Positions 1 through 64,000 of a stretch of 64,000 nucleotides of DNA are shown one piece after another. A model generated the notes under the pieces. That model ran no database searches. It was not told the origin of the DNA and saw only the letters and a list, made by a program, of their open reading frames with translations. The translations under genes were made by a program, and so were the position numbers. Every line of letters starts with the position of its first letter. Position 1 is the stretch's first letter. The DNA is from Algoriphagus iocasae. GTDB taxonomy: Bacteria > Bacteroidota > Bacteroidia > Cytophagales > Cyclobacteriaceae. The stretch spans positions 992,001-1,056,000 of the forward strand of contig NZ_JACIJO010000002.1 in NCBI RefSeq assembly GCF_014206875.1, written 5' to 3'.

Positions 1-8
1 CTAGAAGC

Positions 9-29
9 AAGACTTAAGAATCAAGACTT
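9..29. repeat. Degenerate heptanucleotide repeat array (AAGACTT/AAGAATC)
   Basis: Three contiguous 7-bp units, AAGACTT AAGAATC AAGACTT, preceded by a weaker unit TAGAAGC. The array may continue beyond the left edge. The same unit family (AAGTATC twice) occurs on the opposite strand at 55951-55966. Function unknown. Confidence 0.6.
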
Positions 30-30
30 T

Positions 31-67
31 AAAAAAAACCCGAGTTCACTATAGAACTCGGGGTTTT
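31..67 (-). terminator. Rho-independent terminator for the GH43-like gene
   Basis: Arms at 35-47 and 54-67 pair (CCCGAGTTC with GAACTCGGGG, one bulged G) around a 6-nt loop. Eight A residues on the plus strand give the U-run for the leftward transcript. The T-rich right flank could also serve rightward transcription. Confidence 0.75.
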
Positions 68-163
68 GTTTTCGTTTATGTCATTAAAGTAAATTAAAGA
101 TTTTCTTATTTTACTTTCCTTCGCCATATTCAAAGGCTTGCAAATGCTCTTGTATTCAAGGGT

Positions 164-1195
164 TTACTCAATTGGGTTCGCTTGAACTCCTTCGAAAGTC
201 ATTTTGATCGGCTTGATCGTTCCGTCTTCATTAAATTCCATCACATCAATACAAGTTACCCGATGGTCTCTTCCTTCATTTGGAATAGGTCTTCTGTGAT
301 AGACCATATACCAATCATCAGTTCCAGGCTTTTGGAAGGCTGAATTGTGACCTGCTCCGGTTGCAACTGTAGTATCTGATTCCAGAATCGTTCCGATCCT
401 TTCCCAAGGACCATTGATATTATCTGACATGGCGTAGGCCACTTTGTAGCTGTCATTTGTCCAGCCGCCTTCTGACCACATGAAGTAATATTTTCCCTCT
501 CTGATAAATACAAAAGGTCCTTCTACGTAGCCTTCTGGAGTAATTTCATGAAAAAGCTCTCCGTCTTCCCAAGGTTCAAAACCCGTAAAGTCAGCATTCA
601 GTTTCCCGATGTTACAATGACTCCAACCACCATATAACATGTAATACGTACCATCCGTGTCTTTGAACACAAATTGGTCAATGGGTTGCGCATCATTGTA
701 AAATTCCGAAAGCAAAGGCTTGCCTAGGTGATCCTTGAAAGGTCCTCCTGGGGAGTCAGCCACCGCAACACCCAATCCACCGAAGTGGTTGATGTCATTA
801 TCTGGATCCCAACCTGGACGACTTGGTCGCTGAATGTCATTTGCAGAGAAGAAAAGGTAATATTTCCCGTCTTTTTCGATTGCCGCAGGAGCCCACATGG
901 CTTGTCTAGCCCATTTGATCGCAGCAGTGTCCAATATATTTGCATGCTTTTCCCAGGTCACCAGGTCTTTGGATGAAAAGGCATCGAAATGCAGTTGGTC
1001 GGTGTATCCAGCAGAAAAAGTCGGGTAAACCCAATATTCATCTCCGAATACAATTCCTTCTGGATCTGCATACCAACCTTCTACAATTGGATTTCCGGCA
1101 AGTTTTGGAGCTTCAGTTTCTTCTGTTGTTTTTGGAGAAGAACAGGCAAAAGCTAGAGCTAAAGAGCCTGTCATTAAATAATAGCTAAGTTTCAT
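164..1195 (-). CDS. Glycoside hydrolase family 43-like lipoprotein
   Basis: A 343-residue exported protein. Residues 1-18 form a lipoprotein signal ending in a FACSS lipobox, so it should be membrane anchored outside the cytoplasm. The body looks like a five-bladed GH43 beta-propeller: an early acidic motif (GWYADPEG, about residues 40-47) supplies the expected catalytic base Asp, DQFVF about residue 173 the pKa-modulating Asp, and EGPFVF about residue 224 the catalytic Glu. Family members cleave arabinosides, xylosides or galactosides; the substrate cannot be told from sequence. The gene stands alone with its own terminator. Its promoter region faces a three-box inverted-repeat array at 1297-1350 that may control it. 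Confidence 0.85.
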   Translation of the reverse strand: MKLSYYLMTGSLALAFACSSPKTTEETEAPKLAGNPIVEGWYADPEGIVFGDEYWVYPTFSAGYTDQLHFDAFSSKDLVTWEKHANILDTAAIKWARQAMWAPAAIEKDGKYYLFFSANDIQRPSRPGWDPDNDINHFGGLGVAVADSPGGPFKDHLGKPLLSEFYNDAQPIDQFVFKDTDGTYYMLYGGWSHCNIGKLNADFTGFEPWEDGELFHEITPEGYVEGPFVFIREGKYYFMWSEGGWTNDSYKVAYAMSDNINGPWERIGTILESDTTVATGAGHNSAFQKPGTDDWYMVYHRRPIPNEGRDHRVTCIDVMEFNEDGTIKPIKMTFEGVQANPIE

Positions 1196-1296
1196 GAATT
1201 AGAATTGAGATCAAATGAAATCGAAATTTAAGCAGCACAAACCAAAAGAAGTTGCGTCTGGTGTAAAAGTGCTGAAAAATGAGGATTTTCTTAGAT

Positions 1297-1350
1297 TGAG
1301 CCGATTAAATCGTCTATTCGGCTCATAAAATAGATAATTATGAGCCGAAT
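1297..1350. promoter_or_regulatory. Array of three alternating TGAGCCGA boxes (candidate operator)
   Basis: TGAGCCGA at 1297-1304, its reverse complement at 1318-1325, and TGAGCCGA again at 1341-1348. Box centres are 21 and 23 bp apart, about two helical turns. The last two form a perfect inverted repeat with 13-bp arms (1316-1328 and 1338-1350) and a 9-bp spacer. Both flanking genes point away from it and there is no strong U-run, so an operator fits better than a terminator. The binding protein is unknown. Confidence 0.5.
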
Positions 1351-1462
1351 AATTTTTGTGATTCAAATCCGCCCTATAAAGTTTAATCTGCTACAAATAA
1401 TACCTAAAATCAGAGAATCTCCATTTTTTCCGATTCACCCTCCCAAAAAGGGGGATTTCTAC

Positions 1463-1470
1463 TATCTTTG
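1463..1470 (+). promoter_or_regulatory. TAnnTTTG -7 element for ileS
   Basis: TATCTTTG matches the Bacteroidota sigma-A -7 consensus. A GTG in the ileS frame overlaps its last base, so that codon lies upstream of the likely transcription start and cannot be the translation start. Confidence 0.65.
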
Positions 1471-1601
1471 TGCCTGCTTTTGAGGAGCATGGAAACCTTA
1501 GGGTTTTCTTTGCAGTTTTAGACTTTCAGGTTCTTTGGAGTCAAATTCTAAAAAGCATTAATCAGAATCAAATCACCTACTTGCCTACAAGAAAGGATAT
1601 T

Positions 1602-4600
1602 GTGAAGACATATAAAGAGTTTAAACAAGTTGACTACCCTGCAATAGGGGAGGACGTACTTCAGTACTGGAAAGACAATCAGATTTTCGAAAAATCCATC
1701 GCCAACCGAGATGGAGCCGAAACCTTTACATTTTTTGAAGGTCCACCTTCGGCAAATGGTACTCCTGGTATTCACCATGTGATGGCCAGAACACTGAAAG
1801 ATATCTTTTGCCGATACAAAACTTTGCAAGGCTACCAAGTAAAAAGAAAAGGTGGCTGGGATACGCATGGTCTTCCTGTGGAGCTTCAGGTTGAAAAAGA
1901 ATTAGGGATTACCAAAGAAGATATCGGTAAAAAAATCTCTGTTGAGGATTACAACAAGAAGTGTAAGGAAACAGTCATGCGATTCAAAAATGAATGGGAT
2001 GAACTGACAGAAAAAATCGGCTATTGGGTTGATTTAGATGATCCTTATATCACATTTGACTCTAACTACATCGAAACACTTTGGCACTTGCTAAAGAAGT
2101 TTTACGATAAAGGCCTCCTTTATAAAGGATATACCATTCAGCCATTTTCCCCAGCAGCGGGAACAGGTTTAAGTTCGCACGAGCTTAATCAGCCGGGAAC
2201 GTACAAGGATGTGAAGGATACGTCCATCACTGCCCAGTTTAAACTGAAGGGTCAGGAAAATACTTACATCTTAGCTTGGACGACGACTCCATGGACTTTG
2301 CCTTCCAATTCAGCCTTAGCAATCGGTGAAAACTTGGATTACGTGAAAGTGAAAACTTTCAATCCATATACTTATGAGCCATGCTATGTGATTTTGGCGA
2401 AAGCCAGAATGAATGCTTATCTCAATCCAAAAGCAAAGGATCTAAAAGTAGAAGATTATAAGGCTGGAGATAAATTGATTCCTTTTGAAATCATCGAGGA
2501 GTTCAAAGGGAAAGATATGCTAGGTTGGGAATACGAACAGCTTTTCCCTATCGAAGCTTTGGCTCTGCCACATCCAGCTTTTACTGTGGTTTCTGGAGAT
2601 TATGTTACCACCGAAGATGGTACAGGTATCGTGCATTTGGCAAAAGCTTTTGGTGCAGATGACTTTAGAACTTTGGTGCAGAATAATGTTCCAGGAGTTT
2701 TTGTGAAGGATGAGCAGGGAAATGAAATTCCTGTGGTTGACAGACAAGGTAAATTCATCCCGGTTGTGGGTGAATATTTGGCTGCAAAGATGAAAGAACA
2801 TGGAATCACCGCTCATAAAGAATATGGTGTAAGTGATTTTTATGTAAAGAATTATACAGAAGATGATGAAAACGCTGCTGACTTTAAAAACACAGATGTC
2901 ATCATTTCTATCATTTTAAAGAATGAAAATAAGGCTTTCAAAGTAGAGAAATACGAGCACAGTTATCCTCACTGCTGGAGAACTGATAAGCCGGTATTGT
3001 ATTATCCTTTGGAAAGTTGGTTTATCAAAACCACTGCATACAAGGATCGATTGGTAGAGTTGAACAAAACGATCAACTGGAAGCCAGAAGCAACCGGAAC
3101 GGGTCGTTTTGGAAATTGGCTTGAAAACTTGGTGGACTGGAACTTGAGCAGATCAAGGTTCTGGGGAACACCATTGCCTATCTGGAGAACTGAAGATGGT
3201 TCGGAAGAGAAATGCATCGGTTCAATTGCCGATTTGCAATCAGAAATCGAAAAATCTGTTACCAAAGGCTTTATGGAAAAGTCTCCTTACGAAGGCAAAG
3301 AGTTAGATCTTCATAGACCTTATGTGGATGATGTGATCTTGGTTTCCGAAAAAGGAGAAAAGATGTTCCGCGAGCCGGATTTGATTGATGTTTGGTTCGA
3401 TTCGGGAGCGATGCCTTATGCACAATGGCATTATCCATTCGAAAACCAGGATGTATTCAAAGCAAATTATCCGGCAGATTACATTGCAGAAGGTGTGGAT
3501 CAGACCAGAGGTTGGTTCTTTACATTACATGCAATTGCCGTGATGCTTTTTGATAGCGTAGCTTTCAAAAACGTGATTGCAAATGGTCTTGTACTCGATA
3601 AGAATGGCAATAAAATGTCCAAGAGATTGGGCAATGCAGTGGATCCTTTCAAGACTTTGAAAGAATATGGTCCAGATGCAGTTCGTTGGTACATGTTGAG
3701 CAATGCCAATCCTTGGGATAACCTGAAATTCAATCTGGATGGAGTAACAGAAGTGCAGCGTCGCTTCTTTGGTACTCTTCAGAATACCTATAATTTCTTT
3801 GCGCTATATGCAAACTTGGATGAGTTTGTTTATGTGCAATCCAATGCAGTTCCTGTAAGTGAGCGTGCAGAATTGGATCAATGGATTATTTCTAAACTTC
3901 AGTCTTTGATCGCTGAGGTGGAAGCAGCCATGGATAACTATGATGCAACCAAAGCTACTCGAGCTATTATGAATTTCACAGTGGATCAATTGTCAAATTG
4001 GTATGTGAGATTGGCTAGAAAGAGATTCTGGAGAGGTGAAATGAATGCAGATAAGCAAGCAGCTTATGAGACATTGTACGAATGTCTGCTTTCATTGACG
4101 CAGTTGATGTCTTCTTTCTCTCCGTTCTATTCTGACTGGATGTATCAAAATTTGACGAAGTCCGCAGCAGATGGTAAAGAGTCTATTCACTTGACAGATT
4201 GGAAAAAGGCAGATAATGCTTTGATCAATACTGATCTGGAAGAAAGTATGGAGTTGGCTCAGACGATTTCTTCTTTGGTTCACTCACTTAGAAAGAAAGA
4301 AAAAGTAAAAGTTCGTCAACCATTACAGCGTATTTTGATCCCGATTTTAAAAGAGAAAACAAAAGCACAAATCGAGCATTTGGCTGAGTTGATCAAATCG
4401 GAAGTCAATATCAAAGACATCGAGTTTATTGATGACGCATCGGGAATTTTGGTGAAAAATGTGAAACCTAACCTTCCTGTTTTAGGTAAGAAGTTAGGGC
4501 CGAAAATGCGTTTCGTTGTGGCAGCAATCAATGGCTGGGGTCAGTCAGAAATTGCAGAGATCGAGCGTGAAGGTAAAATAGCCGTTGATGTGGACGGAGA

Positions 4601-4976
4601 AACTCTTGAGCTTTTGCTAGAAGAAGTTCTCATTACATCACAGGATATTCCTGGCTGGTCAGTAGCATCAGACCTTGGAGTTACAGTGGCTTTGGATGTG
4701 ACTATTTCCGAAGAACTGAAGCAAGAAGGTGTTGCCAGAGACTTGGTAAACAGAATCCAGAACTTAAGAAAAGACATGGGGCTGGAGGTGCAGGATAAGA
4801 TCAACATCTCGTTAGAAGATTCCTTTGACCTAGTGAATGCATCTGTGGAAAGTTTTGGTGAATATATCCAGTCCGAAACTCAAGCTTTAAATCTCACTTT
4901 GGTGAAAGAGTTGAAAGATTCTACCAATTTGGAAATGGATGATTTTGAAATCGCTGTAAAAGTGGAAAAGGCCTGA
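1602..4976 (+). CDS. ileS: Isoleucyl-tRNA synthetase
   Basis: Class I aminoacyl-tRNA synthetase that charges tRNA-Ile in the cytoplasm. The Rossmann catalytic core carries the HIGH-type motif GIHHV (about residue 55) and KMSKR (about residue 671), split by the editing (CP1) domain; the anticodon-binding domain and C-terminal region follow. The reading frame is open back to 1470, but that GTG lies in the -7 element. I choose the GTG at 1602, preceded by AAAGGA, giving 1124 residues, a usual length for the eukaryote-like long IleS of this phylum. lspA follows after 16 nt, so the two are probably cotranscribed, as is common in bacteria. Confidence 0.95.
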   Translation: MKTYKEFKQVDYPAIGEDVLQYWKDNQIFEKSIANRDGAETFTFFEGPPSANGTPGIHHVMARTLKDIFCRYKTLQGYQVKRKGGWDTHGLPVELQVEKELGITKEDIGKKISVEDYNKKCKETVMRFKNEWDELTEKIGYWVDLDDPYITFDSNYIETLWHLLKKFYDKGLLYKGYTIQPFSPAAGTGLSSHELNQPGTYKDVKDTSITAQFKLKGQENTYILAWTTTPWTLPSNSALAIGENLDYVKVKTFNPYTYEPCYVILAKARMNAYLNPKAKDLKVEDYKAGDKLIPFEIIEEFKGKDMLGWEYEQLFPIEALALPHPAFTVVSGDYVTTEDGTGIVHLAKAFGADDFRTLVQNNVPGVFVKDEQGNEIPVVDRQGKFIPVVGEYLAAKMKEHGITAHKEYGVSDFYVKNYTEDDENAADFKNTDVIISIILKNENKAFKVEKYEHSYPHCWRTDKPVLYYPLESWFIKTTAYKDRLVELNKTINWKPEATGTGRFGNWLENLVDWNLSRSRFWGTPLPIWRTEDGSEEKCIGSIADLQSEIEKSVTKGFMEKSPYEGKELDLHRPYVDDVILVSEKGEKMFREPDLIDVWFDSGAMPYAQWHYPFENQDVFKANYPADYIAEGVDQTRGWFFTLHAIAVMLFDSVAFKNVIANGLVLDKNGNKMSKRLGNAVDPFKTLKEYGPDAVRWYMLSNANPWDNLKFNLDGVTEVQRRFFGTLQNTYNFFALYANLDEFVYVQSNAVPVSERAELDQWIISKLQSLIAEVEAAMDNYDATKATRAIMNFTVDQLSNWYVRLARKRFWRGEMNADKQAAYETLYECLLSLTQLMSSFSPFYSDWMYQNLTKSAADGKESIHLTDWKKADNALINTDLEESMELAQTISSLVHSLRKKEKVKVRQPLQRILIPILKEKTKAQIEHLAELIKSEVNIKDIEFIDDASGILVKNVKPNLPVLGKKLGPKMRFVVAAINGWGQSEIAEIEREGKIAVDVDGETLELLLEEVLITSQDIPGWSVASDLGVTVALDVTISEELKQEGVARDLVNRIQNLRKDMGLEVQDKINISLEDSFDLVNASVESFGEYIQSETQALNLTLVKELKDSTNLEMDDFEIAVKVEKA

Positions 4977-4992
4977 GGTCGAATCAAATAGA

Positions 4993-5634
4993 ATGAATAA
5001 ATACGTGAAATATTTTGGCATTGCACTGTTGGTGATCTTGATTGATCAGGCGGTAAAAATGCTCGTGCATTTCGAAATGGATTTTGGCTCTCCGGGTCAA
5101 ATTCCAATTTTTGGAGATTGGTTTAAGCTTCATTATACCACCAATCCAGGAATGGCATTTGGGATGGAAATAGGCTCAGAATATGGTAAGCTGATTCTAA
5201 CTTCTTTCCGTTTGGTTGCTATGGCAGGAATAGGATACTATTTGTACCATATTATTGAGCAAAAGAACCATCCGGTATTTATCGTGTGTATTGCTATGAT
5301 TTTGGGAGGAGCAATTGGTAATTTGATCGACTCTATTTTCTATGGAGTTTGGTTGAATAATGCGCCATACAATGCGCCTTCTCCATGGTTTCATGGTCAG
5401 GTAGTAGACATGTTCTATTTCGATATTTGGGAAGGATATCTTCCGGACTGGGTGCCGCTTTGGGGTGGAGATTACACCGCATTGTGGCCGATTTTCAATG
5501 TCGCAGATGCTTCCATATTTATTGGAGTAGCTATCATCTTGATATTTCAGGGTCGTTTTTTCCCGGATCATAAAGAGAAAATCCCTGATAATCCACCAGT
5601 GGAGGAAGAGAAAACTACACTGGAAAGCAACTAA
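4993..5634 (+). CDS. lspA: Lipoprotein signal peptidase (signal peptidase II)
   Basis: Inner-membrane aspartyl protease that removes signal peptides from prolipoproteins, matching the many lipoproteins in this window. Four membrane helices are visible. Conserved boxes are DQAVKMLV near residue 17, NPGMAFGM near residue 53, GGAIGNLID near residue 107, and the catalytic Asp residues in VVDMF (about 138) and NVADAS (about 171). At 213 residues it is longer than the usual 160-170, mainly from an insert between the third and fourth helices and an acidic C-terminal tail. It sits 16 nt behind ileS and is followed by a strong terminator. Confidence 0.95.
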   Translation: MNKYVKYFGIALLVILIDQAVKMLVHFEMDFGSPGQIPIFGDWFKLHYTTNPGMAFGMEIGSEYGKLILTSFRLVAMAGIGYYLYHIIEQKNHPVFIVCIAMILGGAIGNLIDSIFYGVWLNNAPYNAPSPWFHGQVVDMFYFDIWEGYLPDWVPLWGGDYTALWPIFNVADASIFIGVAIILIFQGRFFPDHKEKIPDNPPVEEEKTTLESN

Positions 5635-5679
5635 AAAGAGGTCTCATTTCTAAATTTCGGAAATGAGACCTCTTTCTTT
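5635..5679 (+). terminator. Rho-independent terminator of ileS-lspA
   Basis: Perfect 16-bp stem (5635-5650 with 5660-5675, core AGAGGTCTCATTTC) and a 9-nt loop, followed by a T-rich stretch. Confidence 0.9.
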
Positions 5680-5857
5680 AATTATTCATTTTTTTTCAGG
5701 GTTTGGTGAAAAAATAGATTCAAAACCTCCTTTCTGATCAATTTTTATGTAATTTTCAAGCTGCATTTGATTCAAAATGTAACTATGTCCTCATTTTTGG
5801 TTGCTCTTGAAAATAAAGTAATTAGGAGCTGCCTCGCTGTTAGTTTAGAACCCTGTT

Positions 5858-8782
5858 ATGATAGTTGATCCGGAAAAACCCTTTGAGATTATTTATTCAC
5901 TTTTTAATCATGAGTACCTGGGATTATTACTGGACTCATTTACGATTCAATTAGATGAACAAGGAAGACTTTCTTTGGCTCATCAGAATATCAGTTCTGT
6001 CAATGCGAAAGAATTCTCCGCAAAGCTAGACAAAGCGGATTTTGAACTCATTAAGCTCATGGATAGCATGCAGCAGGAGGCCGTAGTCAAAAAACATAAC
6101 AAGAGAAACCTGAAGCCAAAAGAGTTTCTTCGCAAAATCTATGATGAGAATACCGGGAATGAAACGATACAGAAACTGATCGAAGAAAACCTGGAAAACA
6201 CCAGAGCCAAGATTTTTCCTTTGCTGAAAGGTAAGAGATTGTTTGAAATGGGAAACGATGGAAACCCAATTTGGAAAGAAATTGAGGTGACTGATCAGAA
6301 AGCTACAGTGCTGTTTCATTTTAGAAAAAATGAAGAAAACACGCATTATTTTCCTACAATCAAATACAAAGGAGCCAAACTCGAATGGCAGTATAAAAAT
6401 GGGTATTTGGTATGCCATAATCCTGCTTGGTTAGTGGTGAACCAGATGCTATTTAGCTTTGAGAAAGGCATTGACGGGAAAAAGCTGAAGCCCTTTTTAA
6501 ACAAGAAATTCATTGTCATTGATAAGCGCTTTGAGCGTGAATATTACCGTAAGTTCATCACACAGCTATTGGCACTTTTTGATGTGTATGCGGAAGGCTT
6601 TGATATCAAGGTAGAACGCGGAGATCCGAAGCCGATTCTTTGTATCGCCGATTTGCCAGCCAATTCTGGGCAAAATCTATTTGGGGAAGAGCTAGAGAAT
6701 ATCACCGAAGATCAATTGGTTTTTTCTCTCAAGTATAAATATGGAGATTATGTGTTTGACTCGGCAGAGTCGATCAATAACTCGGTGAGACTGGAGGAAA
6801 ATGGAGAACATTATATTTTCCATAAAGTGATCAGAAGCAAAGAGAAGGAGAAAGCGATCGTCAAATATTTAGAAGGGCGAGGGCTGGAGTTTGTCCATGG
6901 CAAGCGTGCGATGAGTAAAATCAATGCCTTTGATTGGATCAGTGAAAACCTGGATCGACTGGAGATTGAAGGTTATAAGTTTGAACAAAAAGAAAGTCCT
7001 AAAGGAAAAATCTACCACATAGGCAGAGCTCAGATTTCTATTGAGGTTCAGGAAAACATCGATTGGTTCGATGTGAATGCCCAAATCAAATTCGGGATTT
7101 ATCTAGTTCCTTTTGCGAAGCTTAGAAAACTTCTCGTGCAGGGGAAAACCGAATTTGAACTGCCTAACGGGGAGTATGCGGTCATTCCAGCCTCTTGGTT
7201 TGTCAACTATTCGGAATTGTTTTCTTTCCTAGAGGATAAAGGAAATACAGGCCAGATGATGATGCGTAAACACCATTTGGCATTGGCGAAAACATTGGAA
7301 TCTGGCAATTTGGTGCAGCTGACGCTAAGCAGAAAACTGGAACAATTGCGGGATTTTGAAACGATTGAGGAATATCAAGTTCCCTGCAAATTTGCTGGAA
7401 CTTTGAGACCGTACCAACATGCTGGATATAACTGGTTGAGATTCCTGAATGAATTTAAGTTTGGTGGTTGTTTAGCGGATGATATGGGTTTGGGTAAGAC
7501 TGTTCAAACCTTAGCACTTCTGGCACATGAAGCGGAAGTGAATGAAGGCCAGACTTCTTTATTGGTTATGCCGACCTCCTTAATTTATAACTGGGAATTG
7601 GAAGCGAGGAAATTTACACCTGACCTAAAGATCCTGGTTTATACCGGAACGCAGCGAATTAAAGATCCATGGAGATTTAGCGATTACGATCTGGTTTTGA
7701 CTTCGTATGGGATCATCCGTTTGGACATCGAAATATTGAAAAGCTTCTTTTTCAATTATGTGATTCTAGATGAATCTCAAGCGATCAAAAATCCAAGTAG
7801 CAACATTGCTTCTGCTGTCAATCAATTGAAAAGTAAGCAGCGATTGATTTTGACTGGTACACCGGTGGAGAATGGCACCATGGATTTATGGTCCCAGATG
7901 AACTTTGTGAATCCTGGATTATTAGGAACTCAAAACTCTTTTAAGAAGCAGTTTCTCCAACCGATAGAAAAGCAAAATGATCGTAACAAAGCCATAAAGC
8001 TTCACTCGATGATCAAGCCTTTTATTCTTAGAAGGCTAAAATCTCAGGTAGCAACGGATCTTCCAGAGAAGATTACTAACGTGAAATATTCAGCGATGAC
8101 AGCGGAGCAAGAGAGCGTCTATGAAGAGGTAAAGAGCTATTACAGAGAAAAGATTATCTCCGATATCAAAGCGACTGGAAGGAATTCCCAACAGTTTACA
8201 TTGCTACGTGGTTTGACTCAGTTGAGACAAATTGCAAACCACCCGAAATTGGTCAGAGATGATTACGAAGGTGAATCTGGTAAGTTGGAGGATATTACAT
8301 ACATGCTTCAATCCACAATTTCTGAAGGGCATAAAGTTCTTGTATTTAGTCAATTTGTGCGTCATCTCGCCATCGTGAAAGAGTATCTTCAAAAAGAGAA
8401 AATACCATTCTCTTACTTGGATGGATCTACCAAAGATCGCCAAGCACAAGTGGAGGCATTTCAGGAGCAAGAAGATATTAAAGTGTTTTTGATTTCATTA
8501 AAAGCAGGTGGTGTCGGTTTGAATTTGACTAAAGCAGAATATGTGTTCCTTTTGGATCCATGGTGGAATCCTGCTGTGGAGGCACAGGCTATTGATAGAG
8601 CGCATAGAATCGGCCAGGAAAACAAGGTCATTATCTATAAATTCATTTCACGAAATTCTGTGGAGGAAAAAATTATGGCACTCCAAAACCGTAAACTGGC
8701 GCTTGCCGGAGAGCTGATCAGTACTGAAGAAAGCTTTATGAAAAGCCTAGATCAAGAGGATATAGCCGCGCTTCTGGCATAA
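5858..8782 (+). CDS. SNF2-family DEAD/DEAH-box helicase
   Basis: A 974-residue ATPase of the SWI2/SNF2 superfamily, probably a double-stranded DNA translocase that remodels protein-DNA complexes. The first ~500 residues are an uncharacterised N-terminal region without a clear motif. The motor has DDMGLGKT (Walker A, about 541), DESQAI (motif II, about 637), LTGTPVENG (motif III, about 665), and a helicase C-terminal lobe ending in DRAHRIGQ (motif VI, about 912). Bacterial members resemble RapA/HepA and YwqA-type proteins, but the target here is unknown. It is a single-gene unit with its own terminator. Confidence 0.9.
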   Translation: MIVDPEKPFEIIYSLFNHEYLGLLLDSFTIQLDEQGRLSLAHQNISSVNAKEFSAKLDKADFELIKLMDSMQQEAVVKKHNKRNLKPKEFLRKIYDENTGNETIQKLIEENLENTRAKIFPLLKGKRLFEMGNDGNPIWKEIEVTDQKATVLFHFRKNEENTHYFPTIKYKGAKLEWQYKNGYLVCHNPAWLVVNQMLFSFEKGIDGKKLKPFLNKKFIVIDKRFEREYYRKFITQLLALFDVYAEGFDIKVERGDPKPILCIADLPANSGQNLFGEELENITEDQLVFSLKYKYGDYVFDSAESINNSVRLEENGEHYIFHKVIRSKEKEKAIVKYLEGRGLEFVHGKRAMSKINAFDWISENLDRLEIEGYKFEQKESPKGKIYHIGRAQISIEVQENIDWFDVNAQIKFGIYLVPFAKLRKLLVQGKTEFELPNGEYAVIPASWFVNYSELFSFLEDKGNTGQMMMRKHHLALAKTLESGNLVQLTLSRKLEQLRDFETIEEYQVPCKFAGTLRPYQHAGYNWLRFLNEFKFGGCLADDMGLGKTVQTLALLAHEAEVNEGQTSLLVMPTSLIYNWELEARKFTPDLKILVYTGTQRIKDPWRFSDYDLVLTSYGIIRLDIEILKSFFFNYVILDESQAIKNPSSNIASAVNQLKSKQRLILTGTPVENGTMDLWSQMNFVNPGLLGTQNSFKKQFLQPIEKQNDRNKAIKLHSMIKPFILRRLKSQVATDLPEKITNVKYSAMTAEQESVYEEVKSYYREKIISDIKATGRNSQQFTLLRGLTQLRQIANHPKLVRDDYEGESGKLEDITYMLQSTISEGHKVLVFSQFVRHLAIVKEYLQKEKIPFSYLDGSTKDRQAQVEAFQEQEDIKVFLISLKAGGVGLNLTKAEYVFLLDPWWNPAVEAQAIDRAHRIGQENKVIIYKFISRNSVEEKIMALQNRKLALAGELISTEESFMKSLDQEDIAALLA

Positions 8783-8797
8783 AGCCCCCATAAATTC

Positions 8798-8836
8798 AAA
8801 AAAAGGGTATGATTAAGGATCTTACCCTTTTTTTAT
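8798..8836 (+). terminator. Rho-independent terminator of the SNF2 helicase gene
   Basis: Stem AAAAAAGGGTA (8798-8809) with TACCCTTTTTT (8823-8834), an AT-rich loop and a run of T. Confidence 0.8.
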
Positions 8837-8966
8837 TGACTTGATTGTCAAATAAATAGGGACTAATTCAAATTTTTTAATAATAATTTATTGTAGAAAG
8901 AGAGAATTTACAGACAATATTTTTCTAAATTAAACATACTCAGTACCATTAGAACCTACCGCACAC

Positions 8967-10313
8967 ATGCCAAGAGCAAAAGCCGATAAAGATCGGAAAA
9001 TCTTTGTGTTGGATACTTCAGTAATCCTTTATGCACATAACTCCATCATGAATTTTGCCGAACACGATGTGGTCATTCCGATTACCGTGTTGGAGGAACT
9101 TGATCAGTTCAAAAAGGGCAATGACACCAAAAACTTTGAGGCGAGAGAATTTATACGGCTTCTGGATAAGTTATCCAAAGACCATATGATTCATAATTGG
9201 ACTCCGCTCAATGGGAAAACGAAGGGGAACTTTCGAGTCCTGATGAATCCTGAGAACCAGATCAATGCCAATGAGATTTTCGGTGAGGAAAAAAATGACC
9301 ATAAGATTTTGAATGCCGCTTTGTATCTCAAGCAGCATGAACCTTCGAGAAAAGTAATCTTGGTCAGTAAGGATATCAACCTTAGGCTCAAAGCCAAATC
9401 TTTGGAATTGCTGGCTGAAGACTATGAAACCGGTAAAATCAAGAACATTACAGAACTTGAAAATACGGGTAAATACGTCTTGGAGGATGTAGATCCAGAA
9501 GCTATAAATAAGCTCTATGAAGTGGGTTATATTGAGGCTAAAGTAGTTTTGGGCACAAGGAAGAGAAAAGCGAATGCCTATTATATCCTAAAAAGTGATA
9601 AGAATTCAGTTTTGGCTTATTTCAATCCAGAAGAGAATATCCTGGAGCGTGTGGATAAAAAACTGGCCTATAACATCAAGCCTAAAAATGCAGAGCAAAC
9701 CTTTGCATTGGATGCTATTACTAATCCTAGAATTCGTTTGGTATCGATTCAGGGTGTGGCAGGTACGGGAAAGACTTTATTGGCTCTAGCCGGTGCATTA
9801 GAGCAAAGAAGAGATTACAAGCAGATATTTCTGGCTCGTCCGATTGTGCCCTTGAGCAACAAGGATATTGGATATCTACCAGGTGATATCAAATCCAAAC
9901 TGAATCCATACATGGAGCCACTTTGGGATAATTTGAAATTCATCCAAAACCAATACAAAGAGACGGATAAGGAATTTCAGAAAATCACTGAGTTGGTCAA
10001 TCAGGAGAAATTGGTGATCCAGCCATTGGCCTATATTCGTGGTAGATCGCTGTCGAATATTTTCTTTATTGTGGATGAAGCACAAAACTTGACTCCGCAT
10101 GAAATCAAGACGATTATCTCAAGAGCGGGTGAAAATACCAAGATCGTATTTACGGGTGATGTATTCCAGATTGATACACCTTATTTGGATTCTCAATCCA
10201 ATGGATTGTCGTATTTGATAGATCGAGTTAAGGATCATCCACTCTATGCACATATCAAACTCGAGAAAGGAGAGCGATCTGAATTGGCAAACTTGGCTAA
10301 TGAGCTTTTGTAG
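8967..10313 (+). CDS. PIN domain-PhoH ATPase fusion (PhoH2-like)
   Basis: 448 residues. Residues 1-150 form a PIN (VapC-like) ribonuclease domain starting with the acidic VLDTSVILYA strand; the second half is a PhoH ATPase with GVAGTGKT (Walker A, about 262), the ARPIVP/GYLPGD boxes, and VDEAQN (Walker B, about 369). Such fusions are known as PhoH2 proteins, proposed to couple RNA unwinding and cleavage. No antitoxin-like gene lies next to it, so it is not an obvious toxin-antitoxin pair. It is monocistronic with a strong terminator. Confidence 0.9.
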   Translation: MPRAKADKDRKIFVLDTSVILYAHNSIMNFAEHDVVIPITVLEELDQFKKGNDTKNFEAREFIRLLDKLSKDHMIHNWTPLNGKTKGNFRVLMNPENQINANEIFGEEKNDHKILNAALYLKQHEPSRKVILVSKDINLRLKAKSLELLAEDYETGKIKNITELENTGKYVLEDVDPEAINKLYEVGYIEAKVVLGTRKRKANAYYILKSDKNSVLAYFNPEENILERVDKKLAYNIKPKNAEQTFALDAITNPRIRLVSIQGVAGTGKTLLALAGALEQRRDYKQIFLARPIVPLSNKDIGYLPGDIKSKLNPYMEPLWDNLKFIQNQYKETDKEFQKITELVNQEKLVIQPLAYIRGRSLSNIFFIVDEAQNLTPHEIKTIISRAGENTKIVFTGDVFQIDTPYLDSQSNGLSYLIDRVKDHPLYAHIKLEKGERSELANLANELL

Positions 10314-10336
10314 ATAAATTTCGTTTTAGGAATTTC

Positions 10337-10370
10337 AAAAGATGCTTCCCTCAAGGAAGCATCTTTTTTT
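10337..10370 (+). terminator. Rho-independent terminator of the PIN-PhoH gene
   Basis: Perfect 13-bp stem AAAAGATGCTTCC / GGAAGCATCTTTT with a 5-nt loop and seven T residues. Confidence 0.92.
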
Positions 10371-10537
10371 ATGGAAAATTTTATTTGGTTAAAAGTCAAT
10401 AATTTTAAGATTTATTGTAACCTTACAAAAACCCGAAATGCTTTATTTTTTTTGTTCGCAACTGGCAGATAGGTGTACGAAAATGCACATATTAAAACAA
10501 TGATTTCATGTTAAATATCTGAAAATCAACATATTAA

Positions 10538-10545
10538 TATTTTTG
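10538..10545 (+). promoter_or_regulatory. TAnnTTTG -7 element upstream of small ORF
   Basis: TATTTTTG about 53 nt upstream of the ATG at 10599, in otherwise AT-rich DNA. It supports that small gene being transcribed. Confidence 0.45.
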
Positions 10546-10598
10546 GTCGCTTTTTGGCATTATAGGTAATACGAATTTAAACCAACTTATTTACTGCC

Positions 10599-10844
10599 AT
10601 GATAGCTACATATTTATCTCAGAAAAACATTTGTGCTGTACTTGGCTTACTAATGGCTTTCACCATTGTTTGGAAAGCCAAAACAGAAGCAAGTTCCTAC
10701 ACACAAGAGCATACTGCCCGATTTGAAAATACTAAACCAACGAATACTATCGGACAAAAGGTGGATGTTTACCACATCTCCACAGAAAAATTAAAGCCTG
10801 AAATCCAGTTTGAAGATTTGGATTTCAGGCCTGTAAAATCTTAA
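10599..10844 (+). CDS. Small membrane-anchored or secreted protein, unknown
   Basis: An 81-residue protein I do not recognise. Residues 9-24 form one hydrophobic segment, which could be an uncleaved signal anchor; the rest is hydrophilic, with no Cys after the segment and an acidic stretch before the end. It is kept because an ATG is preceded by a -7 element and the stop is followed by a clean terminator, which a random frame would rarely have. It stands alone between phoH2 and the LytTR regulator. Confidence 0.6.
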   Translation: MIATYLSQKNICAVLGLLMAFTIVWKAKTEASSYTQEHTARFENTKPTNTIGQKVDVYHISTEKLKPEIQFEDLDFRPVKS

Positions 10845-10889
10845 AGATTATTACTCGTAAGGGTTAATTTGGTTGATTGTTTGGTTATC

Positions 10890-10919
10890 AAAAAAGGTGA
10901 GTTTTGCTCACCTTTTTTA
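10890..10919. terminator. Bidirectional terminator
   Basis: 12-bp stem AAAAAAGGTGAG / CTCACCTTTTTT with a 5-nt loop. A and T runs on both sides let it serve the small rightward ORF and the leftward LytTR gene ending at 10925. Confidence 0.9.
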
Positions 10920-10924
10920 TTATC

Positions 10925-11680
10925 TCAACTTTCAGTAATTGTATTCAATTTAGAAAGGAAGCTATTATAATATTGTCTTCCTACTTGTACGACAGCACCT
11001 TGCTTGAGGGTGATTTCTTTGGTGTTGAAGTACTCGATTTGTCCAAGGTGGACGATAAAGGATTTTTGTACGCGTAAGAAATATTGAGAAGGAAGAATGT
11101 CCTCAATTTCTTTCATGGATTTACGAATGCTGAAATCCCTGCTTTTGGTAAAGATGGTCACCATGTTTCCATTGGCTTCCACATAATAGATGTCATTGTA
11201 AGAAACTCGCTCAAAAGCATTATCCGCTTTGATAAATACTGCGTCTGTCACCAGAAATGGACTATCTACACCAGTTTTGGCTACAGCAGTTTCATTGCTA
11301 GGATTGGTTCTTTTGTTATAAAGAACAATCTCCACAATGGCATGAATATCATTCGTGTTAAATGGTTTTACAATAAAACCGGCTGGATTGATTCTTTTAG
11401 CTCTTTCGATGATCGTCGGGTCACTGTAGGAGGTCACATATACCAAAGGTGCATCCACCATCTGCTTGACAATTTCTCCTAATTCAATACCGTCTTTGTC
11501 TCCTTTTAATTTGATATCCATGAATATCAAATCCGGACGGTTTTTTTTAATGACTTTGATACATTGATTCGCTGAGTTTGCGATATCAATATTGACGTAG
11601 CCCAGTAATTCGAGTATCTCTTGAATATTCTCGGCAATACTGATTTCGTCTTCTACTATTAAAATGCGCTCTTCTTTCAT
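10925..11680 (-). CDS. LytTR-family response regulator
   Basis: 251 residues. The receiver domain (1-125) has the acidic pair ED at 10-11, phosphoacceptor Asp55 (FMDIKLKG), Thr and Lys105 in VKPF. A linker leads to a C-terminal LytTR DNA-binding domain (about 150-245) with the typical FLRVQKSFIVHL segment. No kinase is adjacent in the same transcription unit; the LytS-like kinase upstream (12563-13615) has its own regulator, so this one may be an orphan or a second output of that kinase. It ends at a bidirectional terminator. Confidence 0.92.
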   Translation of the reverse strand: MKEERILIVEDEISIAENIQEILELLGYVNIDIANSANQCIKVIKKNRPDLIFMDIKLKGDKDGIELGEIVKQMVDAPLVYVTSYSDPTIIERAKRINPAGFIVKPFNTNDIHAIVEIVLYNKRTNPSNETAVAKTGVDSPFLVTDAVFIKADNAFERVSYNDIYYVEANGNMVTIFTKSRDFSIRKSMKEIEDILPSQYFLRVQKSFIVHLGQIEYFNTKEITLKQGAVVQVGRQYYNSFLSKLNTITES

Positions 11681-11810
11681 AAGATGCCTTTAGGATTTCT
11701 AGATTGACGTATTAAAAGATTCTAACTTAATATTTTATAAATATACCCTAATAACAGAATTTAAATCCGTAAATCAAATGCCTTTTTTTGCATATGAAAT
11801 TAAAGCTCCT

Positions 11811-12545
11811 TTATAAGCTCATCATTTCTTTAAATCTCGCAGCTTGTCTTCTACTTACTTCGATTCGGTCACCGCCTTTAAGAGTAACTACCAGTCCCCC
11901 GTTAAACCAAGGTTCAATCCCTTCTACCCAGCCTAAATTAATAATATGCTTTCTGCTTGCTCTAAAGAATGACTTTTCATCCAATCGCTCATCCAATGCA
12001 TTTAGAGACTTGTGAATCATTGGTTTAAAGTTATCAAAGTACACCTTAATGTAGTTTCCATCAGATTCAAATAACCTCACATTAGATAGTCTCACAAACC
12101 AGCATCGATCTCCGTCTTTTACAAAGACCTGATCTTCCAGAGTCAGTTTCTTTTGATTTTGAGAGTAATTTTGCTCCTCTTTTTTATTACCTCCATCTAT
12201 TTTAGTAGACAGTTTATTGATCGCCTCTTCGAGTCTTTTTGGTTCGATAGGTTTCAATAAATAGTCAAGAGCATTTACCTGAAAGGCTTTCAAAGCATAT
12301 TCATCGTATGCAGTGGTAAAGATTACATGAGGAACCTGATCCAATTCTTCCAGTAATTCAAATCCTGTTTTTTCAGGCATCTGAATATCCAAGAAAATCA
12401 CATCTGGGTTGAGCTGTTCGATTTTTTCTTTAGCATCATCGACGTTTACAGCTTCACCGACTACCTCTACACTTTCCAATTGATTTAAAAGGGTGATCAG
12501 CTCTTTTCGAGCTAGTCTTTCATCATCTATTACAATTGCTCGCAT
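11811..12545 (-). CDS. LytTR-family response regulator (LytR/AlgR type)
   Basis: 244 residues. Receiver domain with DD at 7-8, phosphoacceptor Asp53 (FLDIQMPE), Thr in FTTAYDEYAL and Lys in LLKPI. The LytTR DNA-binding domain occupies about 140-240, ending RRQAARFKEMM. It lies 17 nt downstream of the LytS-like kinase gene, the standard LytS/LytR arrangement, so it is the probable cognate regulator. The linker is rich in Lys, Glu, Asn and Gln. Confidence 0.93.
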   Translation of the reverse strand: MRAIVIDDERLARKELITLLNQLESVEVVGEAVNVDDAKEKIEQLNPDVIFLDIQMPEKTGFELLEELDQVPHVIFTTAYDEYALKAFQVNALDYLLKPIEPKRLEEAINKLSTKIDGGNKKEEQNYSQNQKKLTLEDQVFVKDGDRCWFVRLSNVRLFESDGNYIKVYFDNFKPMIHKSLNALDERLDEKSFFRASRKHIINLGWVEGIEPWFNGGLVVTLKGGDRIEVSRRQAARFKEMMSL

Positions 12546-12562
12546 TATATTGTTAGTATTTG

Positions 12563-13615
12563 TTATTCTAAGTTAACCCTTTGTTTCGGGATTTTAATTT
12601 CTGTGATTACAAACTGAGTTCCTGAGTTAAAGATACGCAATGTACCTTTTTCCCCATAAATCAGTTTCAATCTTTGCAGGGTGTTGCTTAATCCATGTCC
12701 GCCTTCTCCTTTGGCTTTTAGAGTAGGTGGGGTGAGTAACCTACCGCTGTTTTTGACCTGGATATACAGATCATCGTCTATGCCTTCACGACATTTTATT
12801 TCGATTACTCCTCCTTTGACTAAGTTCGAAATTCCATGTTTGATGGCATTCTCCACGATGGTTTGGAGCATCATAGGAGGGATTTTATAACTGTAAGCCT
12901 CGTCTTCAATTATATAGCTGACTTCAAGTCTTTCCTCAAAACGGATAGTTTCCAGAGCTAAGTAATCTTTGACGGTACTTAATTCGTCCGCAAATTCAAT
13001 CACCTGTTTCTTATCCATCATCAAAGAAAATCTCAAAATATTGGAAATTCTGGTTATAGCAGATTTAGCTTTGGCTGGATCCTCATCGACCAAAGCCCTG
13101 ACGCTGTTGAGGGCATTGAAAATGAAATGGGGATTAAGCTGGCTTTTTAAATGGTTTAATCGAATCTCATTGATTTTTGCCTCATACTTCAGCGAAGTAT
13201 TATAGTTGTCCAAAAAGTGAAAAAGGAAATAAGACAAAAACCAGATCGCATAGAAAAGGAAGCTCAGGAATAAATTGGCAGAAATTACCAAAATTTTAAA
13301 ATCTTCCTCCGGATTTAAAGTCCCAAATGCAATATTGATAAATACCTGAGCAATGGTATTAATTAGACTGAGTGCCAATAGTGCCAATAATGCTTGCAGC
13401 AGAAGTTTGGAAATTTCCTGCTTGAACCATTCGTAGGACTTGACGATGTATCGGAGAAAATGGGTAGAGACTAAATAAAATGCCGCCAACACTATAAAAG
13501 CCCAGATCTGAACAGAGGAAATCCCTTTAGATAAATTCGCGAAGAAAATATTGACAAAGGCAAAAAATCCCCATCCCAAAATCTGTAAAATCCAATATAA
13601 GCTGAATCTATTCAT
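12563..13615 (-). CDS. LytS/YehU-type sensor histidine kinase
   Basis: 350 residues. Four hydrophobic segments in the first ~135 residues form a membrane domain with no large periplasmic sensor. The His_kinase domain follows with LNPHFIFNALN (phosphoacceptor His163) and an HATPase region with the N-box TIVENAIKHGI near residue 255 and a glycine-rich GEGGHGLSN. The lack of an extracellular sensor suggests sensing in or near the membrane. A TATCTTTG -7 element ends only 8 nt before the ATG, so the mRNA may be nearly leaderless. Confidence 0.93.
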   Translation of the reverse strand: MNRFSLYWILQILGWGFFAFVNIFFANLSKGISSVQIWAFIVLAAFYLVSTHFLRYIVKSYEWFKQEISKLLLQALLALLALSLINTIAQVFINIAFGTLNPEEDFKILVISANLFLSFLFYAIWFLSYFLFHFLDNYNTSLKYEAKINEIRLNHLKSQLNPHFIFNALNSVRALVDEDPAKAKSAITRISNILRFSLMMDKKQVIEFADELSTVKDYLALETIRFEERLEVSYIIEDEAYSYKIPPMMLQTIVENAIKHGISNLVKGGVIEIKCREGIDDDLYIQVKNSGRLLTPPTLKAKGEGGHGLSNTLQRLKLIYGEKGTLRIFNSGTQFVITEIKIPKQRVNLE

Positions 13616-13622
13616 ACCCTGC

Positions 13623-13630
13623 CAAAGATA
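13623..13630 (-). promoter_or_regulatory. TAnnTTTG -7 element for the kinase-regulator operon
   Basis: TATCTTTG on the minus strand, last G 8 nt before the ATG at 13615. This predicts an untranslated leader of only a few nucleotides. Confidence 0.55.
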
Positions 13631-13695
13631 GGCAACCCAGTTTTTTGATCTCTTTTAATGTGATAAATGGAGTAAAGCCTTGATTTTTACCCAGA

Positions 13696-16527
13696 TCAGT
13701 GGTTTAGCTCTTGTCTAAGAAATTTGGCCGTATGGCTTTTAGTGTTTTTTGCAACATGTTCTGGAGTACCTTGGTCTACAATTGTACCGCCTTTATTCCC
13801 TCCTTCAGGTCCCAAATCCACAACATAATCAGCCATTTTGATCACATCCATATTATGCTCGATGATCAATACAGTATTTCCTTTATCGACTAATCTATTT
13901 AATACCAACATTAGCAAATCGATGTCCTGGAAATGCAATCCAGTGGTGGGTTCATCCAGAATGTAAAAGGTCTTCCCGGTATCTTTTTTGGATAATTCTG
14001 TAGCTAATTTTACTCGTTGTGCCTCTCCACCTGAAAGGGTCGTCGCATGCTGTCCAAGGGTGATATATCCTAATCCAACATCATTCAGAGTGCTTATTTT
14101 TCTGAGGATTTTCGGTTGATTTTCAAAAAACTCTACAGCCTGCTCCACGGTCATATCCAAAACATCAGAAATGGATTTTCCTTTAAAACGGACCTCTAGC
14201 GTTTCTCTATTGTATCTTTTTCCTTTACAGGTTTCACACGGGATATGCACATCTGGAAGGAAATCCATCTCGATCAACTTCATGCCTGCTCCCTCGCAAT
14301 CCTCACATCTTCCACCTTTCACATTGAAAGAGAAACGACCCGGTTTATAGCCCCTGATTTTTGCTTCCGGAAGCTCAGTAAATAAGGTTCTGATGTCTGA
14401 AAAGACTCCTGTATAAGTTGCAGGGTTGGATCTTGGAGTTCTTCCAATTGGAGACTGGTCTACCTCAATAACTTTATCCAGTTCTTTCAATCCATCGATG
14501 CTTTTATAGGGCATCGGTTCTTTTTTGGATCGGTAGAATTCCTGGCTTAAAAGTGGAAATAAAGTTTCGTGGATCAAGGTACTTTTCCCGCTACCAGAAA
14601 CTCCCGTGATACAAATCATTGTACCTAAAGGCAATTTGAGATCTACATTTTTCAGGTTGTTTCCAGATGCTCCTTTGAGTTCCAAATCAATTCCTTTTCC
14701 CTTACGACGTGATTTAGGAATTGGTAAACCCAGTTTCCCAAGAAGGTATTGAGCAGTGGTTCCAGTAGTTTTCAAAACTTCTTCAGGCGTACCAGCTGCT
14801 ACGACATGGCCTCCATGTCTTCCCGCTCCAGGTCCCATATCTAAGACAAAATCTGATTCTAACATCATGTCTTTGTCATGTTCTACCACCAAGACAGAAT
14901 TCCCAAGATCTCTTAGGTTTTGAAGGGCTTTGATCAACTTCACATTGTCTCGTTGATGCAGGCCAATACTCGGTTCATCTAGAATGTATAAAACACCCAC
15001 GAGTTGGGTCCCGATTTGAGTTGCAAGTCGAATTCGCTGCGCTTCCCCTCCCGAAAGTGTTCGCAATGGTCTGTTCAGTGATAAATAATCCAAACCAATG
15101 TCCAACAAGAAACCAATTCTCTTTCTGATTTCTTTTAGGACTTCCGCCGCAATGATATTTTGCTTGTCTGTGAGTCTTTCTTCTAGGCCTTCAAACCACT
15201 CTCCCAAGCTATTGATATCCATCACAGCAAGCTGGCCAATGTGTTTGTCGTCAATTTTAAAATTGAGTGATTCTTTCTTCAGTCTGTACCCATCACAATC
15301 AGGGCAAACTTGGGTCGTAGTAAATTCACTCACCCATTCCTGAATTTTATCCGAACTTCCTTCTTGGTATTTCTGAAGGAAATTGATGATTCCTTCAAAA
15401 GTGGTATGCCATTTTGTACCAGGGTATTTCACTGAATCGACAGCAACTTCCATTTTATCTCCGTGCAATAAAATTTCGATCACTTCTTCAGGAAGATCTT
15501 TGATCGGTGTGCTCATGGAGCATTTGTATTGCTTTAGTACGGCCTCTATCTTTTTGAAAATCCAGATATCCCGATACTCACCCAAAGGCGCTATGCCTCC
15601 TCTTGTGATACTAAGTTTTGGATCTGGAATGATGCTTTCTCTCGTGATTTCCTCTTTAATCCCTAAACCATTACAAGTAGGACAGGCACCATAAGGGCTG
15701 TTGAAAGAAAAGTTGTTTGGTGCAGGCTCATCGTAAGAAAGACCAGTTTCGGGATCCATCAAGTATTTTGAGAAATGATGAATTTCGCCTTCTTCATCAC
15801 GGATCATAATTACCCCTTTGCCATGCTGAAGTGCAGATTTCAATGATTGAGTGATGCGGAATCTGTCTGACTCGTCTGCCACAATTCTGTCGATCACAAT
15901 CTCAATATCATGGATTTTGTATCGGTCCACTTGCATTTTTGGGACCATTTCCATGACCACTCCATCTACTCGTACTTTCGAAAAACCCATTTTACGGATT
16001 TGCTCGAAGAGTTCTCTGTAATGTCCTTTTCTGCCTTTTACTACCGGGGCAAGGATATATAATTTCTTATTGGAAAATTTTGAAAATAGCTGCTCAATAA
16101 TCTGATCCTCGGTTTGTCGGATCATTTTGGCACCAGTTAAGTATGAAAAAGCTTCTCCAGCTCTTGCATAAAGTAAGCGCATGAAGTCATAAATTTCTGT
16201 AACGGTTCCAACAGTAGATCTCGGGTTTTTGGAAGTGGTCTTTTGCTCGATGGCAATTACCGGCGAAAGGCCGTTTATTTTATCGACATCCGGTCTTTCC
16301 AATCCACCCAAAAAAGATCGTGCATAGGCAGAGAAAGACTCCATGTAGCGTCTTTGCCCTTCTGCGTAAATGGTATCAAAAGCCAAAGAGCTTTTACCAC
16401 TTCCACTTAGGCCAGTGACCACGACTAATTTATTTCGTGGAATCTTTAGATCCAGGTTTTTTAAATTATGCTCTCGGGCACCAAAAATTTCAATAAATTC
16501 TTCCTGACTAGAAGTAGCTTGACTCAT
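13696..16527 (-). CDS. uvrA: Excinuclease ABC subunit A
   Basis: DNA damage recognition ATPase of nucleotide excision repair, acting as a dimer that loads UvrB. Two ABC modules: Walker [10 protein letters not shown] (N-terminal) and GVSGSGKST, signatures [12 protein letters not shown] and [12 protein letters not shown]. Zinc-finger pairs are visible (CPTCNG, CPDCDG, CEDCEG with CETCKG). The frame is open to a TTG at 16554, but that TTG is part of a TACCTTTG -7 element, so I start at the ATG 16527, giving 943 residues, the usual length. uvrB is not in the window. Confidence 0.97.
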
Positions 16528-16551
16528 AAATTTCGGGGCAAATACAATCGG

Positions 16552-16559
16552 CAAAGGTA
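16552..16559 (-). promoter_or_regulatory. TAnnTTTG -7 element for uvrA
   Basis: TACCTTTG on the minus strand, 24 nt upstream of the ATG at 16527. It overlaps and so rules out the more distal TTG start. Confidence 0.65.
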
Positions 16560-16799
16560 AGAAATTTAGGGGGTAAGAGGTAGCCGAAATCTAAATTGTA
16601 ACTTGAATCTGTGCGAGTTGGTTTGTTTTGTGACAGTTTATTTCCCAAAGATTTAAAGAGAGCCTTAATTAGCCTTTTTTTGAGGACGTTGATCGGAATG
16701 AAAGCCTTAATTATCAATAGTGCTAAAAGCAAAACCTTCCATTAAGTCAAAGGATTTGCAAGTCACTTATGAAATCAAAATGGATTTTGTCAAAAGCCT

Positions 16800-17738
16800 T
16801 TATTTTGGAAGTTCAATTTCGTAGGATTTGCCTCTTTTTACATTGAGGTTTCTGTCACGAAGCCAAGGATTATAGAGTTTTAATTCCTTGTAGCTACTTC
16901 CATTTTGTTTTGCCCAGCTGGCGAGATTTTTTATGTCGGAATTAACTTTCAAAACTCTCAATTCCGGATTGGTATAATAATCGGATTCACTTAAATGAAA
17001 ACCGAACTCGCCTGGGTTTTCAAAAATTACTTTAAAAGCCAAGATTCGGAACATATATCTACTTGTCTCATCATTTAAATAGAGGTCATAGTAATTGTCC
17101 TGAAGTTGTTCGGATTGTCGCCTGGCAAAGCCTGATTGCCCCATGTTGTAACTTGCAGCCACTGAAGTCCAATCGCCAAATTTTCTATGCGCTTTTTTCA
17201 GATAATTACCTGCTGCAACAGTGGCTTTCTCTAAATGATATCGCTCATCAACATCCTTGGAGACTTCAAGATTATACTCTTTTGCTGTCGCCGGCATAAA
17301 TTGCCAAAAACCTCTAGCGCCAGCCGGAGATGCAACATTCATTAATCCCGATTCGGCCATAGCCAAATATTTAAAATCATCCGGAACATTATTTTCCTTG
17401 AGCAGGCGCTCTATTTCCGGTAGGAACTTGGCAGACCTTTTCATCAATAAAATCATGTTGGACTGCCAATAAGCATTTACATATATTTCCCGTTCTAATC
17501 TTTCTCTCACATCTGGGATTTCCAGAGGAACTTTTTCGCCAGAAAAGCTCAATTCCTCAGGCAAATTGAAAAGCTTAATGGAATCCCTTGAAGGCCTTGG
17601 CATTGATTTCAAAACTCCTTCACTTGCGATCGGACTGATGATAGCAGGTGAATCAGGAGATTTTAAAATCGCATAACCGGCCATGGCTATTCCGACAAAA
17701 AGTAATGAATAGATGAAGAAGAGGTGCTTTTTGCTCAT
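16800..17738 (-). CDS. Membrane-anchored lytic murein transglycosylase (SLT/MltD-like)
   Basis: 312 residues. One N-terminal membrane segment (about 6-24) places the rest in the periplasm. The SLT domain spans about 110-235: catalytic Glu129 in AMAESGL, then the family boxes GARGFWQFMPATA and AASYNMGQSG. It should cleave peptidoglycan with formation of 1,6-anhydromuramyl ends. No LysM repeat is evident; the C-terminal ~50 residues look like a degenerate substrate-binding tail. Its ATG overlaps the stop of the LOG-family gene by one base (TAATG), implying translational coupling. Confidence 0.9.
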   Translation of the reverse strand: MSKKHLFFIYSLLFVGIAMAGYAILKSPDSPAIISPIASEGVLKSMPRPSRDSIKLFNLPEELSFSGEKVPLEIPDVRERLEREIYVNAYWQSNMILLMKRSAKFLPEIERLLKENNVPDDFKYLAMAESGLMNVASPAGARGFWQFMPATAKEYNLEVSKDVDERYHLEKATVAAGNYLKKAHRKFGDWTSVAASYNMGQSGFARRQSEQLQDNYYDLYLNDETSRYMFRILAFKVIFENPGEFGFHLSESDYYTNPELRVLKVNSDIKNLASWAKQNGSSYKELKLYNPWLRDRNLNVKRGKSYEIELPK

Positions 17739-18460
17739 TAGAAATTAGGGCTAAGAAGGTATTTGCTATAGAAGTCATCGATCACTTTTACAGCTTCCGT
17801 AGGATCTTCCACGATAGTGAAAAGTTCCAAGTCCTCCTCATTGATGTAATTATTTTCCAAGATCGTATTCTTTATCCAGTCCAAAAGTCCAGTCCAATAA
17901 TTTTTTCCGACCAAAACGATTGGGAAACGTCCTATTTTATTGGTTTGGATTAATGTCAACGCTTCAAAGAATTCGTCCATCGTTCCAAACCCTCCAGGCA
18001 GTACTACGAATCCTTGGGAGTATTTCACAAACATTACCTTGCGGACAAAGAAATAATCAAAAGTCAACAACTTATCTCTGTCTATATAAATGTTGTTGAA
18101 CTGCTCAAATGGGAGTACAATGTTGAGACCTACGGACTTACCTCCTTCAAGATGTGCTCCTTTATTTCCTGCCTCCATGATACCTGGACCACCACCTGTG
18201 ATCACACCATATCCATGTCTGACAAGTTTTGCAGCAATTTCTTCTGCCATTTTATAATGAAAGTGATCTCTACTTGTACGGGCAGATCCGAAAATAGAAA
18301 CACATGGGCCGATCTTCGCCAGTTTTTCAAATCCTTCTACAAACTCTGACATCACCTTAAAAATCACCCATGAATCTGAGCTCTTAATCTCATTCCAATC
18401 CCTCTCTTTAAACGCCTGTCTTATCCGATCTTCTTGATTTGTATCTTCTATGTTGCTCAT
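17738..18460 (-). CDS. LOG-family protein (Rossmann-fold nucleotide phosphoribohydrolase-like)
   Basis: 240 residues of the TIGR00730/LOG family, related to lysine decarboxylase-like and cytokinin-activating nucleoside monophosphate phosphoribohydrolases. Diagnostic motifs are GGGPGIMEAGNKGA near residue 88 and PGGFGTMDE near residue 145. Bacterial members hydrolyse nucleotide 5'-monophosphates to base and ribose 5-phosphate; the physiological role here is unknown. The one-base overlap with the transglycosylase gene suggests they are made together, although no functional link is obvious. Confidence 0.88.
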   Translation of the reverse strand: MSNIEDTNQEDRIRQAFKERDWNEIKSSDSWVIFKVMSEFVEGFEKLAKIGPCVSIFGSARTSRDHFHYKMAEEIAAKLVRHGYGVITGGGPGIMEAGNKGAHLEGGKSVGLNIVLPFEQFNNIYIDRDKLLTFDYFFVRKVMFVKYSQGFVVLPGGFGTMDEFFEALTLIQTNKIGRFPIVLVGKNYWTGLLDWIKNTILENNYINEEDLELFTIVEDPTEAVKVIDDFYSKYLLSPNF

Positions 18461-18608
18461 TTCAATCTAGTTTTTTTAAAGAAAACGATCTCTAGCTAAA
18501 AATGTCTAGTTAGTATGGATTTTTTCCAAAATGAATGCCTTTAATCGGCTGATAACCAAGTTAAAAAAAATAAAGGCGGGTGAATGAATCTTGTGTCTTC
18601 TCTTTGTG

Positions 18609-18616
18609 TACTTTCG
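18609..18616 (+). promoter_or_regulatory. TACTTTCG, -7-like element for the cysteine-cluster gene
   Basis: One mismatch to TAnnTTTG, and the same variant (TAATTTCG) appears before batD. It lies inside the distal part of the following reading frame, favouring a start downstream of it. Confidence 0.45.
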
Positions 18617-18636
18617 CAAACTATTTTGACATATCA

Positions 18637-19233
18637 TTGAATCTGGAAGAAAAGTCTCTAGCAGTATTGAAGGTTTTCAAGGAGCTGGAGGAAGAAGCAA
18701 GGGAGTTTACTTCAAAAAGCGGCCTGACCTGTGTCACGGGATGCGGTGCTTGCTGTGCCAACCCCCAAATACCCGCCTCCCCCTTAGAATTTTTACCTTT
18801 GGCTTTTGATTTTTACAACAAAGGAATTGCAGAATCAATTTTGACTTTACTGGAGACTGGTGATGATGAAGGGAACTGCATTGTTTATCGTGCTCATCCA
18901 ACCAATGAGAAATCCGGCTACTGCACAAATTACCTTAATCGGGGTATGATTTGCCGGCTTTTTGGAGCTTCAGCAAGAAAAAATAAATACGGATCGAAAG
19001 ATATTATTATCTGTAAGACATTAAAAGAAGGGAAAAAGGAGTTTTTTGAAGAAGCTACCAAAAGGATAAATTCTGACTTACCGATTCCAAATGCTTCCAA
19101 GTATTACATGTTTCTGGATGAAATCGATGATTCTTTGACAAAACAGATGTCAATAAATAAAGCAATCACATTTGCTTTGGAGTTGGTTCTTCGATTTAAA
19201 TTTTATGAAGAAAAGTTCGAGGAGACTACCTAA
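18637..19233 (+). CDS. YkgJ-family cysteine cluster protein
   Basis: About 198 residues from the TTG at 18637; the frame is open to a GTG at 18580, but a TACTTTCG promoter-like element lies between, so the start is uncertain. The N-terminal CVTGCGACC cluster, a mid CTNYLNRGMICRLFG motif and a later ICK give the eight or so cysteines typical of the YkgJ (CxxCxxCC) family, probably binding zinc or an Fe-S cluster. The function of this family is not established. It is divergent from the LOG gene, with a separate promoter before the next gene. Confidence 0.8.
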   Translation: MNLEEKSLAVLKVFKELEEEAREFTSKSGLTCVTGCGACCANPQIPASPLEFLPLAFDFYNKGIAESILTLLETGDDEGNCIVYRAHPTNEKSGYCTNYLNRGMICRLFGASARKNKYGSKDIIICKTLKEGKKEFFEEATKRINSDLPIPNASKYYMFLDEIDDSLTKQMSINKAITFALELVLRFKFYEEKFEETT

Positions 19234-19269
19234 TTTTTTTGCTCTTTCGATTTCAAGTATATTGTGGAA

Positions 19270-19277
19270 TAATTTTG
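19270..19277 (+). promoter_or_regulatory. TAnnTTTG -7 element for the holin-X/GGGPS operon
   Basis: TAATTTTG 17 nt upstream of the ATG at 19294. Confidence 0.6.
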
Positions 19278-19293
19278 AACCGAATTTTACTCT

Positions 19294-19665
19294 ATGTTAA
19301 AAATTGGAGAAATAGTCCAAACAGTAAAAGGAATCGTTGAGACTAAATTAGATATTGTAAAACTAGAAATACAGGAAGAGTTTCTTGGGATTGTCTCCAG
19401 GATTTTGCTTCTGCTTTTTATGTGTGCAGTTTTCCTGTTGGTTTTGCTTTTTTTTAGTTTTTCATTAGCATTTTTCTTGAGTCAGTATACCAATTCTCCT
19501 TATTTGGGATTCTTGTTGGTGGGACTTATTTACCTGACGGTATTGGCCTTTTTATATTATACCAGATATTCAAATACCTTCCAGAAAAATGTTCAGGAAG
19601 GTTTGAAGGTGTTTATATTCAATGCTCGTAAAATCAAAAAGAAAGAAGATGAACCAGGAGCTTGA
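19294..19665 (+). CDS. Phage holin-X family (YqjE-like) membrane protein
   Basis: 123 residues. An amphipathic N-terminal helix (1-35) is followed by two long hydrophobic helices (about 36-62 and 70-92) and a basic C-terminal tail, the plan of the Holin-X/YqjE family. Despite the family name there is no phage context; such proteins are common housekeeping membrane proteins of unknown role. It is the first gene of a three-gene unit: the next gene overlaps its end by 17 nt. Confidence 0.7.
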   Translation: MLKIGEIVQTVKGIVETKLDIVKLEIQEEFLGIVSRILLLLFMCAVFLLVLLFFSFSLAFFLSQYTNSPYLGFLLVGLIYLTVLAFLYYTRYSNTFQKNVQEGLKVFIFNARKIKKKEDEPGA

Positions 19666-20041
19666 AAACAAAGCAGAAGAACTAGAGCAGACTTTAGCCA
19701 AACAGCTGGAATTACTAAAAAGAGACTCTGAGGACTGGATAAAAATTGGCGGGATTGCCCTTGCCGGAGGTTTAATTGCCATGGCAATTTTGAAAACCAA
19801 AAAACGGAAGAAAAATAAGAGTACAGAAAAAGCGCTGGCTCTTTTGGAGAAGGAAGGTTTGCTGACAGAGGAGATCAAAGAACGCTTGAAACATAAACCA
19901 AAATCAAGTGGGTTCTTCCCGACTTTGGGGCAGCGTTTAATGGTTTTAGGTCTTGCTTATGCCAAAGAAAAATACCTTCCAAACTTGTTTAGCACTGGAT
20001 CCGAGGAAGATGCCCCAACAGGAAACGAGAAAAATCAGTAA
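19649..20041 (+). CDS. Small coiled-coil membrane protein, YqjD/YqjK-like context
   Basis: 130 residues from the ATG at 19649, chosen because AAAGAAAG lies just before it; the upstream start at 19622 would lengthen the overlap with the holin-X gene. Residues 3-32 are a charged coiled coil, 35-50 a single membrane span, then a strongly basic region (KTKKRKKNK) and an acidic tail. I know no named family for it, but pairing with a YqjE-like gene recalls the yqjDEK type of ribosome- or membrane-associated small proteins. Its last 32 nt overlap the GGGPS gene. Confidence 0.75.
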   Translation: MNQELENKAEELEQTLAKQLELLKRDSEDWIKIGGIALAGGLIAMAILKTKKRKKNKSTEKALALLEKEGLLTEEIKERLKHKPKSSGFFPTLGQRLMVLGLAYAKEKYLPNLFSTGSEEDAPTGNEKNQ

Positions 20042-20792
20042 TCTCCTTCAGTCATTAAATCAATCTAAAAAGAAAGGATTGGCTTGGTTGATCGATCCTG
20101 ATAAATTCCCAAGTGCTGATTACTTTATTGAAAATTTTGATTGGGTAAAAGATTCTGATTTAGACCTGATATTAGTAGGAGGAAGTGATTTTGAAAGGAG
20201 TGATTTTTCCGAAATCATAGATTCCATCAAGAAAATTTCTGGAGAGATCCCGGTAGTGATTTTTCCTGGGTCTCAATTGCAATTGGCTGAAAACGCCGAT
20301 GCCATCTTATTTCTTTCTTTACTTTCTGGAAGAAACCCAGATTTACTGATTGGTCAGCATGTGCACGCAGCTCCCAAAATTTTAAAGATGGGTTTAGAGG
20401 TGCTTCCAACTGCCTATTTACTGGTAAACAACGGTGAAATAACGAGAGTGCATACTGTGAGCCAGACTTTACCTATTTTAAATTCAAACCCTACACTCGT
20501 AAAAAACACGGCTTTGGCTGGATACTATTTGGGTTTGAAGTATTTTTTTATTGATGCTGGTAGTGGGGCAACAAATCCGGTCTCAAGTCAGGTAATTGAG
20601 TCAGTTAAAGATTTGGTGCCTTGTCCACTGATTGTAGGCGGTGGTATTGACAACTTGGAAAAGCTCAAAGATGCTTTTGAGGCAGGGGCTGATTTAGTAG
20701 TCTTGGGGAATGTAATAGAAAAAGACCCCGGATTTTTGTCCGAGGTCTTAGATTATAAAGCTTGGTATAATTTGTCTTTAAACATTAATTAA
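20010..20792 (+). CDS. Geranylgeranylglyceryl-phosphate synthase family (GGGPS/PcrB)
   Basis: 260 residues, TIM barrel. Family members join a polyprenyl diphosphate to sn-glycerol 1-phosphate through an ether bond, the first step of archaeal lipid synthesis; bacterial homologues occur in Bacteroidota and as PcrB in Firmicutes. Visible motifs: WLIDPDK (residues ~22-28), LVGGSDF, the YLGLKYFFIDAGSGA block and the phosphate-binding VGGGID near residue 210. I start at the ATG 20010 (GAGGAAG just upstream) rather than the open upstream frame. It overlaps the preceding gene by 32 nt and the convergent AraC gene by 15 nt. Confidence 0.88.
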   Translation: MPQQETRKISNLLQSLNQSKKKGLAWLIDPDKFPSADYFIENFDWVKDSDLDLILVGGSDFERSDFSEIIDSIKKISGEIPVVIFPGSQLQLAENADAILFLSLLSGRNPDLLIGQHVHAAPKILKMGLEVLPTAYLLVNNGEITRVHTVSQTLPILNSNPTLVKNTALAGYYLGLKYFFIDAGSGATNPVSSQVIESVKDLVPCPLIVGGGIDNLEKLKDAFEAGADLVVLGNVIEKDPGFLSEVLDYKAWYNLSLNIN

Positions 20793-21704
20793 AGACTCTC
20801 TTCTTCTCATTTTCCCAGCTGGTACTCCGTACATCATTTTAAATCTTCTACAGAAATATGCTGTGTCTTTGTAGCCAACTTCTTTTCCAATATCTCTGAT
20901 GGATTTTTTGGTGGTTCTTAATAATTCCACTGCAGCTTCCATTCTTTGATATTCGATATAATCCTGCGGATTGATGCCAGTCAGCATTTTAAAATATTGA
21001 CCTACATAGTCTTCAGAGACATTCGCAACTTTAGCCAAGATTTTGTTTGAAAGATCTCCCCCAAGGTTTGTTTTGATATAATTAAATAGATCGATCAAAC
21101 GTGGATCCTTGAAGTAGGTAGAGTTGGTAGATAATTCCTCCAAGAACAATCTGTTTTTCAGGATATGGCGAAGTAATTCAATCACCAAAATCTCTGTTTG
21201 AGCTTTTAATGCTCTTTCCCTACCGACGTGAGTTTGCTCCATTTCCTTCATCAGATCTTCGATGATCGTAGCCAAACGATCATTAAATCGGATGATAAAA
21301 GGAGGGATGTCCAATGAATTGAAAAAGTTAACGACATCAAAAACTTTTGATTCAAAGCTGACCATGGAAATGCAATCATCTTCGGTATTTTTGATTTCCC
21401 TAAAGCTCAAGCTTTGAAGGTGTTTTTTCTTGGATTCTAAAAACTGATCAAGGTTAACTTCACTCTTTTTTGCACTACCACCGATCGTTAAAACAGTTTT
21501 CTGACCGCCTGGTAAAAAAAGCACCTCTCCCTCATTCACTAATTCCTGATCTTCGCCAAATTTAAGAGTTCCATGGTGCAATAATACCAATGTGTTATCG
21601 GATTCTTCATAGTTAACAACCGTTGCAGGCTTTTCAACCCGGTAGTTATTGCCTCTTAAAAATCGAACATTGATCGATTCAATTACTTTGTTGTAATATT
21701 CCAT
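20778..21704 (-). CDS. AraC-family transcriptional regulator
   Basis: 308 residues. An N-terminal half with a cupin-like beta pattern (about 20-90) precedes a C-terminal AraC/XylS double helix-turn-helix (about 205-300): LAKVANVSEDYVGQYFK is the first HTH and IRDIGKEVGYKDTAYFCRRF the second. The ligand is unknown. Its last 15 nt overlap the end of the convergent GGGPS gene, with both stop codons in the shared stretch. A TATTTTTG -7 element lies 26 nt before its ATG. The gene behind it, acyl-CoA dehydrogenase, has its own terminator. Confidence 0.9.
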   Translation of the reverse strand: MEYYNKVIESINVRFLRGNNYRVEKPATVVNYEESDNTLVLLHHGTLKFGEDQELVNEGEVLFLPGGQKTVLTIGGSAKKSEVNLDQFLESKKKHLQSLSFREIKNTEDDCISMVSFESKVFDVVNFFNSLDIPPFIIRFNDRLATIIEDLMKEMEQTHVGRERALKAQTEILVIELLRHILKNRLFLEELSTNSTYFKDPRLIDLFNYIKTNLGGDLSNKILAKVANVSEDYVGQYFKMLTGINPQDYIEYQRMEAAVELLRTTKKSIRDIGKEVGYKDTAYFCRRFKMMYGVPAGKMRRRESLINV

Positions 21705-21729
21705 TATTTTTTAGTAGAAAAACAGAAAA

Positions 21730-21737
21730 CAAAAATA
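21730..21737 (-). promoter_or_regulatory. TAnnTTTG -7 element for the AraC-family gene
   Basis: TATTTTTG on the minus strand, 26 nt upstream of the ATG at 21704. Confidence 0.5.
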
Positions 21738-21787
21738 TGATTTTTCTTACTGAAAAACATAAAAATTTGATAAAAGGTCTAAATAAA

Positions 21788-21821
21788 TAAAAAATGGGTA
21801 TAATTACTTGTAATTATACCC
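21788..21821 (-). terminator. Terminator of the acyl-CoA dehydrogenase gene
   Basis: Perfect 11-bp stem GGGTATAATTA / TAATTATACCC with a 4-nt loop, followed on the minus strand by a U-rich run. Confidence 0.8.
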
Positions 21822-21844
21822 CCTAGAATTATTTAAAAACTGGA

Positions 21845-22984
21845 TTATCTCAATATTCCTCTGGATATTACTATTTTTTGGATTTCAGAGGTTCCTTCAT
21901 AAATCTGTGTGATTTTAGCATCGCGCATAAGTCTCTCCACGTGGTATTCTTTTACATATCCATAGCCTCCATGAACCTGAATTGCTTCCACAGTTACATC
22001 CATAGCTACTTGAGAGGCATACAATTTAGCGATTGCTGAAGCATGGGCATAATCTTCGCCTTGATCTTTAAGCCATGCAGCTTTGTGAACCAATAATCTT
22101 GCAGCTTCTATTTGTGTGGCCATATCAGCCAATTTGAATTGGATAGCTTGATGCTGGCTGATTGCTTTTCCAAAAGCCTTTCTTTCTTTTGAATAAGCCA
22201 AAGCCAATTCATAAGCTCCGGCAGCAATTCCAAGTGCTTGGGCTGCGATTCCGATTCTACCACCATTCAAGGTTTCCATGGCATAGGTAAATCCAAATCC
22301 TTCTTCTCCGATTCTGTTTTCTACTGGGACTTTTACATCGGAGAACATCAAAGAATGTGTGTCTGAGCCTCTTATTCCCAGCTTATCCTCTTTTTTTCCA
22401 ACTACAAAGCCATCCCAGCCTTTTTCAACTATAAATACAGAAATGCCTTTATGGCCAAGTTCAGGGTGAGTTTGGGCAATTACCAAATAAACACTTGCAG
22501 AAGAACCGTTTGTGATCCAGTTTTTGGTTCCATTTAAAATGTAATGGTCTCCATTTAAAACAGCCTCGGTTCTTTGAGATGTAGCGTCTGAACCTGCTTC
22601 AGGTTCTGAAAGACAAAAAGCACCAAGAATTTCACCAGCTGCTAATGGTTTTAGGTATTTTTCTTTTTGTTCCTCTGTTCCATATTTTTCAAGACCCCAG
22701 CAAACCAAAGAGTTATTTACTGACATAGCCACAGAAGCAGAAGCATCAATTTTAGAGAGCTCTTCCATTGCGAGGACATAAGAAATTGTGTCCATTCCAC
22801 CTCCATTGTACTTAGGATCCACCATCATTCCTAAAAAACCTAATTCTCCCATTTTCTGGACTTGTTCTTTCGGAAAAATGGCTTGAGTATCTCTTTCTAT
22901 TACTCCAGGAAGTAATTCTGACTGGGCAAATTCTCTTGCCGCCTCACGGACTGCGATATGTTCTTCTGTCAGTTCAAAATTCAT
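21845..22984 (-). CDS. Acyl-CoA dehydrogenase (short/branched-chain type)
   Basis: 379 residues. FAD enzyme that oxidises an acyl-CoA to the trans-2-enoyl-CoA, feeding electrons to ETF. Motifs: LSEPEAGSD and NGTKNWITNG in the middle beta domain, and IYEGTSEIQ near residue 364 with the catalytic Glu position used by butyryl-CoA and related short-chain dehydrogenases. I start at ATG 22984; the TTG two codons upstream is less likely. It is flanked by terminators on both sides, so it is probably transcribed alone. Substrate length cannot be settled from sequence. Confidence 0.93.
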   Translation of the reverse strand: MNFELTEEHIAVREAAREFAQSELLPGVIERDTQAIFPKEQVQKMGELGFLGMMVDPKYNGGGMDTISYVLAMEELSKIDASASVAMSVNNSLVCWGLEKYGTEEQKEKYLKPLAAGEILGAFCLSEPEAGSDATSQRTEAVLNGDHYILNGTKNWITNGSSASVYLVIAQTHPELGHKGISVFIVEKGWDGFVVGKKEDKLGIRGSDTHSLMFSDVKVPVENRIGEEGFGFTYAMETLNGGRIGIAAQALGIAAGAYELALAYSKERKAFGKAISQHQAIQFKLADMATQIEAARLLVHKAAWLKDQGEDYAHASAIAKLYASQVAMDVTVEAIQVHGGYGYVKEYHVERLMRDAKITQIYEGTSEIQKIVISRGILR

Positions 22985-23025
22985 GATCAAATTGTGGGTT
23001 TATGTTCTCGAATGGAAGATATACC

Positions 23026-23060
23026 AAAAAAAGAAGAGGGGCAAAAGCTTGCCCCCCTTC
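23026..23060 (-). terminator. Terminator at the end of the panC-panD-flippase-peptidase unit
   Basis: 12-bp stem with one mismatch (GAAGAGGGGCAA at 23033-23044 with TTGCCCCCCTTC at 23049-23060) and a 4-nt loop; seven A residues at 23026-23032 make the U-run for leftward transcription. Confidence 0.85.
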
Positions 23061-23081
23061 AAAATTCTTATTTGATCTGGA

Positions 23082-23768
23082 TCAATCCCTTCCGCCAAAG
23101 AATACCATAATATAATAGGCTAATGTTGTAATAGAAGCGAGAGCTGCAACAACATACGTCATCGCTGCCCATTTTAAGGCATCTTTAGACATTTCATATT
23201 CCGCTGGAGTCACGATGTTTCGTGTTTTTACCCAAGCCAACGCCCTGCTACTTGCGTCAAACTCAACTGGGAGAGTTACAATAGTAAATAGTGTAATCAC
23301 TGAATAGGATCCCACGATGATATAACCAATAAATGGTACAGGCAGACCTAAAGCCAGACCACCAAATAAAGAAGCGATCAAAACAATGTTCAAAATCTTA
23401 CTTGCGCTATTTTGGATAGGTACTAGTGTAGATCTAAGATTTAGCCAAGTGTAAGAAGTAGCATGTTGAACTGCGTGTCCACATTCGTGAGAAGCAACAG
23501 CAGCTGCGGCAGCATTTCTTCCATAGAATACATCTGGACTTAAATTCACTGTCTTATTAGCAGGATTGTAGTGATCCGTCAATTGACCTTCCACACATAC
23601 TACCTGAACATCATGAATGTTATTATCTGCCAGCATTAATTTGGCGATTTCAGCTCCAGAAAGATTTGCCTGTAATGGAGTCTGAGAATATTTTTTAAAC
23701 TTACTTTTCAATCTGCTACTGACAGCAAAGCCAGCGATAGCAAAGACGATTACAATTAGAATAATCAT
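23082..23768 (-). CDS. Zinc metallopeptidase, YugP-like membrane protein
   Basis: 228 residues. An N-terminal membrane segment, the zinc-binding SHECGHAVQH motif (His94, Glu95, His98), and two or three further hydrophobic helices in the C-terminal half, as in the YugP (DUF/Zn_peptidase_2) family. A soluble domain of about 70 residues precedes the motif. The substrate is unknown; membrane quality control is a reasonable guess. It follows the flippase-like gene by 28 nt and ends at a terminator. Confidence 0.88.
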   Translation of the reverse strand: MIILIVIVFAIAGFAVSSRLKSKFKKYSQTPLQANLSGAEIAKLMLADNNIHDVQVVCVEGQLTDHYNPANKTVNLSPDVFYGRNAAAAAVASHECGHAVQHATSYTWLNLRSTLVPIQNSASKILNIVLIASLFGGLALGLPVPFIGYIIVGSYSVITLFTIVTLPVEFDASSRALAWVKTRNIVTPAEYEMSKDALKWAAMTYVVAALASITTLAYYIMVFFGGRD

Positions 23769-23796
23769 AGGATATTTGTTTGCTCTTGATAACGAA

Positions 23797-24801
23797 TTAA
23801 ACTTCTTCTGGTTGTTTCCAAGTTGGTATTTTCATCATAACTAACCAACTGATTATTCCCAAAACAAGTACTAAAATTAATTGAGTACCGTGGATGATGG
23901 CAGCGAATATTTTACCATCAACTTCAGATATACCGAACTGAATCAAAATAAAGGCCACAAGTGCATGAAAGGTACCAATGCCCCCTTGAACAGGCGCTAC
24001 CATGCCAATACTACCCATTACCATGACCAAAAGGACTTCTCCAGAAGACAAATTGGCAGTACTTTCAATTCCCAAAGACACGGTATACATGGTAAGGAAA
24101 TAGATAATCCATAATAAAATAGAGCTTGTCCAAAAGCCAATAGGGTTATCCATTTTTCCGATTCGCTTCAGTCCTCCCCCAATTTCTCTAAAGAAATGTT
24201 GGATTTTATTGATCAGACCATGGTCACTGAATCTTTTAAAAATGAATCTAATTATTAATACCAAAACCACTAAGCCTCCAATTGCAATAGGGAGATTTGA
24301 TTGGATGCTTGAGATTAAACTTTCTACATTGACTAACTGACCAGCCAGTTCCAAAAACAATTCGTTCTGTACCAGAAAAGCCAATAAAATAGTTCCTATC
24401 AAGCAAAGCAGGTCGACACTTCTCTCTAGTATTACAGTGCCTAATAAGTGTCCCATGGAAATCCCATTTGTTCTGGTCAGAACTCCGCATTTCGCCACTT
24501 CGCCGGCTCTTGGAATCATGAGGTTTACCAAATATCCGACCATGGTCGCATGGTATCCAAGGATTGGGCTGACCTTTCTCCCTTCATCTGAATGAATCAA
24601 CAATGTCCATCGCCAGCCTCTCATTGCATAGCCAACGAAAGAAATAAGGATGGAGGCTCCTATCCAAAACCAATTACTGGATTTGATTTGCTCGATCAGA
24701 CTGTCTAAAGCAATATCCTTATATAAAAACCAAAAGATCCAGACAGCTATTCCTAAAGAAATACCTACCTGGATCCATTGTTTAAGTTTTTGATTGTTCA
24801 T
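23797..24801 (-). CDS. Lysylphosphatidylglycerol synthase TM-region-like (UPF0104) membrane protein
   Basis: 334 residues with about eight membrane segments, of the family that includes the MprF flippase domain and archaeal AglD. It contains the family's RGWRW segment and an APVQGGIGTFH motif near the end. The probable role is lipid or lipid-linked substrate translocation, not proven. The ATG at 24801 overlaps the panD stop (TGATG), so translation is coupled to panD; the TTG one codon upstream is rejected for that reason. Confidence 0.85.
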   Translation of the reverse strand: MNNQKLKQWIQVGISLGIAVWIFWFLYKDIALDSLIEQIKSSNWFWIGASILISFVGYAMRGWRWTLLIHSDEGRKVSPILGYHATMVGYLVNLMIPRAGEVAKCGVLTRTNGISMGHLLGTVILERSVDLLCLIGTILLAFLVQNELFLELAGQLVNVESLISSIQSNLPIAIGGLVVLVLIIRFIFKRFSDHGLINKIQHFFREIGGGLKRIGKMDNPIGFWTSSILLWIIYFLTMYTVSLGIESTANLSSGEVLLVMVMGSIGMVAPVQGGIGTFHALVAFILIQFGISEVDGKIFAAIIHGTQLILVLVLGIISWLVMMKIPTWKQPEEV

Positions 24802-25148
24802 CAAATAATTTTATTTCTTTCGTCAGGAAAAATCAGGACTGGTTTGTGTTTTTTGGCTTCTTCCATATCCATTCCAGCATAAGAAATGATGATTACCACA
24901 TCTCCCACCTGAGCTTTTCTGGCTGCTGGGCCATTAAGGCAAACTTGTCCGCTGCCTCTTTCTCCTGTTATTACATAAGTTTCCAATCGCTCGCCATTAT
25001 TCACGTTTACAATCTGAACTTTCTCATTTTCAATAAGATTAGCAGCGTCCATCAAGTCTTCATCAATTGTGATTGAACCCACATAATTGAGTTCGGCTTG
25101 TGTGATTTTAACTCTGTGTATCTTGGATTTTAATACCTGAATTTGCAT
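24801..25148 (-). CDS. panD: Aspartate 1-decarboxylase precursor
   Basis: 115-residue pyruvoyl enzyme that makes beta-alanine from aspartate for pantothenate. The self-processing site Gly24-Ser25 (YVGSIT) is intact; Ser25 becomes the pyruvoyl group. Tyr58 in LETYVITG and the NGPAAR box are also present. It lies 21 nt behind panC with a possible internal promoter at 25165-25172 and its stop overlaps the next ATG. Confidence 0.97.
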
Positions 25149-25164
25149 TGTTTGAAATTTGCCG

Positions 25165-25172
25165 CAAAATTA
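25165..25172 (-). promoter_or_regulatory. TAnnTTTG element between panC and panD
   Basis: TAATTTTG on the minus strand; its first three bases are the panC stop codon. It could give panD extra transcription independent of panC. Confidence 0.4.
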
Positions 25173-26018
25173 AGGAATTATTGGAAGGTTATCTATTAAT
25201 CTGATATTTCCTATATATGAAGCCACGCAAATGGAAGATTTTTTTGTAGGATCGAATTCTGAATAAACCAGAAATGTTTCTGGATCCACCAATTCAAAAT
25301 ATTCCAATTTTGCCAAAGGCTCTGCCTCAAATACCTGCGTAATTTGGTTACGAACAGCCAACCATTTTTCACCCTTCATTAGTTCATTTTTAGCATGGGT
25401 CAAATTGTTAAAGAGTAACAAGGCTTTTTCTCTTTCTGAAGAAGAAAGTCGCATGTTTCTGGATGACAGAGCTAATCCATCGCCTTCTCTTCTGGTAGGA
25501 ACGACCGTAATCTCTACAGGAAAAGATAGATCTGCTACCATTCTTTTGATGATCGCAACCTGTTGTAAATCTTTCTGACCAAAAAACGATTGATGAGGTC
25601 GAATAATATTGAAAAGTTTAGAAACAATGACTCCTACTCCACTAAAATGACCTGGGCGAAATGCTCCTTCCAATACAGTTTCAAGCTCTCCAAAATTGAA
25701 GCTAAGTCTAGGTTTTTCTGGATAAACGCTCTCTGCTGATGGTAGAAAAACAAAATCCACATTTTCTTTTTCCAAAAGCTTCAAATCCTGGTCAGTTAGG
25801 ATTGGATATTTTTCGAAATCTTCGGAATTATTAAACTGAATTGGATTTACAAAGATAGAAACGACTGTTAAATCAGTTGATTTTTTGGAAGCTCTGATCA
25901 AGTCTAAATGACCTTCATGAAGTGCGCCCATGGTGGGGACAAATCCTATAGATTTCTTTGTTTGGAGCGCCTGAAGCCAGTTTTTTTGCCACTCGGCCCC
26001 GGTATTGAAAACCTGCAC
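25170..26018 (-). CDS. panC: Pantothenate synthetase
   Basis: 282 residues. ATP-dependent condensation of pantoate and beta-alanine. The HIGH-like GALHEGHLDL (about 32-41), FFGQKDLQQ near 145 and LSSRNMRLS near 180 mark the adenylate-forming fold. The start is GTG at 26018. A TAGTTTTG -7 element lies 32 nt upstream, back to back with the promoter of the divergent glycosyltransferase-like gene. panB is not in the window. Confidence 0.96.
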   Translation of the reverse strand: MQVFNTGAEWQKNWLQALQTKKSIGFVPTMGALHEGHLDLIRASKKSTDLTVVSIFVNPIQFNNSEDFEKYPILTDQDLKLLEKENVDFVFLPSAESVYPEKPRLSFNFGELETVLEGAFRPGHFSGVGVIVSKLFNIIRPHQSFFGQKDLQQVAIIKRMVADLSFPVEITVVPTRREGDGLALSSRNMRLSSSEREKALLLFNNLTHAKNELMKGEKWLAVRNQITQVFEAEPLAKLEYFELVDPETFLVYSEFDPTKKSSICVASYIGNIRLIDNLPIIP

Positions 26019-26049
26019 GGGATAGGGGTATTTGATAGGTAAATAGCAG

Positions 26050-26057
26050 CAAAACTA
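26050..26057 (-). promoter_or_regulatory. TAnnTTTG -7 element for panC
   Basis: TAGTTTTG on the minus strand, 32 nt upstream of the GTG start. Confidence 0.55.
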
Positions 26058-26099
26058 GATTATATTTTAGAAAAACAAGGCTAATAAGGCTTTTTTTAT

Positions 26100-26107
26100 T
26101 ATCTTTG
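26100..26107 (+). promoter_or_regulatory. TAnnTTTG -7 element for the starch-synthase-like gene
   Basis: TATCTTTGTGCC, 42 nt upstream of the ATG at 26149. The same 12 bases occur at the ileS promoter (1463-1474). Confidence 0.65.
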
Positions 26108-26148
26108 TGCCGTTGTTTATCACCTAATAACGCTAAAATCCAAAGAGC

Positions 26149-26961
26149 ATGTCTAAACTACGTATCCTCTACGTTGCCAGTGAAATCAACCCTTTTCTCG
26201 AAACTTCTGAAGTAGCAAATTTCCTAAGATCACTTCCTCAAGCGATGCAAGAGCGTGGTATGGAGATTCGTATTTTGGTGCCAAGATTCGGATTGATTAA
26301 TGAAAGAAAAAACAGATTACATGAAGTTGTTAGACTTTCAGGAATCAACATTGCAGTAGGAGAGGAAGAAAAGCCATTAGTGATCAAAGTTGCATCTATT
26401 CCAAATGCAAAACTTCAGGTATACTTTATCGATAACGAAGATTACTTCCAGAGAAAAAGTGTATTCCATGATAAGCAGCAGAAATTTTACGAAGACAATG
26501 ATGAGCGAGCAATTTTCTTTTGCAAGGGCGTCATAGAAACAGTTAAAAAGTTAGGTTGGGCACCAGATATCGTGCATTGTAATGACTGGATGACCAGCTT
26601 AATTCCAATGTATCTGAAGACGACTTATAAAAATGAGCCATTATTCAAGGATACTAAATCAGTATTTGCGATATACAACAACGGATTTTCTCATACCTTT
26701 GGCGATGATTTGTTAAACAAGGTTAAGATGGTGGACATAGATGATACTATTTTAGCACCTTTGAAAAGCAAAGACTTCGAAGGCTTTATCAGCATGGGTA
26801 TGCAATATGCAGACATGGTGGTCAAAGGCGGCGAAGTGTCAGATAAATTGAACCAACTAATAGAGGATTTCTCAAAAGACAAGAAGTTTGAAATCAGCAT
26901 CGAAGCAGAAGAACAAGCTCATGAAGAGCTCTACGGCATTTACACAAGTCTCGCCGGTTAA
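26149..26961 (+). CDS. Starch-synthase-like protein, N-terminal GT5 domain only
   Basis: 270 residues resembling the N-terminal half of glycogen/starch synthase: opening RILYVASEINPF, then HCNDWMTSLIP near residue 145. It lacks the C-terminal GT-B domain entirely (a full GlgA has about 480 residues). The ADP-glucose-binding KxGG motif near residues 16-22 reads LETSEVAN, so the usual lysine and glycines are gone. It is therefore unlikely to be an active glycogen synthase despite the usual annotation. It is divergent from panC and overlaps the DUF4270 lipoprotein gene by 41 nt, an arrangement I recall from other Bacteroidota. A regulatory or scaffold role is possible but unproven. Confidence 0.85.
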   Translation: MSKLRILYVASEINPFLETSEVANFLRSLPQAMQERGMEIRILVPRFGLINERKNRLHEVVRLSGINIAVGEEEKPLVIKVASIPNAKLQVYFIDNEDYFQRKSVFHDKQQKFYEDNDERAIFFCKGVIETVKKLGWAPDIVHCNDWMTSLIPMYLKTTYKNEPLFKDTKSVFAIYNNGFSHTFGDDLLNKVKMVDIDDTILAPLKSKDFEGFISMGMQYADMVVKGGEVSDKLNQLIEDFSKDKKFEISIEAEEQAHEELYGIYTSLAG

Positions 26962-28291
26962 TTTGGCCTTTTTGGCCCTCTTGTCCATTATTCTAACAAG
27001 TTCTTGTAGTGACCCAGCCACAGTAGGCATCGAGTTAGCTCCTGAAAACAACCAGATTGGGGTGTTTTTTGAGGAGCTAGACTTACCTGCTGAGGTAGTG
27101 TTATTGGATTCGTTTAATACAACCAACAAAGGAAATGTAATTGTTGGGGTGGAAGAGGACGATTATTTCGGTAAAACTGAAGGGACAGGATACACAAGAA
27201 TGTATTTCGAAACTTCCGACGAAAGACCCGATGATCAGGCATTTTTAGATTCCATGATTTTTGAGGTCAGTGTTACTGGTGTTAACGGTACTGATCTTGA
27301 TCAACCTAAACGTATTTCTATTCATCGGCTGACCGAGTCAATTCTCGATACTACTTATTATAATTTTGATAAGTTGATGTATGAGGAATTACCGATTGCC
27401 TCTGGTGAATTTGTGTTTGGAGAAGTTCAGGACACTGTTGTATCCATGAATATCACTCAGGAATTCCAAGAAGAACTATTTGGTAAAATGGTTTTTGGAT
27501 TTGAGTTTAATGATCTATTTAGATTCAGAGATTATTTACCAGGAATGGCCATTAAAGGACGTGATGGAGATAATACCTCTTTTGAAATTGATCTAGGCGA
27601 TAATACTAGAATTGCTACCTATTACCATCATTTAGGAGATACTGCATCTACTTTATATGAAATTAATACATCCTCCTCGAGGTATTTTAGTGGAATTGAA
27701 AGTGATAGATCAGGTACGCCAACAAGTGTTGTAACTGAATTGGGTAAGAATTATACTACAGGATCTTTGGTAGGGCTTAAAGCTGGTTTAGGAATGGTCA
27801 TAAAAGTGGATACAAGCCCTCTTGACGCATTTTTGGATACACTTTCTGGAATTACCTTTAACCAAGTTAATCTTGAAATTGGTGAGATTGAACCTGTTCC
27901 AGAGGGAAAAAGTCCTTCAAGTCCTCTTTCTCTTTATTTTACAGATAATTCCAATAAAATTCTAGAGGGAAGTAACACGCTTTACCTTTCGGTACAAGCT
28001 GATGGGCAATTTCAAGTTTATACAAACGAAGCTGGAGACGTTGTTCCTTCCACAACTTACCCTGCTTCAGTGAGATTCGATTCAGAGACGAACATGTATT
28101 CTCAATTAGTAACATCACATGTAAATGCAATATTTAGAGGGCAACTGACTAGAAAAGATTGGTTAATATATGGAGGGTTCTCAAGCAGCAAGGTTGGAAC
28201 CAGTGGAGATATTTTTAGACAATCTATGAGGCAATTCGTCGTTGATTCAAATAAAATTAAGTTAAAGGTGATTTATTCTAAAATAAGGTAA
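26921..28291 (+). CDS. DUF4270 family lipoprotein
   Basis: 456 residues from the ATG at 26921, which gives a compact signal peptide ending in a TSSC lipobox (Cys about residue 29); the frame is open to 26888, but that start spoils the signal. The mature part is mostly beta-strand and rich in Asp and Thr, as in DUF4270. Function unknown; probably outer-membrane anchored. The start lies inside the preceding gene (41-nt overlap), so the two are probably translated together. A strong terminator follows. Confidence 0.82.
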   Translation: MKSSTAFTQVSPVNLAFLALLSIILTSSCSDPATVGIELAPENNQIGVFFEELDLPAEVVLLDSFNTTNKGNVIVGVEEDDYFGKTEGTGYTRMYFETSDERPDDQAFLDSMIFEVSVTGVNGTDLDQPKRISIHRLTESILDTTYYNFDKLMYEELPIASGEFVFGEVQDTVVSMNITQEFQEELFGKMVFGFEFNDLFRFRDYLPGMAIKGRDGDNTSFEIDLGDNTRIATYYHHLGDTASTLYEINTSSSRYFSGIESDRSGTPTSVVTELGKNYTTGSLVGLKAGLGMVIKVDTSPLDAFLDTLSGITFNQVNLEIGEIEPVPEGKSPSSPLSLYFTDNSNKILEGSNTLYLSVQADGQFQVYTNEAGDVVPSTTYPASVRFDSETNMYSQLVTSHVNAIFRGQLTRKDWLIYGGFSSSKVGTSGDIFRQSMRQFVVDSNKIKLKVIYSKIR

Positions 28292-28315
28292 AACCCTTTT
28301 GACTTTATTATAGGT

Positions 28316-28353
28316 AGCCTACTTCTTTTTTTAAGAAGTAGGCTGTTTTTTTT
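28316..28353 (+). terminator. Terminator of the GT5-DUF4270 operon
   Basis: Perfect 12-bp stem AGCCTACTTCTT / AAGAAGTAGGCT with a 5-nt T loop and a long T-run. Confidence 0.92.
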
Positions 28354-28366
28354 GGCATGAATACTG

Positions 28367-28374
28367 TTTCTTTG
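28367..28374 (+). promoter_or_regulatory. TTTCTTTG, -7-like element for glmS
   Basis: One mismatch (T for A at position 2) to TAnnTTTG, 35 nt upstream of the glmS ATG. Confidence 0.4.
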
Positions 28375-28409
28375 CGAAAGTCTAAAACATCAACCAATTA
28401 TTTTTAACT

Positions 28410-30251
28410 ATGTGTGGAATTGTCGCTTATGTGGGGCAACAAGAAGCTTTGCCAATTATCATCAAAGGATTAAGAAGATTAGAATACCGAGGTTACGATA
28501 GTGCCGGAGTAGCTCTACTCGATGAGCAAGGCTTAAGTGTCTATAAAAAGAAGGGAAAAGTATCCGAGCTTGAGAAATTTTTAGAGACCAATCTAAATCT
28601 CACTTCCAAAATCGGAATTGGTCATACAAGATGGGCAACCCATGGTGAACCTAATGATGTCAATGCCCATCCTCATTATTCTTCTTCAGAACACCTTGCA
28701 ATTATTCATAATGGAATCATCGAAAATTATGAGGTACTCAAAAAAGATCTTGAGAAGAAAGGTTATCATTTTCAAAGTGATACGGATACGGAAGTATTCA
28801 TCAAATTCATTGAGGATATTTATGTAAATAATGATTGTAGCCTGGAAGAAGCATTAAGGCTGGCACTTCATAAAGTGGTTGGTGCTTATGCCATAGTTTT
28901 GATCAATAAGGATGAACCTGATACTTTAATTGCTGCGAGAAAAGGTTCTCCATTAGTGATTGGGGTAGGAGAAGATGAATACTTTTTGGCCTCTGATGCA
29001 ACTCCAATCATCGAGTACACGAATAAAGTTGTTTATCTGGACGATTACGAAATAGCAGTAATCCGAGATAATAAGCTTCAGGTTAAAACCATAGAAAACG
29101 TACAGACCAATCCTTATATCAACCAATTGGAGTTGGAGTTAGAGGCAATTGAAAAAGGTGGCTATGAGCATTTTATGCTTAAAGAAATCTATGAACAGCC
29201 AAAATCCATTGCGGATTGTCTAAGAGGAAGATTAGATGCTAAGTCTGGTAGATTAGTTCTCGGTGGTTTGAGGGATTATATGAACAAATTCCAGAATGCC
29301 GAACGAATCATCATTACAGCTTGCGGAACTTCTTGGCACGCTGGATTGGTAGCTGAATACCTTTTTGAAGAATTTGCTCGCGTACCAGTGGAAGTAGAAT
29401 ATGCTTCAGAATTCAGGTATAGAAATCCGGTTATCAGTGAAAAGGATTTTGTCATCGCAATCTCACAATCTGGGGAAACAGCGGACACCTTGGCAGCAAT
29501 TGAATTAGCCAAATCAAAAGGTGCTACTATTTTTGGAGTTTGTAATGTGGTAGGATCTTCAATTCCTAGGGCAACTCACGCTGGTTCATATACCCATGCA
29601 GGACCTGAAATAGGGGTCGCTTCTACCAAAGCATTCACGGCTCAAATTTCCGTTTTAGCAATGATGGCCTTGAAACTAGGTTTCCAAAGAGGAACCTTGA
29701 CAGAAAGCAGATACATTCAGCTTTTACATGAATTAGGTTCTGTCCCTGCTAAAGTTGAAAAAGCATTGCAATCCAATGATGTGATCAAATACATCGCCGG
29801 AGAATACAAAGATGTAAGAAATGCACTTTACCTGGGAAGAGGCTATAATTTCCCTGTTGCATTAGAAGGAGCTTTGAAGTTGAAAGAAATTTCCTATATC
29901 CATGCAGAAGGCTATCCGGCAGCAGAAATGAAGCATGGGCCAATTGCATTGATTGACGAAGAGATGCCAGTTATTTTCATCGCAACTCAAGATAGCTCGT
30001 ATGAGAAAGTCGTTTCAAACATTCAAGAGGTTAAAGCTCGAAAAGGAAAAGTTATTGCTGTGGTAACAGAAGGTGATACTACTGTGAAAAGTATGGCAGA
30101 CCATGTCATAGAAATTCCGCCGATTCATGAGGCATTTGTGCCTTTAGTAGCGGTTGTACCACTCCAGTTGTTATCCTATCATATAGCAGTATTGCGGGGC
30201 TGTAATGTCGATCAGCCAAGAAACTTGGCAAAATCAGTTACAGTAGAATAA
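28410..30251 (+). CDS. glmS: Glutamine--fructose-6-phosphate aminotransferase (isomerizing)
   Basis: 613 residues. First step of UDP-GlcNAc synthesis: glucosamine 6-phosphate from fructose 6-phosphate and glutamine. Cys2 is the N-terminal nucleophile of the glutaminase domain (MCGIVAYVG; about 1-220, with RWATHG and HNGIIEN). Two SIS sugar-isomerase domains follow (about 290-420, with SQSGETADT, and 460-595). No GlmS ribozyme is expected in this phylum and none is evident in the short leader. glmM, the next pathway step, is at 53302-54696. Confidence 0.98.
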   Translation: MCGIVAYVGQQEALPIIIKGLRRLEYRGYDSAGVALLDEQGLSVYKKKGKVSELEKFLETNLNLTSKIGIGHTRWATHGEPNDVNAHPHYSSSEHLAIIHNGIIENYEVLKKDLEKKGYHFQSDTDTEVFIKFIEDIYVNNDCSLEEALRLALHKVVGAYAIVLINKDEPDTLIAARKGSPLVIGVGEDEYFLASDATPIIEYTNKVVYLDDYEIAVIRDNKLQVKTIENVQTNPYINQLELELEAIEKGGYEHFMLKEIYEQPKSIADCLRGRLDAKSGRLVLGGLRDYMNKFQNAERIIITACGTSWHAGLVAEYLFEEFARVPVEVEYASEFRYRNPVISEKDFVIAISQSGETADTLAAIELAKSKGATIFGVCNVVGSSIPRATHAGSYTHAGPEIGVASTKAFTAQISVLAMMALKLGFQRGTLTESRYIQLLHELGSVPAKVEKALQSNDVIKYIAGEYKDVRNALYLGRGYNFPVALEGALKLKEISYIHAEGYPAAEMKHGPIALIDEEMPVIFIATQDSSYEKVVSNIQEVKARKGKVIAVVTEGDTTVKSMADHVIEIPPIHEAFVPLVAVVPLQLLSYHIAVLRGCNVDQPRNLAKSVTVE

Positions 30252-30255
30252 ATAG

Positions 30256-30286
30256 AATGGCTGTCCAAAAAGGGCAGCCATTTTTT
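30256..30286. terminator. Bidirectional terminator between glmS and the Kazal lipoprotein
   Basis: Stem AATGGCTGTCC / GGGCAGCCATT around an A loop, followed by T6. It lies between two convergent stops and its T-run overlaps the stop codon of the minus-strand gene. Confidence 0.85.
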
Positions 30287-30509
30287 AATTACATGCACCT
30301 TCTGTCCAGGAAGTAACGCCCGCCAAATCTGCTTCACAAGCATTTCCATAGGTCTTTCTGTCACAGCCACAAACTGGATTATATTCTAATGTACAAGCTC
30401 CGACCCTGATTTTCTCCGGATCGATACAATTTTTAATAGGCTCTTCATTTTCGCAGGCAAATGACGAAAGTAAAACCAATATGCTTAATATTAATTTCAA
30501 TATTTTCAT
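30285..30509 (-). CDS. Kazal-type protease-inhibitor-like lipoprotein
   Basis: 74 residues from the ATG at 30509. A lipoprotein signal ends in SSFAC; the mature part has six cysteines in Kazal order, with CTLEYNPVCGCD followed by TYGNACEADLAGV and a final GACN. Kazal domains inhibit serine proteases through the loop before the CGCD motif (here around LEYNP). Bacterial single-Kazal lipoproteins are known but uncharacterised; it may protect the cell surface from its own or foreign proteases. It is convergent with glmS and has no operon partner. Confidence 0.82.
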   Translation of the reverse strand: MKILKLILSILVLLSSFACENEEPIKNCIDPEKIRVGACTLEYNPVCGCDRKTYGNACEADLAGVTSWTEGACN

Positions 30510-30597
30510 GACTATTGAACGTTGAATAGACTTGTAATGCAACTGGAATCCTGTTTTTTAGTTTTTATTGGATTTTCAGGCTACCGATAAAATTCCC

Positions 30598-30605
30598 TAC
30601 TTTTG
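30598..30605 (+). promoter_or_regulatory. TAnnTTTG -7 element for prfA
   Basis: TACTTTTG, 18 nt upstream of the ATG at 30624. An in-frame TTG at 30603 is the last three bases of this element and so is not the start. Confidence 0.65.
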
Positions 30606-30623
30606 CAACGCGAAAGAAAAATT

Positions 30624-31700
30624 ATGCTGGACAAATTACAAGCCCTTAAAGATCGATTTGAAGAAGTTGGACAACTAATCGTATTGCCTGAAAGTATGGC
30701 GGATATGAGCAAGTATGCCAAGCTGACTAAGGAATACAAAGATTTGGAGAAAATTGTGGCCGTGTATGACGAGTATAAATTAGTACTTCAAAACATCACT
30801 AGCTCCAAAGAACTCCTGGATAAAGAGAAAGATCCTGACTTTAGAGATATGGCGAAAGCCGAAATCGAAGAGTTAAAGGATCGAAAAGAAGTCTTAGAAG
30901 CTGATCTCAAACAACTGCTGATCCCGAAGGATCCGAATGATTCCAAAGACTGTATCCTGGAAATCCGGGGAGGTACTGGTGGGGATGAAGCAGCAATTTT
31001 TGCAGGTGACTTGTTCAGAATGTATGAGCGTTTTTGTGAAATGCAGGGTTGGAAATTGACAGTGCTCGATTTGACTTTTGGCTCAGCAGGTGGTTACAAA
31101 GAAATTATTGCCACAGTTTCTGGCGCAGATGTTTACGGTATGCTCAAGTATGAATCTGGTGTCCACCGGGTACAGAGAGTTCCTGCGACTGAATCTCAAG
31201 GAAGAGTTCATACCTCCGCTGCTTCGGTGGCGGTATTGCCAGAAATGGATGAAGTAGAAGTACATCTCGATATGAATGATATCAGAAAAGATACTTTCTG
31301 TTCTTCAGGACCAGGAGGTCAGTCTGTAAACACCACTTATTCAGCTGTTCGATTGACACATGGTCCAACAGGATTGGTTGTAACCTGTCAGGATGAAAAG
31401 TCTCAGATCAAAAACTTTGAGAAAGCTTTGAAAGTGTTACGTTCAAGAATCTATGAAATCGAATTGGCGAAGCATAATGAAGCAGTAGGTGCCCAAAGAA
31501 GATCCATGGTGGGAAGTGGTGACAGATCAGACAAAATCAGAACTTACAATTACTCTCAGTCACGTGTCACCGATCACAGAATCAACAAAACTGTCTACAA
31601 TCTACCCGATGTGATGGATGGGCATATTGAGGATTTTATTTCCGCTTTGAGGTTTGCAGAAAACTTAGAGAAAATGCAGGCCACTGGAATGGAAGAATAG
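30624..31700 (+). CDS. prfA: Peptide chain release factor 1
   Basis: 358 residues, reading UAA and UAG. It has the RF1 codon-recognition tripeptide PAT (RVPATESQGR) and the universal GGQ (GPGGQSVNT, about 229-233) that triggers peptidyl-tRNA hydrolysis. The ATG at 30624 is chosen because the only upstream start lies in the -7 element. A methyltransferase gene (prmC), often next to prfA elsewhere, is absent here. Confidence 0.97.
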   Translation: MLDKLQALKDRFEEVGQLIVLPESMADMSKYAKLTKEYKDLEKIVAVYDEYKLVLQNITSSKELLDKEKDPDFRDMAKAEIEELKDRKEVLEADLKQLLIPKDPNDSKDCILEIRGGTGGDEAAIFAGDLFRMYERFCEMQGWKLTVLDLTFGSAGGYKEIIATVSGADVYGMLKYESGVHRVQRVPATESQGRVHTSAASVAVLPEMDEVEVHLDMNDIRKDTFCSSGPGGQSVNTTYSAVRLTHGPTGLVVTCQDEKSQIKNFEKALKVLRSRIYEIELAKHNEAVGAQRRSMVGSGDRSDKIRTYNYSQSRVTDHRINKTVYNLPDVMDGHIEDFISALRFAENLEKMQATGMEE

Positions 31701-31717
31701 AGCCTTTTTGAACAGAA

Positions 31718-31725
31718 TAATTTTG
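31718..31725 (+). promoter_or_regulatory. TAnnTTTG element upstream of the GNAT gene
   Basis: TAATTTTG, 59 nt upstream of the ATG at 31785, just after the prfA stop. Confidence 0.4.
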
Positions 31726-31784
31726 GCAATTTTATTGTTTTTGAGAATAGCCTATTAACTTGAGGAATTAATCAAACGACTTTT

Positions 31785-32315
31785 ATGAATATAGCAGGAG
31801 AAAGAGGTATAAGTTTAGTGACTTGGAATGAGTCCCATTTTCATCAGCTCTATCCTCTTGCCAACAATCCAAAAATTGCCATGAATCTGAAGGATAGCTT
31901 CCCTCAGCCTTACACCATTCATGATGCCCGTCATTGGATTGAACACAATCAGAAATTCAATCCACCGCAAAATTTTGCCATTGAGTTTGAAGGGAAACTG
32001 GCCGGAGCAATTGGGGCAGAACGTGGGAAAGATGAACTTCGCACAAATATGGAATTAGGATTTTGGGTAGGAGAACCTTTTTGGGGTAAAGGAATTGCGA
32101 ATGAAGCAGTAAAGCTTTATACCAAGTTCATTTTTGAGAAATTTGATATTCAAAGACTATTTGCGCAAGTCTATGATTTTAATGGCCAGTCCATGAATGT
32201 TCTCGAAAAAGCAGGATATATCCCGGAAGCAATTTTGAAGAAAGCATTTGTGAAAAACGGTGTGGTCGGCGATATTTTCCAATACGTTATCGTACGAGGC
32301 GAACAACCTCAATAA
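31785..32315 (+). CDS. GNAT N-acetyltransferase (RimJ/RimL type)
   Basis: 176 residues of the Acetyltransf_3 group. The acetyl-CoA binding segment is LGFWVGEPFWGKGIANEAVK (about 92-111), and NGQSMNVLEKAGY near residue 140 is the usual C-terminal motif. It may acetylate a protein N-terminus or a small molecule; the substrate is unknown. It ends 6 bp from the convergent YCF48 gene with no clear terminator between. Confidence 0.88.
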   Translation: MNIAGERGISLVTWNESHFHQLYPLANNPKIAMNLKDSFPQPYTIHDARHWIEHNQKFNPPQNFAIEFEGKLAGAIGAERGKDELRTNMELGFWVGEPFWGKGIANEAVKLYTKFIFEKFDIQRLFAQVYDFNGQSMNVLEKAGYIPEAILKKAFVKNGVVGDIFQYVIVRGEQPQ

Positions 32316-32321
32316 CTAGCT

Positions 32322-35132
32322 TTATTTTACTACTACTTTCCTGATAACCGTCTGATGATGGTTTTTTAACCGTATCAATATAATACCCCTAGGCAAATCA
32401 GTCAGATAAATCTCTGTCTGACCCTCATAAATCTGGCCTTGAAGAAGTTTTTGTCCTAAAGTATTGATCACCGTTACCTCCTGAAATTTTGATAAATTTT
32501 CTGAAGAAATGGTCAAAAATCCTTGGCTCGGATTTGGATAAATTTTCAGTGCCAAATCGGCCTCGGGCTCTATCCCTGTAATAATATTTACATTGACGGT
32601 TAATAGTCTAGGTTCTCCGTCATTACAAGAGTTTTGGGGAGTTACTTTTATCGTAAAATCTCCTTCCAAGAGCCATTCAACAATGATTTTGTGAGACCCT
32701 TGTCCTGAAAGTATACTTCCTCCATTTCCGCTGATTTCCCATTGATAATCGATTCCATCTAAAGGTTCCACTTCATAAGAATAGGTGTCAAAACCAACCT
32801 GAACATCACCTTGGATCTCACTTGGCTGATCTGGTGCAGCATTTATCAGAATATCTTTTAGAATAGGCTCTGACTTTCCACACTGATTTTCCAGTACCAC
32901 ACTTATTTGATGTTCTCCGGTTTCTATCCATTGGACTTGAATCTCATGTGAATTTTCACCTTCTATAATTTCACCTCCATTCACCGTCCATAAATAGTCA
33001 ATGCCCTCTATTCTTTCCAAAGAATAAGTTTCAGGTTGATTGGTACAAACAGATCCATTTCCTTCGATTTCTAAGTTAGAATCTGGTTTTGAAACCACTA
33101 ATACCTCCAAAGCTGAAGTTTCGCCATTTCCGCAGAAATTTTGTCTGCTTACAAAAACTCCTTGCCTACCAGATGTGGTCCAGTTTACTTGAATCGTTGT
33201 GGTGCCTTGTCCGGAAATAATTTCTCCTCCATCCACTCTCCAGACGATTTGAGATCCGGAAACTGCTGCGTCTTCTACCTGATAAAACGAAGTGCCTATA
33301 CAAACTTCTGTTTCACCGGTGATTTCACTGATGCCGGGAGGTGGTACACAGGTATATGTAAGAATTGTTCCATCATCTCCGGCTGTAAATGCCACTAGGG
33401 ATGTTCCCATACTGACAGAATTAAGATCTCTTACAGTACCACTTTCTATTTTTAACCAGCTTTCGCCTCCGTCTTTTGTCTGTAAAGTCAATCCATTATC
33501 GCCCACAATCATCCCAATATTCTCATCCCAAAAATCAACCGAATTAAGGTTTTCAGTAACTCCTGAGTTAATGCTTCGCCAGGTTTTGGCCATGTCTTCG
33601 GATTTTAAAATTACACCTCCATCTCCTACGATTACTGAGGTATTAGAATCCAGTTTAGCCAATGCTTTCAAATCCTGATCTGTCAATTTTGGGAGATTTT
33701 CCCAAGTGTTTCCTCCATTTGTCCAGCTAATCTGGCCATTATCGCCGATAGCAAATCCAACCTGATAATCAAAGTAGGTGACATCTTTCAAGTTTTCAGA
33801 AGTGTTTGTAGCAATGTTTGAATCCCAAGTTCCACCCGAATCAAAGGATCTGGCGATATATCCATTGGTTCCGGTCACATATAAAACTGATGGGGCAAAC
33901 AAGTAAAAACCAGTGATGCTTTCTGCTGTGGAAGCAGGAACAGGAACCCAGGCCGAACCTCCATTTCCTGTTCTATACATTTTTCCGGATTCTCCACTTG
34001 CATACCCAAACCCAGTATTCCAGAAATCAATGCTGATGATATCAAGCGGCTCAGGAAGAGGTCTACTTATTATAGAAGTGGCTGCATTGGAGGTGACAAA
34101 AAATTGCCCATTATCCCCGGCAATAAACCCGGTCCGATCTGATTTAAAATCTATGGAATTGAAATTTGTGCGATATCCTGCTAGTCTTGTTGACCAGCTT
34201 GAACCTGAATTGACAGAACTGATTAAATATCCATCTTGACCTACCGCTAAGGCAAGATTGCTTTCCGGAAGAAATTCTATTGAATTGATTTTTCTTGTAT
34301 TCGTTGCGCCTAAATTTATTTTAGAAAAAGAAGCGCCGGAATTGGTAGATTTTAATAAAGTACCTTGATCTCCTCCTACTAGCAATATTCGGTCATCCAC
34401 AGAGTGGATGACAAGTTTTAATAAATCTACAGTAACTCCACTGGTTAAAGCCGCCCAATTTTCCCCTCCGTCTGTGGTCTTATAGATTTTTCCTTCTGCA
34501 CCTGATACATATCCTACCGATTCATTGGAAAAGGAAACAGAATAGATCGCGCTGTTAAATGGCATAGGGTTTTTTGTGAAATTGGAACCTCCATTTTCAG
34601 TTTTAAGGAAAGTACCTTGATCACCCACAACAAAACCTAATTGGTCACTTAAAAAGAAAATTTCATTCAAATTTGAGGATGTGGTTGATGAAATTACTTG
34701 CCAAGAGTTGCCTTGATTTTCAGAAAGGAGAATTACACCTGATTCTCCAACTGCTAGGATACGATTGTCATTGACTTTCGAAATACTTTTTAAAGAATTT
34801 TCTGTAGGGCTATTGATTATACTCCATTGTATTCCCCCGTCCTGACTTTTTAGAATTGTACCACCTTCACCAATAGCAATGACAATTGTTTCATTGATGA
34901 TCAGCAAATCATTGAGGCGTTGAACTTCAGGGATTCGAGTTTCGCTCCAAGTTAAACCGCCGTCATCTGTACGAATAATCAGATTTTCTCCCACAGCTAA
35001 CCCAATAGATGAATTTGCCCAAGTGACTGATTCCAGATCCAGCCCCCAACTCTGCATTCTTTTCCAAGTTTGGCCAAAAAGTGATGGGCTCAAAAAAAGA
35101 CAGATAACTGTGACGTAAAAAACCTTCCGCAT
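32322..35132 (-). CDS. YCF48/BNR-repeat protein with PKD-like domains and T9SS sorting domain
   Basis: 936 residues, exported (signal peptide about 1-22, ending SLFGQ). About ten to twelve repeats of the form xxGENGTILKSxDGGxxW build beta-propellers over residues 25-590. Three Ig/PKD-like repeats of about 85 residues follow (each with a GxxxICxxx...WxVxGGxIxxGxG pattern), then a C-terminal type A T9SS sorting domain with IYPNPSQG and a final VIRKVVVK. It should be secreted through the type IX system and attached to the surface. The ATG at 35132 is preferred to 35144, which would be only 9 nt from the -7 element. Role unknown; adhesion is plausible. Confidence 0.85.
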   Translation of the reverse strand: MRKVFYVTVICLFLSPSLFGQTWKRMQSWGLDLESVTWANSSIGLAVGENLIIRTDDGGLTWSETRIPEVQRLNDLLIINETIVIAIGEGGTILKSQDGGIQWSIINSPTENSLKSISKVNDNRILAVGESGVILLSENQGNSWQVISSTTSSNLNEIFFLSDQLGFVVGDQGTFLKTENGGSNFTKNPMPFNSAIYSVSFSNESVGYVSGAEGKIYKTTDGGENWAALTSGVTVDLLKLVIHSVDDRILLVGGDQGTLLKSTNSGASFSKINLGATNTRKINSIEFLPESNLALAVGQDGYLISSVNSGSSWSTRLAGYRTNFNSIDFKSDRTGFIAGDNGQFFVTSNAATSIISRPLPEPLDIISIDFWNTGFGYASGESGKMYRTGNGGSAWVPVPASTAESITGFYLFAPSVLYVTGTNGYIARSFDSGGTWDSNIATNTSENLKDVTYFDYQVGFAIGDNGQISWTNGGNTWENLPKLTDQDLKALAKLDSNTSVIVGDGGVILKSEDMAKTWRSINSGVTENLNSVDFWDENIGMIVGDNGLTLQTKDGGESWLKIESGTVRDLNSVSMGTSLVAFTAGDDGTILTYTCVPPPGISEITGETEVCIGTSFYQVEDAAVSGSQIVWRVDGGEIISGQGTTTIQVNWTTSGRQGVFVSRQNFCGNGETSALEVLVVSKPDSNLEIEGNGSVCTNQPETYSLERIEGIDYLWTVNGGEIIEGENSHEIQVQWIETGEHQISVVLENQCGKSEPILKDILINAAPDQPSEIQGDVQVGFDTYSYEVEPLDGIDYQWEISGNGGSILSGQGSHKIIVEWLLEGDFTIKVTPQNSCNDGEPRLLTVNVNIITGIEPEADLALKIYPNPSQGFLTISSENLSKFQEVTVINTLGQKLLQGQIYEGQTEIYLTDLPRGIILIRLKNHHQTVIRKVVVK

Positions 35133-35152
35133 AATTGGACGCATTAATCAAA

Positions 35153-35160
35153 CAAAAATA
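35153..35160 (-). promoter_or_regulatory. TAnnTTTG -7 element for the YCF48/T9SS gene
   Basis: TATTTTTG on the minus strand, 20 nt upstream of the preferred ATG. Confidence 0.5.
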
Positions 35161-35281
35161 CGGGAATTACTTACTTAGCAAAGTGAAGTGCCTTATTGAG
35201 GCATAAAAGATTAAGTGAATCTGGAATCTTTGGAATCCTATGGTTAGGATTTGTACTTTTATTAATTCAAATAGCTTTCAA

Positions 35282-35935
35282 ATGAAGAATTACTTGACGC
35301 TCCTTATTTTCTCTGTCTTGGTTTTTTCCTGCGGGCCTCGCGAAAGAGTTTCCAAAGAAGTTTTTGATGAAGTAAACAAGACCATGGAAGTCAAAAGGGT
35401 GACTGATGCTGAGATTACTCAGGAAGCAATGATTTGGGGAGACTCTATTACTACTTTAGCACAAAAGAATTTGATTTCAAATCTTCAAAAAGCTATTGAA
35501 GAAGGAGGCTTAGTTTATGCGATCCAGTTTTGCAATGAAAATGCTTCTGAATTAACTGATGTTTTGGATCCTTCAGAGGGTGTAATAATAAAGCGTGTTT
35601 CAACCAAAAACAGAAATCCTTTAAATGTACCTGATGAAGATGAAGCACAGATATTAGATGCATATGCTTATAATTCTGAACAAGGATTGGAAAGTGAACC
35701 AAATATTCAGAAAATAGAAAATGGTGAGGTATTATTATATACCAAAGCCATTATTTTCCCTGGGGGTTTGTGCCAAAATTGCCATGGAGACCCAGATTCT
35801 GAATTATCTCCAGATGTTCTAAATGAAATCAAGAATCGTTACCCTCAGGACCAAGCTTTTGGTTTTAAAACTGGCGATTTAAGAGGTATGTGGTCGGTCA
35901 AAATGCCTAAAAAAAGTATCGTAAATAGGCTATAA
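35282..35935 (+). CDS. DUF3365 (Tll0287-like) heme-binding lipoprotein
   Basis: 217 residues from the ATG at 35282, which starts a lipoprotein signal ending in FSCGP. The body matches DUF3365: AIQFCNENA near residue 83, KRVSTKNRNPLN near 107, and the c-type heme motif CQNCHG (about 163-168). It is probably a periplasmic cytochrome with a signal-sensing-like fold; redox partner unknown. The longer frame from 35240 adds residues that do not fit a signal peptide. It stands alone. Confidence 0.82.
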   Translation: MKNYLTLLIFSVLVFSCGPRERVSKEVFDEVNKTMEVKRVTDAEITQEAMIWGDSITTLAQKNLISNLQKAIEEGGLVYAIQFCNENASELTDVLDPSEGVIIKRVSTKNRNPLNVPDEDEAQILDAYAYNSEQGLESEPNIQKIENGEVLLYTKAIIFPGGLCQNCHGDPDSELSPDVLNEIKNRYPQDQAFGFKTGDLRGMWSVKMPKKSIVNRL

Positions 35936-36015
35936 TCCAATAGAAAATTGGAGAATTGTTGAAGACTTTAATTCAATCTACTGAATTATTGATTTTTCAA
36001 TTTTTTTTAACTTTT

Positions 36016-36032
36016 GTTAACGTATCGTTAAC
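36016..36032. promoter_or_regulatory. Perfect palindrome GTTAACG-TAT-CGTTAAC, candidate operator
   Basis: Seven-base arms with a 3-bp spacer, about 230 bp upstream of susC, directly after a TAACTTTTG that is near the -7 consensus. The position fits a repressor site over a transcription start. The regulator is unknown. Confidence 0.45.
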
Positions 36033-36128
36033 GAATAATAACTTCATTTTCGAATTAAAAAACGAAGGGTTTAATCTTGTGTTGAAATAATGCATTTTCG
36101 CTTGATTAAATTATATTTTATTGCAAGA

Positions 36129-36261
36129 ACACGGTTATGCAATCGATTGAATAGGGCAAAATACAGTCAGTATTCAAAAATATTCAGTGAGAATTTGCCT
36201 AAATTAATATTCAATTTCACCTATTAATATTAGTTAATGCAACCCAAACCAATAACCGTGT
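36129..36261 (+). promoter_or_regulatory. Long-range inverted repeat in susC leader
   Basis: ACACGGTTAT (36129-36138) is the exact reverse complement of ATAACCGTGT (36252-36261), which ends at the base before the susC ATG. If both are on the mRNA, a 10-bp helix would mask the ribosome-binding region. Confidence 0.4.
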
Positions 36262-39200
36262 ATGAAAAACTCTACTCGATTTAAGCTATTTGGCTTAACA
36301 TTTTTAATGTTTCTGGGCCTCATGGGCTCAGTTTTGGCTCAGACCCGGGAGGTGTCTGGGGTCGTGATATCAGGGGAAGATAATTTGCCCCTTCCAGGTG
36401 TTTCCGTATTAGTGAAGGGTACCACTACTGGTACTGTAACTGATGTTGACGGAAAATTCAATGTAAATGTGAGTGGTTCTGATGCCACGTTGGTACTATC
36501 CTTTATTGGGTTCACCACTTTGGAGGTGCCAGTTGGGGATCGGTCGACTTTTGACCTTACTTTATTACCTGACACCAAATCTTTGGAAGAGGTAGTAGTA
36601 GTAGGTTATGGTGAGCAAAAGAAAGAAACCATTACCGGTTCGGTAGCTACTGTAAAAGGAAAGGAATTGACTCAATCTCCAGCCATGAACTTATCCAACT
36701 CAATTGCTGGTCGTATGGCCGGTGTGGTTGCAGTGAACAGATCCGGTGAACCAGGTTATGATGGATCCGGGATCCGAATCAGAGGTAGTAATACTCTTGG
36801 GAATAATGATGCATTGGTCGTAATCGACGGTATTCCAGCTAGAGCTGGTGGACTTCAGCGTTTGAATCCGAATGACATTGAGAGTATTTCTGTATTGAAA
36901 GATGCATCTGCTGCGATCTATGGTTCTAGAGCGGCAAATGGCGTTATCTTGGTAACAACAAAAAGAGGTTCGACTGGTGCTCCTGAATTGACTTTTCAGG
37001 CTAACCAAGGTTGGGCTCAACCGACTGTCGTACCTAAGTTGGCGAATGCTGCACAATACGCTGAGATGTTAAATGATCTGGATATTTATGGGCTTCCTAC
37101 TTCAGAATGGGCTGCTGCAAACCAGGCTTATCAGCAAAATGGTGAGTATATCAGACCAAATGGTCAAGTAAGATCTGCTCCTTACACACCGGAAGAATTG
37201 GAATTGTATAAAAATGGGTCAGACCCTTGGCATTATCCGAATACTGACTGGTATGGGGAAACTTTAAAAACTTGGTCTCCTCAGAGCAGATACAATCTAC
37301 AATTGGTTGGAGGTAGTGAAAACGTAAAGTATTTGACTTCCTTAGGTTACCAGAATCAAGATGCATATTATAAGAATGCGGCGACTGGATATAAGCAGTA
37401 CGACTTTAGAATCAACTTGGATGCAAATGTTAATAAATATGTGAAAGTGGGCTTAGGTATTTTGGCAAGAGAAGAATTTAGATTCTTCCCTACCAGAGGA
37501 GCTGGAGCAATCTTCCGTATGCAGATGAGAGGTAAGCCAAATCAACCGGCATTTTGGCCAAATGGTAAGCCGGGACCAGATATTGAGAATGGTGAAAACC
37601 CTGTTGTGATTACCACAAATGCTACTGGATACGATCGTGATAAACAGGATTATATTCAGACGACTGGTAATTTAGAAATCAAGATTCCTGGAGTTGAAGG
37701 GTTGAAATTTACCGGAACTGCTGCAATCGATAAATTTATCCGTTATAGAAAATTATGGCAAACCCCTTGGACATTATACGAGCTAGGGAATGGTTTTGAA
37801 GCTGATGGCGTAACTCCTACTTTAGTTGGAACTCAAAGAGGACCTGCTGAACCTAGATTGAATGAATATACAGAACAGCGTCTGAATATCCTCTTGGGTG
37901 GGGTTTTCAATTATGATAAAACATTTGGTGAAGATCATACTTTGAATGTAGTAGCAGGTGTGAACAGAGAAACTGTAGAAGGAAATGACTTCAATGCATA
38001 CAGAAGATTCTTTATTTCGCCTGCAATTGATCAATTGTTTGCAGGGGGTGACTTACAGAAAGATAACGGAGGAGGAGCATTTAACAGAGCTCGTTTGAAC
38101 TACTTTGGTAGAGTTGCCTATAACTATAAAGAAAAATATCTGGCAGAATTTCTTTGGAGATATGACGGTTCTTACATCTTCCCTGAAGATACAAGATTCG
38201 GTTTCTTCCCTGGAATTATGTTAGGTTGGGTTGCTTCAGAAGAAGGATTCTGGAAAAATTCAGGTCTCGGACAAACATTTGATTTCTTTAAAATAAGAGG
38301 TTCTTGGGGTCAGTTAGGTAATGATCAGATTTATTATGATAATACTTTCCAAGAGTACCAGTTCTTATCTACCTATGGCTTTGATTCTTATATCATTGGT
38401 GGTGCACAAACTAAGACATTATATGAGACTAGGGTGCCTAATAGAGCCATTACTTGGGAGATTGCAAATAACTCCAATCTAGGTTTTGAGGGTCAATTCC
38501 TTCAAGGAAAGATTTTCTTCGAATTTGATTTATTCTATAACAAGAGAACCAATATCCTATGGAGAAGAAATGCTTCTGTTCCTGAAACTTCTGGTCTTAA
38601 TCTGCCTGCAGAAAACATTGGTGAAGTTGAAAACAAAGGTTTTGATTTAAACTTGGGATATAGAGGAGGAAAAGGTGAATTCCAATATTCTATCAGCGCA
38701 AATGGTGGATATGCAAAAAATAAGATCTTGTTCTGGGATGAAGCTCCAGGAGCACCTGATTGGCAAAGATCAACAGGAAGCCCAATGAATACAGGTTTAG
38801 TTTACCAATATGATGGAGTTTTCCCTGATCAGCAATCAATTGATGCAGAGACTATAGATTACTCAGCAATTACCAATAACCTTCGTCCAGGCGACATGAA
38901 GTATAAGGATTATAATGGTGATGGTAAAATCACTCCAGACGATCGTGTAAGGATGGATGCTAATAATATTCCTACTTTCCAAGGTGGATTAAATATTTCT
39001 GCTAACTGGAAAGGGTTTGATTTGGCAATCTTATTCCAAGGTGCAATGGGAGCAAGACAATACGTAGTTACTGAATCAGGAAACATTGGTAATTATTTAT
39101 TGGATGTTTATGAAAACAGATGGACAATTGATAATCCAAGTACCACAGACCCAAGAATTGCTAACAGAAATGATCAGTATTATTCCAATAATAATACCTA

Positions 39201-39432
39201 TTGGTTCAGAAAGACTGATTATTTGAGATTGAAGAACTTGGAGATTGGTTACAACATTCCTGCTACTCTGACTGAAAAAATCGGAGTAAGAAATGCAAGG
39301 ATTTATGTAAATGGTTTAAACTTAATCACTTGGGATAAGTTAAAAGTCTTTGATCCTGAAACTGATAGTTCAAGTGGACAGTATTATCCTCAGGCTAGGG
39401 TAATCAACACAGGTATTTCTGTTTCATTCTAA
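36262..39432 (+). CDS. SusC/RagA-family TonB-linked outer-membrane protein
   Basis: 1056 residues. Signal peptide (about 1-26), then a carboxypeptidase-regulatory-like domain (about 30-105, GVVISGEDNLPLPGVSV), the TonB-dependent plug starting at VVVVGYGEQKK (about 112) with the conserved VIDGIP and IYGSRAANGVILVTTKRG, and a 22-strand barrel to the aromatic C-terminus (GISVSF). It should import a nutrient across the outer membrane with the SusD-like partner encoded 12 nt downstream. The ligand is not evident; no N-terminal signalling (STN) domain is present, so it probably does not signal to an anti-sigma factor. Confidence 0.96.
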   Translation: MKNSTRFKLFGLTFLMFLGLMGSVLAQTREVSGVVISGEDNLPLPGVSVLVKGTTTGTVTDVDGKFNVNVSGSDATLVLSFIGFTTLEVPVGDRSTFDLTLLPDTKSLEEVVVVGYGEQKKETITGSVATVKGKELTQSPAMNLSNSIAGRMAGVVAVNRSGEPGYDGSGIRIRGSNTLGNNDALVVIDGIPARAGGLQRLNPNDIESISVLKDASAAIYGSRAANGVILVTTKRGSTGAPELTFQANQGWAQPTVVPKLANAAQYAEMLNDLDIYGLPTSEWAAANQAYQQNGEYIRPNGQVRSAPYTPEELELYKNGSDPWHYPNTDWYGETLKTWSPQSRYNLQLVGGSENVKYLTSLGYQNQDAYYKNAATGYKQYDFRINLDANVNKYVKVGLGILAREEFRFFPTRGAGAIFRMQMRGKPNQPAFWPNGKPGPDIENGENPVVITTNATGYDRDKQDYIQTTGNLEIKIPGVEGLKFTGTAAIDKFIRYRKLWQTPWTLYELGNGFEADGVTPTLVGTQRGPAEPRLNEYTEQRLNILLGGVFNYDKTFGEDHTLNVVAGVNRETVEGNDFNAYRRFFISPAIDQLFAGGDLQKDNGGGAFNRARLNYFGRVAYNYKEKYLAEFLWRYDGSYIFPEDTRFGFFPGIMLGWVASEEGFWKNSGLGQTFDFFKIRGSWGQLGNDQIYYDNTFQEYQFLSTYGFDSYIIGGAQTKTLYETRVPNRAITWEIANNSNLGFEGQFLQGKIFFEFDLFYNKRTNILWRRNASVPETSGLNLPAENIGEVENKGFDLNLGYRGGKGEFQYSISANGGYAKNKILFWDEAPGAPDWQRSTGSPMNTGLVYQYDGVFPDQQSIDAETIDYSAITNNLRPGDMKYKDYNGDGKITPDDRVRMDANNIPTFQGGLNISANWKGFDLAILFQGAMGARQYVVTESGNIGNYLLDVYENRWTIDNPSTTDPRIANRNDQYYSNNNTYWFRKTDYLRLKNLEIGYNIPATLTEKIGVRNARIYVNGLNLITWDKLKVFDPETDSSSGQYYPQARVINTGISVSF

Positions 39433-39444
39433 AAACTTGATAAC

Positions 39445-41313
39445 ATGAAAAATAAATTAAAATATTTAATTATAGCAGTAACGACATCAATGACGATGTT
39501 AAGCTGTAATGGTGATTTCCTAAATACAGAGCCACAAACAGAAATATCGGAGTCTGCTGTATGGACTGATCCAGCTTTAGCTGAGGCTTTTGTGACAGGT
39601 ATCTATCAAGGCTTAGGACAAGGTGGATTCAATGAAGAGATGCTTGCATCAATGACAGATGAGGCGATTTTCACTCACCCAGGAAGAGGTATTACCACTG
39701 TAACTGAGGCAAGGATTAATCCAGCTGATGTAGGATGGAATAATGCCGGCAATAGAACTTGGAACTGGCAAAGACTTTATAGCTACATCCGAAGAACCAA
39801 TTTGGCAATTGCAGAATTGTCTGAACCTCAATTTGAAAATGATGGTGGTATTGTGGATAGATTATTAGGTGAAGCCAAATTTATGAGAGCCTATTACTAT
39901 CAAGATTTAGCAAGATATTTTGGCGGGGTTCCTTTGGTCGATAGACCTTACGAATTAGGTGAAGAGTCTTATGACATCGTGAGAGCTACATATAAGGAAA
40001 CTATAGATTTCATTCTTGCTGATCTGGAAGATGCGCAAACTTTGTTAGCGGGTAAAAATATGGCTTCAGGTAGAACAAATGAATTAGCAGTACTTGCGTT
40101 GAAAGCTAGAGTTTTATTATATGCTGCAAGTGATCTTCATGATGCTCCTACAGCACAAGGAAATTCCTCTGTTTTAGCAGGATATGGTAATATTGACTTA
40201 ATAGCTTATACGGATGGAAATAGACAAGAAAGATGGCAGAAAGCTCAGGCAGCTGCAAAAGCTGTTCTTGATAAAGCTTCTGGAAACCTTTATGGTCTTT
40301 CTGAGCCAGTTTCACATGAAGAAGGTATCCAAAACTATATGAATAACTCACTTTCCAGAAATGGGGGTGAAAAAGAATTAATTTTTGCGAGATACTTTAT
40401 CAATGCCAAGCAAGAAAATGGTGGCCGCCAGGGACTTTATAATGGACCTAATGGCTATAACAACTGGGCGGGTAATAGCCCTGTTCAACTGCTAGTAGAT
40501 GATTATGAAATGATGGATGGAACAGAGTTTAACTGGAACAATCCTGAGCATGCAGCTAATCCTTATGAAAACCGAGATGCTCGTTTCTATGCTTCAATTT
40601 TATATGATGGAGCTCAGTGGAAGCCAAGATCTACTGCAAATGCACCAAAAGATCCATTAGGACAAATTCAAACGGGTACATATGAAGTGACTGATGCTTC
40701 TGGAGCAATAGAAACTCACTTCGGTTTGGATACTAGAAACAGTTCTATTGAGGATTGGAATGGTAGCTACACAGGCTATTACATTCGAAAATTTATAGAT
40801 CCTAATCCAGCAATTGTAGATCAAAATACATGGCAAGAGGTTCCATGGCCTATCTTGAGATACACTGAAGCAGTTCTAAATTATGTAGAAGCTTCTTTGG
40901 AACTAGGACAAGAAGATGAGGCGAGAGCTTGGTTAAACCAAATCCGTTTCAGAGTTGGGCAGCCAGCAATTACTGCTACTGGAGATGAGTTAGTAGAGAT
41001 TTATAGAAATGAAAGAAGAGTTGAAATGGCTTATGAGGAACAAAGGTTCCACGATGTAAGACGTTGGATGATTGCCGAGGAAACTTTTGGCCGTCAAGCA
41101 AATGTCATTAGTATCACTGGCACTTTGAAACCAGGTAAGTCCCTCTCGATTTACAGATATGATCCTGAAATATATGATTATAATTATGTTGTTCAACCTA
41201 TAGATCCAGGTAAAGAAAATAGATTATGGCTGGACAAAATGTATTTCTTCCCAATTCATAGAGATGAAATAAACAGGAACTCAAGTCTCGTTCAGAACCC
41301 TGGATTCGAATAA
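39445..41313 (+). CDS. SusD/RagB-family nutrient-binding lipoprotein
   Basis: 622 residues. Lipobox TMLSC (Cys about 21) anchors it to the outer surface, where it caps the SusC barrel. The TPR-rich SusD core (about 25-330) and the C-terminal RagB region with RNERRVEMAYEEQRFHDVRRW (about 510-530) are typical, although this conserved run is longer than most motifs. It follows susC by 12 nt and ends at a terminator, so the pair can be transcribed without the downstream genes. Confidence 0.95.
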   Translation: MKNKLKYLIIAVTTSMTMLSCNGDFLNTEPQTEISESAVWTDPALAEAFVTGIYQGLGQGGFNEEMLASMTDEAIFTHPGRGITTVTEARINPADVGWNNAGNRTWNWQRLYSYIRRTNLAIAELSEPQFENDGGIVDRLLGEAKFMRAYYYQDLARYFGGVPLVDRPYELGEESYDIVRATYKETIDFILADLEDAQTLLAGKNMASGRTNELAVLALKARVLLYAASDLHDAPTAQGNSSVLAGYGNIDLIAYTDGNRQERWQKAQAAAKAVLDKASGNLYGLSEPVSHEEGIQNYMNNSLSRNGGEKELIFARYFINAKQENGGRQGLYNGPNGYNNWAGNSPVQLLVDDYEMMDGTEFNWNNPEHAANPYENRDARFYASILYDGAQWKPRSTANAPKDPLGQIQTGTYEVTDASGAIETHFGLDTRNSSIEDWNGSYTGYYIRKFIDPNPAIVDQNTWQEVPWPILRYTEAVLNYVEASLELGQEDEARAWLNQIRFRVGQPAITATGDELVEIYRNERRVEMAYEEQRFHDVRRWMIAEETFGRQANVISITGTLKPGKSLSIYRYDPEIYDYNYVVQPIDPGKENRLWLDKMYFFPIHRDEINRNSSLVQNPGFE

Positions 41314-41326
41314 GTTTCTTAAATTT

Positions 41327-41358
41327 CCAAGCCACCCAAATCGGGTGGCTTGGTCTTT
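41327..41358 (+). terminator. Hairpin terminator or attenuator after susD
   Basis: Perfect 11-bp stem CCAAGCCACCC / GGGTGGCTTGG with a 5-nt loop, followed by TCTTT. The short T-run suggests partial read-through into the next genes. Confidence 0.75.
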
Positions 41359-41457
41359 ATTTCTGCTTTGAAATCGAGCACGTCTTAAACGACGAAAAAG
41401 GTATGATTAAGAGCCATGCGAGATTCCATGTGGCCTCTGAATTACAGATATACTCAC

Positions 41458-44400
41458 ATGAAAAAGTTAGTACCCAGCTTAACCCTCATTACCCTATCAA
41501 TTTTTTTTTCATGTTCTAATGACCCTCAGGTTGAAAAAATAGAACAACCAAAAGAACCTTCTCTTTTTAAACTAATAGACCCGAAGGATTCAGGAGTTAA
41601 TTTTCAAAACACACTGAATGAATCTCTCAATCTAAATGTCCTGATGTATGAATACCTCTACAATGGTGGTGGTGTTGCTGTTGGAGATTTGAATGGAGAT
41701 GGATTGGAGGATATTTATTTTTCTGCCAACGTTTCGGGAAATAAACTTTTCCTCAATAAAGGCGACTTAAAATTTCAGGACATCACAGAACCATCCGGAG
41801 CCCTAGGTAGACCAGGGCCTTGGAAAACAGGAGTCACCATGGTGGATATTAATGGTGATAATCTTCTGGATATTTATTTATGTTACTCAGGAAATTTAAT
41901 TCCTGAAAAACGAAAAAATGAACTCTTTGTTAATCAGGGAAACAACGATCAAGGCATCCCTACTTTCAAAGAAATGGCAGAAGAGTATGGCATTGCTTCA
42001 GGGGCACCAAGTACATCTGCGAGCTTTTTTGACTTTGATAAGGATGGTGATTTGGACCTCTTTTTATTGAATCACAATACCAAGTCTACCCAGATTTTAG
42101 ACTTGGCTGTAACCAAATCAGCTCTTAAAGAAAAACACGAAGCTGGTCCACAGCTTTTCGAAAATAAGAATGGGAAATTTGTAGAAATCACTATCGAGGC
42201 TGGAATTTCCAGTTCCAGTTTGTCTTATGGATTGGGTTTAGCTATTTCTGATATTAACAGAGATGGTTGGCCGGATATCTACATCGGTAATGATTACACC
42301 ATTCCTGATTACCTATACATCAACCAAAAAGACGGGACTTTCAAAGATCAGATTCTGGAAATGATGGATCACGTTTCCAACTTTTCAATGGGAAATGATA
42401 TCGCAGATATCAACAATGATGGTTTGGTTGATATCATGACTTTGGATATGATGCCGGAAGGAAACGAAAGACAAAAATTACTTTTGGCGCCCGATAATTA
42501 CGAAGTCTTTGACTTGAATGTGCGAAAAGGATTTCACCATCAATACATGAGAAATATGCTCCATCTTAACAATGGAGATGGGACTTTTTATGAGATAGGG
42601 CAGGTAGCAGGAATATCCAATACCGATTGGAGTTGGGCAAGTTTATTTGCTGACTTTGATAACGACGGATGGAAAGATCTTTTTGTAAGCAATGGATATT
42701 TGAGAGATTATAACAACATGGATTTTCTTAAATACATGGATAATTATGTGCAGACTTCCGGAGGGAAATTAAAAAGGGAAGATCTCTTGAATATGGTCAA
42801 GAACATGCCTTCCTCTAATTTGACCAATTACATCTATCAAAATAACAACAACCTAACTTTCAAGAATGTAACTGAAGCTTGGGGAATCAATCAACCAGCC
42901 AATAGTAATGGAGTGGCTTACTCAGATTTAGACAATGATGGGGATTTGGATTTGGTGGTAAACAACATCAACTCCAATGCTTTTCTATACCAAAATCAAA
43001 GCGTGGAGCAAGGCAAAGGGAATTACCTAAAAGTCAAACTTGTCGGAACAGGTCAAAATACTTTGGCACTTGGGTCATCAGTAAGATTGTTTTCGAATGG
43101 GGAAACACAGCTTTTGGAGCAAAATATTCATAGAGGTTTTCAGTCTTCAGTGACACCAATTTTACATTTTGGATTGGGACAAGTTTCAGGAATTGATTCC
43201 TTAATCATTAATTGGCCTAGCGGGAAGCAAACAAGAATGTTTGATATTCCATCTAATCAGGAAATTGAAGTTTTAGAATCTGAAGCTGGAAAAGGATCCG
43301 GATTCTCTGCTAATTCAAATCAGGTTTTATTTACCGCAAATCAGGAAATTTCTATCAAAGGAGAGAGAAAAATCAATGATTTTAAACGCCAGCCTCTTTT
43401 AACAAATGTGATTTCAGGTAATGGGAAGGCTTTGATTTCAGAAGATTTTAATGGTGATGGTAGGCCTGATATTTTTGTAGGAGCCGGACCAGGGCTTAGT
43501 GGAAGAGTCTATTTCCAGAACTCCTCAGGGAATCTAGTTTTTTCTGATTCTTCTGCTTTTTCTTTCGCGAATCAGTCTGAAGATGCAGTGGCTATTTCAT
43601 TGGATGCCAACGGAGATGGATTTATGGATATTTATGTCGGAAGTGGTGGGGTCTTTGATTTTGCAGAAGGAGATATTAGATTTTCTGATCACCTGTACCT
43701 AAATGATGCTAAAGGGAAATTTGCTTTGGCTCCAGATGCATTACCAAAAGAAAACTTTGCAACAGGGACAGTTTTATCTCTAGATGTAAACCAAGATGGA
43801 TTTGAAGACCTATTTGTAGGTGGAAGAGTTGTCCCCGGACAATATCCTTTATCGCCTGGAGCAAGAGTTTGGATAAATGACGGCAAAGGGAATTTTGTAG
43901 ATCAAACAGATCAAATCGCTCCAGATTTTAAGAATCTTGGAATGTTGACCGATTCGAAATCTGCTGATTTAAATCAAGATGGGGTAGACGAATTGGTTTT
44001 GGTGGGAGAAGCAATGCCAATCCAGGTTTTTGAGCTAAAGGATGGAAAATTTCAAGATGCCACTGGAAATTACTTCTCTCAATTGGAAGTAGGTTTCTGG
44101 AATCATATTGCTGTTGAGGACTACAATGGAGATGGTAAGCTGGACTTGTTTGCAGGAAACTTAGGGACGAATTCTCAGCTTCAGGTTAGCGATGAAAAAC
44201 CGGCTGAGCTGCTTTACAAAGACTTTGATGGAAATGGCTCTGTGGACGCTATTCTGAGCTCTTATATTGGATCAGAAAAATACCCTACAGTCAGCAGGGA
44301 TGAACTACTTGGTCAAGTGAATTTTCTAAAGAAGCGGTATTTGGATTTCAAATCCTTCGCTACTGTTAAAACAGATGATATTTTCACAGAAAAAGAGCGG

Positions 44401-44796
44401 GAAGGTGCTGAAATTATCTCCATTAATAGACTAAAATCTACCCTGTTTTTACAAAACGCATCCGGTAAGTTTGAAGAAAAAGTATTGCCAATCCAAGTTC
44501 AATTCTCTCCTGTATTCACGTCTGAATTCTTAGATGTCAATGGAGATGGAAATAAGGATTTAATTCTTGCTGGAAATATGAACCAGACAAAATTGAGATA
44601 TGGCAAGTATGATGCAAACCATGCGATGGTTTTCCTTGGAGATTCTAAAGGTGGATTTACCTACTTACCGAAATATTTGGCGGGACTTTCCGTTAAAGGG
44701 GATGTAAGAAATATTGTGCAAATCAATAATAATCTACTGTTTTTAGTCAAAGGGCAAGGTTTAAAATCGTTTGTTTTCCATTCGTCAAAAGATTAA
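41458..44796 (+). CDS. FG-GAP/VCBS repeat lipoprotein with ASPIC/UnbV domain (CRTAC1-like)
   Basis: 1112 residues. Lipobox FFSCS near residue 20. Two beta-propellers of FG-GAP repeats with Ca-binding DxNxDGxxD loops (for example DLNGDGLEDIY, DINGDNLLDIY, DFDNDGWKDLF) flank an ASPIC/UnbV domain (about 520-605; LGSSVRLFSNGE, HFGLGQ, INWPSGKQT). Such proteins are frequent next to SusC/SusD genes in Bacteroidota, and are thought to bind extracellular polymers, but no enzyme activity is proven. The ATG at 41458 is chosen for the signal peptide; an upstream start at 41416 is rejected. It begins a five-gene run with spacings of 3-57 nt. Confidence 0.88.
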   Translation: MKKLVPSLTLITLSIFFSCSNDPQVEKIEQPKEPSLFKLIDPKDSGVNFQNTLNESLNLNVLMYEYLYNGGGVAVGDLNGDGLEDIYFSANVSGNKLFLNKGDLKFQDITEPSGALGRPGPWKTGVTMVDINGDNLLDIYLCYSGNLIPEKRKNELFVNQGNNDQGIPTFKEMAEEYGIASGAPSTSASFFDFDKDGDLDLFLLNHNTKSTQILDLAVTKSALKEKHEAGPQLFENKNGKFVEITIEAGISSSSLSYGLGLAISDINRDGWPDIYIGNDYTIPDYLYINQKDGTFKDQILEMMDHVSNFSMGNDIADINNDGLVDIMTLDMMPEGNERQKLLLAPDNYEVFDLNVRKGFHHQYMRNMLHLNNGDGTFYEIGQVAGISNTDWSWASLFADFDNDGWKDLFVSNGYLRDYNNMDFLKYMDNYVQTSGGKLKREDLLNMVKNMPSSNLTNYIYQNNNNLTFKNVTEAWGINQPANSNGVAYSDLDNDGDLDLVVNNINSNAFLYQNQSVEQGKGNYLKVKLVGTGQNTLALGSSVRLFSNGETQLLEQNIHRGFQSSVTPILHFGLGQVSGIDSLIINWPSGKQTRMFDIPSNQEIEVLESEAGKGSGFSANSNQVLFTANQEISIKGERKINDFKRQPLLTNVISGNGKALISEDFNGDGRPDIFVGAGPGLSGRVYFQNSSGNLVFSDSSAFSFANQSEDAVAISLDANGDGFMDIYVGSGGVFDFAEGDIRFSDHLYLNDAKGKFALAPDALPKENFATGTVLSLDVNQDGFEDLFVGGRVVPGQYPLSPGARVWINDGKGNFVDQTDQIAPDFKNLGMLTDSKSADLNQDGVDELVLVGEAMPIQVFELKDGKFQDATGNYFSQLEVGFWNHIAVEDYNGDGKLDLFAGNLGTNSQLQVSDEKPAELLYKDFDGNGSVDAILSSYIGSEKYPTVSRDELLGQVNFLKKRYLDFKSFATVKTDDIFTEKEREGAEIISINRLKSTLFLQNASGKFEEKVLPIQVQFSPVFTSEFLDVNGDGNKDLILAGNMNQTKLRYGKYDANHAMVFLGDSKGGFTYLPKYLAGLSVKGDVRNIVQINNNLLFLVKGQGLKSFVFHSSKD

Positions 44797-44853
44797 AAAA
44801 TCACATTGTTTTAATACCTAATTTACTTCTTTAAAGTTTCGCTTACGATTACC

Positions 44854-45813
44854 ATGAAAAAACTAGTATTGCCAATAGCGCTAATTGGCGTTTTGGCATT
44901 TTATAGTCTTGAAAGACCCATTTTTGAATCCTATACGCAAAAGATCCCAGGTACGCCTGTCACTTTTGATATGACTCCTATTGAAGGAGGCACATTTAAA
45001 ATGGGTTCTTCGTCCAGTGCAAATGCTGATGAAAAACCAGTTCATGAAGTGAAAATCGATCCTTTTTGGATGGGGACTCATGAAGTTACTTGGGATGCAT
45101 TTGAATTGTTCCTTGATAAAAATTACGAATTGGCCATTTCAGAGGAGCCAATTGGAGAGATTGTCGATGGATTAACCCGGCCAAGTTTACCCTATCTAGA
45201 TATGACTTTTGGAATGGGAAAAGAACACAAGCCAGCAATAGGAATGACCCAGTATGGTGCCATTCAATACTGTTATTGGTTGTATTTAAAAACAGGCATA
45301 TTTTATAGACTTCCGACTGAGGCAGAATGGGAATATGCAGCAAGAGCTGGATCTGATTCAAAATACTTTTTCGGAGATGATTCTGAAGCGATTACTGAAT
45401 ATGCTTGGACAGCTGAAAACAGTGATGGAATGACCCAAATGGTCGGAAAAAAGAAACCGAATCCTTGGGGCTTGTATGATATTTATGGCAATGTATTGGA
45501 ATGGACCTCCGACCAATATGACCCTGAATTTTATAAGAATTCTCCGAAAGAAAACCCTATGAATCCATCAGATGAACTGTATCCGAGGATTGTGAGAGGG
45601 GGGAGTTTCAAGACTCCTGCAGAAGAAATCAGTTCTGCAAAAAGATTTGTAAATGATCCAAAATGGAAACAATTGGATCCTCAGATTCCAAAAAGTCAAT
45701 GGTGGTTTCCGGAAGCACCATTTATTGGATTGAGATTGGTGAGGCCTTTGAATCCTCCAAGTCCAGAAGAAATTAATGCTTATTATACCGCAGCACCTAT
45801 TGCGGACTATTAA
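44854..45813 (+). CDS. FGE/SUMF1-like domain protein lacking active-site cysteines
   Basis: 319 residues. An N-terminal hydrophobic segment (about 3-17) exports or anchors it. The rest is one formylglycine-generating-enzyme-like domain: GGTFKMGSS, HEVTWDAFELF, RLPTEAEWEYAARAG, NPWGLYDIYGNVLEWTSD and VRGGSF. The C-terminal region where true FGE carries its two copper-binding cysteines reads GGSFKTPAEEISSAK with no Cys; the only cysteine in the protein is in AIQYCYW. It is therefore unlikely to activate sulfatases, and none is nearby. A structural or binding role with the UnbV protein is a guess. Confidence 0.85.
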   Translation: MKKLVLPIALIGVLAFYSLERPIFESYTQKIPGTPVTFDMTPIEGGTFKMGSSSSANADEKPVHEVKIDPFWMGTHEVTWDAFELFLDKNYELAISEEPIGEIVDGLTRPSLPYLDMTFGMGKEHKPAIGMTQYGAIQYCYWLYLKTGIFYRLPTEAEWEYAARAGSDSKYFFGDDSEAITEYAWTAENSDGMTQMVGKKKPNPWGLYDIYGNVLEWTSDQYDPEFYKNSPKENPMNPSDELYPRIVRGGSFKTPAEEISSAKRFVNDPKWKQLDPQIPKSQWWFPEAPFIGLRLVRPLNPPSPEEINAYYTAAPIADY

Positions 45814-45832
45814 ACCCTGAAATGACAATATT

Positions 45833-47146
45833 ATGAAAAACACAAGAAGAGATTTTATCAAAACTTCGGCGCTGGCTACCGGTGGAGTGTTAGCAGCCAA
45901 TTCTTTCGTATTACCTGGAGCTTATGCAGCACCAGCGGAAACTCACTTGAAACTTGCTTTGATTGGCTGTGGGGGTCGAGGTACAGGAGCTGTTTTCCAG
46001 GCTATGGAAACAGGTCATCCAATCAAATTGGTGGCTATGGCAGATGCTTTTAGAGATAGATTGGATGGGAGTTTGAAACCTATCCTTGATAAATATGGTG
46101 CTGAAAAGGTAGACGTTCCAGAAGACAGAAAATTCGTAGGTTTTGATGCCTACAAACATGCAATTGCCGAGGCGGATGTAGTCATTTTAGCAACACCTCC
46201 GGGCTTCAGACCTGACCATTTTACTGAAGCTGTAAAGCAGGGTAAACAAATCTTTATGGAAAAGCCTGTAGCGACTGATGCAGTAGGTATCCGTAAAGTT
46301 TTGAAAGCAGCTGAAGAAGCAAAAGCAAAGAAATTAAACGTGGTGGTGGGTCTTCAGAGACATTATCAGGATAACTATAGAAAAACCATCGCAAAAATCC
46401 ATGCAGGAGAAATCGGTGATATCATCGGTGGACAAGTGTATTGGAATGACGGTGGAGTTTGGGTAAGACCTAGAAAACCAGAGCAAACTGAGATGGAATA
46501 TCAGATGAGAAACTGGTACTATTTCAATTGGCTGTGCGGAGATCATATCACTGAGCAGCACGTTCACAACATTGACGTGGCAAACTGGGTGAAAAAAGGA
46601 TATCCTGTTAAAGCTGAAGGAACTGGTGGTAGAATGGTAAGAACCGGCAAGGAATTCGGAGAAATTTTTGACCACCATACAGTTCAGTTTACTTATGAAG
46701 ATGGTACAGTGATTCACAGTGAATGCCGTCACTTCCCTGGTGCTGCAAATAGAGTAGATGAGACTTTCCAGGGAACCAAAGGAACTGCTTATTTGAGTGC
46801 TGGGAACCATGGAGTTTTGACTGATTACACTGGAAAGAAGTTATACGAGCATGATCGTGAAAATAACATTAACCCTTATCAACAGGAACATAATGAGCTT
46901 TGGGCAGCACTTGTAAATGGTGAGTATAAATTTGCTGATGCTGAAAATGGTGCGAGAAGTACCATGACGTCTATTTTGGGAAGATATGCTACATATTCCG
47001 GTAAGGTCATTACCATGGATGAAGCTATCAATTCAGACATCAATTTATTCCCAGATACTTTGGCTTGGGATGCTACTCCTAAACTGGTTCCTAATGCTGA
47101 TGGATTCTATCCTCATGCAGTTCCTGGTAAAACCAAAACTGTTTAA
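45833..47146 (+). CDS. Tat-exported Gfo/Idh/MocA-family oxidoreductase
   Basis: 437 residues. A twin-arginine signal (RRDFIK, residues 5-10, then a hydrophobic run to about 33) sends the folded, cofactor-loaded enzyme out of the cytoplasm. The NAD(P)-binding motif GCGGRG is at 45-50, the family's EKP at 143-145 (Lys144 catalytic) and GDHITEQHVHNID at 236-248 supplies the expected catalytic His residues. Exported members oxidise sugar hydroxyls, and in Bacteroidota some act in 3-keto-glycoside cleavage. It lies 19 nt after the FGE-like gene and 3 nt before the TIM-barrel gene. Confidence 0.92.
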   Translation: MKNTRRDFIKTSALATGGVLAANSFVLPGAYAAPAETHLKLALIGCGGRGTGAVFQAMETGHPIKLVAMADAFRDRLDGSLKPILDKYGAEKVDVPEDRKFVGFDAYKHAIAEADVVILATPPGFRPDHFTEAVKQGKQIFMEKPVATDAVGIRKVLKAAEEAKAKKLNVVVGLQRHYQDNYRKTIAKIHAGEIGDIIGGQVYWNDGGVWVRPRKPEQTEMEYQMRNWYYFNWLCGDHITEQHVHNIDVANWVKKGYPVKAEGTGGRMVRTGKEFGEIFDHHTVQFTYEDGTVIHSECRHFPGAANRVDETFQGTKGTAYLSAGNHGVLTDYTGKKLYEHDRENNINPYQQEHNELWAALVNGEYKFADAENGARSTMTSILGRYATYSGKVITMDEAINSDINLFPDTLAWDATPKLVPNADGFYPHAVPGKTKTV

Positions 47147-47149
47147 ACC

Positions 47150-48067
47150 ATGGAAAGAAGAAAGTTTTTAAGAAATCTAGGAATTAGCGGATCAGCTCTC
47201 ACCTTAGCGACGGGAGCTGTGATGCCTTCTTTTGCAAGGAATGAAGAATTTGCGGAGCCTACCTTCAAAATGGATTTTGCACCGCATTTCGGAATGTTCA
47301 GAAATTCGGCTCCTGATGGAATAGTGGATCAGCTAAATTTTATGGCAGATCAGGGTTTTCGTTCTTTGGAGGATAATGGAATGCTAGGAAGATCTGTGGA
47401 AGAACAGACTCTTATTGCAAAAACCATGGAATCTCTAGGGATGAGAATGGGAGTTTTTGTAGTAGATGGTGGAGATAACTGGAAAGTTTCTCTGACATCT
47501 GGAAAGCAAGAATTTATGGATCATTTTCTTGATACCTGCAGAAAGTCTGTGGAAGTTGCCAAGAGGGTAAATGCTACTTGGATGACTGTAGTGCCAGGGT
47601 ATTTTGAAAGAAACTTACCAATAGGCGTTCAGACGGGAAATGTGATCGAAGCTTATAAAAGAGCAGCGGAGATTTTTGAACCGCATGGATTGGTGATGGT
47701 GATGGAGCCTTTGAGTGATAACCCAGATTTGTTCTTAAGACATGCTGATCAATCTTATATGATTTGTAAGGCTGTGGATAGTCCTGCTTGTAAGATTCTT
47801 TATGACATCTATCACATGCAGCGAAATGAAGGGAATTTGATTGCCACCATGCAGAAAACCTGGGATGAGATCGCTTATATCCAAATTGGGGACAATCCTG
47901 GTAGAAAAGAACCAGGTACCGGTGAGATCAATTACCAAAATGTTTTCAAATTCATCCACGAAAAAGGGTTTAAAGGAATCTGTGGAATGGAACATGGAAA
48001 TGCTAATCCTGGCGTAGAAGGTGAAAAAGCTTTAATAGAAGCATATAGAAAAGTAGATATCTCTTAA
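47150..48067 (+). CDS. Tat-exported TIM-barrel protein, hydroxypyruvate-isomerase-like
   Basis: 305 residues. A Tat signal (RRKFLR, 3-8, then a hydrophobic stretch ending PSFA) is followed by an xylose-isomerase-like AP-endonuclease-2 barrel. The metal site of Hyi-type enzymes is recognisable: Glu186 (VMEPL), Asp219 (YDIYHMQ), Gln245 (IQIGDNPG) and Glu281 (GMEHG). The Hyi hallmark EPGTGEINY is at 254-262. Being exported, it is not a cytoplasmic hydroxypyruvate isomerase; acting with the preceding dehydrogenase on an oxidised sugar is likely. It starts 3 nt after that gene and 8 nt before the YCF48 lipoprotein gene. Confidence 0.9.
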   Translation: MERRKFLRNLGISGSALTLATGAVMPSFARNEEFAEPTFKMDFAPHFGMFRNSAPDGIVDQLNFMADQGFRSLEDNGMLGRSVEEQTLIAKTMESLGMRMGVFVVDGGDNWKVSLTSGKQEFMDHFLDTCRKSVEVAKRVNATWMTVVPGYFERNLPIGVQTGNVIEAYKRAAEIFEPHGLVMVMEPLSDNPDLFLRHADQSYMICKAVDSPACKILYDIYHMQRNEGNLIATMQKTWDEIAYIQIGDNPGRKEPGTGEINYQNVFKFIHEKGFKGICGMEHGNANPGVEGEKALIEAYRKVDIS

Positions 48068-48075
48068 TTTCGCCT

Positions 48076-49107
48076 ATGCGAAAAGTAGTATGTGTTCTGG
48101 CTTTAGGAATTTTCTTTTCTTGTCAGACAAATGAAATAAAAGTCCCAGAAAACCCCTTGGGTTGGGAGATTTTTGAAACACCAGTGAAAGCCTCCTTAAG
48201 GGGGCTTTCTCCGGTTACAAGTGAAATAGCCTGGGCCTCTGGAAGTGGAGGGACTTGGTTACGGACAATTGATGGAGGAAAAACATGGGACCACGGTGTC
48301 ATCGCAGGTTTGGATACTGTCGATTTCAGATCTATCCATGCATTTGATGCGATGAATGCGGTGGCTGTTTCAGCTGGGCAACCTGCTGTGATTTTTAAAA
48401 CAGAAGATGGTGGCCAAACTTGGGATCTAAAACACAAGGAAGTTGAAGAAGCCTTTTTGGATGGGATTTCATTTGCAGATCCTAATCGTGGTTATGTCGT
48501 TGGTGATCCGATCGATGGGAAATGGATGATTTTGCAAACTGCAAACCAAGGAGAATCCTGGTACCCGGTTTTAAATTTGCCGGAGGCTAAAGAAGGAGAA
48601 GCAGGTTTTGCTGCAAGTGCAACATCGCTTATTTCCGAAGGGTCCAACATTTGGTTAGGAAGTGGTGGCACGGAAGCAAATTTGCATTATTCACCCGATT
48701 TTGGAGAAAGCTGGAAAAAGTGGAAGTCTCCGATTATGCAAGGAGAACCTTCAAAGGGAGTTTTTTCTGTGACAAAATTAGGTGGAGAGGAAGTTTATTT
48801 AGTGGGAGGAGATTACATTAAAATGGATGACACCATTTCTGTGGCAGCTTCATTTTCCACACTACATGAAAAATGGATTGCTCCGGTGTCCTCACCAAAA
48901 GGCTACCGTTCTGGAGTGGTTTATTTCCCAAGATTTCATTGGTTAGTAGCCGTGGGACCGACTGGTTCTGACTTCTCAAATGACGGTGGTCAGGTTTGGG
49001 AGAATTTTTCCAATGAAGGTTTTCATGCAGTGAAATTGGGACATGCAGAGGCTGCTATTTGGGCTTCAGGTTCCAATGGAAGAATCGCAAGGTTGAAAGT
49101 TGAATAA
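48076..49107 (+). CDS. YCF48/BNR-repeat lipoprotein
   Basis: 343 residues. Lipoprotein signal ending FFSCQ (Cys about 16). Six or so WxTxDGGxxW repeats (TIDGGKTWDHG, TEDGGQTWDLK, ANQGESWYPV, SPDFGESWKKW, SNDGGQVWENF) build one beta-propeller, as in the sialidase-like or YCF48 fold. No sialidase catalytic set is evident. It is the last gene of the susC-associated run and probably binds the same substrate outside the cell; the larger YCF48 protein at 32322-35132 is an unrelated T9SS cargo. Confidence 0.85.
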   Translation: MRKVVCVLALGIFFSCQTNEIKVPENPLGWEIFETPVKASLRGLSPVTSEIAWASGSGGTWLRTIDGGKTWDHGVIAGLDTVDFRSIHAFDAMNAVAVSAGQPAVIFKTEDGGQTWDLKHKEVEEAFLDGISFADPNRGYVVGDPIDGKWMILQTANQGESWYPVLNLPEAKEGEAGFAASATSLISEGSNIWLGSGGTEANLHYSPDFGESWKKWKSPIMQGEPSKGVFSVTKLGGEEVYLVGGDYIKMDDTISVAASFSTLHEKWIAPVSSPKGYRSGVVYFPRFHWLVAVGPTGSDFSNDGGQVWENFSNEGFHAVKLGHAEAAIWASGSNGRIARLKVE

Positions 49108-49246
49108 ATCTTTTGGATTTTTAGAAGCTTCCAGATTATAAAATTTTGATAGTTTTCAAAATTTCGAAGTTAGGATTAGCACTTCTGTATTATCTTTAAG
49201 GAAAACTTATTTGAAATTTTTCCTAAATACCCTTTAATTTTAATCC

Positions 49247-49981
49247 ATGTTTGAAATAATTCCATCTATTTGGTTAATCAATGGCAAATGCGTTAGGCTC
49301 AAGAGAGGTGATTTTGCTACGGAAGAAGCAATTTCCAATAATCCCCTTGAGATAGCCCAGGCATTTGAATCTATTGGGATTAAGCGACTGCATTTGGTGG
49401 ATTTGGATGGAGCCAGAAGAGGTGAGCCAAAGAATTATCATATTCTTGAAGCAATCGCGGGGTATACAAATTTAAGTGTTGATTTTACAGGTGGTATTTC
49501 GACTGACGGCGATGTGATCAAATGTTTTGAATTTGGAGCTAAAACTGTAACCATAGCCTCTGCAGCAGCAAACCACCCTGAGCGTTTCAGTCAGTTTATT
49601 CTTTCTTATGGGAGAGAAAAAATCAACCTAGCGGCTGATACCAATCCGGAAGATCATAAAATCAAAATTAAAGGCTGGTTAAAGAAGACCGAAATAGACC
49701 TTTTCGATCATATCGAGTTTTTCTATGATAGAGGTTTGAAATATCTAAAATGTTCAGATGTCACTAGGGACGGGGTGATGCAAGGACCAAATTTTGATCT
49801 ATATGCAGAACTCGTTGAGAAATTTCCAAATCTTCATATCGCAGCAAGTGGTGGAGTCAGAAATATCGATGATTTCAAAAAATTAAGAGATCTCGGACTT
49901 GGTGCAGCTGTTTTTGGAAGAGCTTTTTATGAAGGGATGTTAGAGCTTAAGGATCTAGAAGAATTCATCTCAAAAGGATAA
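49247..49981 (+). CDS. HisA-like TIM-barrel isomerase with altered active site
   Basis: 244 residues resembling HisA (ProFAR isomerase of histidine synthesis). Conserved parts are HLVDLDGARRG near residue 47, FTGGIS near 78, the barrel Asp in LAADTN near 126, SDVTRDG near 170 and AASGGV near 203, so phosphate binding sites are kept. The first catalytic Asp, normally in the opening IPAID motif, is replaced: the sequence reads IIPSIWLING with Trp at residue 9. No other his gene is in the window. It may be a HisA paralogue with a changed reaction, or an enzyme with altered activity; HisA proper may be elsewhere in the genome. Its own terminator follows. Confidence 0.8.
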   Translation: MFEIIPSIWLINGKCVRLKRGDFATEEAISNNPLEIAQAFESIGIKRLHLVDLDGARRGEPKNYHILEAIAGYTNLSVDFTGGISTDGDVIKCFEFGAKTVTIASAAANHPERFSQFILSYGREKINLAADTNPEDHKIKIKGWLKKTEIDLFDHIEFFYDRGLKYLKCSDVTRDGVMQGPNFDLYAELVEKFPNLHIAASGGVRNIDDFKKLRDLGLGAAVFGRAFYEGMLELKDLEEFISKG

Positions 49982-50010
49982 AAAAAAAGAGGTTTTTAAA
50001 CCTCTTTTTT
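49982..50010. terminator. Bidirectional terminator after the HisA-like gene
   Basis: Stem AAAAGAGGTTT / AAACCTCTTTT with A and T runs on either side; it also suits the convergent gene ending at 50028. Confidence 0.85.
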
Positions 50011-50027
50011 ACTTTATAAACTTTTTC

Positions 50028-50384
50028 TTAGTCAGCTTTAAATTTATCTACTATGTAGAGGAAGATGTTAAAGGAAAGCGTTGATGGGGCTGCTTCTTCT
50101 TTTTTAGCATCTTTATCAATTCCTCCTGCTGGAAGATCTCTTTTTACCGCAACTTTATTACTAGTAGATGGTGCAGGCAATACCTTTGTATTCAAAACTT
50201 TAGGAGAACCAGAGTCTAAATTTTGGTTTAATTCATCAGAAATTGGCTTATCCAAAGGTTTTACATTCTCTAAATCCACTTTCTCCTGCTCGGATTGAGC
50301 CAAAGATTCACCTGCAAAAAGGCACATCCCAAGTAGGGCAAGTACCGAAAAGCCGATTTTCTTAAAAGGAAATGTGGATTTCAT
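50028..50384 (-). CDS. Small secreted protein, unknown
   Basis: 118 residues from the ATG at 50384 (two codons earlier also possible). A signal peptide (about 1-30, ending SLAQ) is followed by a low-complexity, Lys/Asp/Pro/Ser-rich mature part and a short hydrophobic C-terminal segment (STLSFNIFLYIVDKF). I do not recognise a family. It has a shared terminator at its end and diverges from csaA. Confidence 0.65.
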   Translation of the reverse strand: MKSTFPFKKIGFSVLALLGMCLFAGESLAQSEQEKVDLENVKPLDKPISDELNQNLDSGSPKVLNTKVLPAPSTSNKVAVKRDLPAGGIDKDAKKEEAAPSTLSFNIFLYIVDKFKAD

Positions 50385-50464
50385 ATACATTCGTAAAATA
50401 GTATTCTATTACAGTTAACTTCAGAAATTGCAAAAGGTTCCTAAAATTATAAAAAAATTCGTCT

Positions 50465-50803
50465 ATGCAAACGATTGACTACGAAGATTTTTACAAAATT
50501 GAATTAAGAATTGGTACGATAATACGTTCAGAAATTTTTGAGAAAGCTCGAAAACCCGCCTATAAAATTTGGATAGACTTGGGAGATGAAATTGGCGTCA
50601 AAAAATCCTCTGCTCAAATCACAGATTATTATACCCCGGAGACTTTGATTGGAAGGCAAGTGATCTGTGTTTGTAATTTTAAACCAAGGCAAATTGCAGA
50701 TTTTATGTCTGAGGTTTTAGTGACTGGATTTACCCACAGCGAAGGAGGAATTATTCTCGCAGGTGTAGAAACCCCAGTTCCTAATGGTTCTAAGCTTCAT
50801 TAA
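50465..50803 (+). CDS. csaA: CsaA-like tRNA-binding-domain protein
   Basis: 112 residues, one EMAP/tRNA-binding OB-fold as in the C-terminus of MetRS. The CsaA pattern is visible: FYKIELRIGTI, a central YKIWIDLG, KKSSAQI, QVICVCNFKPRQI and a final GGIILAG. In Bacillus, CsaA is described as a chaperone with a possible role in protein export; here the role is inferred. Its last 4 nt overlap the stop of the convergent Rieske gene at a TTAA. Confidence 0.9.
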   Translation: MQTIDYEDFYKIELRIGTIIRSEIFEKARKPAYKIWIDLGDEIGVKKSSAQITDYYTPETLIGRQVICVCNFKPRQIADFMSEVLVTGFTHSEGGIILAGVETPVPNGSKLH

Positions 50804-51126
50804 GGCAATGTGATGACCAACCCATTTTCCGTAAGGCTTGTGGGATAAGTTTCTAAATCTGCACAAGAACCTGCAGAGACTCTACCTGATTTTAATTCAA
50901 AACGGTATTGGTGGAGAGGACAAATGATCTCATTTATAGAATTAATTGAGCCCTCTAATAAAGAAGCTCCTCTATGTGGGCAAAATGACTGAAATGCAAA
51001 GAATTCATCTTCTATTCTCACTAGAGCGATCTTTTTATCCCCAACCAAGACTCGTTTAATTGATCGCTCATTGATCATGTATATGATTTGTTCCTTGCTA
51101 GTTCCCAGCGTAAATTTTCTCATCAA
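50800..51126 (-). CDS. Rieske [2Fe-2S] ferredoxin-like protein
   Basis: 108 residues, no signal peptide. The cluster ligands are CPHRG and CPLHQY (C-x-H and C-x-x-H) separated by about 16 residues. Such small Rieske proteins resemble NirD or ring-hydroxylating dioxygenase ferredoxins and pass electrons to an oxygenase or reductase; no partner is next to it. It is convergent with csaA, with the stops overlapping by 4 nt. Either of two adjacent ATG codons (51126 or 51123) may be the start. Confidence 0.9.
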   Translation of the reverse strand: MMRKFTLGTSKEQIIYMINERSIKRVLVGDKKIALVRIEDEFFAFQSFCPHRGASLLEGSINSINEIICPLHQYRFELKSGRVSAGSCADLETYPTSLTENGLVITLP

Positions 51127-51337
51127 TTCGAAATATTAAAATTCATTTCTTTTTTGAACCAGATGCAAAATGCATCAAATTGGAATCAAGCATGGTAGTT
51201 TTTCAATAAATTCTAATCAGAAAGCTATTAGCGAGATTAATTTTTTCCTTTCTAAAGGGAATAAGAGTCAAAATGATTGGTTTTCTGCTAATTCTTAATG
51301 AATTTCAGTAGAAAATAGTTTTTAAACCCTCTATATC

Positions 51338-52096
51338 ATGAAAAGATTTGCTTTACTGCCCTTATTTTTAATTTTTGGTTGGGTTAATGCCCAAGACTTA
51401 GATGGGGCATGGAAACTAACCCATCAAGATGGAAGAGAGATCACTGATGAAGAATATGTGAAAATCTATCAGGATAATTATTTCGCTTTTGGAGCAAAAA
51501 AAAAAGCCGACAACCATTTTATAAGTGCTGGTGGCGGGCCTTACGAATTCCGGGATGGAAATTATTATGAAACCCTCGACTTTTTTACCCTCGACCCTTT
51601 TCAAGTAGGAACAACCAATAAGTATAAATTGGATCTCACTAATGGCAAAATGGTTATCTCCTCTGAGATAAACGGTCGAATGTTAGTGGAGATTTGGGAG
51701 AAGCTTCCTGAGAAAGTGGATGACTTGACAGGGAATTGGGTAATTACAGGTAGGAAAAGAGATGGGGAAATCTCGAGATCTACACCAGGTGCCAGAAGAA
51801 CGATTAAAATATTGGGTGGAGGCCGTTTTCAGTGGGTTGCCTTTAATTCTGAAACAAAAGAGTTTTCGGGTTCAGGTGGAGGAATTTATACCGCCGAAAA
51901 TGGAAAATATGTCGAAAACATCACCTTCTTTTCCCGAGATGATAGTAGAGTTGGTGCCAGTTTAGGTTTTGACTTTGAAGTGATAGATGGAGAATGGCAT
52001 CATTCTGGTAAAAGCTCGACTGGAAATCCTATTTACGAAATTTGGACTCCATATGCCATTGGGTATAAACCTCCTCAAATGATGACGCAGAAATAA
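51338..52096 (+). CDS. Secreted protein with two tandem lipocalin-like repeats, unknown
   Basis: 252 residues. Signal peptide (about 1-18, ending VNAQ). The mature part is a duplication of a domain of about 110 residues: DLDGAWKLTHQDGREI...SAGGGPYEFRDGNYYETLDFF...EIWEKLP and DLTGNWVITGRKRDGEI...SGSGGGIYTAENGKYVENITFF...EIWTPY. Each half ends in an EIW motif and looks like an all-beta barrel. Function unknown. It has its own terminator. Confidence 0.75.
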   Translation: MKRFALLPLFLIFGWVNAQDLDGAWKLTHQDGREITDEEYVKIYQDNYFAFGAKKKADNHFISAGGGPYEFRDGNYYETLDFFTLDPFQVGTTNKYKLDLTNGKMVISSEINGRMLVEIWEKLPEKVDDLTGNWVITGRKRDGEISRSTPGARRTIKILGGGRFQWVAFNSETKEFSGSGGGIYTAENGKYVENITFFSRDDSRVGASLGFDFEVIDGEWHHSGKSSTGNPIYEIWTPYAIGYKPPQMMTQK

Positions 52097-52125
52097 AAAA
52101 AGGAGCCAATTGGCTCCTTTTTTTT
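52095..52125. terminator. Bidirectional terminator, csaA side to cysteine desulfurase
   Basis: Perfect palindrome around AGGAGCCAATTGGCTCCT with A and T runs; its T-run overlaps the minus-strand stop at 52124-52126. Confidence 0.9.
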
Positions 52126-53266
52126 ATGCTTCAACCAAATAAAGGTCTTTGAGCTTTGAAATCGTGTAATCGATTTCCTCAATTGTGTTATACCTGCTAA
52201 ATGAGAATCGTACCGCATCTCTTTCAGGATTGTGATTCAAGGCACGAAGTACATGGGATCCAACAGTTGCGCCAGAGCTGCATGCAGATCCACCGGAAGC
52301 TGATATTCCTTCCAGATCTAGATTGAATAACAGCATACCTCTATTTGCTTCTGAAGGAGGAAGACTCACGTTTAAGACTGTGTAAAGACTTTTCTCAATA
52401 TCTCCTGATAACCCATTGAAAGTAACTCCTGGAATAGCTTCCTGAATACCTTTGATGAAATGATTCTTTAATGAGATTACGTGTGCTTGATGACTTTCCA
52501 TTTCAGAATAGGCTAACTCAAGCGCTTTAGTAATCCCTATAATTCCAATAACATTTTCTGTTCCCCCACGCATGTTTCGTTCTTGAGCTCCTCCATAAAT
52601 AAATGGATGGATTTTTTTATCCTTGTTAACATACAGGAATCCTGAGCCTTTTGGTCCATGAAATTTATGTCCTCCAGCTACTAGCGAGTTAACTGGTAGT
52701 TCTTTAAGGTTATGAACATAATGCCCCATAGTCTGAACCGTGTCAGAATGGAAAAATGCTCCATATTCCTTGCAAAGATTTCCGATTTTATTCAAATCGT
52801 TTAAGTTTCCTATTTCATTATTCGCATGCATTAAAGAAACCAATGAATTCAGGTTGGATCGAAGAAGCTCTTCCAGTTGATTAAGGTCGATTTCGCCTTT
52901 TTCATTCACATCAAGGATGCTCAGTTTGATCAACCCTTTTTTTGCACAGACTTCTAACGTATGAAGTACCGCGTGATGCTCAAGAGGAGAAGTGATCGCA
53001 TGAGTTATTCCATGGCTTTCGATTCCGCAAACGATGGCTGTATTGTCCGCTTCTGTACCTCCTGAGGTAAAGAATATTTCAGATGGACTGGTATTTAGTA
53101 ATTCTGCTACTTTCTTTCTTGATTTCTCGATCGCAGTTCGCACTTCTCTACCTTGCCTGTGAACGGAAGATGGGTTTCCGTAATGAGACTTCATGAATGG
53201 AAGCATTGCCTCTATCACTCGTTCATCCATTGCCGTGGTAGCAGCATTATCTAAGTAAACATTCAT
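52124..53266 (-). CDS. Cysteine desulfurase (NifS/IscS family)
   Basis: 380 residues. PLP enzyme that takes sulfur from cysteine for Fe-S clusters and tRNA thiolation. It begins YLDNAATTAMD; the PLP-lysine is in GGHKFHGPKG (about 205) and the persulfide cysteine in SGGSACSSG (about 325). The short form of the group I/II boundary cannot be fixed without alignment, but the SACSSG motif fits IscS/NifS. It lies 35 nt downstream of glmM and is probably cotranscribed; no iscU or iscA is adjacent. Confidence 0.93.
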   Translation of the reverse strand: MNVYLDNAATTAMDERVIEAMLPFMKSHYGNPSSVHRQGREVRTAIEKSRKKVAELLNTSPSEIFFTSGGTEADNTAIVCGIESHGITHAITSPLEHHAVLHTLEVCAKKGLIKLSILDVNEKGEIDLNQLEELLRSNLNSLVSLMHANNEIGNLNDLNKIGNLCKEYGAFFHSDTVQTMGHYVHNLKELPVNSLVAGGHKFHGPKGSGFLYVNKDKKIHPFIYGGAQERNMRGGTENVIGIIGITKALELAYSEMESHQAHVISLKNHFIKGIQEAIPGVTFNGLSGDIEKSLYTVLNVSLPPSEANRGMLLFNLDLEGISASGGSACSSGATVGSHVLRALNHNPERDAVRFSFSRYNTIEEIDYTISKLKDLYLVEA

Positions 53267-53301
53267 CTTTACTATACTTGGGTTTTATATTTCGCAGTGA
53301 A

Positions 53302-54696
53302 TCAGATAAGAGATTTGCTTACAATCTCCTTGATATCCTGCATGATCTTTTTTGCTAAATGCTCAGCAGTAGCCTCTGATTCAGATTCTGAATAAATTCG
53401 GATAATCGGCTCAGTATTAGACTTTCGCAAATGTACCCATTCTTTGTCAAATTCTATTTTGACCCCATCAATATCGTTGATAGGTTGCTTTTTGTACTTC
53501 TCTTTAATTTCCAAAAGGATATTGTCCACATCAATTTCAGGAGTGAGTTCTATCTTGTTTTTGGAGATATAATAATTAGGGTAAGTTGCTCTCAGCCTCG
53601 AAATCGTCTTTCCAAAATTTGCCAGATGAGTCAAGAATAATCCGATTCCCACTAAAGCGTCTCGACCATAATGGGAAGTTGGATAGATGATGCCACCATT
53701 TCCTTCACCACCGATGATGGCATCTGAGGCTTTCATTTGGTTCACCACATTTACTTCACCCACAGCAGCGGCAGTGTAGACACCACCGTGCTTCTCAGTT
53801 ACATCGCGAAGAGCTCTTGTGGAGCTTAAGTTGGAAACAGTATTTCCTTTCGTTTTGGAAAGAATATAGTCAGCTACAGCGACTAAAGTATATTCTTCGC
53901 CAAAGGGAGCTCCATCTTCATTGATAAAAGCAAGTCTATCCACATCAGGATCCACAACGATTCCTAAATCAAAACTTCCTTTTTCTAGTTTCTGGGAAAT
54001 ATCTCTGAGATTCTCTGGTAATGGCTCCGGATTATGAGGGAAGTGACCATCTGGTGTACAGAACATCTCTTCGATCTCGGTGACACCAAGTGCTCTTAAA
54101 AGTTTTGGAACAGCAATTCCTCCTGTTGAGTTGACTGCATCTACTACTATTTTAAAGTTTCTAGCTGCAATCGCTTCTTTATCAACTAATTCTAAATCCA
54201 GTACATGCTGAATATGTCTGTCGATATAATCGTCTAGGAGGGTGTATTCTCCAAGTTTTTTAACTTCAGCGAAAGAGAAATCCTCTTTATCAGCTTTTTC
54301 TAAAATATCTTTTCCTTCAGAATCGGAAATAAACTCTCCTTTGGAATTCAAAAGTTTTAGTGCGTTCCATTGGATTGGATTGTGGCTGGCAGTTAGGATA
54401 ATTCCACCACCGGCTTTTTCCAAAGGAACTGCAAATTCTACTGTAGGAGTGGTGCTTAGCCCAAGGTCGATTACATGGATTCCCATTCCTTGAAGTGTGG
54501 CAGAAACCAACTTAGAAACCATTTCTCCAGAGATTCTAGCATCTCTTCCAATGACGATTTTAGGGTTTCCAGTATTTTCCAGGACCCAAGCTCCATAAGC
54601 TGAAGTGAATTTTACAACATCGACAGGAGTTAGTCCTTCGCCGGCTTTACCTCCTATAGTACCTCTGATTCCGGAGATAGATTTGATTAGCGACAC
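53302..54696 (-). CDS. glmM: Phosphoglucosamine mutase
   Basis: 464 residues, alpha-D-phosphohexomutase family; converts glucosamine 6-phosphate to glucosamine 1-phosphate for UDP-GlcNAc. The catalytic phosphoserine is in ILTASHNPIQWN (about 105) and the metal loop is VDPDVDR (about 253); the C-terminal sugar-binding RKSNTEPIIRIY motif is present. The start is GTG at 54696. GlmS, which makes its substrate, is encoded 23 kb away. The length and GlmM-type ASHNP context favour glmM, but phosphomannomutase is not excluded. Confidence 0.88.
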   Translation of the reverse strand: MSLIKSISGIRGTIGGKAGEGLTPVDVVKFTSAYGAWVLENTGNPKIVIGRDARISGEMVSKLVSATLQGMGIHVIDLGLSTTPTVEFAVPLEKAGGGIILTASHNPIQWNALKLLNSKGEFISDSEGKDILEKADKEDFSFAEVKKLGEYTLLDDYIDRHIQHVLDLELVDKEAIAARNFKIVVDAVNSTGGIAVPKLLRALGVTEIEEMFCTPDGHFPHNPEPLPENLRDISQKLEKGSFDLGIVVDPDVDRLAFINEDGAPFGEEYTLVAVADYILSKTKGNTVSNLSSTRALRDVTEKHGGVYTAAAVGEVNVVNQMKASDAIIGGEGNGGIIYPTSHYGRDALVGIGLFLTHLANFGKTISRLRATYPNYYISKNKIELTPEIDVDNILLEIKEKYKKQPINDIDGVKIEFDKEWVHLRKSNTEPIIRIYSESESEATAEHLAKKIMQDIKEIVSKSLI

Positions 54697-54753
54697 GTAT
54701 GGTGATTTTATATGTTAAAATGAAAAAGTCGAAGACTCGACGAAGATTGAATT

Positions 54754-54984
54754 TTATTTGAATTTGGCCATGACTTTATCTACTTCATTGTCAGGATTGC
54801 CGCATCCGCTGTTAGCGTCTACAGTTTTTCCACAATAGCTGCAGGTGCCACCATCTTTATTCAAATAAGGGTTTTGTGAAGCACAGGTGCCTTTGAACTC
54901 ACCGTTCTTTAAGAAAATCAGCCTTACTGACATCAAAATGAAGAACAACGCCACAAAGCCCAGGGTTAGATATACAGTTGCCAT
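54754..54984 (-). CDS. Small single-span membrane protein with cysteine-rich tail
   Basis: 76 residues. One membrane segment (about 5-24), then a cytoplasmic or periplasmic tail with five cysteines: GTCASQNP, GTCSYCGK and GCGNPD, suggesting a zinc or Fe-S binding site. I recognise it only as a conserved 'membrane or secreted protein' of this group; function unknown. It has a -7 element 12-16 nt upstream in the palindrome at 54991-55008 and lies 57 nt before glmM on the same strand, so the two may be cotranscribed. Confidence 0.75.
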   Translation of the reverse strand: MATVYLTLGFVALFFILMSVRLIFLKNGEFKGTCASQNPYLNKDGGTCSYCGKTVDANSGCGNPDNEVDKVMAKFK

Positions 54985-54990
54985 AACGGA

Positions 54991-55008
54991 TAAATTTGCG
55001 CAAATTTA
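54991..55008. promoter_or_regulatory. Palindrome with two overlapping divergent -7 elements
   Basis: TAAATTTGCGCAAATTTA is a perfect 18-bp palindrome. Each half reads TAAATTTG outward, so it supplies a TAnnTTTG element to both strands: leftward to the gene starting at 54984 (G 16 nt from ATG) and rightward to mazG at 55057. Only one polymerase could sit there at a time. Confidence 0.55.
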
Positions 55009-55056
55009 AAGCTTTACTTCGAAAACGTCCACAATTCCAGGTTAGTTTCCTTCACA

Positions 55057-55857
55057 ATGACAAATTTGAGTACCAGAGCCCAGCAATTAGCTGCTTTTGA
55101 TAGATTATTGACCATCATGGATGAGCTGAGAGCACAGTGTCCATGGGATAAAAAGCAAACAACCGAGAGTTTAAGGCATTTGACCATCGAAGAAACTTTT
55201 GAACTATCTGATGCTATTCTTGAAGGAAATCCTGAAGAAATTAAGAAAGAGCTTGGCGATATACTATTGCACATTGTGTTTTATGCTAAAATCGGATCCG
55301 AAGAAGGAAACTTTGACATTAGCACAATGATCGATTCACTTTGTGAAAAGCTAATCAGAAGGCATCCTCATATTTATGGAGATACCAAAGCGGATGATGA
55401 AGAAGCTGTAAAACAGAATTGGGAAAAGATAAAACTGAAGGAAAAAGGAAATACTTCTGTATTAGGGGGCGTTCCTAGATCACTTCCAGCTTTGATCAAA
55501 TCCATGAGAATCCAAGAGAAGGCAAGAGGAGTCGGATTTGACTGGGAAGAAAAGCACCAAGTCTGGGAGAAAGTGGAGGAGGAAATGCAAGAATTCAAAG
55601 AGGAATTTAATGCAGCTTCTGATTCGGAAATCAATAAGGAAAAGGCGACTGGTGAATTTGGGGATTTGCTTTTTTCCCTGATCAATTATGCAAGGTTTAT
55701 CGATATCAACCCCGAAGAAGCACTGGAAAAAACGAATTTAAAATTTATAAAGAGATTCCAATATTTAGAAAACGCAGCCAGAGAATCGGGGAAAAGTCTA
55801 GCTGATATGACTTTGGCAGAAATGGATGTTTATTGGAATGAGGCAAAGAAGCAGTAA
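55057..55857 (+). CDS. mazG: Nucleoside triphosphate pyrophosphohydrolase (MazG)
   Basis: 266 residues with two MazG domains. The first has the all-alpha NTP-PPase pattern EETFELSDAI with ELGDILLH (EExxE...ExxD, about 47-76); the second repeats it (EEMQEFKEEF, GEFGDLLFS). It hydrolyses NTPs to NMP and diphosphate, cleaning non-canonical nucleotides. The stop at 55857 is followed by a degenerate GGCAG heptad repeat and a -7 element for the next gene. Confidence 0.95.
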   Translation: MTNLSTRAQQLAAFDRLLTIMDELRAQCPWDKKQTTESLRHLTIEETFELSDAILEGNPEEIKKELGDILLHIVFYAKIGSEEGNFDISTMIDSLCEKLIRRHPHIYGDTKADDEEAVKQNWEKIKLKEKGNTSVLGGVPRSLPALIKSMRIQEKARGVGFDWEEKHQVWEKVEEEMQEFKEEFNAASDSEINKEKATGEFGDLLFSLINYARFIDINPEEALEKTNLKFIKRFQYLENAARESGKSLADMTLAEMDVYWNEAKKQ

Positions 55858-55863
55858 TCGGTT

Positions 55864-55877
55864 GGCAGTAGGCAGTC
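55864..55877 (+). repeat. GGCAGTA/GGCAGTC heptad pair
   Basis: Two adjacent 7-bp units GGCAGTA GGCAGTC just behind mazG, different in sequence from the AAG-type heptads 75 bp further on. Function unknown. Confidence 0.4.
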
Positions 55878-55919
55878 TCAATAAACAGGAAGGAAGTTTA
55901 TCACCCTTTTATTTTAACC

Positions 55920-55927
55920 TAAATTTG
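55920..55927 (+). promoter_or_regulatory. TAnnTTTG -7 element for ridA
   Basis: TAAATTTG, 46 nt upstream of the ATG at 55973. The AAG-type heptad repeat lies between it and the gene, in the predicted leader. Confidence 0.55.
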
Positions 55928-55950
55928 TACTGGAACTTTGTACTAAAATC

Positions 55951-55966
55951 TTGATACTTGATACTT
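55951..55966 (-). repeat. Degenerate heptanucleotide repeat (AAGTATC) in the ridA leader
   Basis: Reads TTGATAC TTGATAC TT on the plus strand, that is AAGTATC twice plus a partial AAGATTT on the minus strand. Same unit family as the array at 9-29. Confidence 0.55.
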
Positions 55967-55972
55967 AAAAAA

Positions 55973-56353
55973 ATGGCAAATAAAATTATCTTCACAAAAG
56001 AAGCACCAGCTCCCATTGGACCTTATTCTCAGGCTGTGTTAGCAGGAAATACCCTTTATGTTTCCGGTCAAATCCCTCTAGATGCAGATACAGGGGAATT
56101 AATCAATGAAAATATCACCGAAGAGACGCATGCCGTGATGAAGAATCTTGAAGCGGTATTGAGAGCAGCAGAATTTGGGTTTTCTGACGTGGTTAAATGC
56201 AGCATTTTTATTAAAAATATGGATGAGTTTGGTACTATTAATGAAGCATACGGGCAGTATTTTAAAGTAAACCCTCCGGCAAGAGAAACAGTAGAAGTAA
56301 GTAAGCTTCCTAAAAATGTGAATGTTGAAATTTCCTGTATCGCCGTGAAGTAG
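55973..56353 (+). CDS. ridA: RidA-family enamine/imine deaminase
   Basis: 126 residues from the ATG at 55973 (MANKIIFTKEAPAPIGPYSQA), the usual RidA start; the frame is open to 55958 but that adds five residues only. It hydrolyses reactive 2-aminoacrylate. The conserved GPYSQA, VSGQIP and PPARETVEV with the substrate-binding Arg are present. It is followed within 6 nt by the small membrane-protein gene, so the two may be one operon. Confidence 0.95.
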   Translation: MANKIIFTKEAPAPIGPYSQAVLAGNTLYVSGQIPLDADTGELINENITEETHAVMKNLEAVLRAAEFGFSDVVKCSIFIKNMDEFGTINEAYGQYFKVNPPARETVEVSKLPKNVNVEISCIAVK

Positions 56354-56359
56354 AAAAAC

Positions 56360-56845
56360 TTGAATTTAATTCCTGTCCATACCGAAACCATTGTCAGCGT
56401 GCTTTCTAAAAAGGAAGTGCTGGGACATCTTATGCGAGTGACTTCTGAGGTCAACTATCTGGATCAGAGATCGAGAGGAAACAAAGACGTGAAATTTAAT
56501 GGAATGGTAGGGCAAAATGGGTTTAGGGTTTCCAAAGTGGTGGACAAAGGAGATACGTTCCTGCCACTTATTATAGGAGAGGTAGAAGCAACTCCTAGGG
56601 GAAGTATCATCTTTTTGAAATTTAAACTTTTCCCGGGAGCCACATTTTTTCTGATATTTTGGAGCATTGTGTTGGTTGCATTTGCAAGCTTCTTCTTTTT
56701 TATGATCTATAATTTTAACTATGGAGTTATTTGTGCTTCCTTGGCAGTTGCTAATTATGCTTTGGCGATATACTTTTTTAACAGGCAGGTGAAGTCTTCA
56801 AGAAAGATATTCCATCAACTCATTAATTTTCAGTTGAAGGATTAG
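56360..56845 (+). CDS. Small membrane protein, unknown
   Basis: 161 residues, start TTG at 56360, 6 nt after ridA. Residues 1-90 are hydrophilic, with a VDKGDTFLPLIIGEVEATPRG segment near 61 (longer than most motifs); two hydrophobic helices follow (about 92-116 and 120-138) and a basic tail. I do not recognise a family. The position directly behind ridA suggests translation from the ridA mRNA. Confidence 0.7.
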   Translation: MNLIPVHTETIVSVLSKKEVLGHLMRVTSEVNYLDQRSRGNKDVKFNGMVGQNGFRVSKVVDKGDTFLPLIIGEVEATPRGSIIFLKFKLFPGATFFLIFWSIVLVAFASFFFFMIYNFNYGVICASLAVANYALAIYFFNRQVKSSRKIFHQLINFQLKD

Positions 56846-56878
56846 TTTCGCTTGTTAGGGAAAAAAGACCAGAAGCCT

Positions 56879-56886
56879 TAATTTTG
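56879..56886 (+). promoter_or_regulatory. TAnnTTTG -7 element for fumC
   Basis: TAATTTTG, 28 nt upstream of the fumC ATG. Confidence 0.6.
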
Positions 56887-56914
56887 GCAAAATCAATTTC
56901 AATATTCCGAAAAT

Positions 56915-58315
56915 ATGAGTGTAAGAATCGAACATGATACCATGGGGCCTGTTGAGGTTCCTGCTGATAAATATTGGGGAGCCCAAACTCAGCGATCTAT
57001 CAATAATTTCAAAATTGGTGGAGAAAAGAACAGAATGCCAATTGAAATAATCAGGGCATTTGCCATCTTGAAAAAAGCGGCAGCTTTCACGAATGCAGAA
57101 TTGGGAGTTTTGGAAAAAAACAAAGCTGTTGTGATCGGAGAGGTTTGTGATGAGATTTTGGATGGAAGGCTGGATGATCAATTCCCTTTGGTAGTATGGC
57201 AGACCGGTTCTGGTACTCAATCTAACATGAATACCAATGAGGTAATTGCTTACAGAGCTCATGTTCTACTTGGCGGATCGCTGGAAGATTCTAAAAAGAA
57301 AATCCACCCAAATGATGATGTGAATAAATCACAGTCATCAAATGATACCTATCCTACAGCAATGCACATCGCAGCTTATAAAATGGTGATGGAAACGACT
57401 TTGCCAGGAATAGAGAAATTAAGAAATACATTACAAGCGAAGGCTGAATCATTCAGAAAAGTGGTGAAGATCGGCCGTACGCACTTCATGGATGCTACTC
57501 CACTAACATTGGGACAGGAATTTAGTGGATACGTGGCTCAATTGGATCATGGATTAAAAGCAATAAAAAATACTTTGTCTCACCTTTCTGAGTTGGCACT
57601 TGGTGGAACTGCGGTAGGTACAGGATTGAATACTCCTCAAGGATATGCAGAGTTAGTGGCTGAAAAGATTGCAGACATTGCTGAGCAGCCTTTCATAACT
57701 GCGCCAAATAAATTTGAAGCTTTGGCAGCACATGATGCCATGGTGGAAACTCATGGAGCATTGAAGCAAGTAGCGGTAAGTTTGATGAAAATCGCAAATG
57801 ATATCCGTATGCTTTCCTCTGGTCCACGATCAGGAATTGGCGAAATTTTGATCCCTGAAAATGAGCCAGGTTCATCCATTATGCCAGGAAAAGTGAATCC
57901 TACTCAGGTTGAAGCATTGACCATGGTGGCTGCACAGGTGATGGGCAATGATGTAGCAATTTCCATCGGTGGCGCAACTGGTCACTTTGAATTGAATGTG
58001 TTTAAGCCGCTGATCGCAGCGAACTTCTTGCAGTCAGCTAGATTAATTGGTGATGCTTGTGTTTCTTTCAATGACAACTGTGCCGTGGGTATCAAGCCAA
58101 ATGACGCGATGATCAAGCGACACCTGGAAAATTCATTGATGTTGGTGACAGCTCTTAATCCACATATTGGATATGAAAATGCTGCTGCAATCGCGAAGAA
58201 AGCGCATAAAGAAGGAACTAGCTTAAGAGAAGCAGCCATATCTTTAGGCTTATTGACTAGCGAGCAATTCGATGAATGGGTGAAACCAGAAGATATGATT
58301 GGTAGTTTGAAATAA
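56915..58315 (+). CDS. fumC: Class II fumarate hydratase
   Basis: 466 residues; converts fumarate and malate in the TCA cycle as an iron-independent tetramer. It shows the superfamily signature [11 protein letters not shown] (about 316-326), the [10 protein letters not shown] loop (about 99-108) and GRTHFMDA near residue 188. It is monocistronic: a -7 element lies close before it and a strong terminator directly after. Confidence 0.97.
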
Positions 58316-58324
58316 ACTGAATCA

Positions 58325-58354
58325 AAAAAAGGCTTCTCTAGAGAAGCCTTTTTT
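58325..58354. terminator. Bidirectional terminator between fumC and the symporter gene
   Basis: Perfect stem AAAAAAGGCTTCTC / GAGAAGCCTTTTTT with a 2-nt loop; A and T runs serve both convergent genes. Confidence 0.92.
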
Positions 58355-58368
58355 ATTTTTCATGTTCC

Positions 58369-59697
58369 TTACTCATTCGGAGTTAGAGGATTCGATTTTC
58401 TAATCAATCCATCTGGCAATTCCCCTTCTGTACTTGCGACGATTGTACAAACTGTCGCGTCTCCTGTTACATTGACGACAGTTCTAAACATATCCAGAAT
58501 TCTATCTGGAGCAATAATCAAAGCAATTCCTGCCGCCGGAACCCCAATGGATTCAAGGACAATAATTAGCATAATCAATCCTGCTCCAGGAACACCAGCT
58601 GATCCTATGGATGCAAGTGTTGCTGTCAAAACGATCATCAATTGCTGTGTCAGAGTCAACTCCATTCCTAAAGCCTGAGCAATAAAAACAGCGGCTACCC
58701 CTTGGTATAAGCTCGTACCATCCATGTTTACAGTCGCTCCCAAAGGAAGTACGAAACTGGAAATTTCTTCAGAAACGCCAAGTTCCTCTTCTACTTGCTT
58801 CATCGTCACAGGCAATGTTGCTGAGCTTGAGCTGGTAGAAAATGCAAGAAGTTGAGCTGGACGGATCGCCTTGAAAAAGTCTTTGTATTTCACTTTTGTG
58901 AAAGCCATTAATATTAAAGGATAAACGACCAAAACCATGGTAAACAGTCCTCCCACTACCACTAGACTGTACTTTAGCAAAGCTAAAAGAAGCTGAATAG
59001 CAGAGTCAGGGTTTTCTCCTGCAATTTCAACAATCAATGAAGCCATCAATGCAAAAACACCATAGGGTGCAATGAGCATGATGTAATTGACGATCTGAAT
59101 GATGACATCATTCATCCCGTCAAAAAATGCAATGACTGGTTCTGCTTTTGATTTTTGAATCTGAAGAAGTGAAATGCCTACTATAATAGCAAAGAATACA
59201 ACCTGAAGCATCGCACCATTATCAGTCGTTGCCTGAAATACGTTTTGAGGCACTATATCGACTAATGGTTGTAATGGGCTTTGTTTCTGCAATTCAGCGG
59301 CTTGACCTACTCTAGATCCCGCGTCCCCCTCATACATACTCATGAGGTTTTCTCTGGTTTCTGAAGGAAGACTCTTACCTGGAGAGAAAATATTCACCAA
59401 GAGTAACCCGATACTTACTGCAATCACTGTTGTTACTAAATAAGTACCGATCGTTTTTCCTCCAATTCGGCTCAGTTTGGAAATATCACCCAAGTTGGAA
59501 ACCCCTACTATCAAAGAGGCTAAAACCAACGGTACTGCTATCATCTTAAGGGAATTAATAAAGATGGTACCGATCGGCTTGATATAGTCTAGGGTAAAGG
59601 AATTGGGGATCGCAGTTTTAATAACCACCAACCCAAAAACCAAACCCAGCACGAGGCCTATAATGATTTGGGTGTGTAAGGGTATTTTTTTTAACAT
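58369..59697 (-). CDS. Dicarboxylate/amino acid:cation symporter (DAACS/SDF family)
   Basis: 442 residues, about eight membrane segments plus two hairpin loops. Family motifs: the serine-rich FSTSSSSATLPVT (HP1, about 294-306) and NMDGTSLYQG (TM7, about 330), then PGAGLIML (HP2). It imports C4-dicarboxylates or acidic amino acids with Na+ or H+; DctA and GltP cannot be separated here. It lies 18 nt downstream of aroC and next to fumC, whose product handles fumarate/malate, which makes dicarboxylate uptake attractive. Confidence 0.9.
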   Translation of the reverse strand: MLKKIPLHTQIIIGLVLGLVFGLVVIKTAIPNSFTLDYIKPIGTIFINSLKMIAVPLVLASLIVGVSNLGDISKLSRIGGKTIGTYLVTTVIAVSIGLLLVNIFSPGKSLPSETRENLMSMYEGDAGSRVGQAAELQKQSPLQPLVDIVPQNVFQATTDNGAMLQVVFFAIIVGISLLQIQKSKAEPVIAFFDGMNDVIIQIVNYIMLIAPYGVFALMASLIVEIAGENPDSAIQLLLALLKYSLVVVGGLFTMVLVVYPLILMAFTKVKYKDFFKAIRPAQLLAFSTSSSSATLPVTMKQVEEELGVSEEISSFVLPLGATVNMDGTSLYQGVAAVFIAQALGMELTLTQQLMIVLTATLASIGSAGVPGAGLIMLIIVLESIGVPAAGIALIIAPDRILDMFRTVVNVTGDATVCTIVASTEGELPDGLIRKSNPLTPNE

Positions 59698-59715
59698 CTA
59701 GATATTCTTTAAGCC

Positions 59716-60792
59716 TTAAAGTTTATTGCTTTTTGCCAATATTATATTGTCAGCTATGACCAATGCCGCCATGGCTTCCACAATCGGTACAGCTCGAGGG
59801 ACTACACATGGATCATGTCTTCCTTTTCCCGAAACTGTAATGCTTTCTCCAGCCTCGTTGATAGACTCTTGATCTTTCATAATAGTCGCCACAGGCTTGA
59901 ATGCTACGCGGAAATAAATGTCTTCACCATTGGAAATTCCTCCTTGGATTCCTCCAGAGAAATTGGTCTTGGTTTTTACTTTATCACCTTCCTTGATGAA
60001 AGCATCATTATGCTGAGATCCACGCATGGTCACTCCGTCAAAACCGCTTCCATATTCAAATCCTTTCACGGCATTGATTCCAAGCATGGCTTTACCAAGC
60101 TCTGCATGAAGTCGATCAAAAACTGGTTCTCCGATCCCAACAGGCGTGTTTTTGATGACACAAGTCACTACTCCACCAATAGTATCCCGATCCAATCTCA
60201 CTTCATCGATCAATTGTATCATTTGATCAGCAAGTTCCGGGTCAGGGCATCTCACGATATTTTCTTCCGCTAGCCCTAGATTTAATTCCTGATAAGGTTT
60301 TTCTAGTTTTAAATTTCCCACCTGAGAAACAAAAGCCTGTACAGTGACTCCATAATGATCCAACAATTGTTTTGCAATAGCGCCAGCTGCTACTCTTGCA
60401 GCGGTTTCTCTTGCACTGCTTCTTCCCCCGCCACGGTAATCTCTGATTCCGTATTTTTCAAAATAAGTGTAATCTGCATGGGAAGGACGGAACTTGTCCG
60501 AGATATGAGAGTAATCTTTACTTTTCTGATCGGCATTTCTGATCACAATCCCGATAGGAGTGCCAGTACTTTTTCCTTCAAAAACACCTGAAAGAATTTC
60601 AATTTCATCTTCTTCCTTTCTTTGTGTGGTAATTTTGGATTGGCCAGGCTTTCTCCGCTGCATCTCCAGGCGGATTTTTGCTTCATCGATTTCCAAACCG
60701 GCAGGACAGCCTTCCAATGTTACTCCTAAAGCTACTCCATGTGATTCACCAAATGTGGTGATCTTGAATAGCTTACCAAATGAATTCCCCAT
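59716..60792 (-). CDS. aroC: Chorismate synthase
   Basis: 358 residues; last shikimate step, FMNH2-dependent. The start [18 protein letters not shown] and the downstream [18 protein letters not shown] and [12 protein letters not shown] blocks are diagnostic. Its ATG overlaps the stop of batD by one base (TAATG), so it depends on batD translation. The symporter gene follows after 18 nt. Confidence 0.97.
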
Positions 60793-62237
60793 TACTTCTT
60801 TCTTATGATCAAAACCGCCAGTAAAATGACTGATGCCAATAAAAGCACATTGATTGCGGTCGTAAAATAGTATTTATATTGCTCGTTTAAAAACCTGTTG
60901 TCTTCCACATCGATTCTATCGTAGAGTCCACCAAGTCTCTGATTGGACAAAGCTTGGTTTACTTTACTTTCACCGACGACCCTCACGACTGCCTGTGGCT
61001 TCAGCGTATCATAAACCTCTCTCACTGGATCAAAATAAATCCATTCAAAATGGTCTCCAAGTTTGATTTCTCCAGCCTCGTTGATGGTGATGTAATAATT
61101 AAATTCTTTGATTCCAGAGACCCTGCCATAACCTCTGTTGATCTGCTGTCTTACATTCGGATCATATGTGTTTAGGTTGGCACCGGGAAGTCTTTTTGGA
61201 GGTTGGATGGCATTGATATTTCCAACTCCACTGATTCCAAGATTATAATCAAAACCTTGACCGGTTTCCACCTCGATATCCTTGATGTTTTCACGAAGCT
61301 GATATTCACCGACACTTACCTCATTTTTCAATGGGTGCGGAGGTAAAGGCTTTACCTTAATGGTTTTTGCGCTGGAAATAAAAGTTTTGAAATCTTCTTG
61401 TCTATTAGCTCCAAAGAAGGTCGGATTCTTTGCAACACGGTATTTGATCATTTCCCAAGAGATTCTTGGGATTTCAATTTCTCCTTCTGAAAAAGGATAA
61501 AAAGTTGCTTCAAAAACTTTATATCTGGTCCATCGCTTTCCGTTAATAGTAACCTGCTCCGGCTCAATATTGGTGATGTTATAATTTTCTTCCCAGACAT
61601 TGCTTGGCTTCACCTTCTTCAGTATTTCATCTAATTGTCTGCCTGGTTCATAAAACTGAAATGGAGCCTGATTAGCTTCAGACATATAAAAGGCCAAGCT
61701 CAGATTAAAACCTTCTCCTACATATACTTCTTCCTTATCCACTGCCAAAGAGAAAAATGCATCGTCTTCCAGCTCAACAAATTCCGGTTCTTCAGTTTGA
61801 GAAGGTCGACCAAAGAAATTTGCAAAGGGATCTTGGGATCTTGAGGAAGAAGAACTGGATGCATCGCCTACTCTGATGGTCTTACCAGAAGAAGAATAAG
61901 CTTGGCCATTAATAAGGATATCAAATGAGGGTAAAGTGAAATCACCTTTTTTGGTGGGCTTATAATATTGGATGATACTATTGGAACTGCTCATCTGTCC
62001 ATTGATAAGATTCATGGAAGATGATTGCGAAATACCTTGTTTCTGAAAGCTTGGGATTTCCGGAAACTGATCGTAGGACTTTATTTTGTCATTGGATAAG
62101 GTTACTTTAATCGTAAACGTTTCATTCAATCCAATTTCATCCGGACCCAATTCTATTTGGACATTCTGGCTGTAGGCATTGTTAAAAATTAACAATGACA
62201 GAAATACCAAAGCTGTTTGAAGGATCGTTTTAATCAT
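60792..62237 (-). CDS. batD: BatD-family protein
   Basis: 481 residues. Signal peptide (about 1-23), a large beta-rich periplasmic part in immunoglobulin-like repeats with a Ser-rich stretch near residue 130, and one C-terminal membrane helix (about 457-477). BatD belongs to the Bacteroides aerotolerance set, normally batABCDE with a MoxR ATPase; none of those partners is in the window. It is instead coupled by a one-base overlap to aroC. A TAATTTCG -7-like element ends 6 nt before the ATG, so the mRNA would be nearly leaderless. Confidence 0.88.
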
Positions 62238-62242
62238 GGTTG

Positions 62243-62250
62243 CGAAATTA
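62243..62250 (-). promoter_or_regulatory. TAATTTCG, -7-like element for batD-aroC
   Basis: One mismatch to TAnnTTTG; last base 6 nt from the batD ATG, so nearly no leader is predicted. Confidence 0.45.
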
Positions 62251-62353
62251 GGGAATATTCTATTTTTAGAAGCCCTTATTTAACGTAACATCCGGATAAA
62301 TGCTTCCGTACTAGTAATTAATTTCAGTTAATAAACCCTAAACTCTTTAAACT

Positions 62354-62539
62354 ATGATAGAATATGTGAAGACCATTCTGCAAAAAGTTAGCTTCAGTGC
62401 GTATTTATTTGAAAGAGAACTGAAGAAAGGCCTTAAGCTTATTTTACCATCCGAACTTGAGGGATTTAGAGATTGGTGCTATGATATGTTTGGCAAAGTC
62501 CATCCAAGCACCCTCAACCGCTACTTTCAACCAGTCTAA
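62354..62539 (+). CDS. Small conserved-looking protein, unknown
   Basis: 61 residues, mostly helical, no signal peptide or membrane span, one Cys, amphipathic (VKTILQKVSFSAYLFERELKK). I do not recognise it. Independent support: an ATG start, an AT-rich upstream region and a strong terminator immediately after, between divergent batD and convergent amt. Confidence 0.65.
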   Translation: MIEYVKTILQKVSFSAYLFERELKKGLKLILPSELEGFRDWCYDMFGKVHPSTLNRYFQPV

Positions 62540-62545
62540 AATTGT

Positions 62546-62579
62546 AAAAGCCCCGTTCCGTAAGGTTCGGGGCTTTTTC
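62546..62579 (+). terminator. Terminator of the 61-residue gene
   Basis: 10-bp stem AAAAGCCCCG / CGGGGCTTTT extended by a 2-bp inner stem, with T5 after it. It may also slow leftward transcripts from amt. Confidence 0.85.
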
Positions 62580-62612
62580 TTGGTTGATTGGTGGTTGTGG
62601 TAGTTTTTATTT

Positions 62613-63842
62613 TTAATCTTTTATGTTGAAATCTGGATAAGCACTCATAGAGTGTTCATTGATATCCAGACCTTCTGTTTCTTCTTTTTCATCCACTCGG
62701 ATTCCAATAGTTTTCTTCAGAGTGAAGAAAATCACCCAGCTGAATGCTACACAGAAAGCACCGACTGAAACTACTCCGATCAGCTGAGAGATAAATTGTC
62801 CCATTCCAGCAAGATCTCCGAATATTCCGACTGCTAATGTTCCCCAGATTCCACCTACTAAGTGTACAGAGATAGCACCTACAGGATCATCCACTTTGAT
62901 TTTGTCAAAGAAAACAACAGCAAATACAATCAGTCCGCCGCCGATAAATCCGATGATAGCTGATTCTCCAACTCCCATTTGGTCAGCTCCGGCAGTAATA
63001 CCAACCAGACCAGCCAAAATTCCATTGAGAACCATGGTGATATCGTAAGTTTTGAATTTCAAATACGACACAATCAATGCTCCAAATGCTCCTGCTGCTG
63101 CCGCAATACAGGTAGTGACAAATACTTTGGAAACCAAACCTGGATCTGCGCTTAATACGGATCCGCCGTTGAAACCAAACCAACCAAACCAAAGTAGGAA
63201 TACCCCTGCAGTGGCCATTGGAATATTGTGTCCTGGAATGGCAGTCATTCCTCTTTCGGTATATTTTCCAATTCTTGGGCCTAATAAATAAGCTCCAATT
63301 AAAGCTCCCCAACCTCCTACAGAGTGAACAATAGTGGAGCCTGCAAAATCATAAAAAGGAGTTTCAAGAGTGTTTAAGAAACCTCCACCCCATTTCCACA
63401 TTCCAACAATTGGGTAACAAATAGCTACATATAGAATAGAGAAGAAAATGAATGGACCGAGTTTTACTCGCTCAGCAACAGCACCAGAAACAATTGTTGC
63501 TGCAGTAGCGGCAAACATAGCCTGGAAAATAAAATCAGTAAAGAAGGTATACCCCTCATTATAGTTGCTGGAATCCCAGCCTTCTGGAAGTGGTAAACCA
63601 AAACCTGCGAATCCAAAGAAAGAGCCAGCAAAGTCAGCTCCTGGATACATTAGGTTGAAACCCACAAATGCATAAGTCAAAAGACCGATAGCAGGGATAA
63701 TTGTATTTTTAAAAAGGATGTTTACAGTATTTTTTGCTCTTGTCAATCCAGCTTCCAAGCTGGCAAAGCCTAGGTGCATGATGAAAACCATTGTAGTGGC
63801 CACCATCATCCAAAGGTTATTGACGGTAAATAATTCTTGCAT
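62613..63842 (-). CDS. amt: Ammonium transporter
   Basis: 409 residues, eleven membrane segments without a cleavable signal peptide. Amt motifs: HLGFASLEAGLTRAKN near residue 23, the twin-His regions (STIVHSVGGWGALIGAY near 171 and VHLVGGIWGTLAVGIFG near 333) and GPRIGKYTERG. It conducts ammonium across the inner membrane. It follows a partial glnK by 30 nt, the usual glnK-amt pair, where PII binding closes the channel under nitrogen excess. Confidence 0.96.
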   Translation of the reverse strand: MQELFTVNNLWMMVATTMVFIMHLGFASLEAGLTRAKNTVNILFKNTIIPAIGLLTYAFVGFNLMYPGADFAGSFFGFAGFGLPLPEGWDSSNYNEGYTFFTDFIFQAMFAATAATIVSGAVAERVKLGPFIFFSILYVAICYPIVGMWKWGGGFLNTLETPFYDFAGSTIVHSVGGWGALIGAYLLGPRIGKYTERGMTAIPGHNIPMATAGVFLLWFGWFGFNGGSVLSADPGLVSKVFVTTCIAAAAGAFGALIVSYLKFKTYDITMVLNGILAGLVGITAGADQMGVGESAIIGFIGGGLIVFAVVFFDKIKVDDPVGAISVHLVGGIWGTLAVGIFGDLAGMGQFISQLIGVVSVGAFCVAFSWVIFFTLKKTIGIRVDEKEETEGLDINEHSMSAYPDFNIKD

Positions 63843-63872
63843 AGGTTTGATGATTCTAGAGTGATATGAAAA

Positions 63873-64000
63873 TTAAAGTGCGTTTTCTCCTTTGTCGGAG
63901 TTTCTGATTCGATAGGCATCGAGTACATCGTAGACAAAGATTTTTCCATCTCCGATTTCACCTGTTTTTCCTTCGGTCAGGATGCAATTGATGACTGGCT
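63873..64000 (-). CDS. glnK: PII nitrogen regulatory protein, C-terminal fragment (window edge)
   Basis: The last 41 residues of a PII protein; the start lies beyond the right edge. The reading frame gives TGEIGDGKIFVYDVLDAYRI and the final RNSDKGENAL, matching the conserved end of GlnB/GlnK. The T-loop is outside the window. It lies 30 nt upstream of amt on the same strand. Confidence 0.9.
   Translation of the reverse strand, partial: PVINCILTEGKTGEIGDGKIFVYDVLDAYRIRNSDKGENAL

Follow-up and report, generated by a model that had tools for sequence, protein, structure and literature searches.

An FGE-like protein, a Gfo/Idh/MocA dehydrogenase (GFO) and a Hyi-like metal TIM barrel (TIM), encoded side by side in Algoriphagus iocasae, form a core that is co-inherited across Bacteroidota, even where the three genes are unlinked. 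This trio of exported proteins probably oxidises a sugar outside the cytoplasm, and then rearranges or cleaves it. The fuller reading is a periplasmic sugar-redox module in which GFO oxidises, TIM isomerises or eliminates, the FGE-like protein is a partner, and a flavin link is often present; its probability is estimated at about 45%. The SusC-SusD-UnbV genes preceding the core are a separable, optional cassette, and are not part of it.

The locus in Algoriphagus iocasae

The window is the whole analysed stretch of 64,000 nucleotides, and all positions refer to it. Seven ORFs at 36262-49107 are intact and co-directional, with spacings in order of 12, 144, 57, 19, 3, and 8 nt. The 144-nt spacing runs to the UnbV ATG at position 41458; translation from there begins with a lipoprotein-type N-terminus. 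All features described here are on the plus strand. The preliminary description of seven co-directional genes 3 to 144 nt apart is thus accurate, and the protein types that it named (SusC, SusD, FG-GAP/ASPIC-UnbV, FGE-like, Gfo/Idh/MocA, Hyi-like, and YCF48) are matched by Pfam and NCBIfam. It also reported no glycoside hydrolase, lyase, or sulfatase gene, and searches with Pfam and NCBIfam agree: no classical family of these three kinds is matched among the seven genes, and no GH, PL, or CE family in the gene cluster. GFO itself may be a redox-neutral NAD-dependent glycosidase, or a Gfo-type GH such as GH109. Rfam gives no match over 35900-50000.

The first three genes encode a SusC-family TonB-dependent transporter (36262..39432; TIGR04056, 906 bits, cut-off 368), a SusD-family surface lipoprotein (39445..41313; PF07980, E 3.2e-56, and PF14322), and an FG-GAP/ASPIC-UnbV lipoprotein (41458..44796; PF13517, PF07593). 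A strong, terminator-like hairpin with an 11-bp stem and a T-rich tail lies between SusD and UnbV (41327..41353; z -7.0 against 200 shuffles). Relatives were compared at 48 Algoriphagus loci, mostly from the more complete assemblies among 68 GFO-positive Algoriphagus genomes; TIM was not recovered as an ORF in one of them (L200), and GFO is broken in another (L189). The SusC/SusD pair by which a polysaccharide utilisation locus is recognised is present in the window, but no more than 31 of the 49 Algoriphagus loci (30 of the 48 relatives, and the window) carry SusC-SusD-UnbV at this site. All three genes are absent from the other 18, where FGE-GFO-TIM-YCF48 is kept. The block thus recurs in relatives as FGE-GFO-TIM(-YCF48), but not with its first three genes, and the claim of a single seven-gene functional unit does not hold. 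Other SusC-SusD-UnbV sets are found at three places in the same genome (L157, L159, L160). There too, UnbV goes with SusCD, so its presence is uninformative on this pathway specifically, and the possibility that it is a pathway enzyme was rejected. The optional cassette is a caution against inferring function from one operon.

Two other genes flank the cassette and the core. A Tll0287-like protein with one haem-c motif (CXXCH) is encoded upstream (35240..35935; PF11845, E 1.7e-23). Its gene is found in 47 of the 48 Algoriphagus loci, the remaining one (L163) starting inside SusC, and also in YHN15 (L021); next to the core, the other loci examined carry no such label. It is a fixed upstream neighbour of the locus and a boundary marker, and is only a candidate member. 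A YCF48/BNR beta-propeller gene (48076..49107; PF14870) follows TIM in Algoriphagus and YHN15. It is present in 48/48 Algoriphagus loci and in YHN15; the examined loci of Cyclobacterium and Chitinophaga have no gene with this label. The surface lipoprotein claimed for YCF48 agrees with a lipobox-like motif in the window, but no more than 31 of the 48 relatives in Algoriphagus share this motif.

Composition of the core proteins

The FGE-like protein (44854..45813; PF03781) has the FGE-sulfatase/PvdO fold, and PvdO is its best match by sequence and by structure (5hha). It scores below the cut-off of the PvdO model NF051459 (85.5 against 500 bits). The active-site cysteine pair of FGE, which is presumably placed after the RGGSW-type motif, is absent: no Cys follows RGGSF, and C140, the only Cys conserved in 49/49 sequences, is far from this motif. 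A sulfatase-maturing function was rejected since the pair is absent, and the protein is predicted from its residues to make no formylglycine.

GFO (45833..47146; PF01408, PF22725) belongs to the Gfo/Idh/MocA superfamily, its Rossmann NAD domain scoring 42.2 bits on PF01408 (cut-off 24). The Asp/Glu-x3-His pair of the superfamily is present as E241 and H245. The EKP lysine K144 and H245 are conserved in 52/52 GFO sequences, and Glu241 in 51/52, at a position where inositol dehydrogenase has Asp. TIM (47150..48067) is an AP_endonuc_2 or xylose-isomerase-like barrel (PF01261, 113.6 bits, cut-off 31.1), and aligns with Hyi/YgbM structures. Its putative metal residues E177, D219, Q245, and E281 are conserved in 112, 117, 117, and 116 of 117 sequences; their assignment as ligands follows the alignment to Hyi. 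The domains and conserved catalytic-type residues bear out the dehydrogenase and metal-barrel pair of the preliminary description. An RRxF twin-arginine motif near the N-terminus is found in 50/52 GFO and 104/117 TIM sequences, compared with 0/14 HisA controls, and this supports the predicted Tat export of both.

Among NCBIfam models, GFO scores highest on the inositol 2-dehydrogenase IolG, TIGR04380 (68.4 bits, cut-off 355), and every equivalog cut-off is missed by far. These include the models of the BT_2158 glycoside 3-dehydrogenase (NF058561, 50.2 bits, cut-off 750), BT_2159, and levoglucosan dehydrogenase (NF052479, 23.1 bits, cut-off 650). The nearest PDB sequences are inositol dehydrogenases. 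TIM is nearest to the hydroxypyruvate isomerase Hyi (TIGR03234), yet below its cut-off (120.1 against 353 bits), and also scores on NCBIfam epimerase models, again below cut-off. Among the best 50 fold matches listed for GFO are levoglucosan 3-dehydrogenase, oxidoreductive sulfoquinovosidases, DgpA, and glucose-fructose oxidoreductase, and GH109 is absent from these 50, an absence that carries no weight as evidence. The oxidoreductive sulfoquinovosidases and RgNanOx (Z 30.3 to 31.4) are tied with plain dehydrogenases. Because all structural matches are tied, the fold names no substrate.

Co-inheritance and gene neighbours

Among 396 genomes of the class, GFO is found in 33, the FGE-like protein in 33, and TIM in 40. 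The FGE-like protein accompanies GFO in 31 of its 33 genomes (together 31/35, Jaccard 0.89) and TIM does so in 32 (together 32/41, Jaccard 0.78); the co-occurrence p-values ignore phylogeny. The preliminary description knew of no role for the FGE-like protein in such a pathway; the protein is no peripheral member, and is the tightest partner of GFO. A control Gfo family, the BT_2158-like c37, is separate from GFO (473 bits on the BT_2158 model, cut-off 750) and occurs in 63/396 genomes, with Jaccard values of 0.48 with GFO, 0.45 with the FGE-like protein, and 0.58 with TIM. It also co-occurs above chance and is present in 31/33 GFO genomes, so part of the co-occurrence signal is a background of sugar-redox-rich genomes.

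GFO is linked within 3 kb to the FGE-like gene in 26/31 genomes and to TIM in 21/32, and all three core genes are present yet unlinked in four genomes (G250, G300, G334, G339). Outside the class, 18 of 21 GFO-positive genomes were taken. Twenty further loci, 19 of them from other classes, were searched by tblastn. In 19 of these the FGE-like gene is no more than 2.5 kb from GFO and shares its strand, and it is missing in L230; TIM and ApbE are within 5 kb in 12 and 13, respectively. Four matches, in L218, L219, L236, and L237, are only 29 to 35% identical. As the co-inheritance of the trio spans several classes and persists where the genes are dispersed, the FGE-like family gains a concrete partner and a testable role.

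The best 80 of 317 relatives were covered. Some of the 48 Algoriphagus loci share their assemblies with the named loci L008-L020, and the two sets are not additive. GMC and Gluconate_2-dh3 genes, which are presumably LacAB-type pairs, stand beside TIM homologues in 48 of 80 named loci, so two different oxidising systems occur as partners of TIM. A gene for DUF1080 (3-keto-disaccharide hydrolase) shares a gene run with the FGE-like gene in five of the loci examined, by Pfam in L097, L100, and L111, and by clustering with them in L107 and L132. The order FGE-GFO-ApbE-TIM-MFS-GMC-Gfo2-GDH3 occurs as one run in two genomes. The GMC, Gluconate_2-dh3, and DUF1080 neighbours support the sugar-redox setting proposed earlier.

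ApbE (FMN transferase) is encoded no more than 4.5 kb from a core gene in 22/33 GFO genomes, in an unbroken same-strand run in 18, and is absent from the Algoriphagus operon. The linked copies contain PF02424 in 23/23 sequences and are diverse, sharing 22 to 72% identity with one copy of the set. This linkage draws attention to how enzymes that depend on nicotinamide could regenerate it in the periplasm. A relaxed scan for the flavinylation motif finds 0/52 GFO, 0/117 TIM, and 0/15 YCF48 sequences, and three matches among 49 FGE-like sequences. In two of the FGE-like proteins (L077, L078), D-x-x-S-G-A-T replaces an Arg present in 47/49, and the match is for this reason taken as chance. A core protein as the flavin acceptor of ApbE was rejected, since none has a consistent motif.

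Proposed mechanism and known systems

GFO would fold with NAD(P) in the cytoplasm before Tat export, and would oxidise a saccharide, glycoside, or anhydrosugar at one hydroxyl, most likely that on C3. Exported by the same route, TIM would act on the keto product via an enediolate, and either isomerise it or eliminate the glycosidic oxygen. The FGE-like protein, a constant partner, may contribute substrate presentation, assembly, or an oxidase step. The ApbE linked in many lineages points to a step that uses flavin, plausibly to re-oxidise the dehydrogenase; we infer the direction of electron flow, as well as the substrate. Where SusC-SusD-UnbV lies upstream, it would supply outer-membrane capture.

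It is doubtful that the core is a cyclitol or polyol module, with GFO acting in the periplasm as an inositol-type dehydrogenase and TIM as an isomerase or epimerase of the inosose or ketose, and with no glycosidic bond cut. The iolG and PDB matches of GFO and the epimerase scores of TIM are consistent with it, but the inositol dehydrogenase and epimerase scores are all far below cut-off, and the GMC/Gluconate_2-dh3 partners of TIM, with DUF1080 in five loci, point to 3-keto glycosides. GFO alone could be a redox-neutral NAD-dependent glycoside hydrolase, like the oxidoreductive sulfoquinovosidases or GH109, with TIM only processing the freed sugar. This accounts for NAD outside the cytoplasm without an electron acceptor, and the closest folds include those of the sulfoquinovosidases and RgNanOx. 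It is rather unlikely, however, as plain dehydrogenases tie with these enzymes in Z-score, the linked ApbE speaks for a net flow of electrons, and no GH family model is matched in Pfam or NCBIfam.

GFO is present in 50/50 good Algoriphagus genomes, and a housekeeping or envelope role therefore fits as well as a niche glycan. The core would then modify or recycle an envelope sugar of the cell itself, not food, and the optional uptake cassette is in line with this. Against it, GFO is patchy in the class (33/396 genomes) and the core is linked to sugar catabolic genes in other lineages, which makes such a role quite improbable. The preferred sugar-redox module could also be extended to a phylum-wide four-part periplasmic machine, comprising a Gfo protein with NAD(P), an FGE-fold protein with non-FGE chemistry, an ApbE-dependent flavin carrier, and a metal barrel opening or cleaving the keto sugar. 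This extension is unlikely; if true, it would explain the turnover of an exported nicotinamide enzyme without cytosolic NAD.

Bacteroidota commonly encode exported Gfo/Idh/MocA proteins and FGE-like proteins, and to our knowledge most have no assigned function. No description of the FGE-GFO-TIM gene set is found among the literature matches listed (titles and abstract starts). The FGE-like protein has the fold of PvdO and FGE, and differs from them in the missing cysteine pair and the low PvdO score. Zymomonas glucose-fructose oxidoreductase has the Gfo fold (Z 30.2 against GFO) and undergoes Tat export with bound NADP. It is a self-recycling two-sugar enzyme, and we know of no TIM, FGE-like, or ApbE partner for it. 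The Lgd enzymes of the levoglucosan pathway are cytoplasmic, and the periplasmic 3-keto-disaccharide pathway of Bacteroides thetaiotaomicron comprises BT2156-BT2160.

The excerpted account of the LgdA/LgdB1/LgdB2/LgdC pathway in Bacillus smithii describes Gfo oxidation, with elimination and hydration by barrels annotated as sugar-phosphate isomerases (PMC7676230). The Gfo-type 3-dehydrogenase and the barrels resemble the core, and levoglucosan dehydrogenase structures rank 2 to 5 against GFO, although only 14-15% identical in structural alignment. In contrast, the Gfo reductase LgdC closes the Lgd cycle, and the excerpt mentions no FGE-like protein, ApbE, or SusCD (PMC7676230). BT2158 of B. 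thetaiotaomicron, a Gfo glycoside 3-dehydrogenase that has been described as periplasmic (PMC11300592), is likewise an exported enzyme of Bacteroidota, but its relatives form the separate c37 family. According to a further excerpt, DgpA with DgpB/C carries out Gfo oxidation and AtOGE is a metal TIM barrel beta-eliminase that releases the aglycone (PMC10628242). This combination is similar to GFO and TIM, and the DgpA fold has Z 29.9 to 31.2 against GFO, whereas the partner genes are not those of GFO. Periplasmic 3-keto glycoside formation is also outlined for the LacABC lactose 3-dehydrogenase with a DUF1080 hydrolase (PMC9007349). The GMC/Gluconate_2-dh3 genes adjoining TIM homologues resemble this system, in which a flavin GMC enzyme takes the place that the presumably NAD-dependent GFO would have here.

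Gene order and the SusC-SusD-UnbV cassette

The seven genes of the preliminary description are confirmed by an ORF and profile check of the window. Pfam/NCBIfam profiles match SusC (36262-39432), SusD (39445-41313), FG-GAP/UnbV (41458-44796), an FGE-like protein (44854-45813), the Tat-exported Gfo/Idh/MocA dehydrogenase GFO (45833-47146), the Tat-exported Hyi-like metal TIM barrel, here TIM (47150-48067), and YCF48 (48076-49107). From SusC to YCF48, the intergenic gaps are 12, 144, 57, 19, 3, and 8 nt, and hisA is the next gene (from 49247). TIM is 97% identical to its A. aestuarii homologue. A terminator-like hairpin 3′ of SusD (41327-41353, z -7.0) suggests that SusCD and the downstream genes may differ in expression level.

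An imperfect palindrome, dispersed in the genome and about 60 bp long, lies at 41369-41428 and has the form TGRAATCGAGCA-(about 37 nt)-TGCGAGATTYCA. Its arms are complementary apart from a conserved tandem GA mismatch. The pattern has four copies in the A. iocasae genome, against 0 for the reversed control pattern, is also found in loci L008 and L026, and has no match in an Rfam search. The Tll0287-like protein (35240-35935) contains one CXXCH haem-c motif and is a possible periplasmic electron carrier. Its gene is the fixed 5′ neighbour of the core (FGE-like, GFO, and TIM) in Algoriphagus and in the relative YHN15 (L021). Upstream of it, on the opposite strand, 32322-35144 encodes a large YCF48/PKD protein whose C terminus carries a type IX secretion signal; homologues occupy the same place in YHN15 and in 18 of the 48 Algoriphagus loci examined (many other loci stop short of it).

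Of 13 named Algoriphagus loci, 12 retain the complete gene order, and the remaining one (L010) is cut by the contig end. The core, the cassette, and their neighbours were examined gene by gene in 48 Algoriphagus loci. FGE, YCF48, and hisA are each present in all 48, as is GFO, which is broken in L189. TIM occurs in 47 (not recovered in L200), as does Tll0287 (L163 begins within SusC). In L189 (G413), GFO consists of two overlapping ORFs, a sequencing error or a pseudogene. The cassette is all-or-none: SusC, SusD, and UnbV occur together in 30 loci (31/49 with the window) and are all missing in 18 where the core remains, so the seven genes are not the single SusCD-linked set first proposed. In cassette-free loci, the Tll0287-FGE gap ranges from -22 to 357 nt. 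Parsimony on a GFO+FGE+TIM tree with five outgroups gives about six changes in cassette presence, with absence as the root state; the cassette is absent from YHN15 too.

The A. iocasae genome has seven UnbV genes, and SusC-SusD-UnbV occurs at three places besides the window, one of them with three close UnbV genes. UnbV is thus a companion of SusCD, unrelated to the core chemistry, and its proposed membership of the pathway falls. One UnbV gene (L156) has no adjoining SusCD. L157:4539-19505 contains SusC-SusD and, after them, three UnbV genes; a short lipoprotein-like gene separates the first UnbV from the second. Beyond Algoriphagus, SusC-SusD lies ahead of FGE in L102, SusD-UnbV ahead of FGE in L220 (another class), and a divergent SusCD adjoins FGE in L221.

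Co-inheritance of the core

A genus search finds GFO in 68 of 72 Algoriphagus genomes, including 50/50 of those with completeness of 90% or more and contamination of 5% or less; the four negative genomes are 76 to 84% complete. This position of GFO as a genus core gene is the strongest argument against a food pathway.

The same 396 genomes of the class Bacteroidia were searched with each protein, at E cut-offs of 1e-100 (GFO), 1e-45 (FGE-like), and 1e-60 (TIM). GFO occurs in 33, FGE-like in 33, and TIM in 40 genomes; GFO is shared with FGE-like in 31 (Jaccard 0.89) and with TIM in 32 (0.78), and 30 have all three. Recurrence as a block, a check proposed in the preliminary description, is supported for the core; the cassette varies within Algoriphagus. 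The co-occurrence has exceptions: G182 and G276 have GFO without FGE-like at 1e-45 (G182 with a shorter FGE-like ORF near GFO), G145 lacks TIM, and GFO is missing from G274 and G342, which carry FGE-like, as well as from eight TIM-positive genomes, one of which (G313) has a GFO-like fragment at a contig end.

The BT_2158-like c37 family, a different Gfo protein, served as control. It occurs in 63/396 genomes, and its Jaccard values are 0.48 (GFO), 0.45 (FGE-like), and 0.58 (TIM). As it is present in 31 of the 33 GFO genomes, a background of sugar-redox-rich genomes is real; co-occurrence p-values also ignore phylogeny and are not to stand alone. Linkage within 3 kb is seen for GFO-FGE in 26/31 and for GFO-TIM in 21/32 genomes. 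G250, G300, G334, and G339 keep all three genes in three separate places, which argues for a common function beyond mere clustering.

A phylum sample of 267 genomes has 39 with GFO, of which 21 belong to other classes. Among 20 loci taken (19 from 18 other-class genomes, one from Bacteroidia), tblastn places FGE-like no more than 2.5 kb from GFO and on its strand in 19. With a 5-kb limit, TIM is near GFO in 12 loci and ApbE in 13, five of the latter being same-strand neighbours at no more than 2.5 kb.

ApbE and sugar-redox neighbours

In relatives, ApbE (FAD:protein FMN transferase) often lies between GFO and TIM. Of the 33 GFO genomes, 22 have it no more than 4.5 kb from a core gene and 18 have it in a same-strand run without a break; all 23 linked copies match PF02424. 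These copies are 22 to 72% identical to the L094 copy, a diversity that may reflect more than one recruitment event. ApbE is absent from the Algoriphagus operon, and A. iocasae has one distant copy (36%) elsewhere in its genome. A motif scan of homologues found no consistent flavinylation motif in any core protein. Two FGE-like proteins (L077:7657-8622 and L078:7664-8635) contain D-x-x-S-G-A-T, a pattern of the form expected for ApbE flavinylation; the other 47/49 have Arg at the G position. Gfo, formylglycine, and sugar are all unmentioned within the main text of the eLife ApbE-cluster survey (PMC8238504).

Among the best 80 of 317 TIM relatives, a sample biased to close relatives and loci without GFO, linked ApbE occurs in 0/80 loci. 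GFO is found in 22, and a GMC oxidoreductase with Gluconate_2-dh3 near TIM in 48 (Maribacter, Arenibacter, Zobellia, and others). These 48 clusters (L024-L070 and others) include a second TIM-barrel gene (c4), usually with an MFS symporter (c3) and, by eye, a DinB-like gene (c5). Both systems are united in L093 and L098 by the single run FGE-GFO-ApbE-TIM-MFS-GMC-Gfo2-GDH3. Genes for DUF1080 (3-keto-disaccharide hydrolase) and YceI lie 5′ of FGE in L097, L111, and L132. DUF1080 without YceI lies 5′ of FGE in L107 and after GFO in L100, and YceI is 3′ of FGE in L131. DUF1080 domains are matched 14 times in the A. iocasae genome, never within the seven-gene cluster.

Residues, proposed mechanism, and known systems

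The GFO model (pLDDT 75.5) has VIA-align Z values of 32.5 to 28.8 among the 50 matches listed, which include levoglucosan dehydrogenase, oxidoreductive sulfoquinovosidases, DgpA, and GFOR. K144 (EKP motif) and H245 are kept in 52/52 sequences, Glu241 stands in place of the inositol dehydrogenase Asp, and the alignment has 135 columns with 95% identity or more, some of them in an unusual block around YQMRNWYYFNWLCGDH. TIM keeps E177 (112/117), D219 (117/117), Q245 (117/117), and E281 (116/117). Neither GFO nor TIM reaches an NCBIfam equivalog cut-off. The FGE-like model (pLDDT 72.7; residues 97-130 and 273-290 poor) has PvdO as its best fold match. The FGE cysteine pair is missing. D105, C140, D209, N213, E216, and W217 are invariant in the 49 aligned sequences, R109 is conserved as well, and a DPQIPKS motif is present.

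Taken with the precedents of levoglucosan use (whose LgdB1/B2 have a barrel fold) and AtOGE, these core findings make oxidation of a sugar hydroxyl in the periplasm the most likely role of GFO, with the resulting ketone as the probable substrate of TIM. We infer the C3 position, an elimination, and roles for the FGE-like protein and ApbE.

Among the matches listed, the open-licence literature gave no description of the FGE-like partner, the ApbE link, or the cross-class conservation. Pathways of an exported Gfo and a barrel are already known. Of the mechanistic precedents, levoglucosan use combines a Gfo 3-dehydrogenase with two later-acting enzymes that carry a sugar phosphate isomerase annotation and that eliminate and hydrate (PMC7676230), and AtOGE represents metal-barrel elimination on 3-keto glycosides (PMC10628242).
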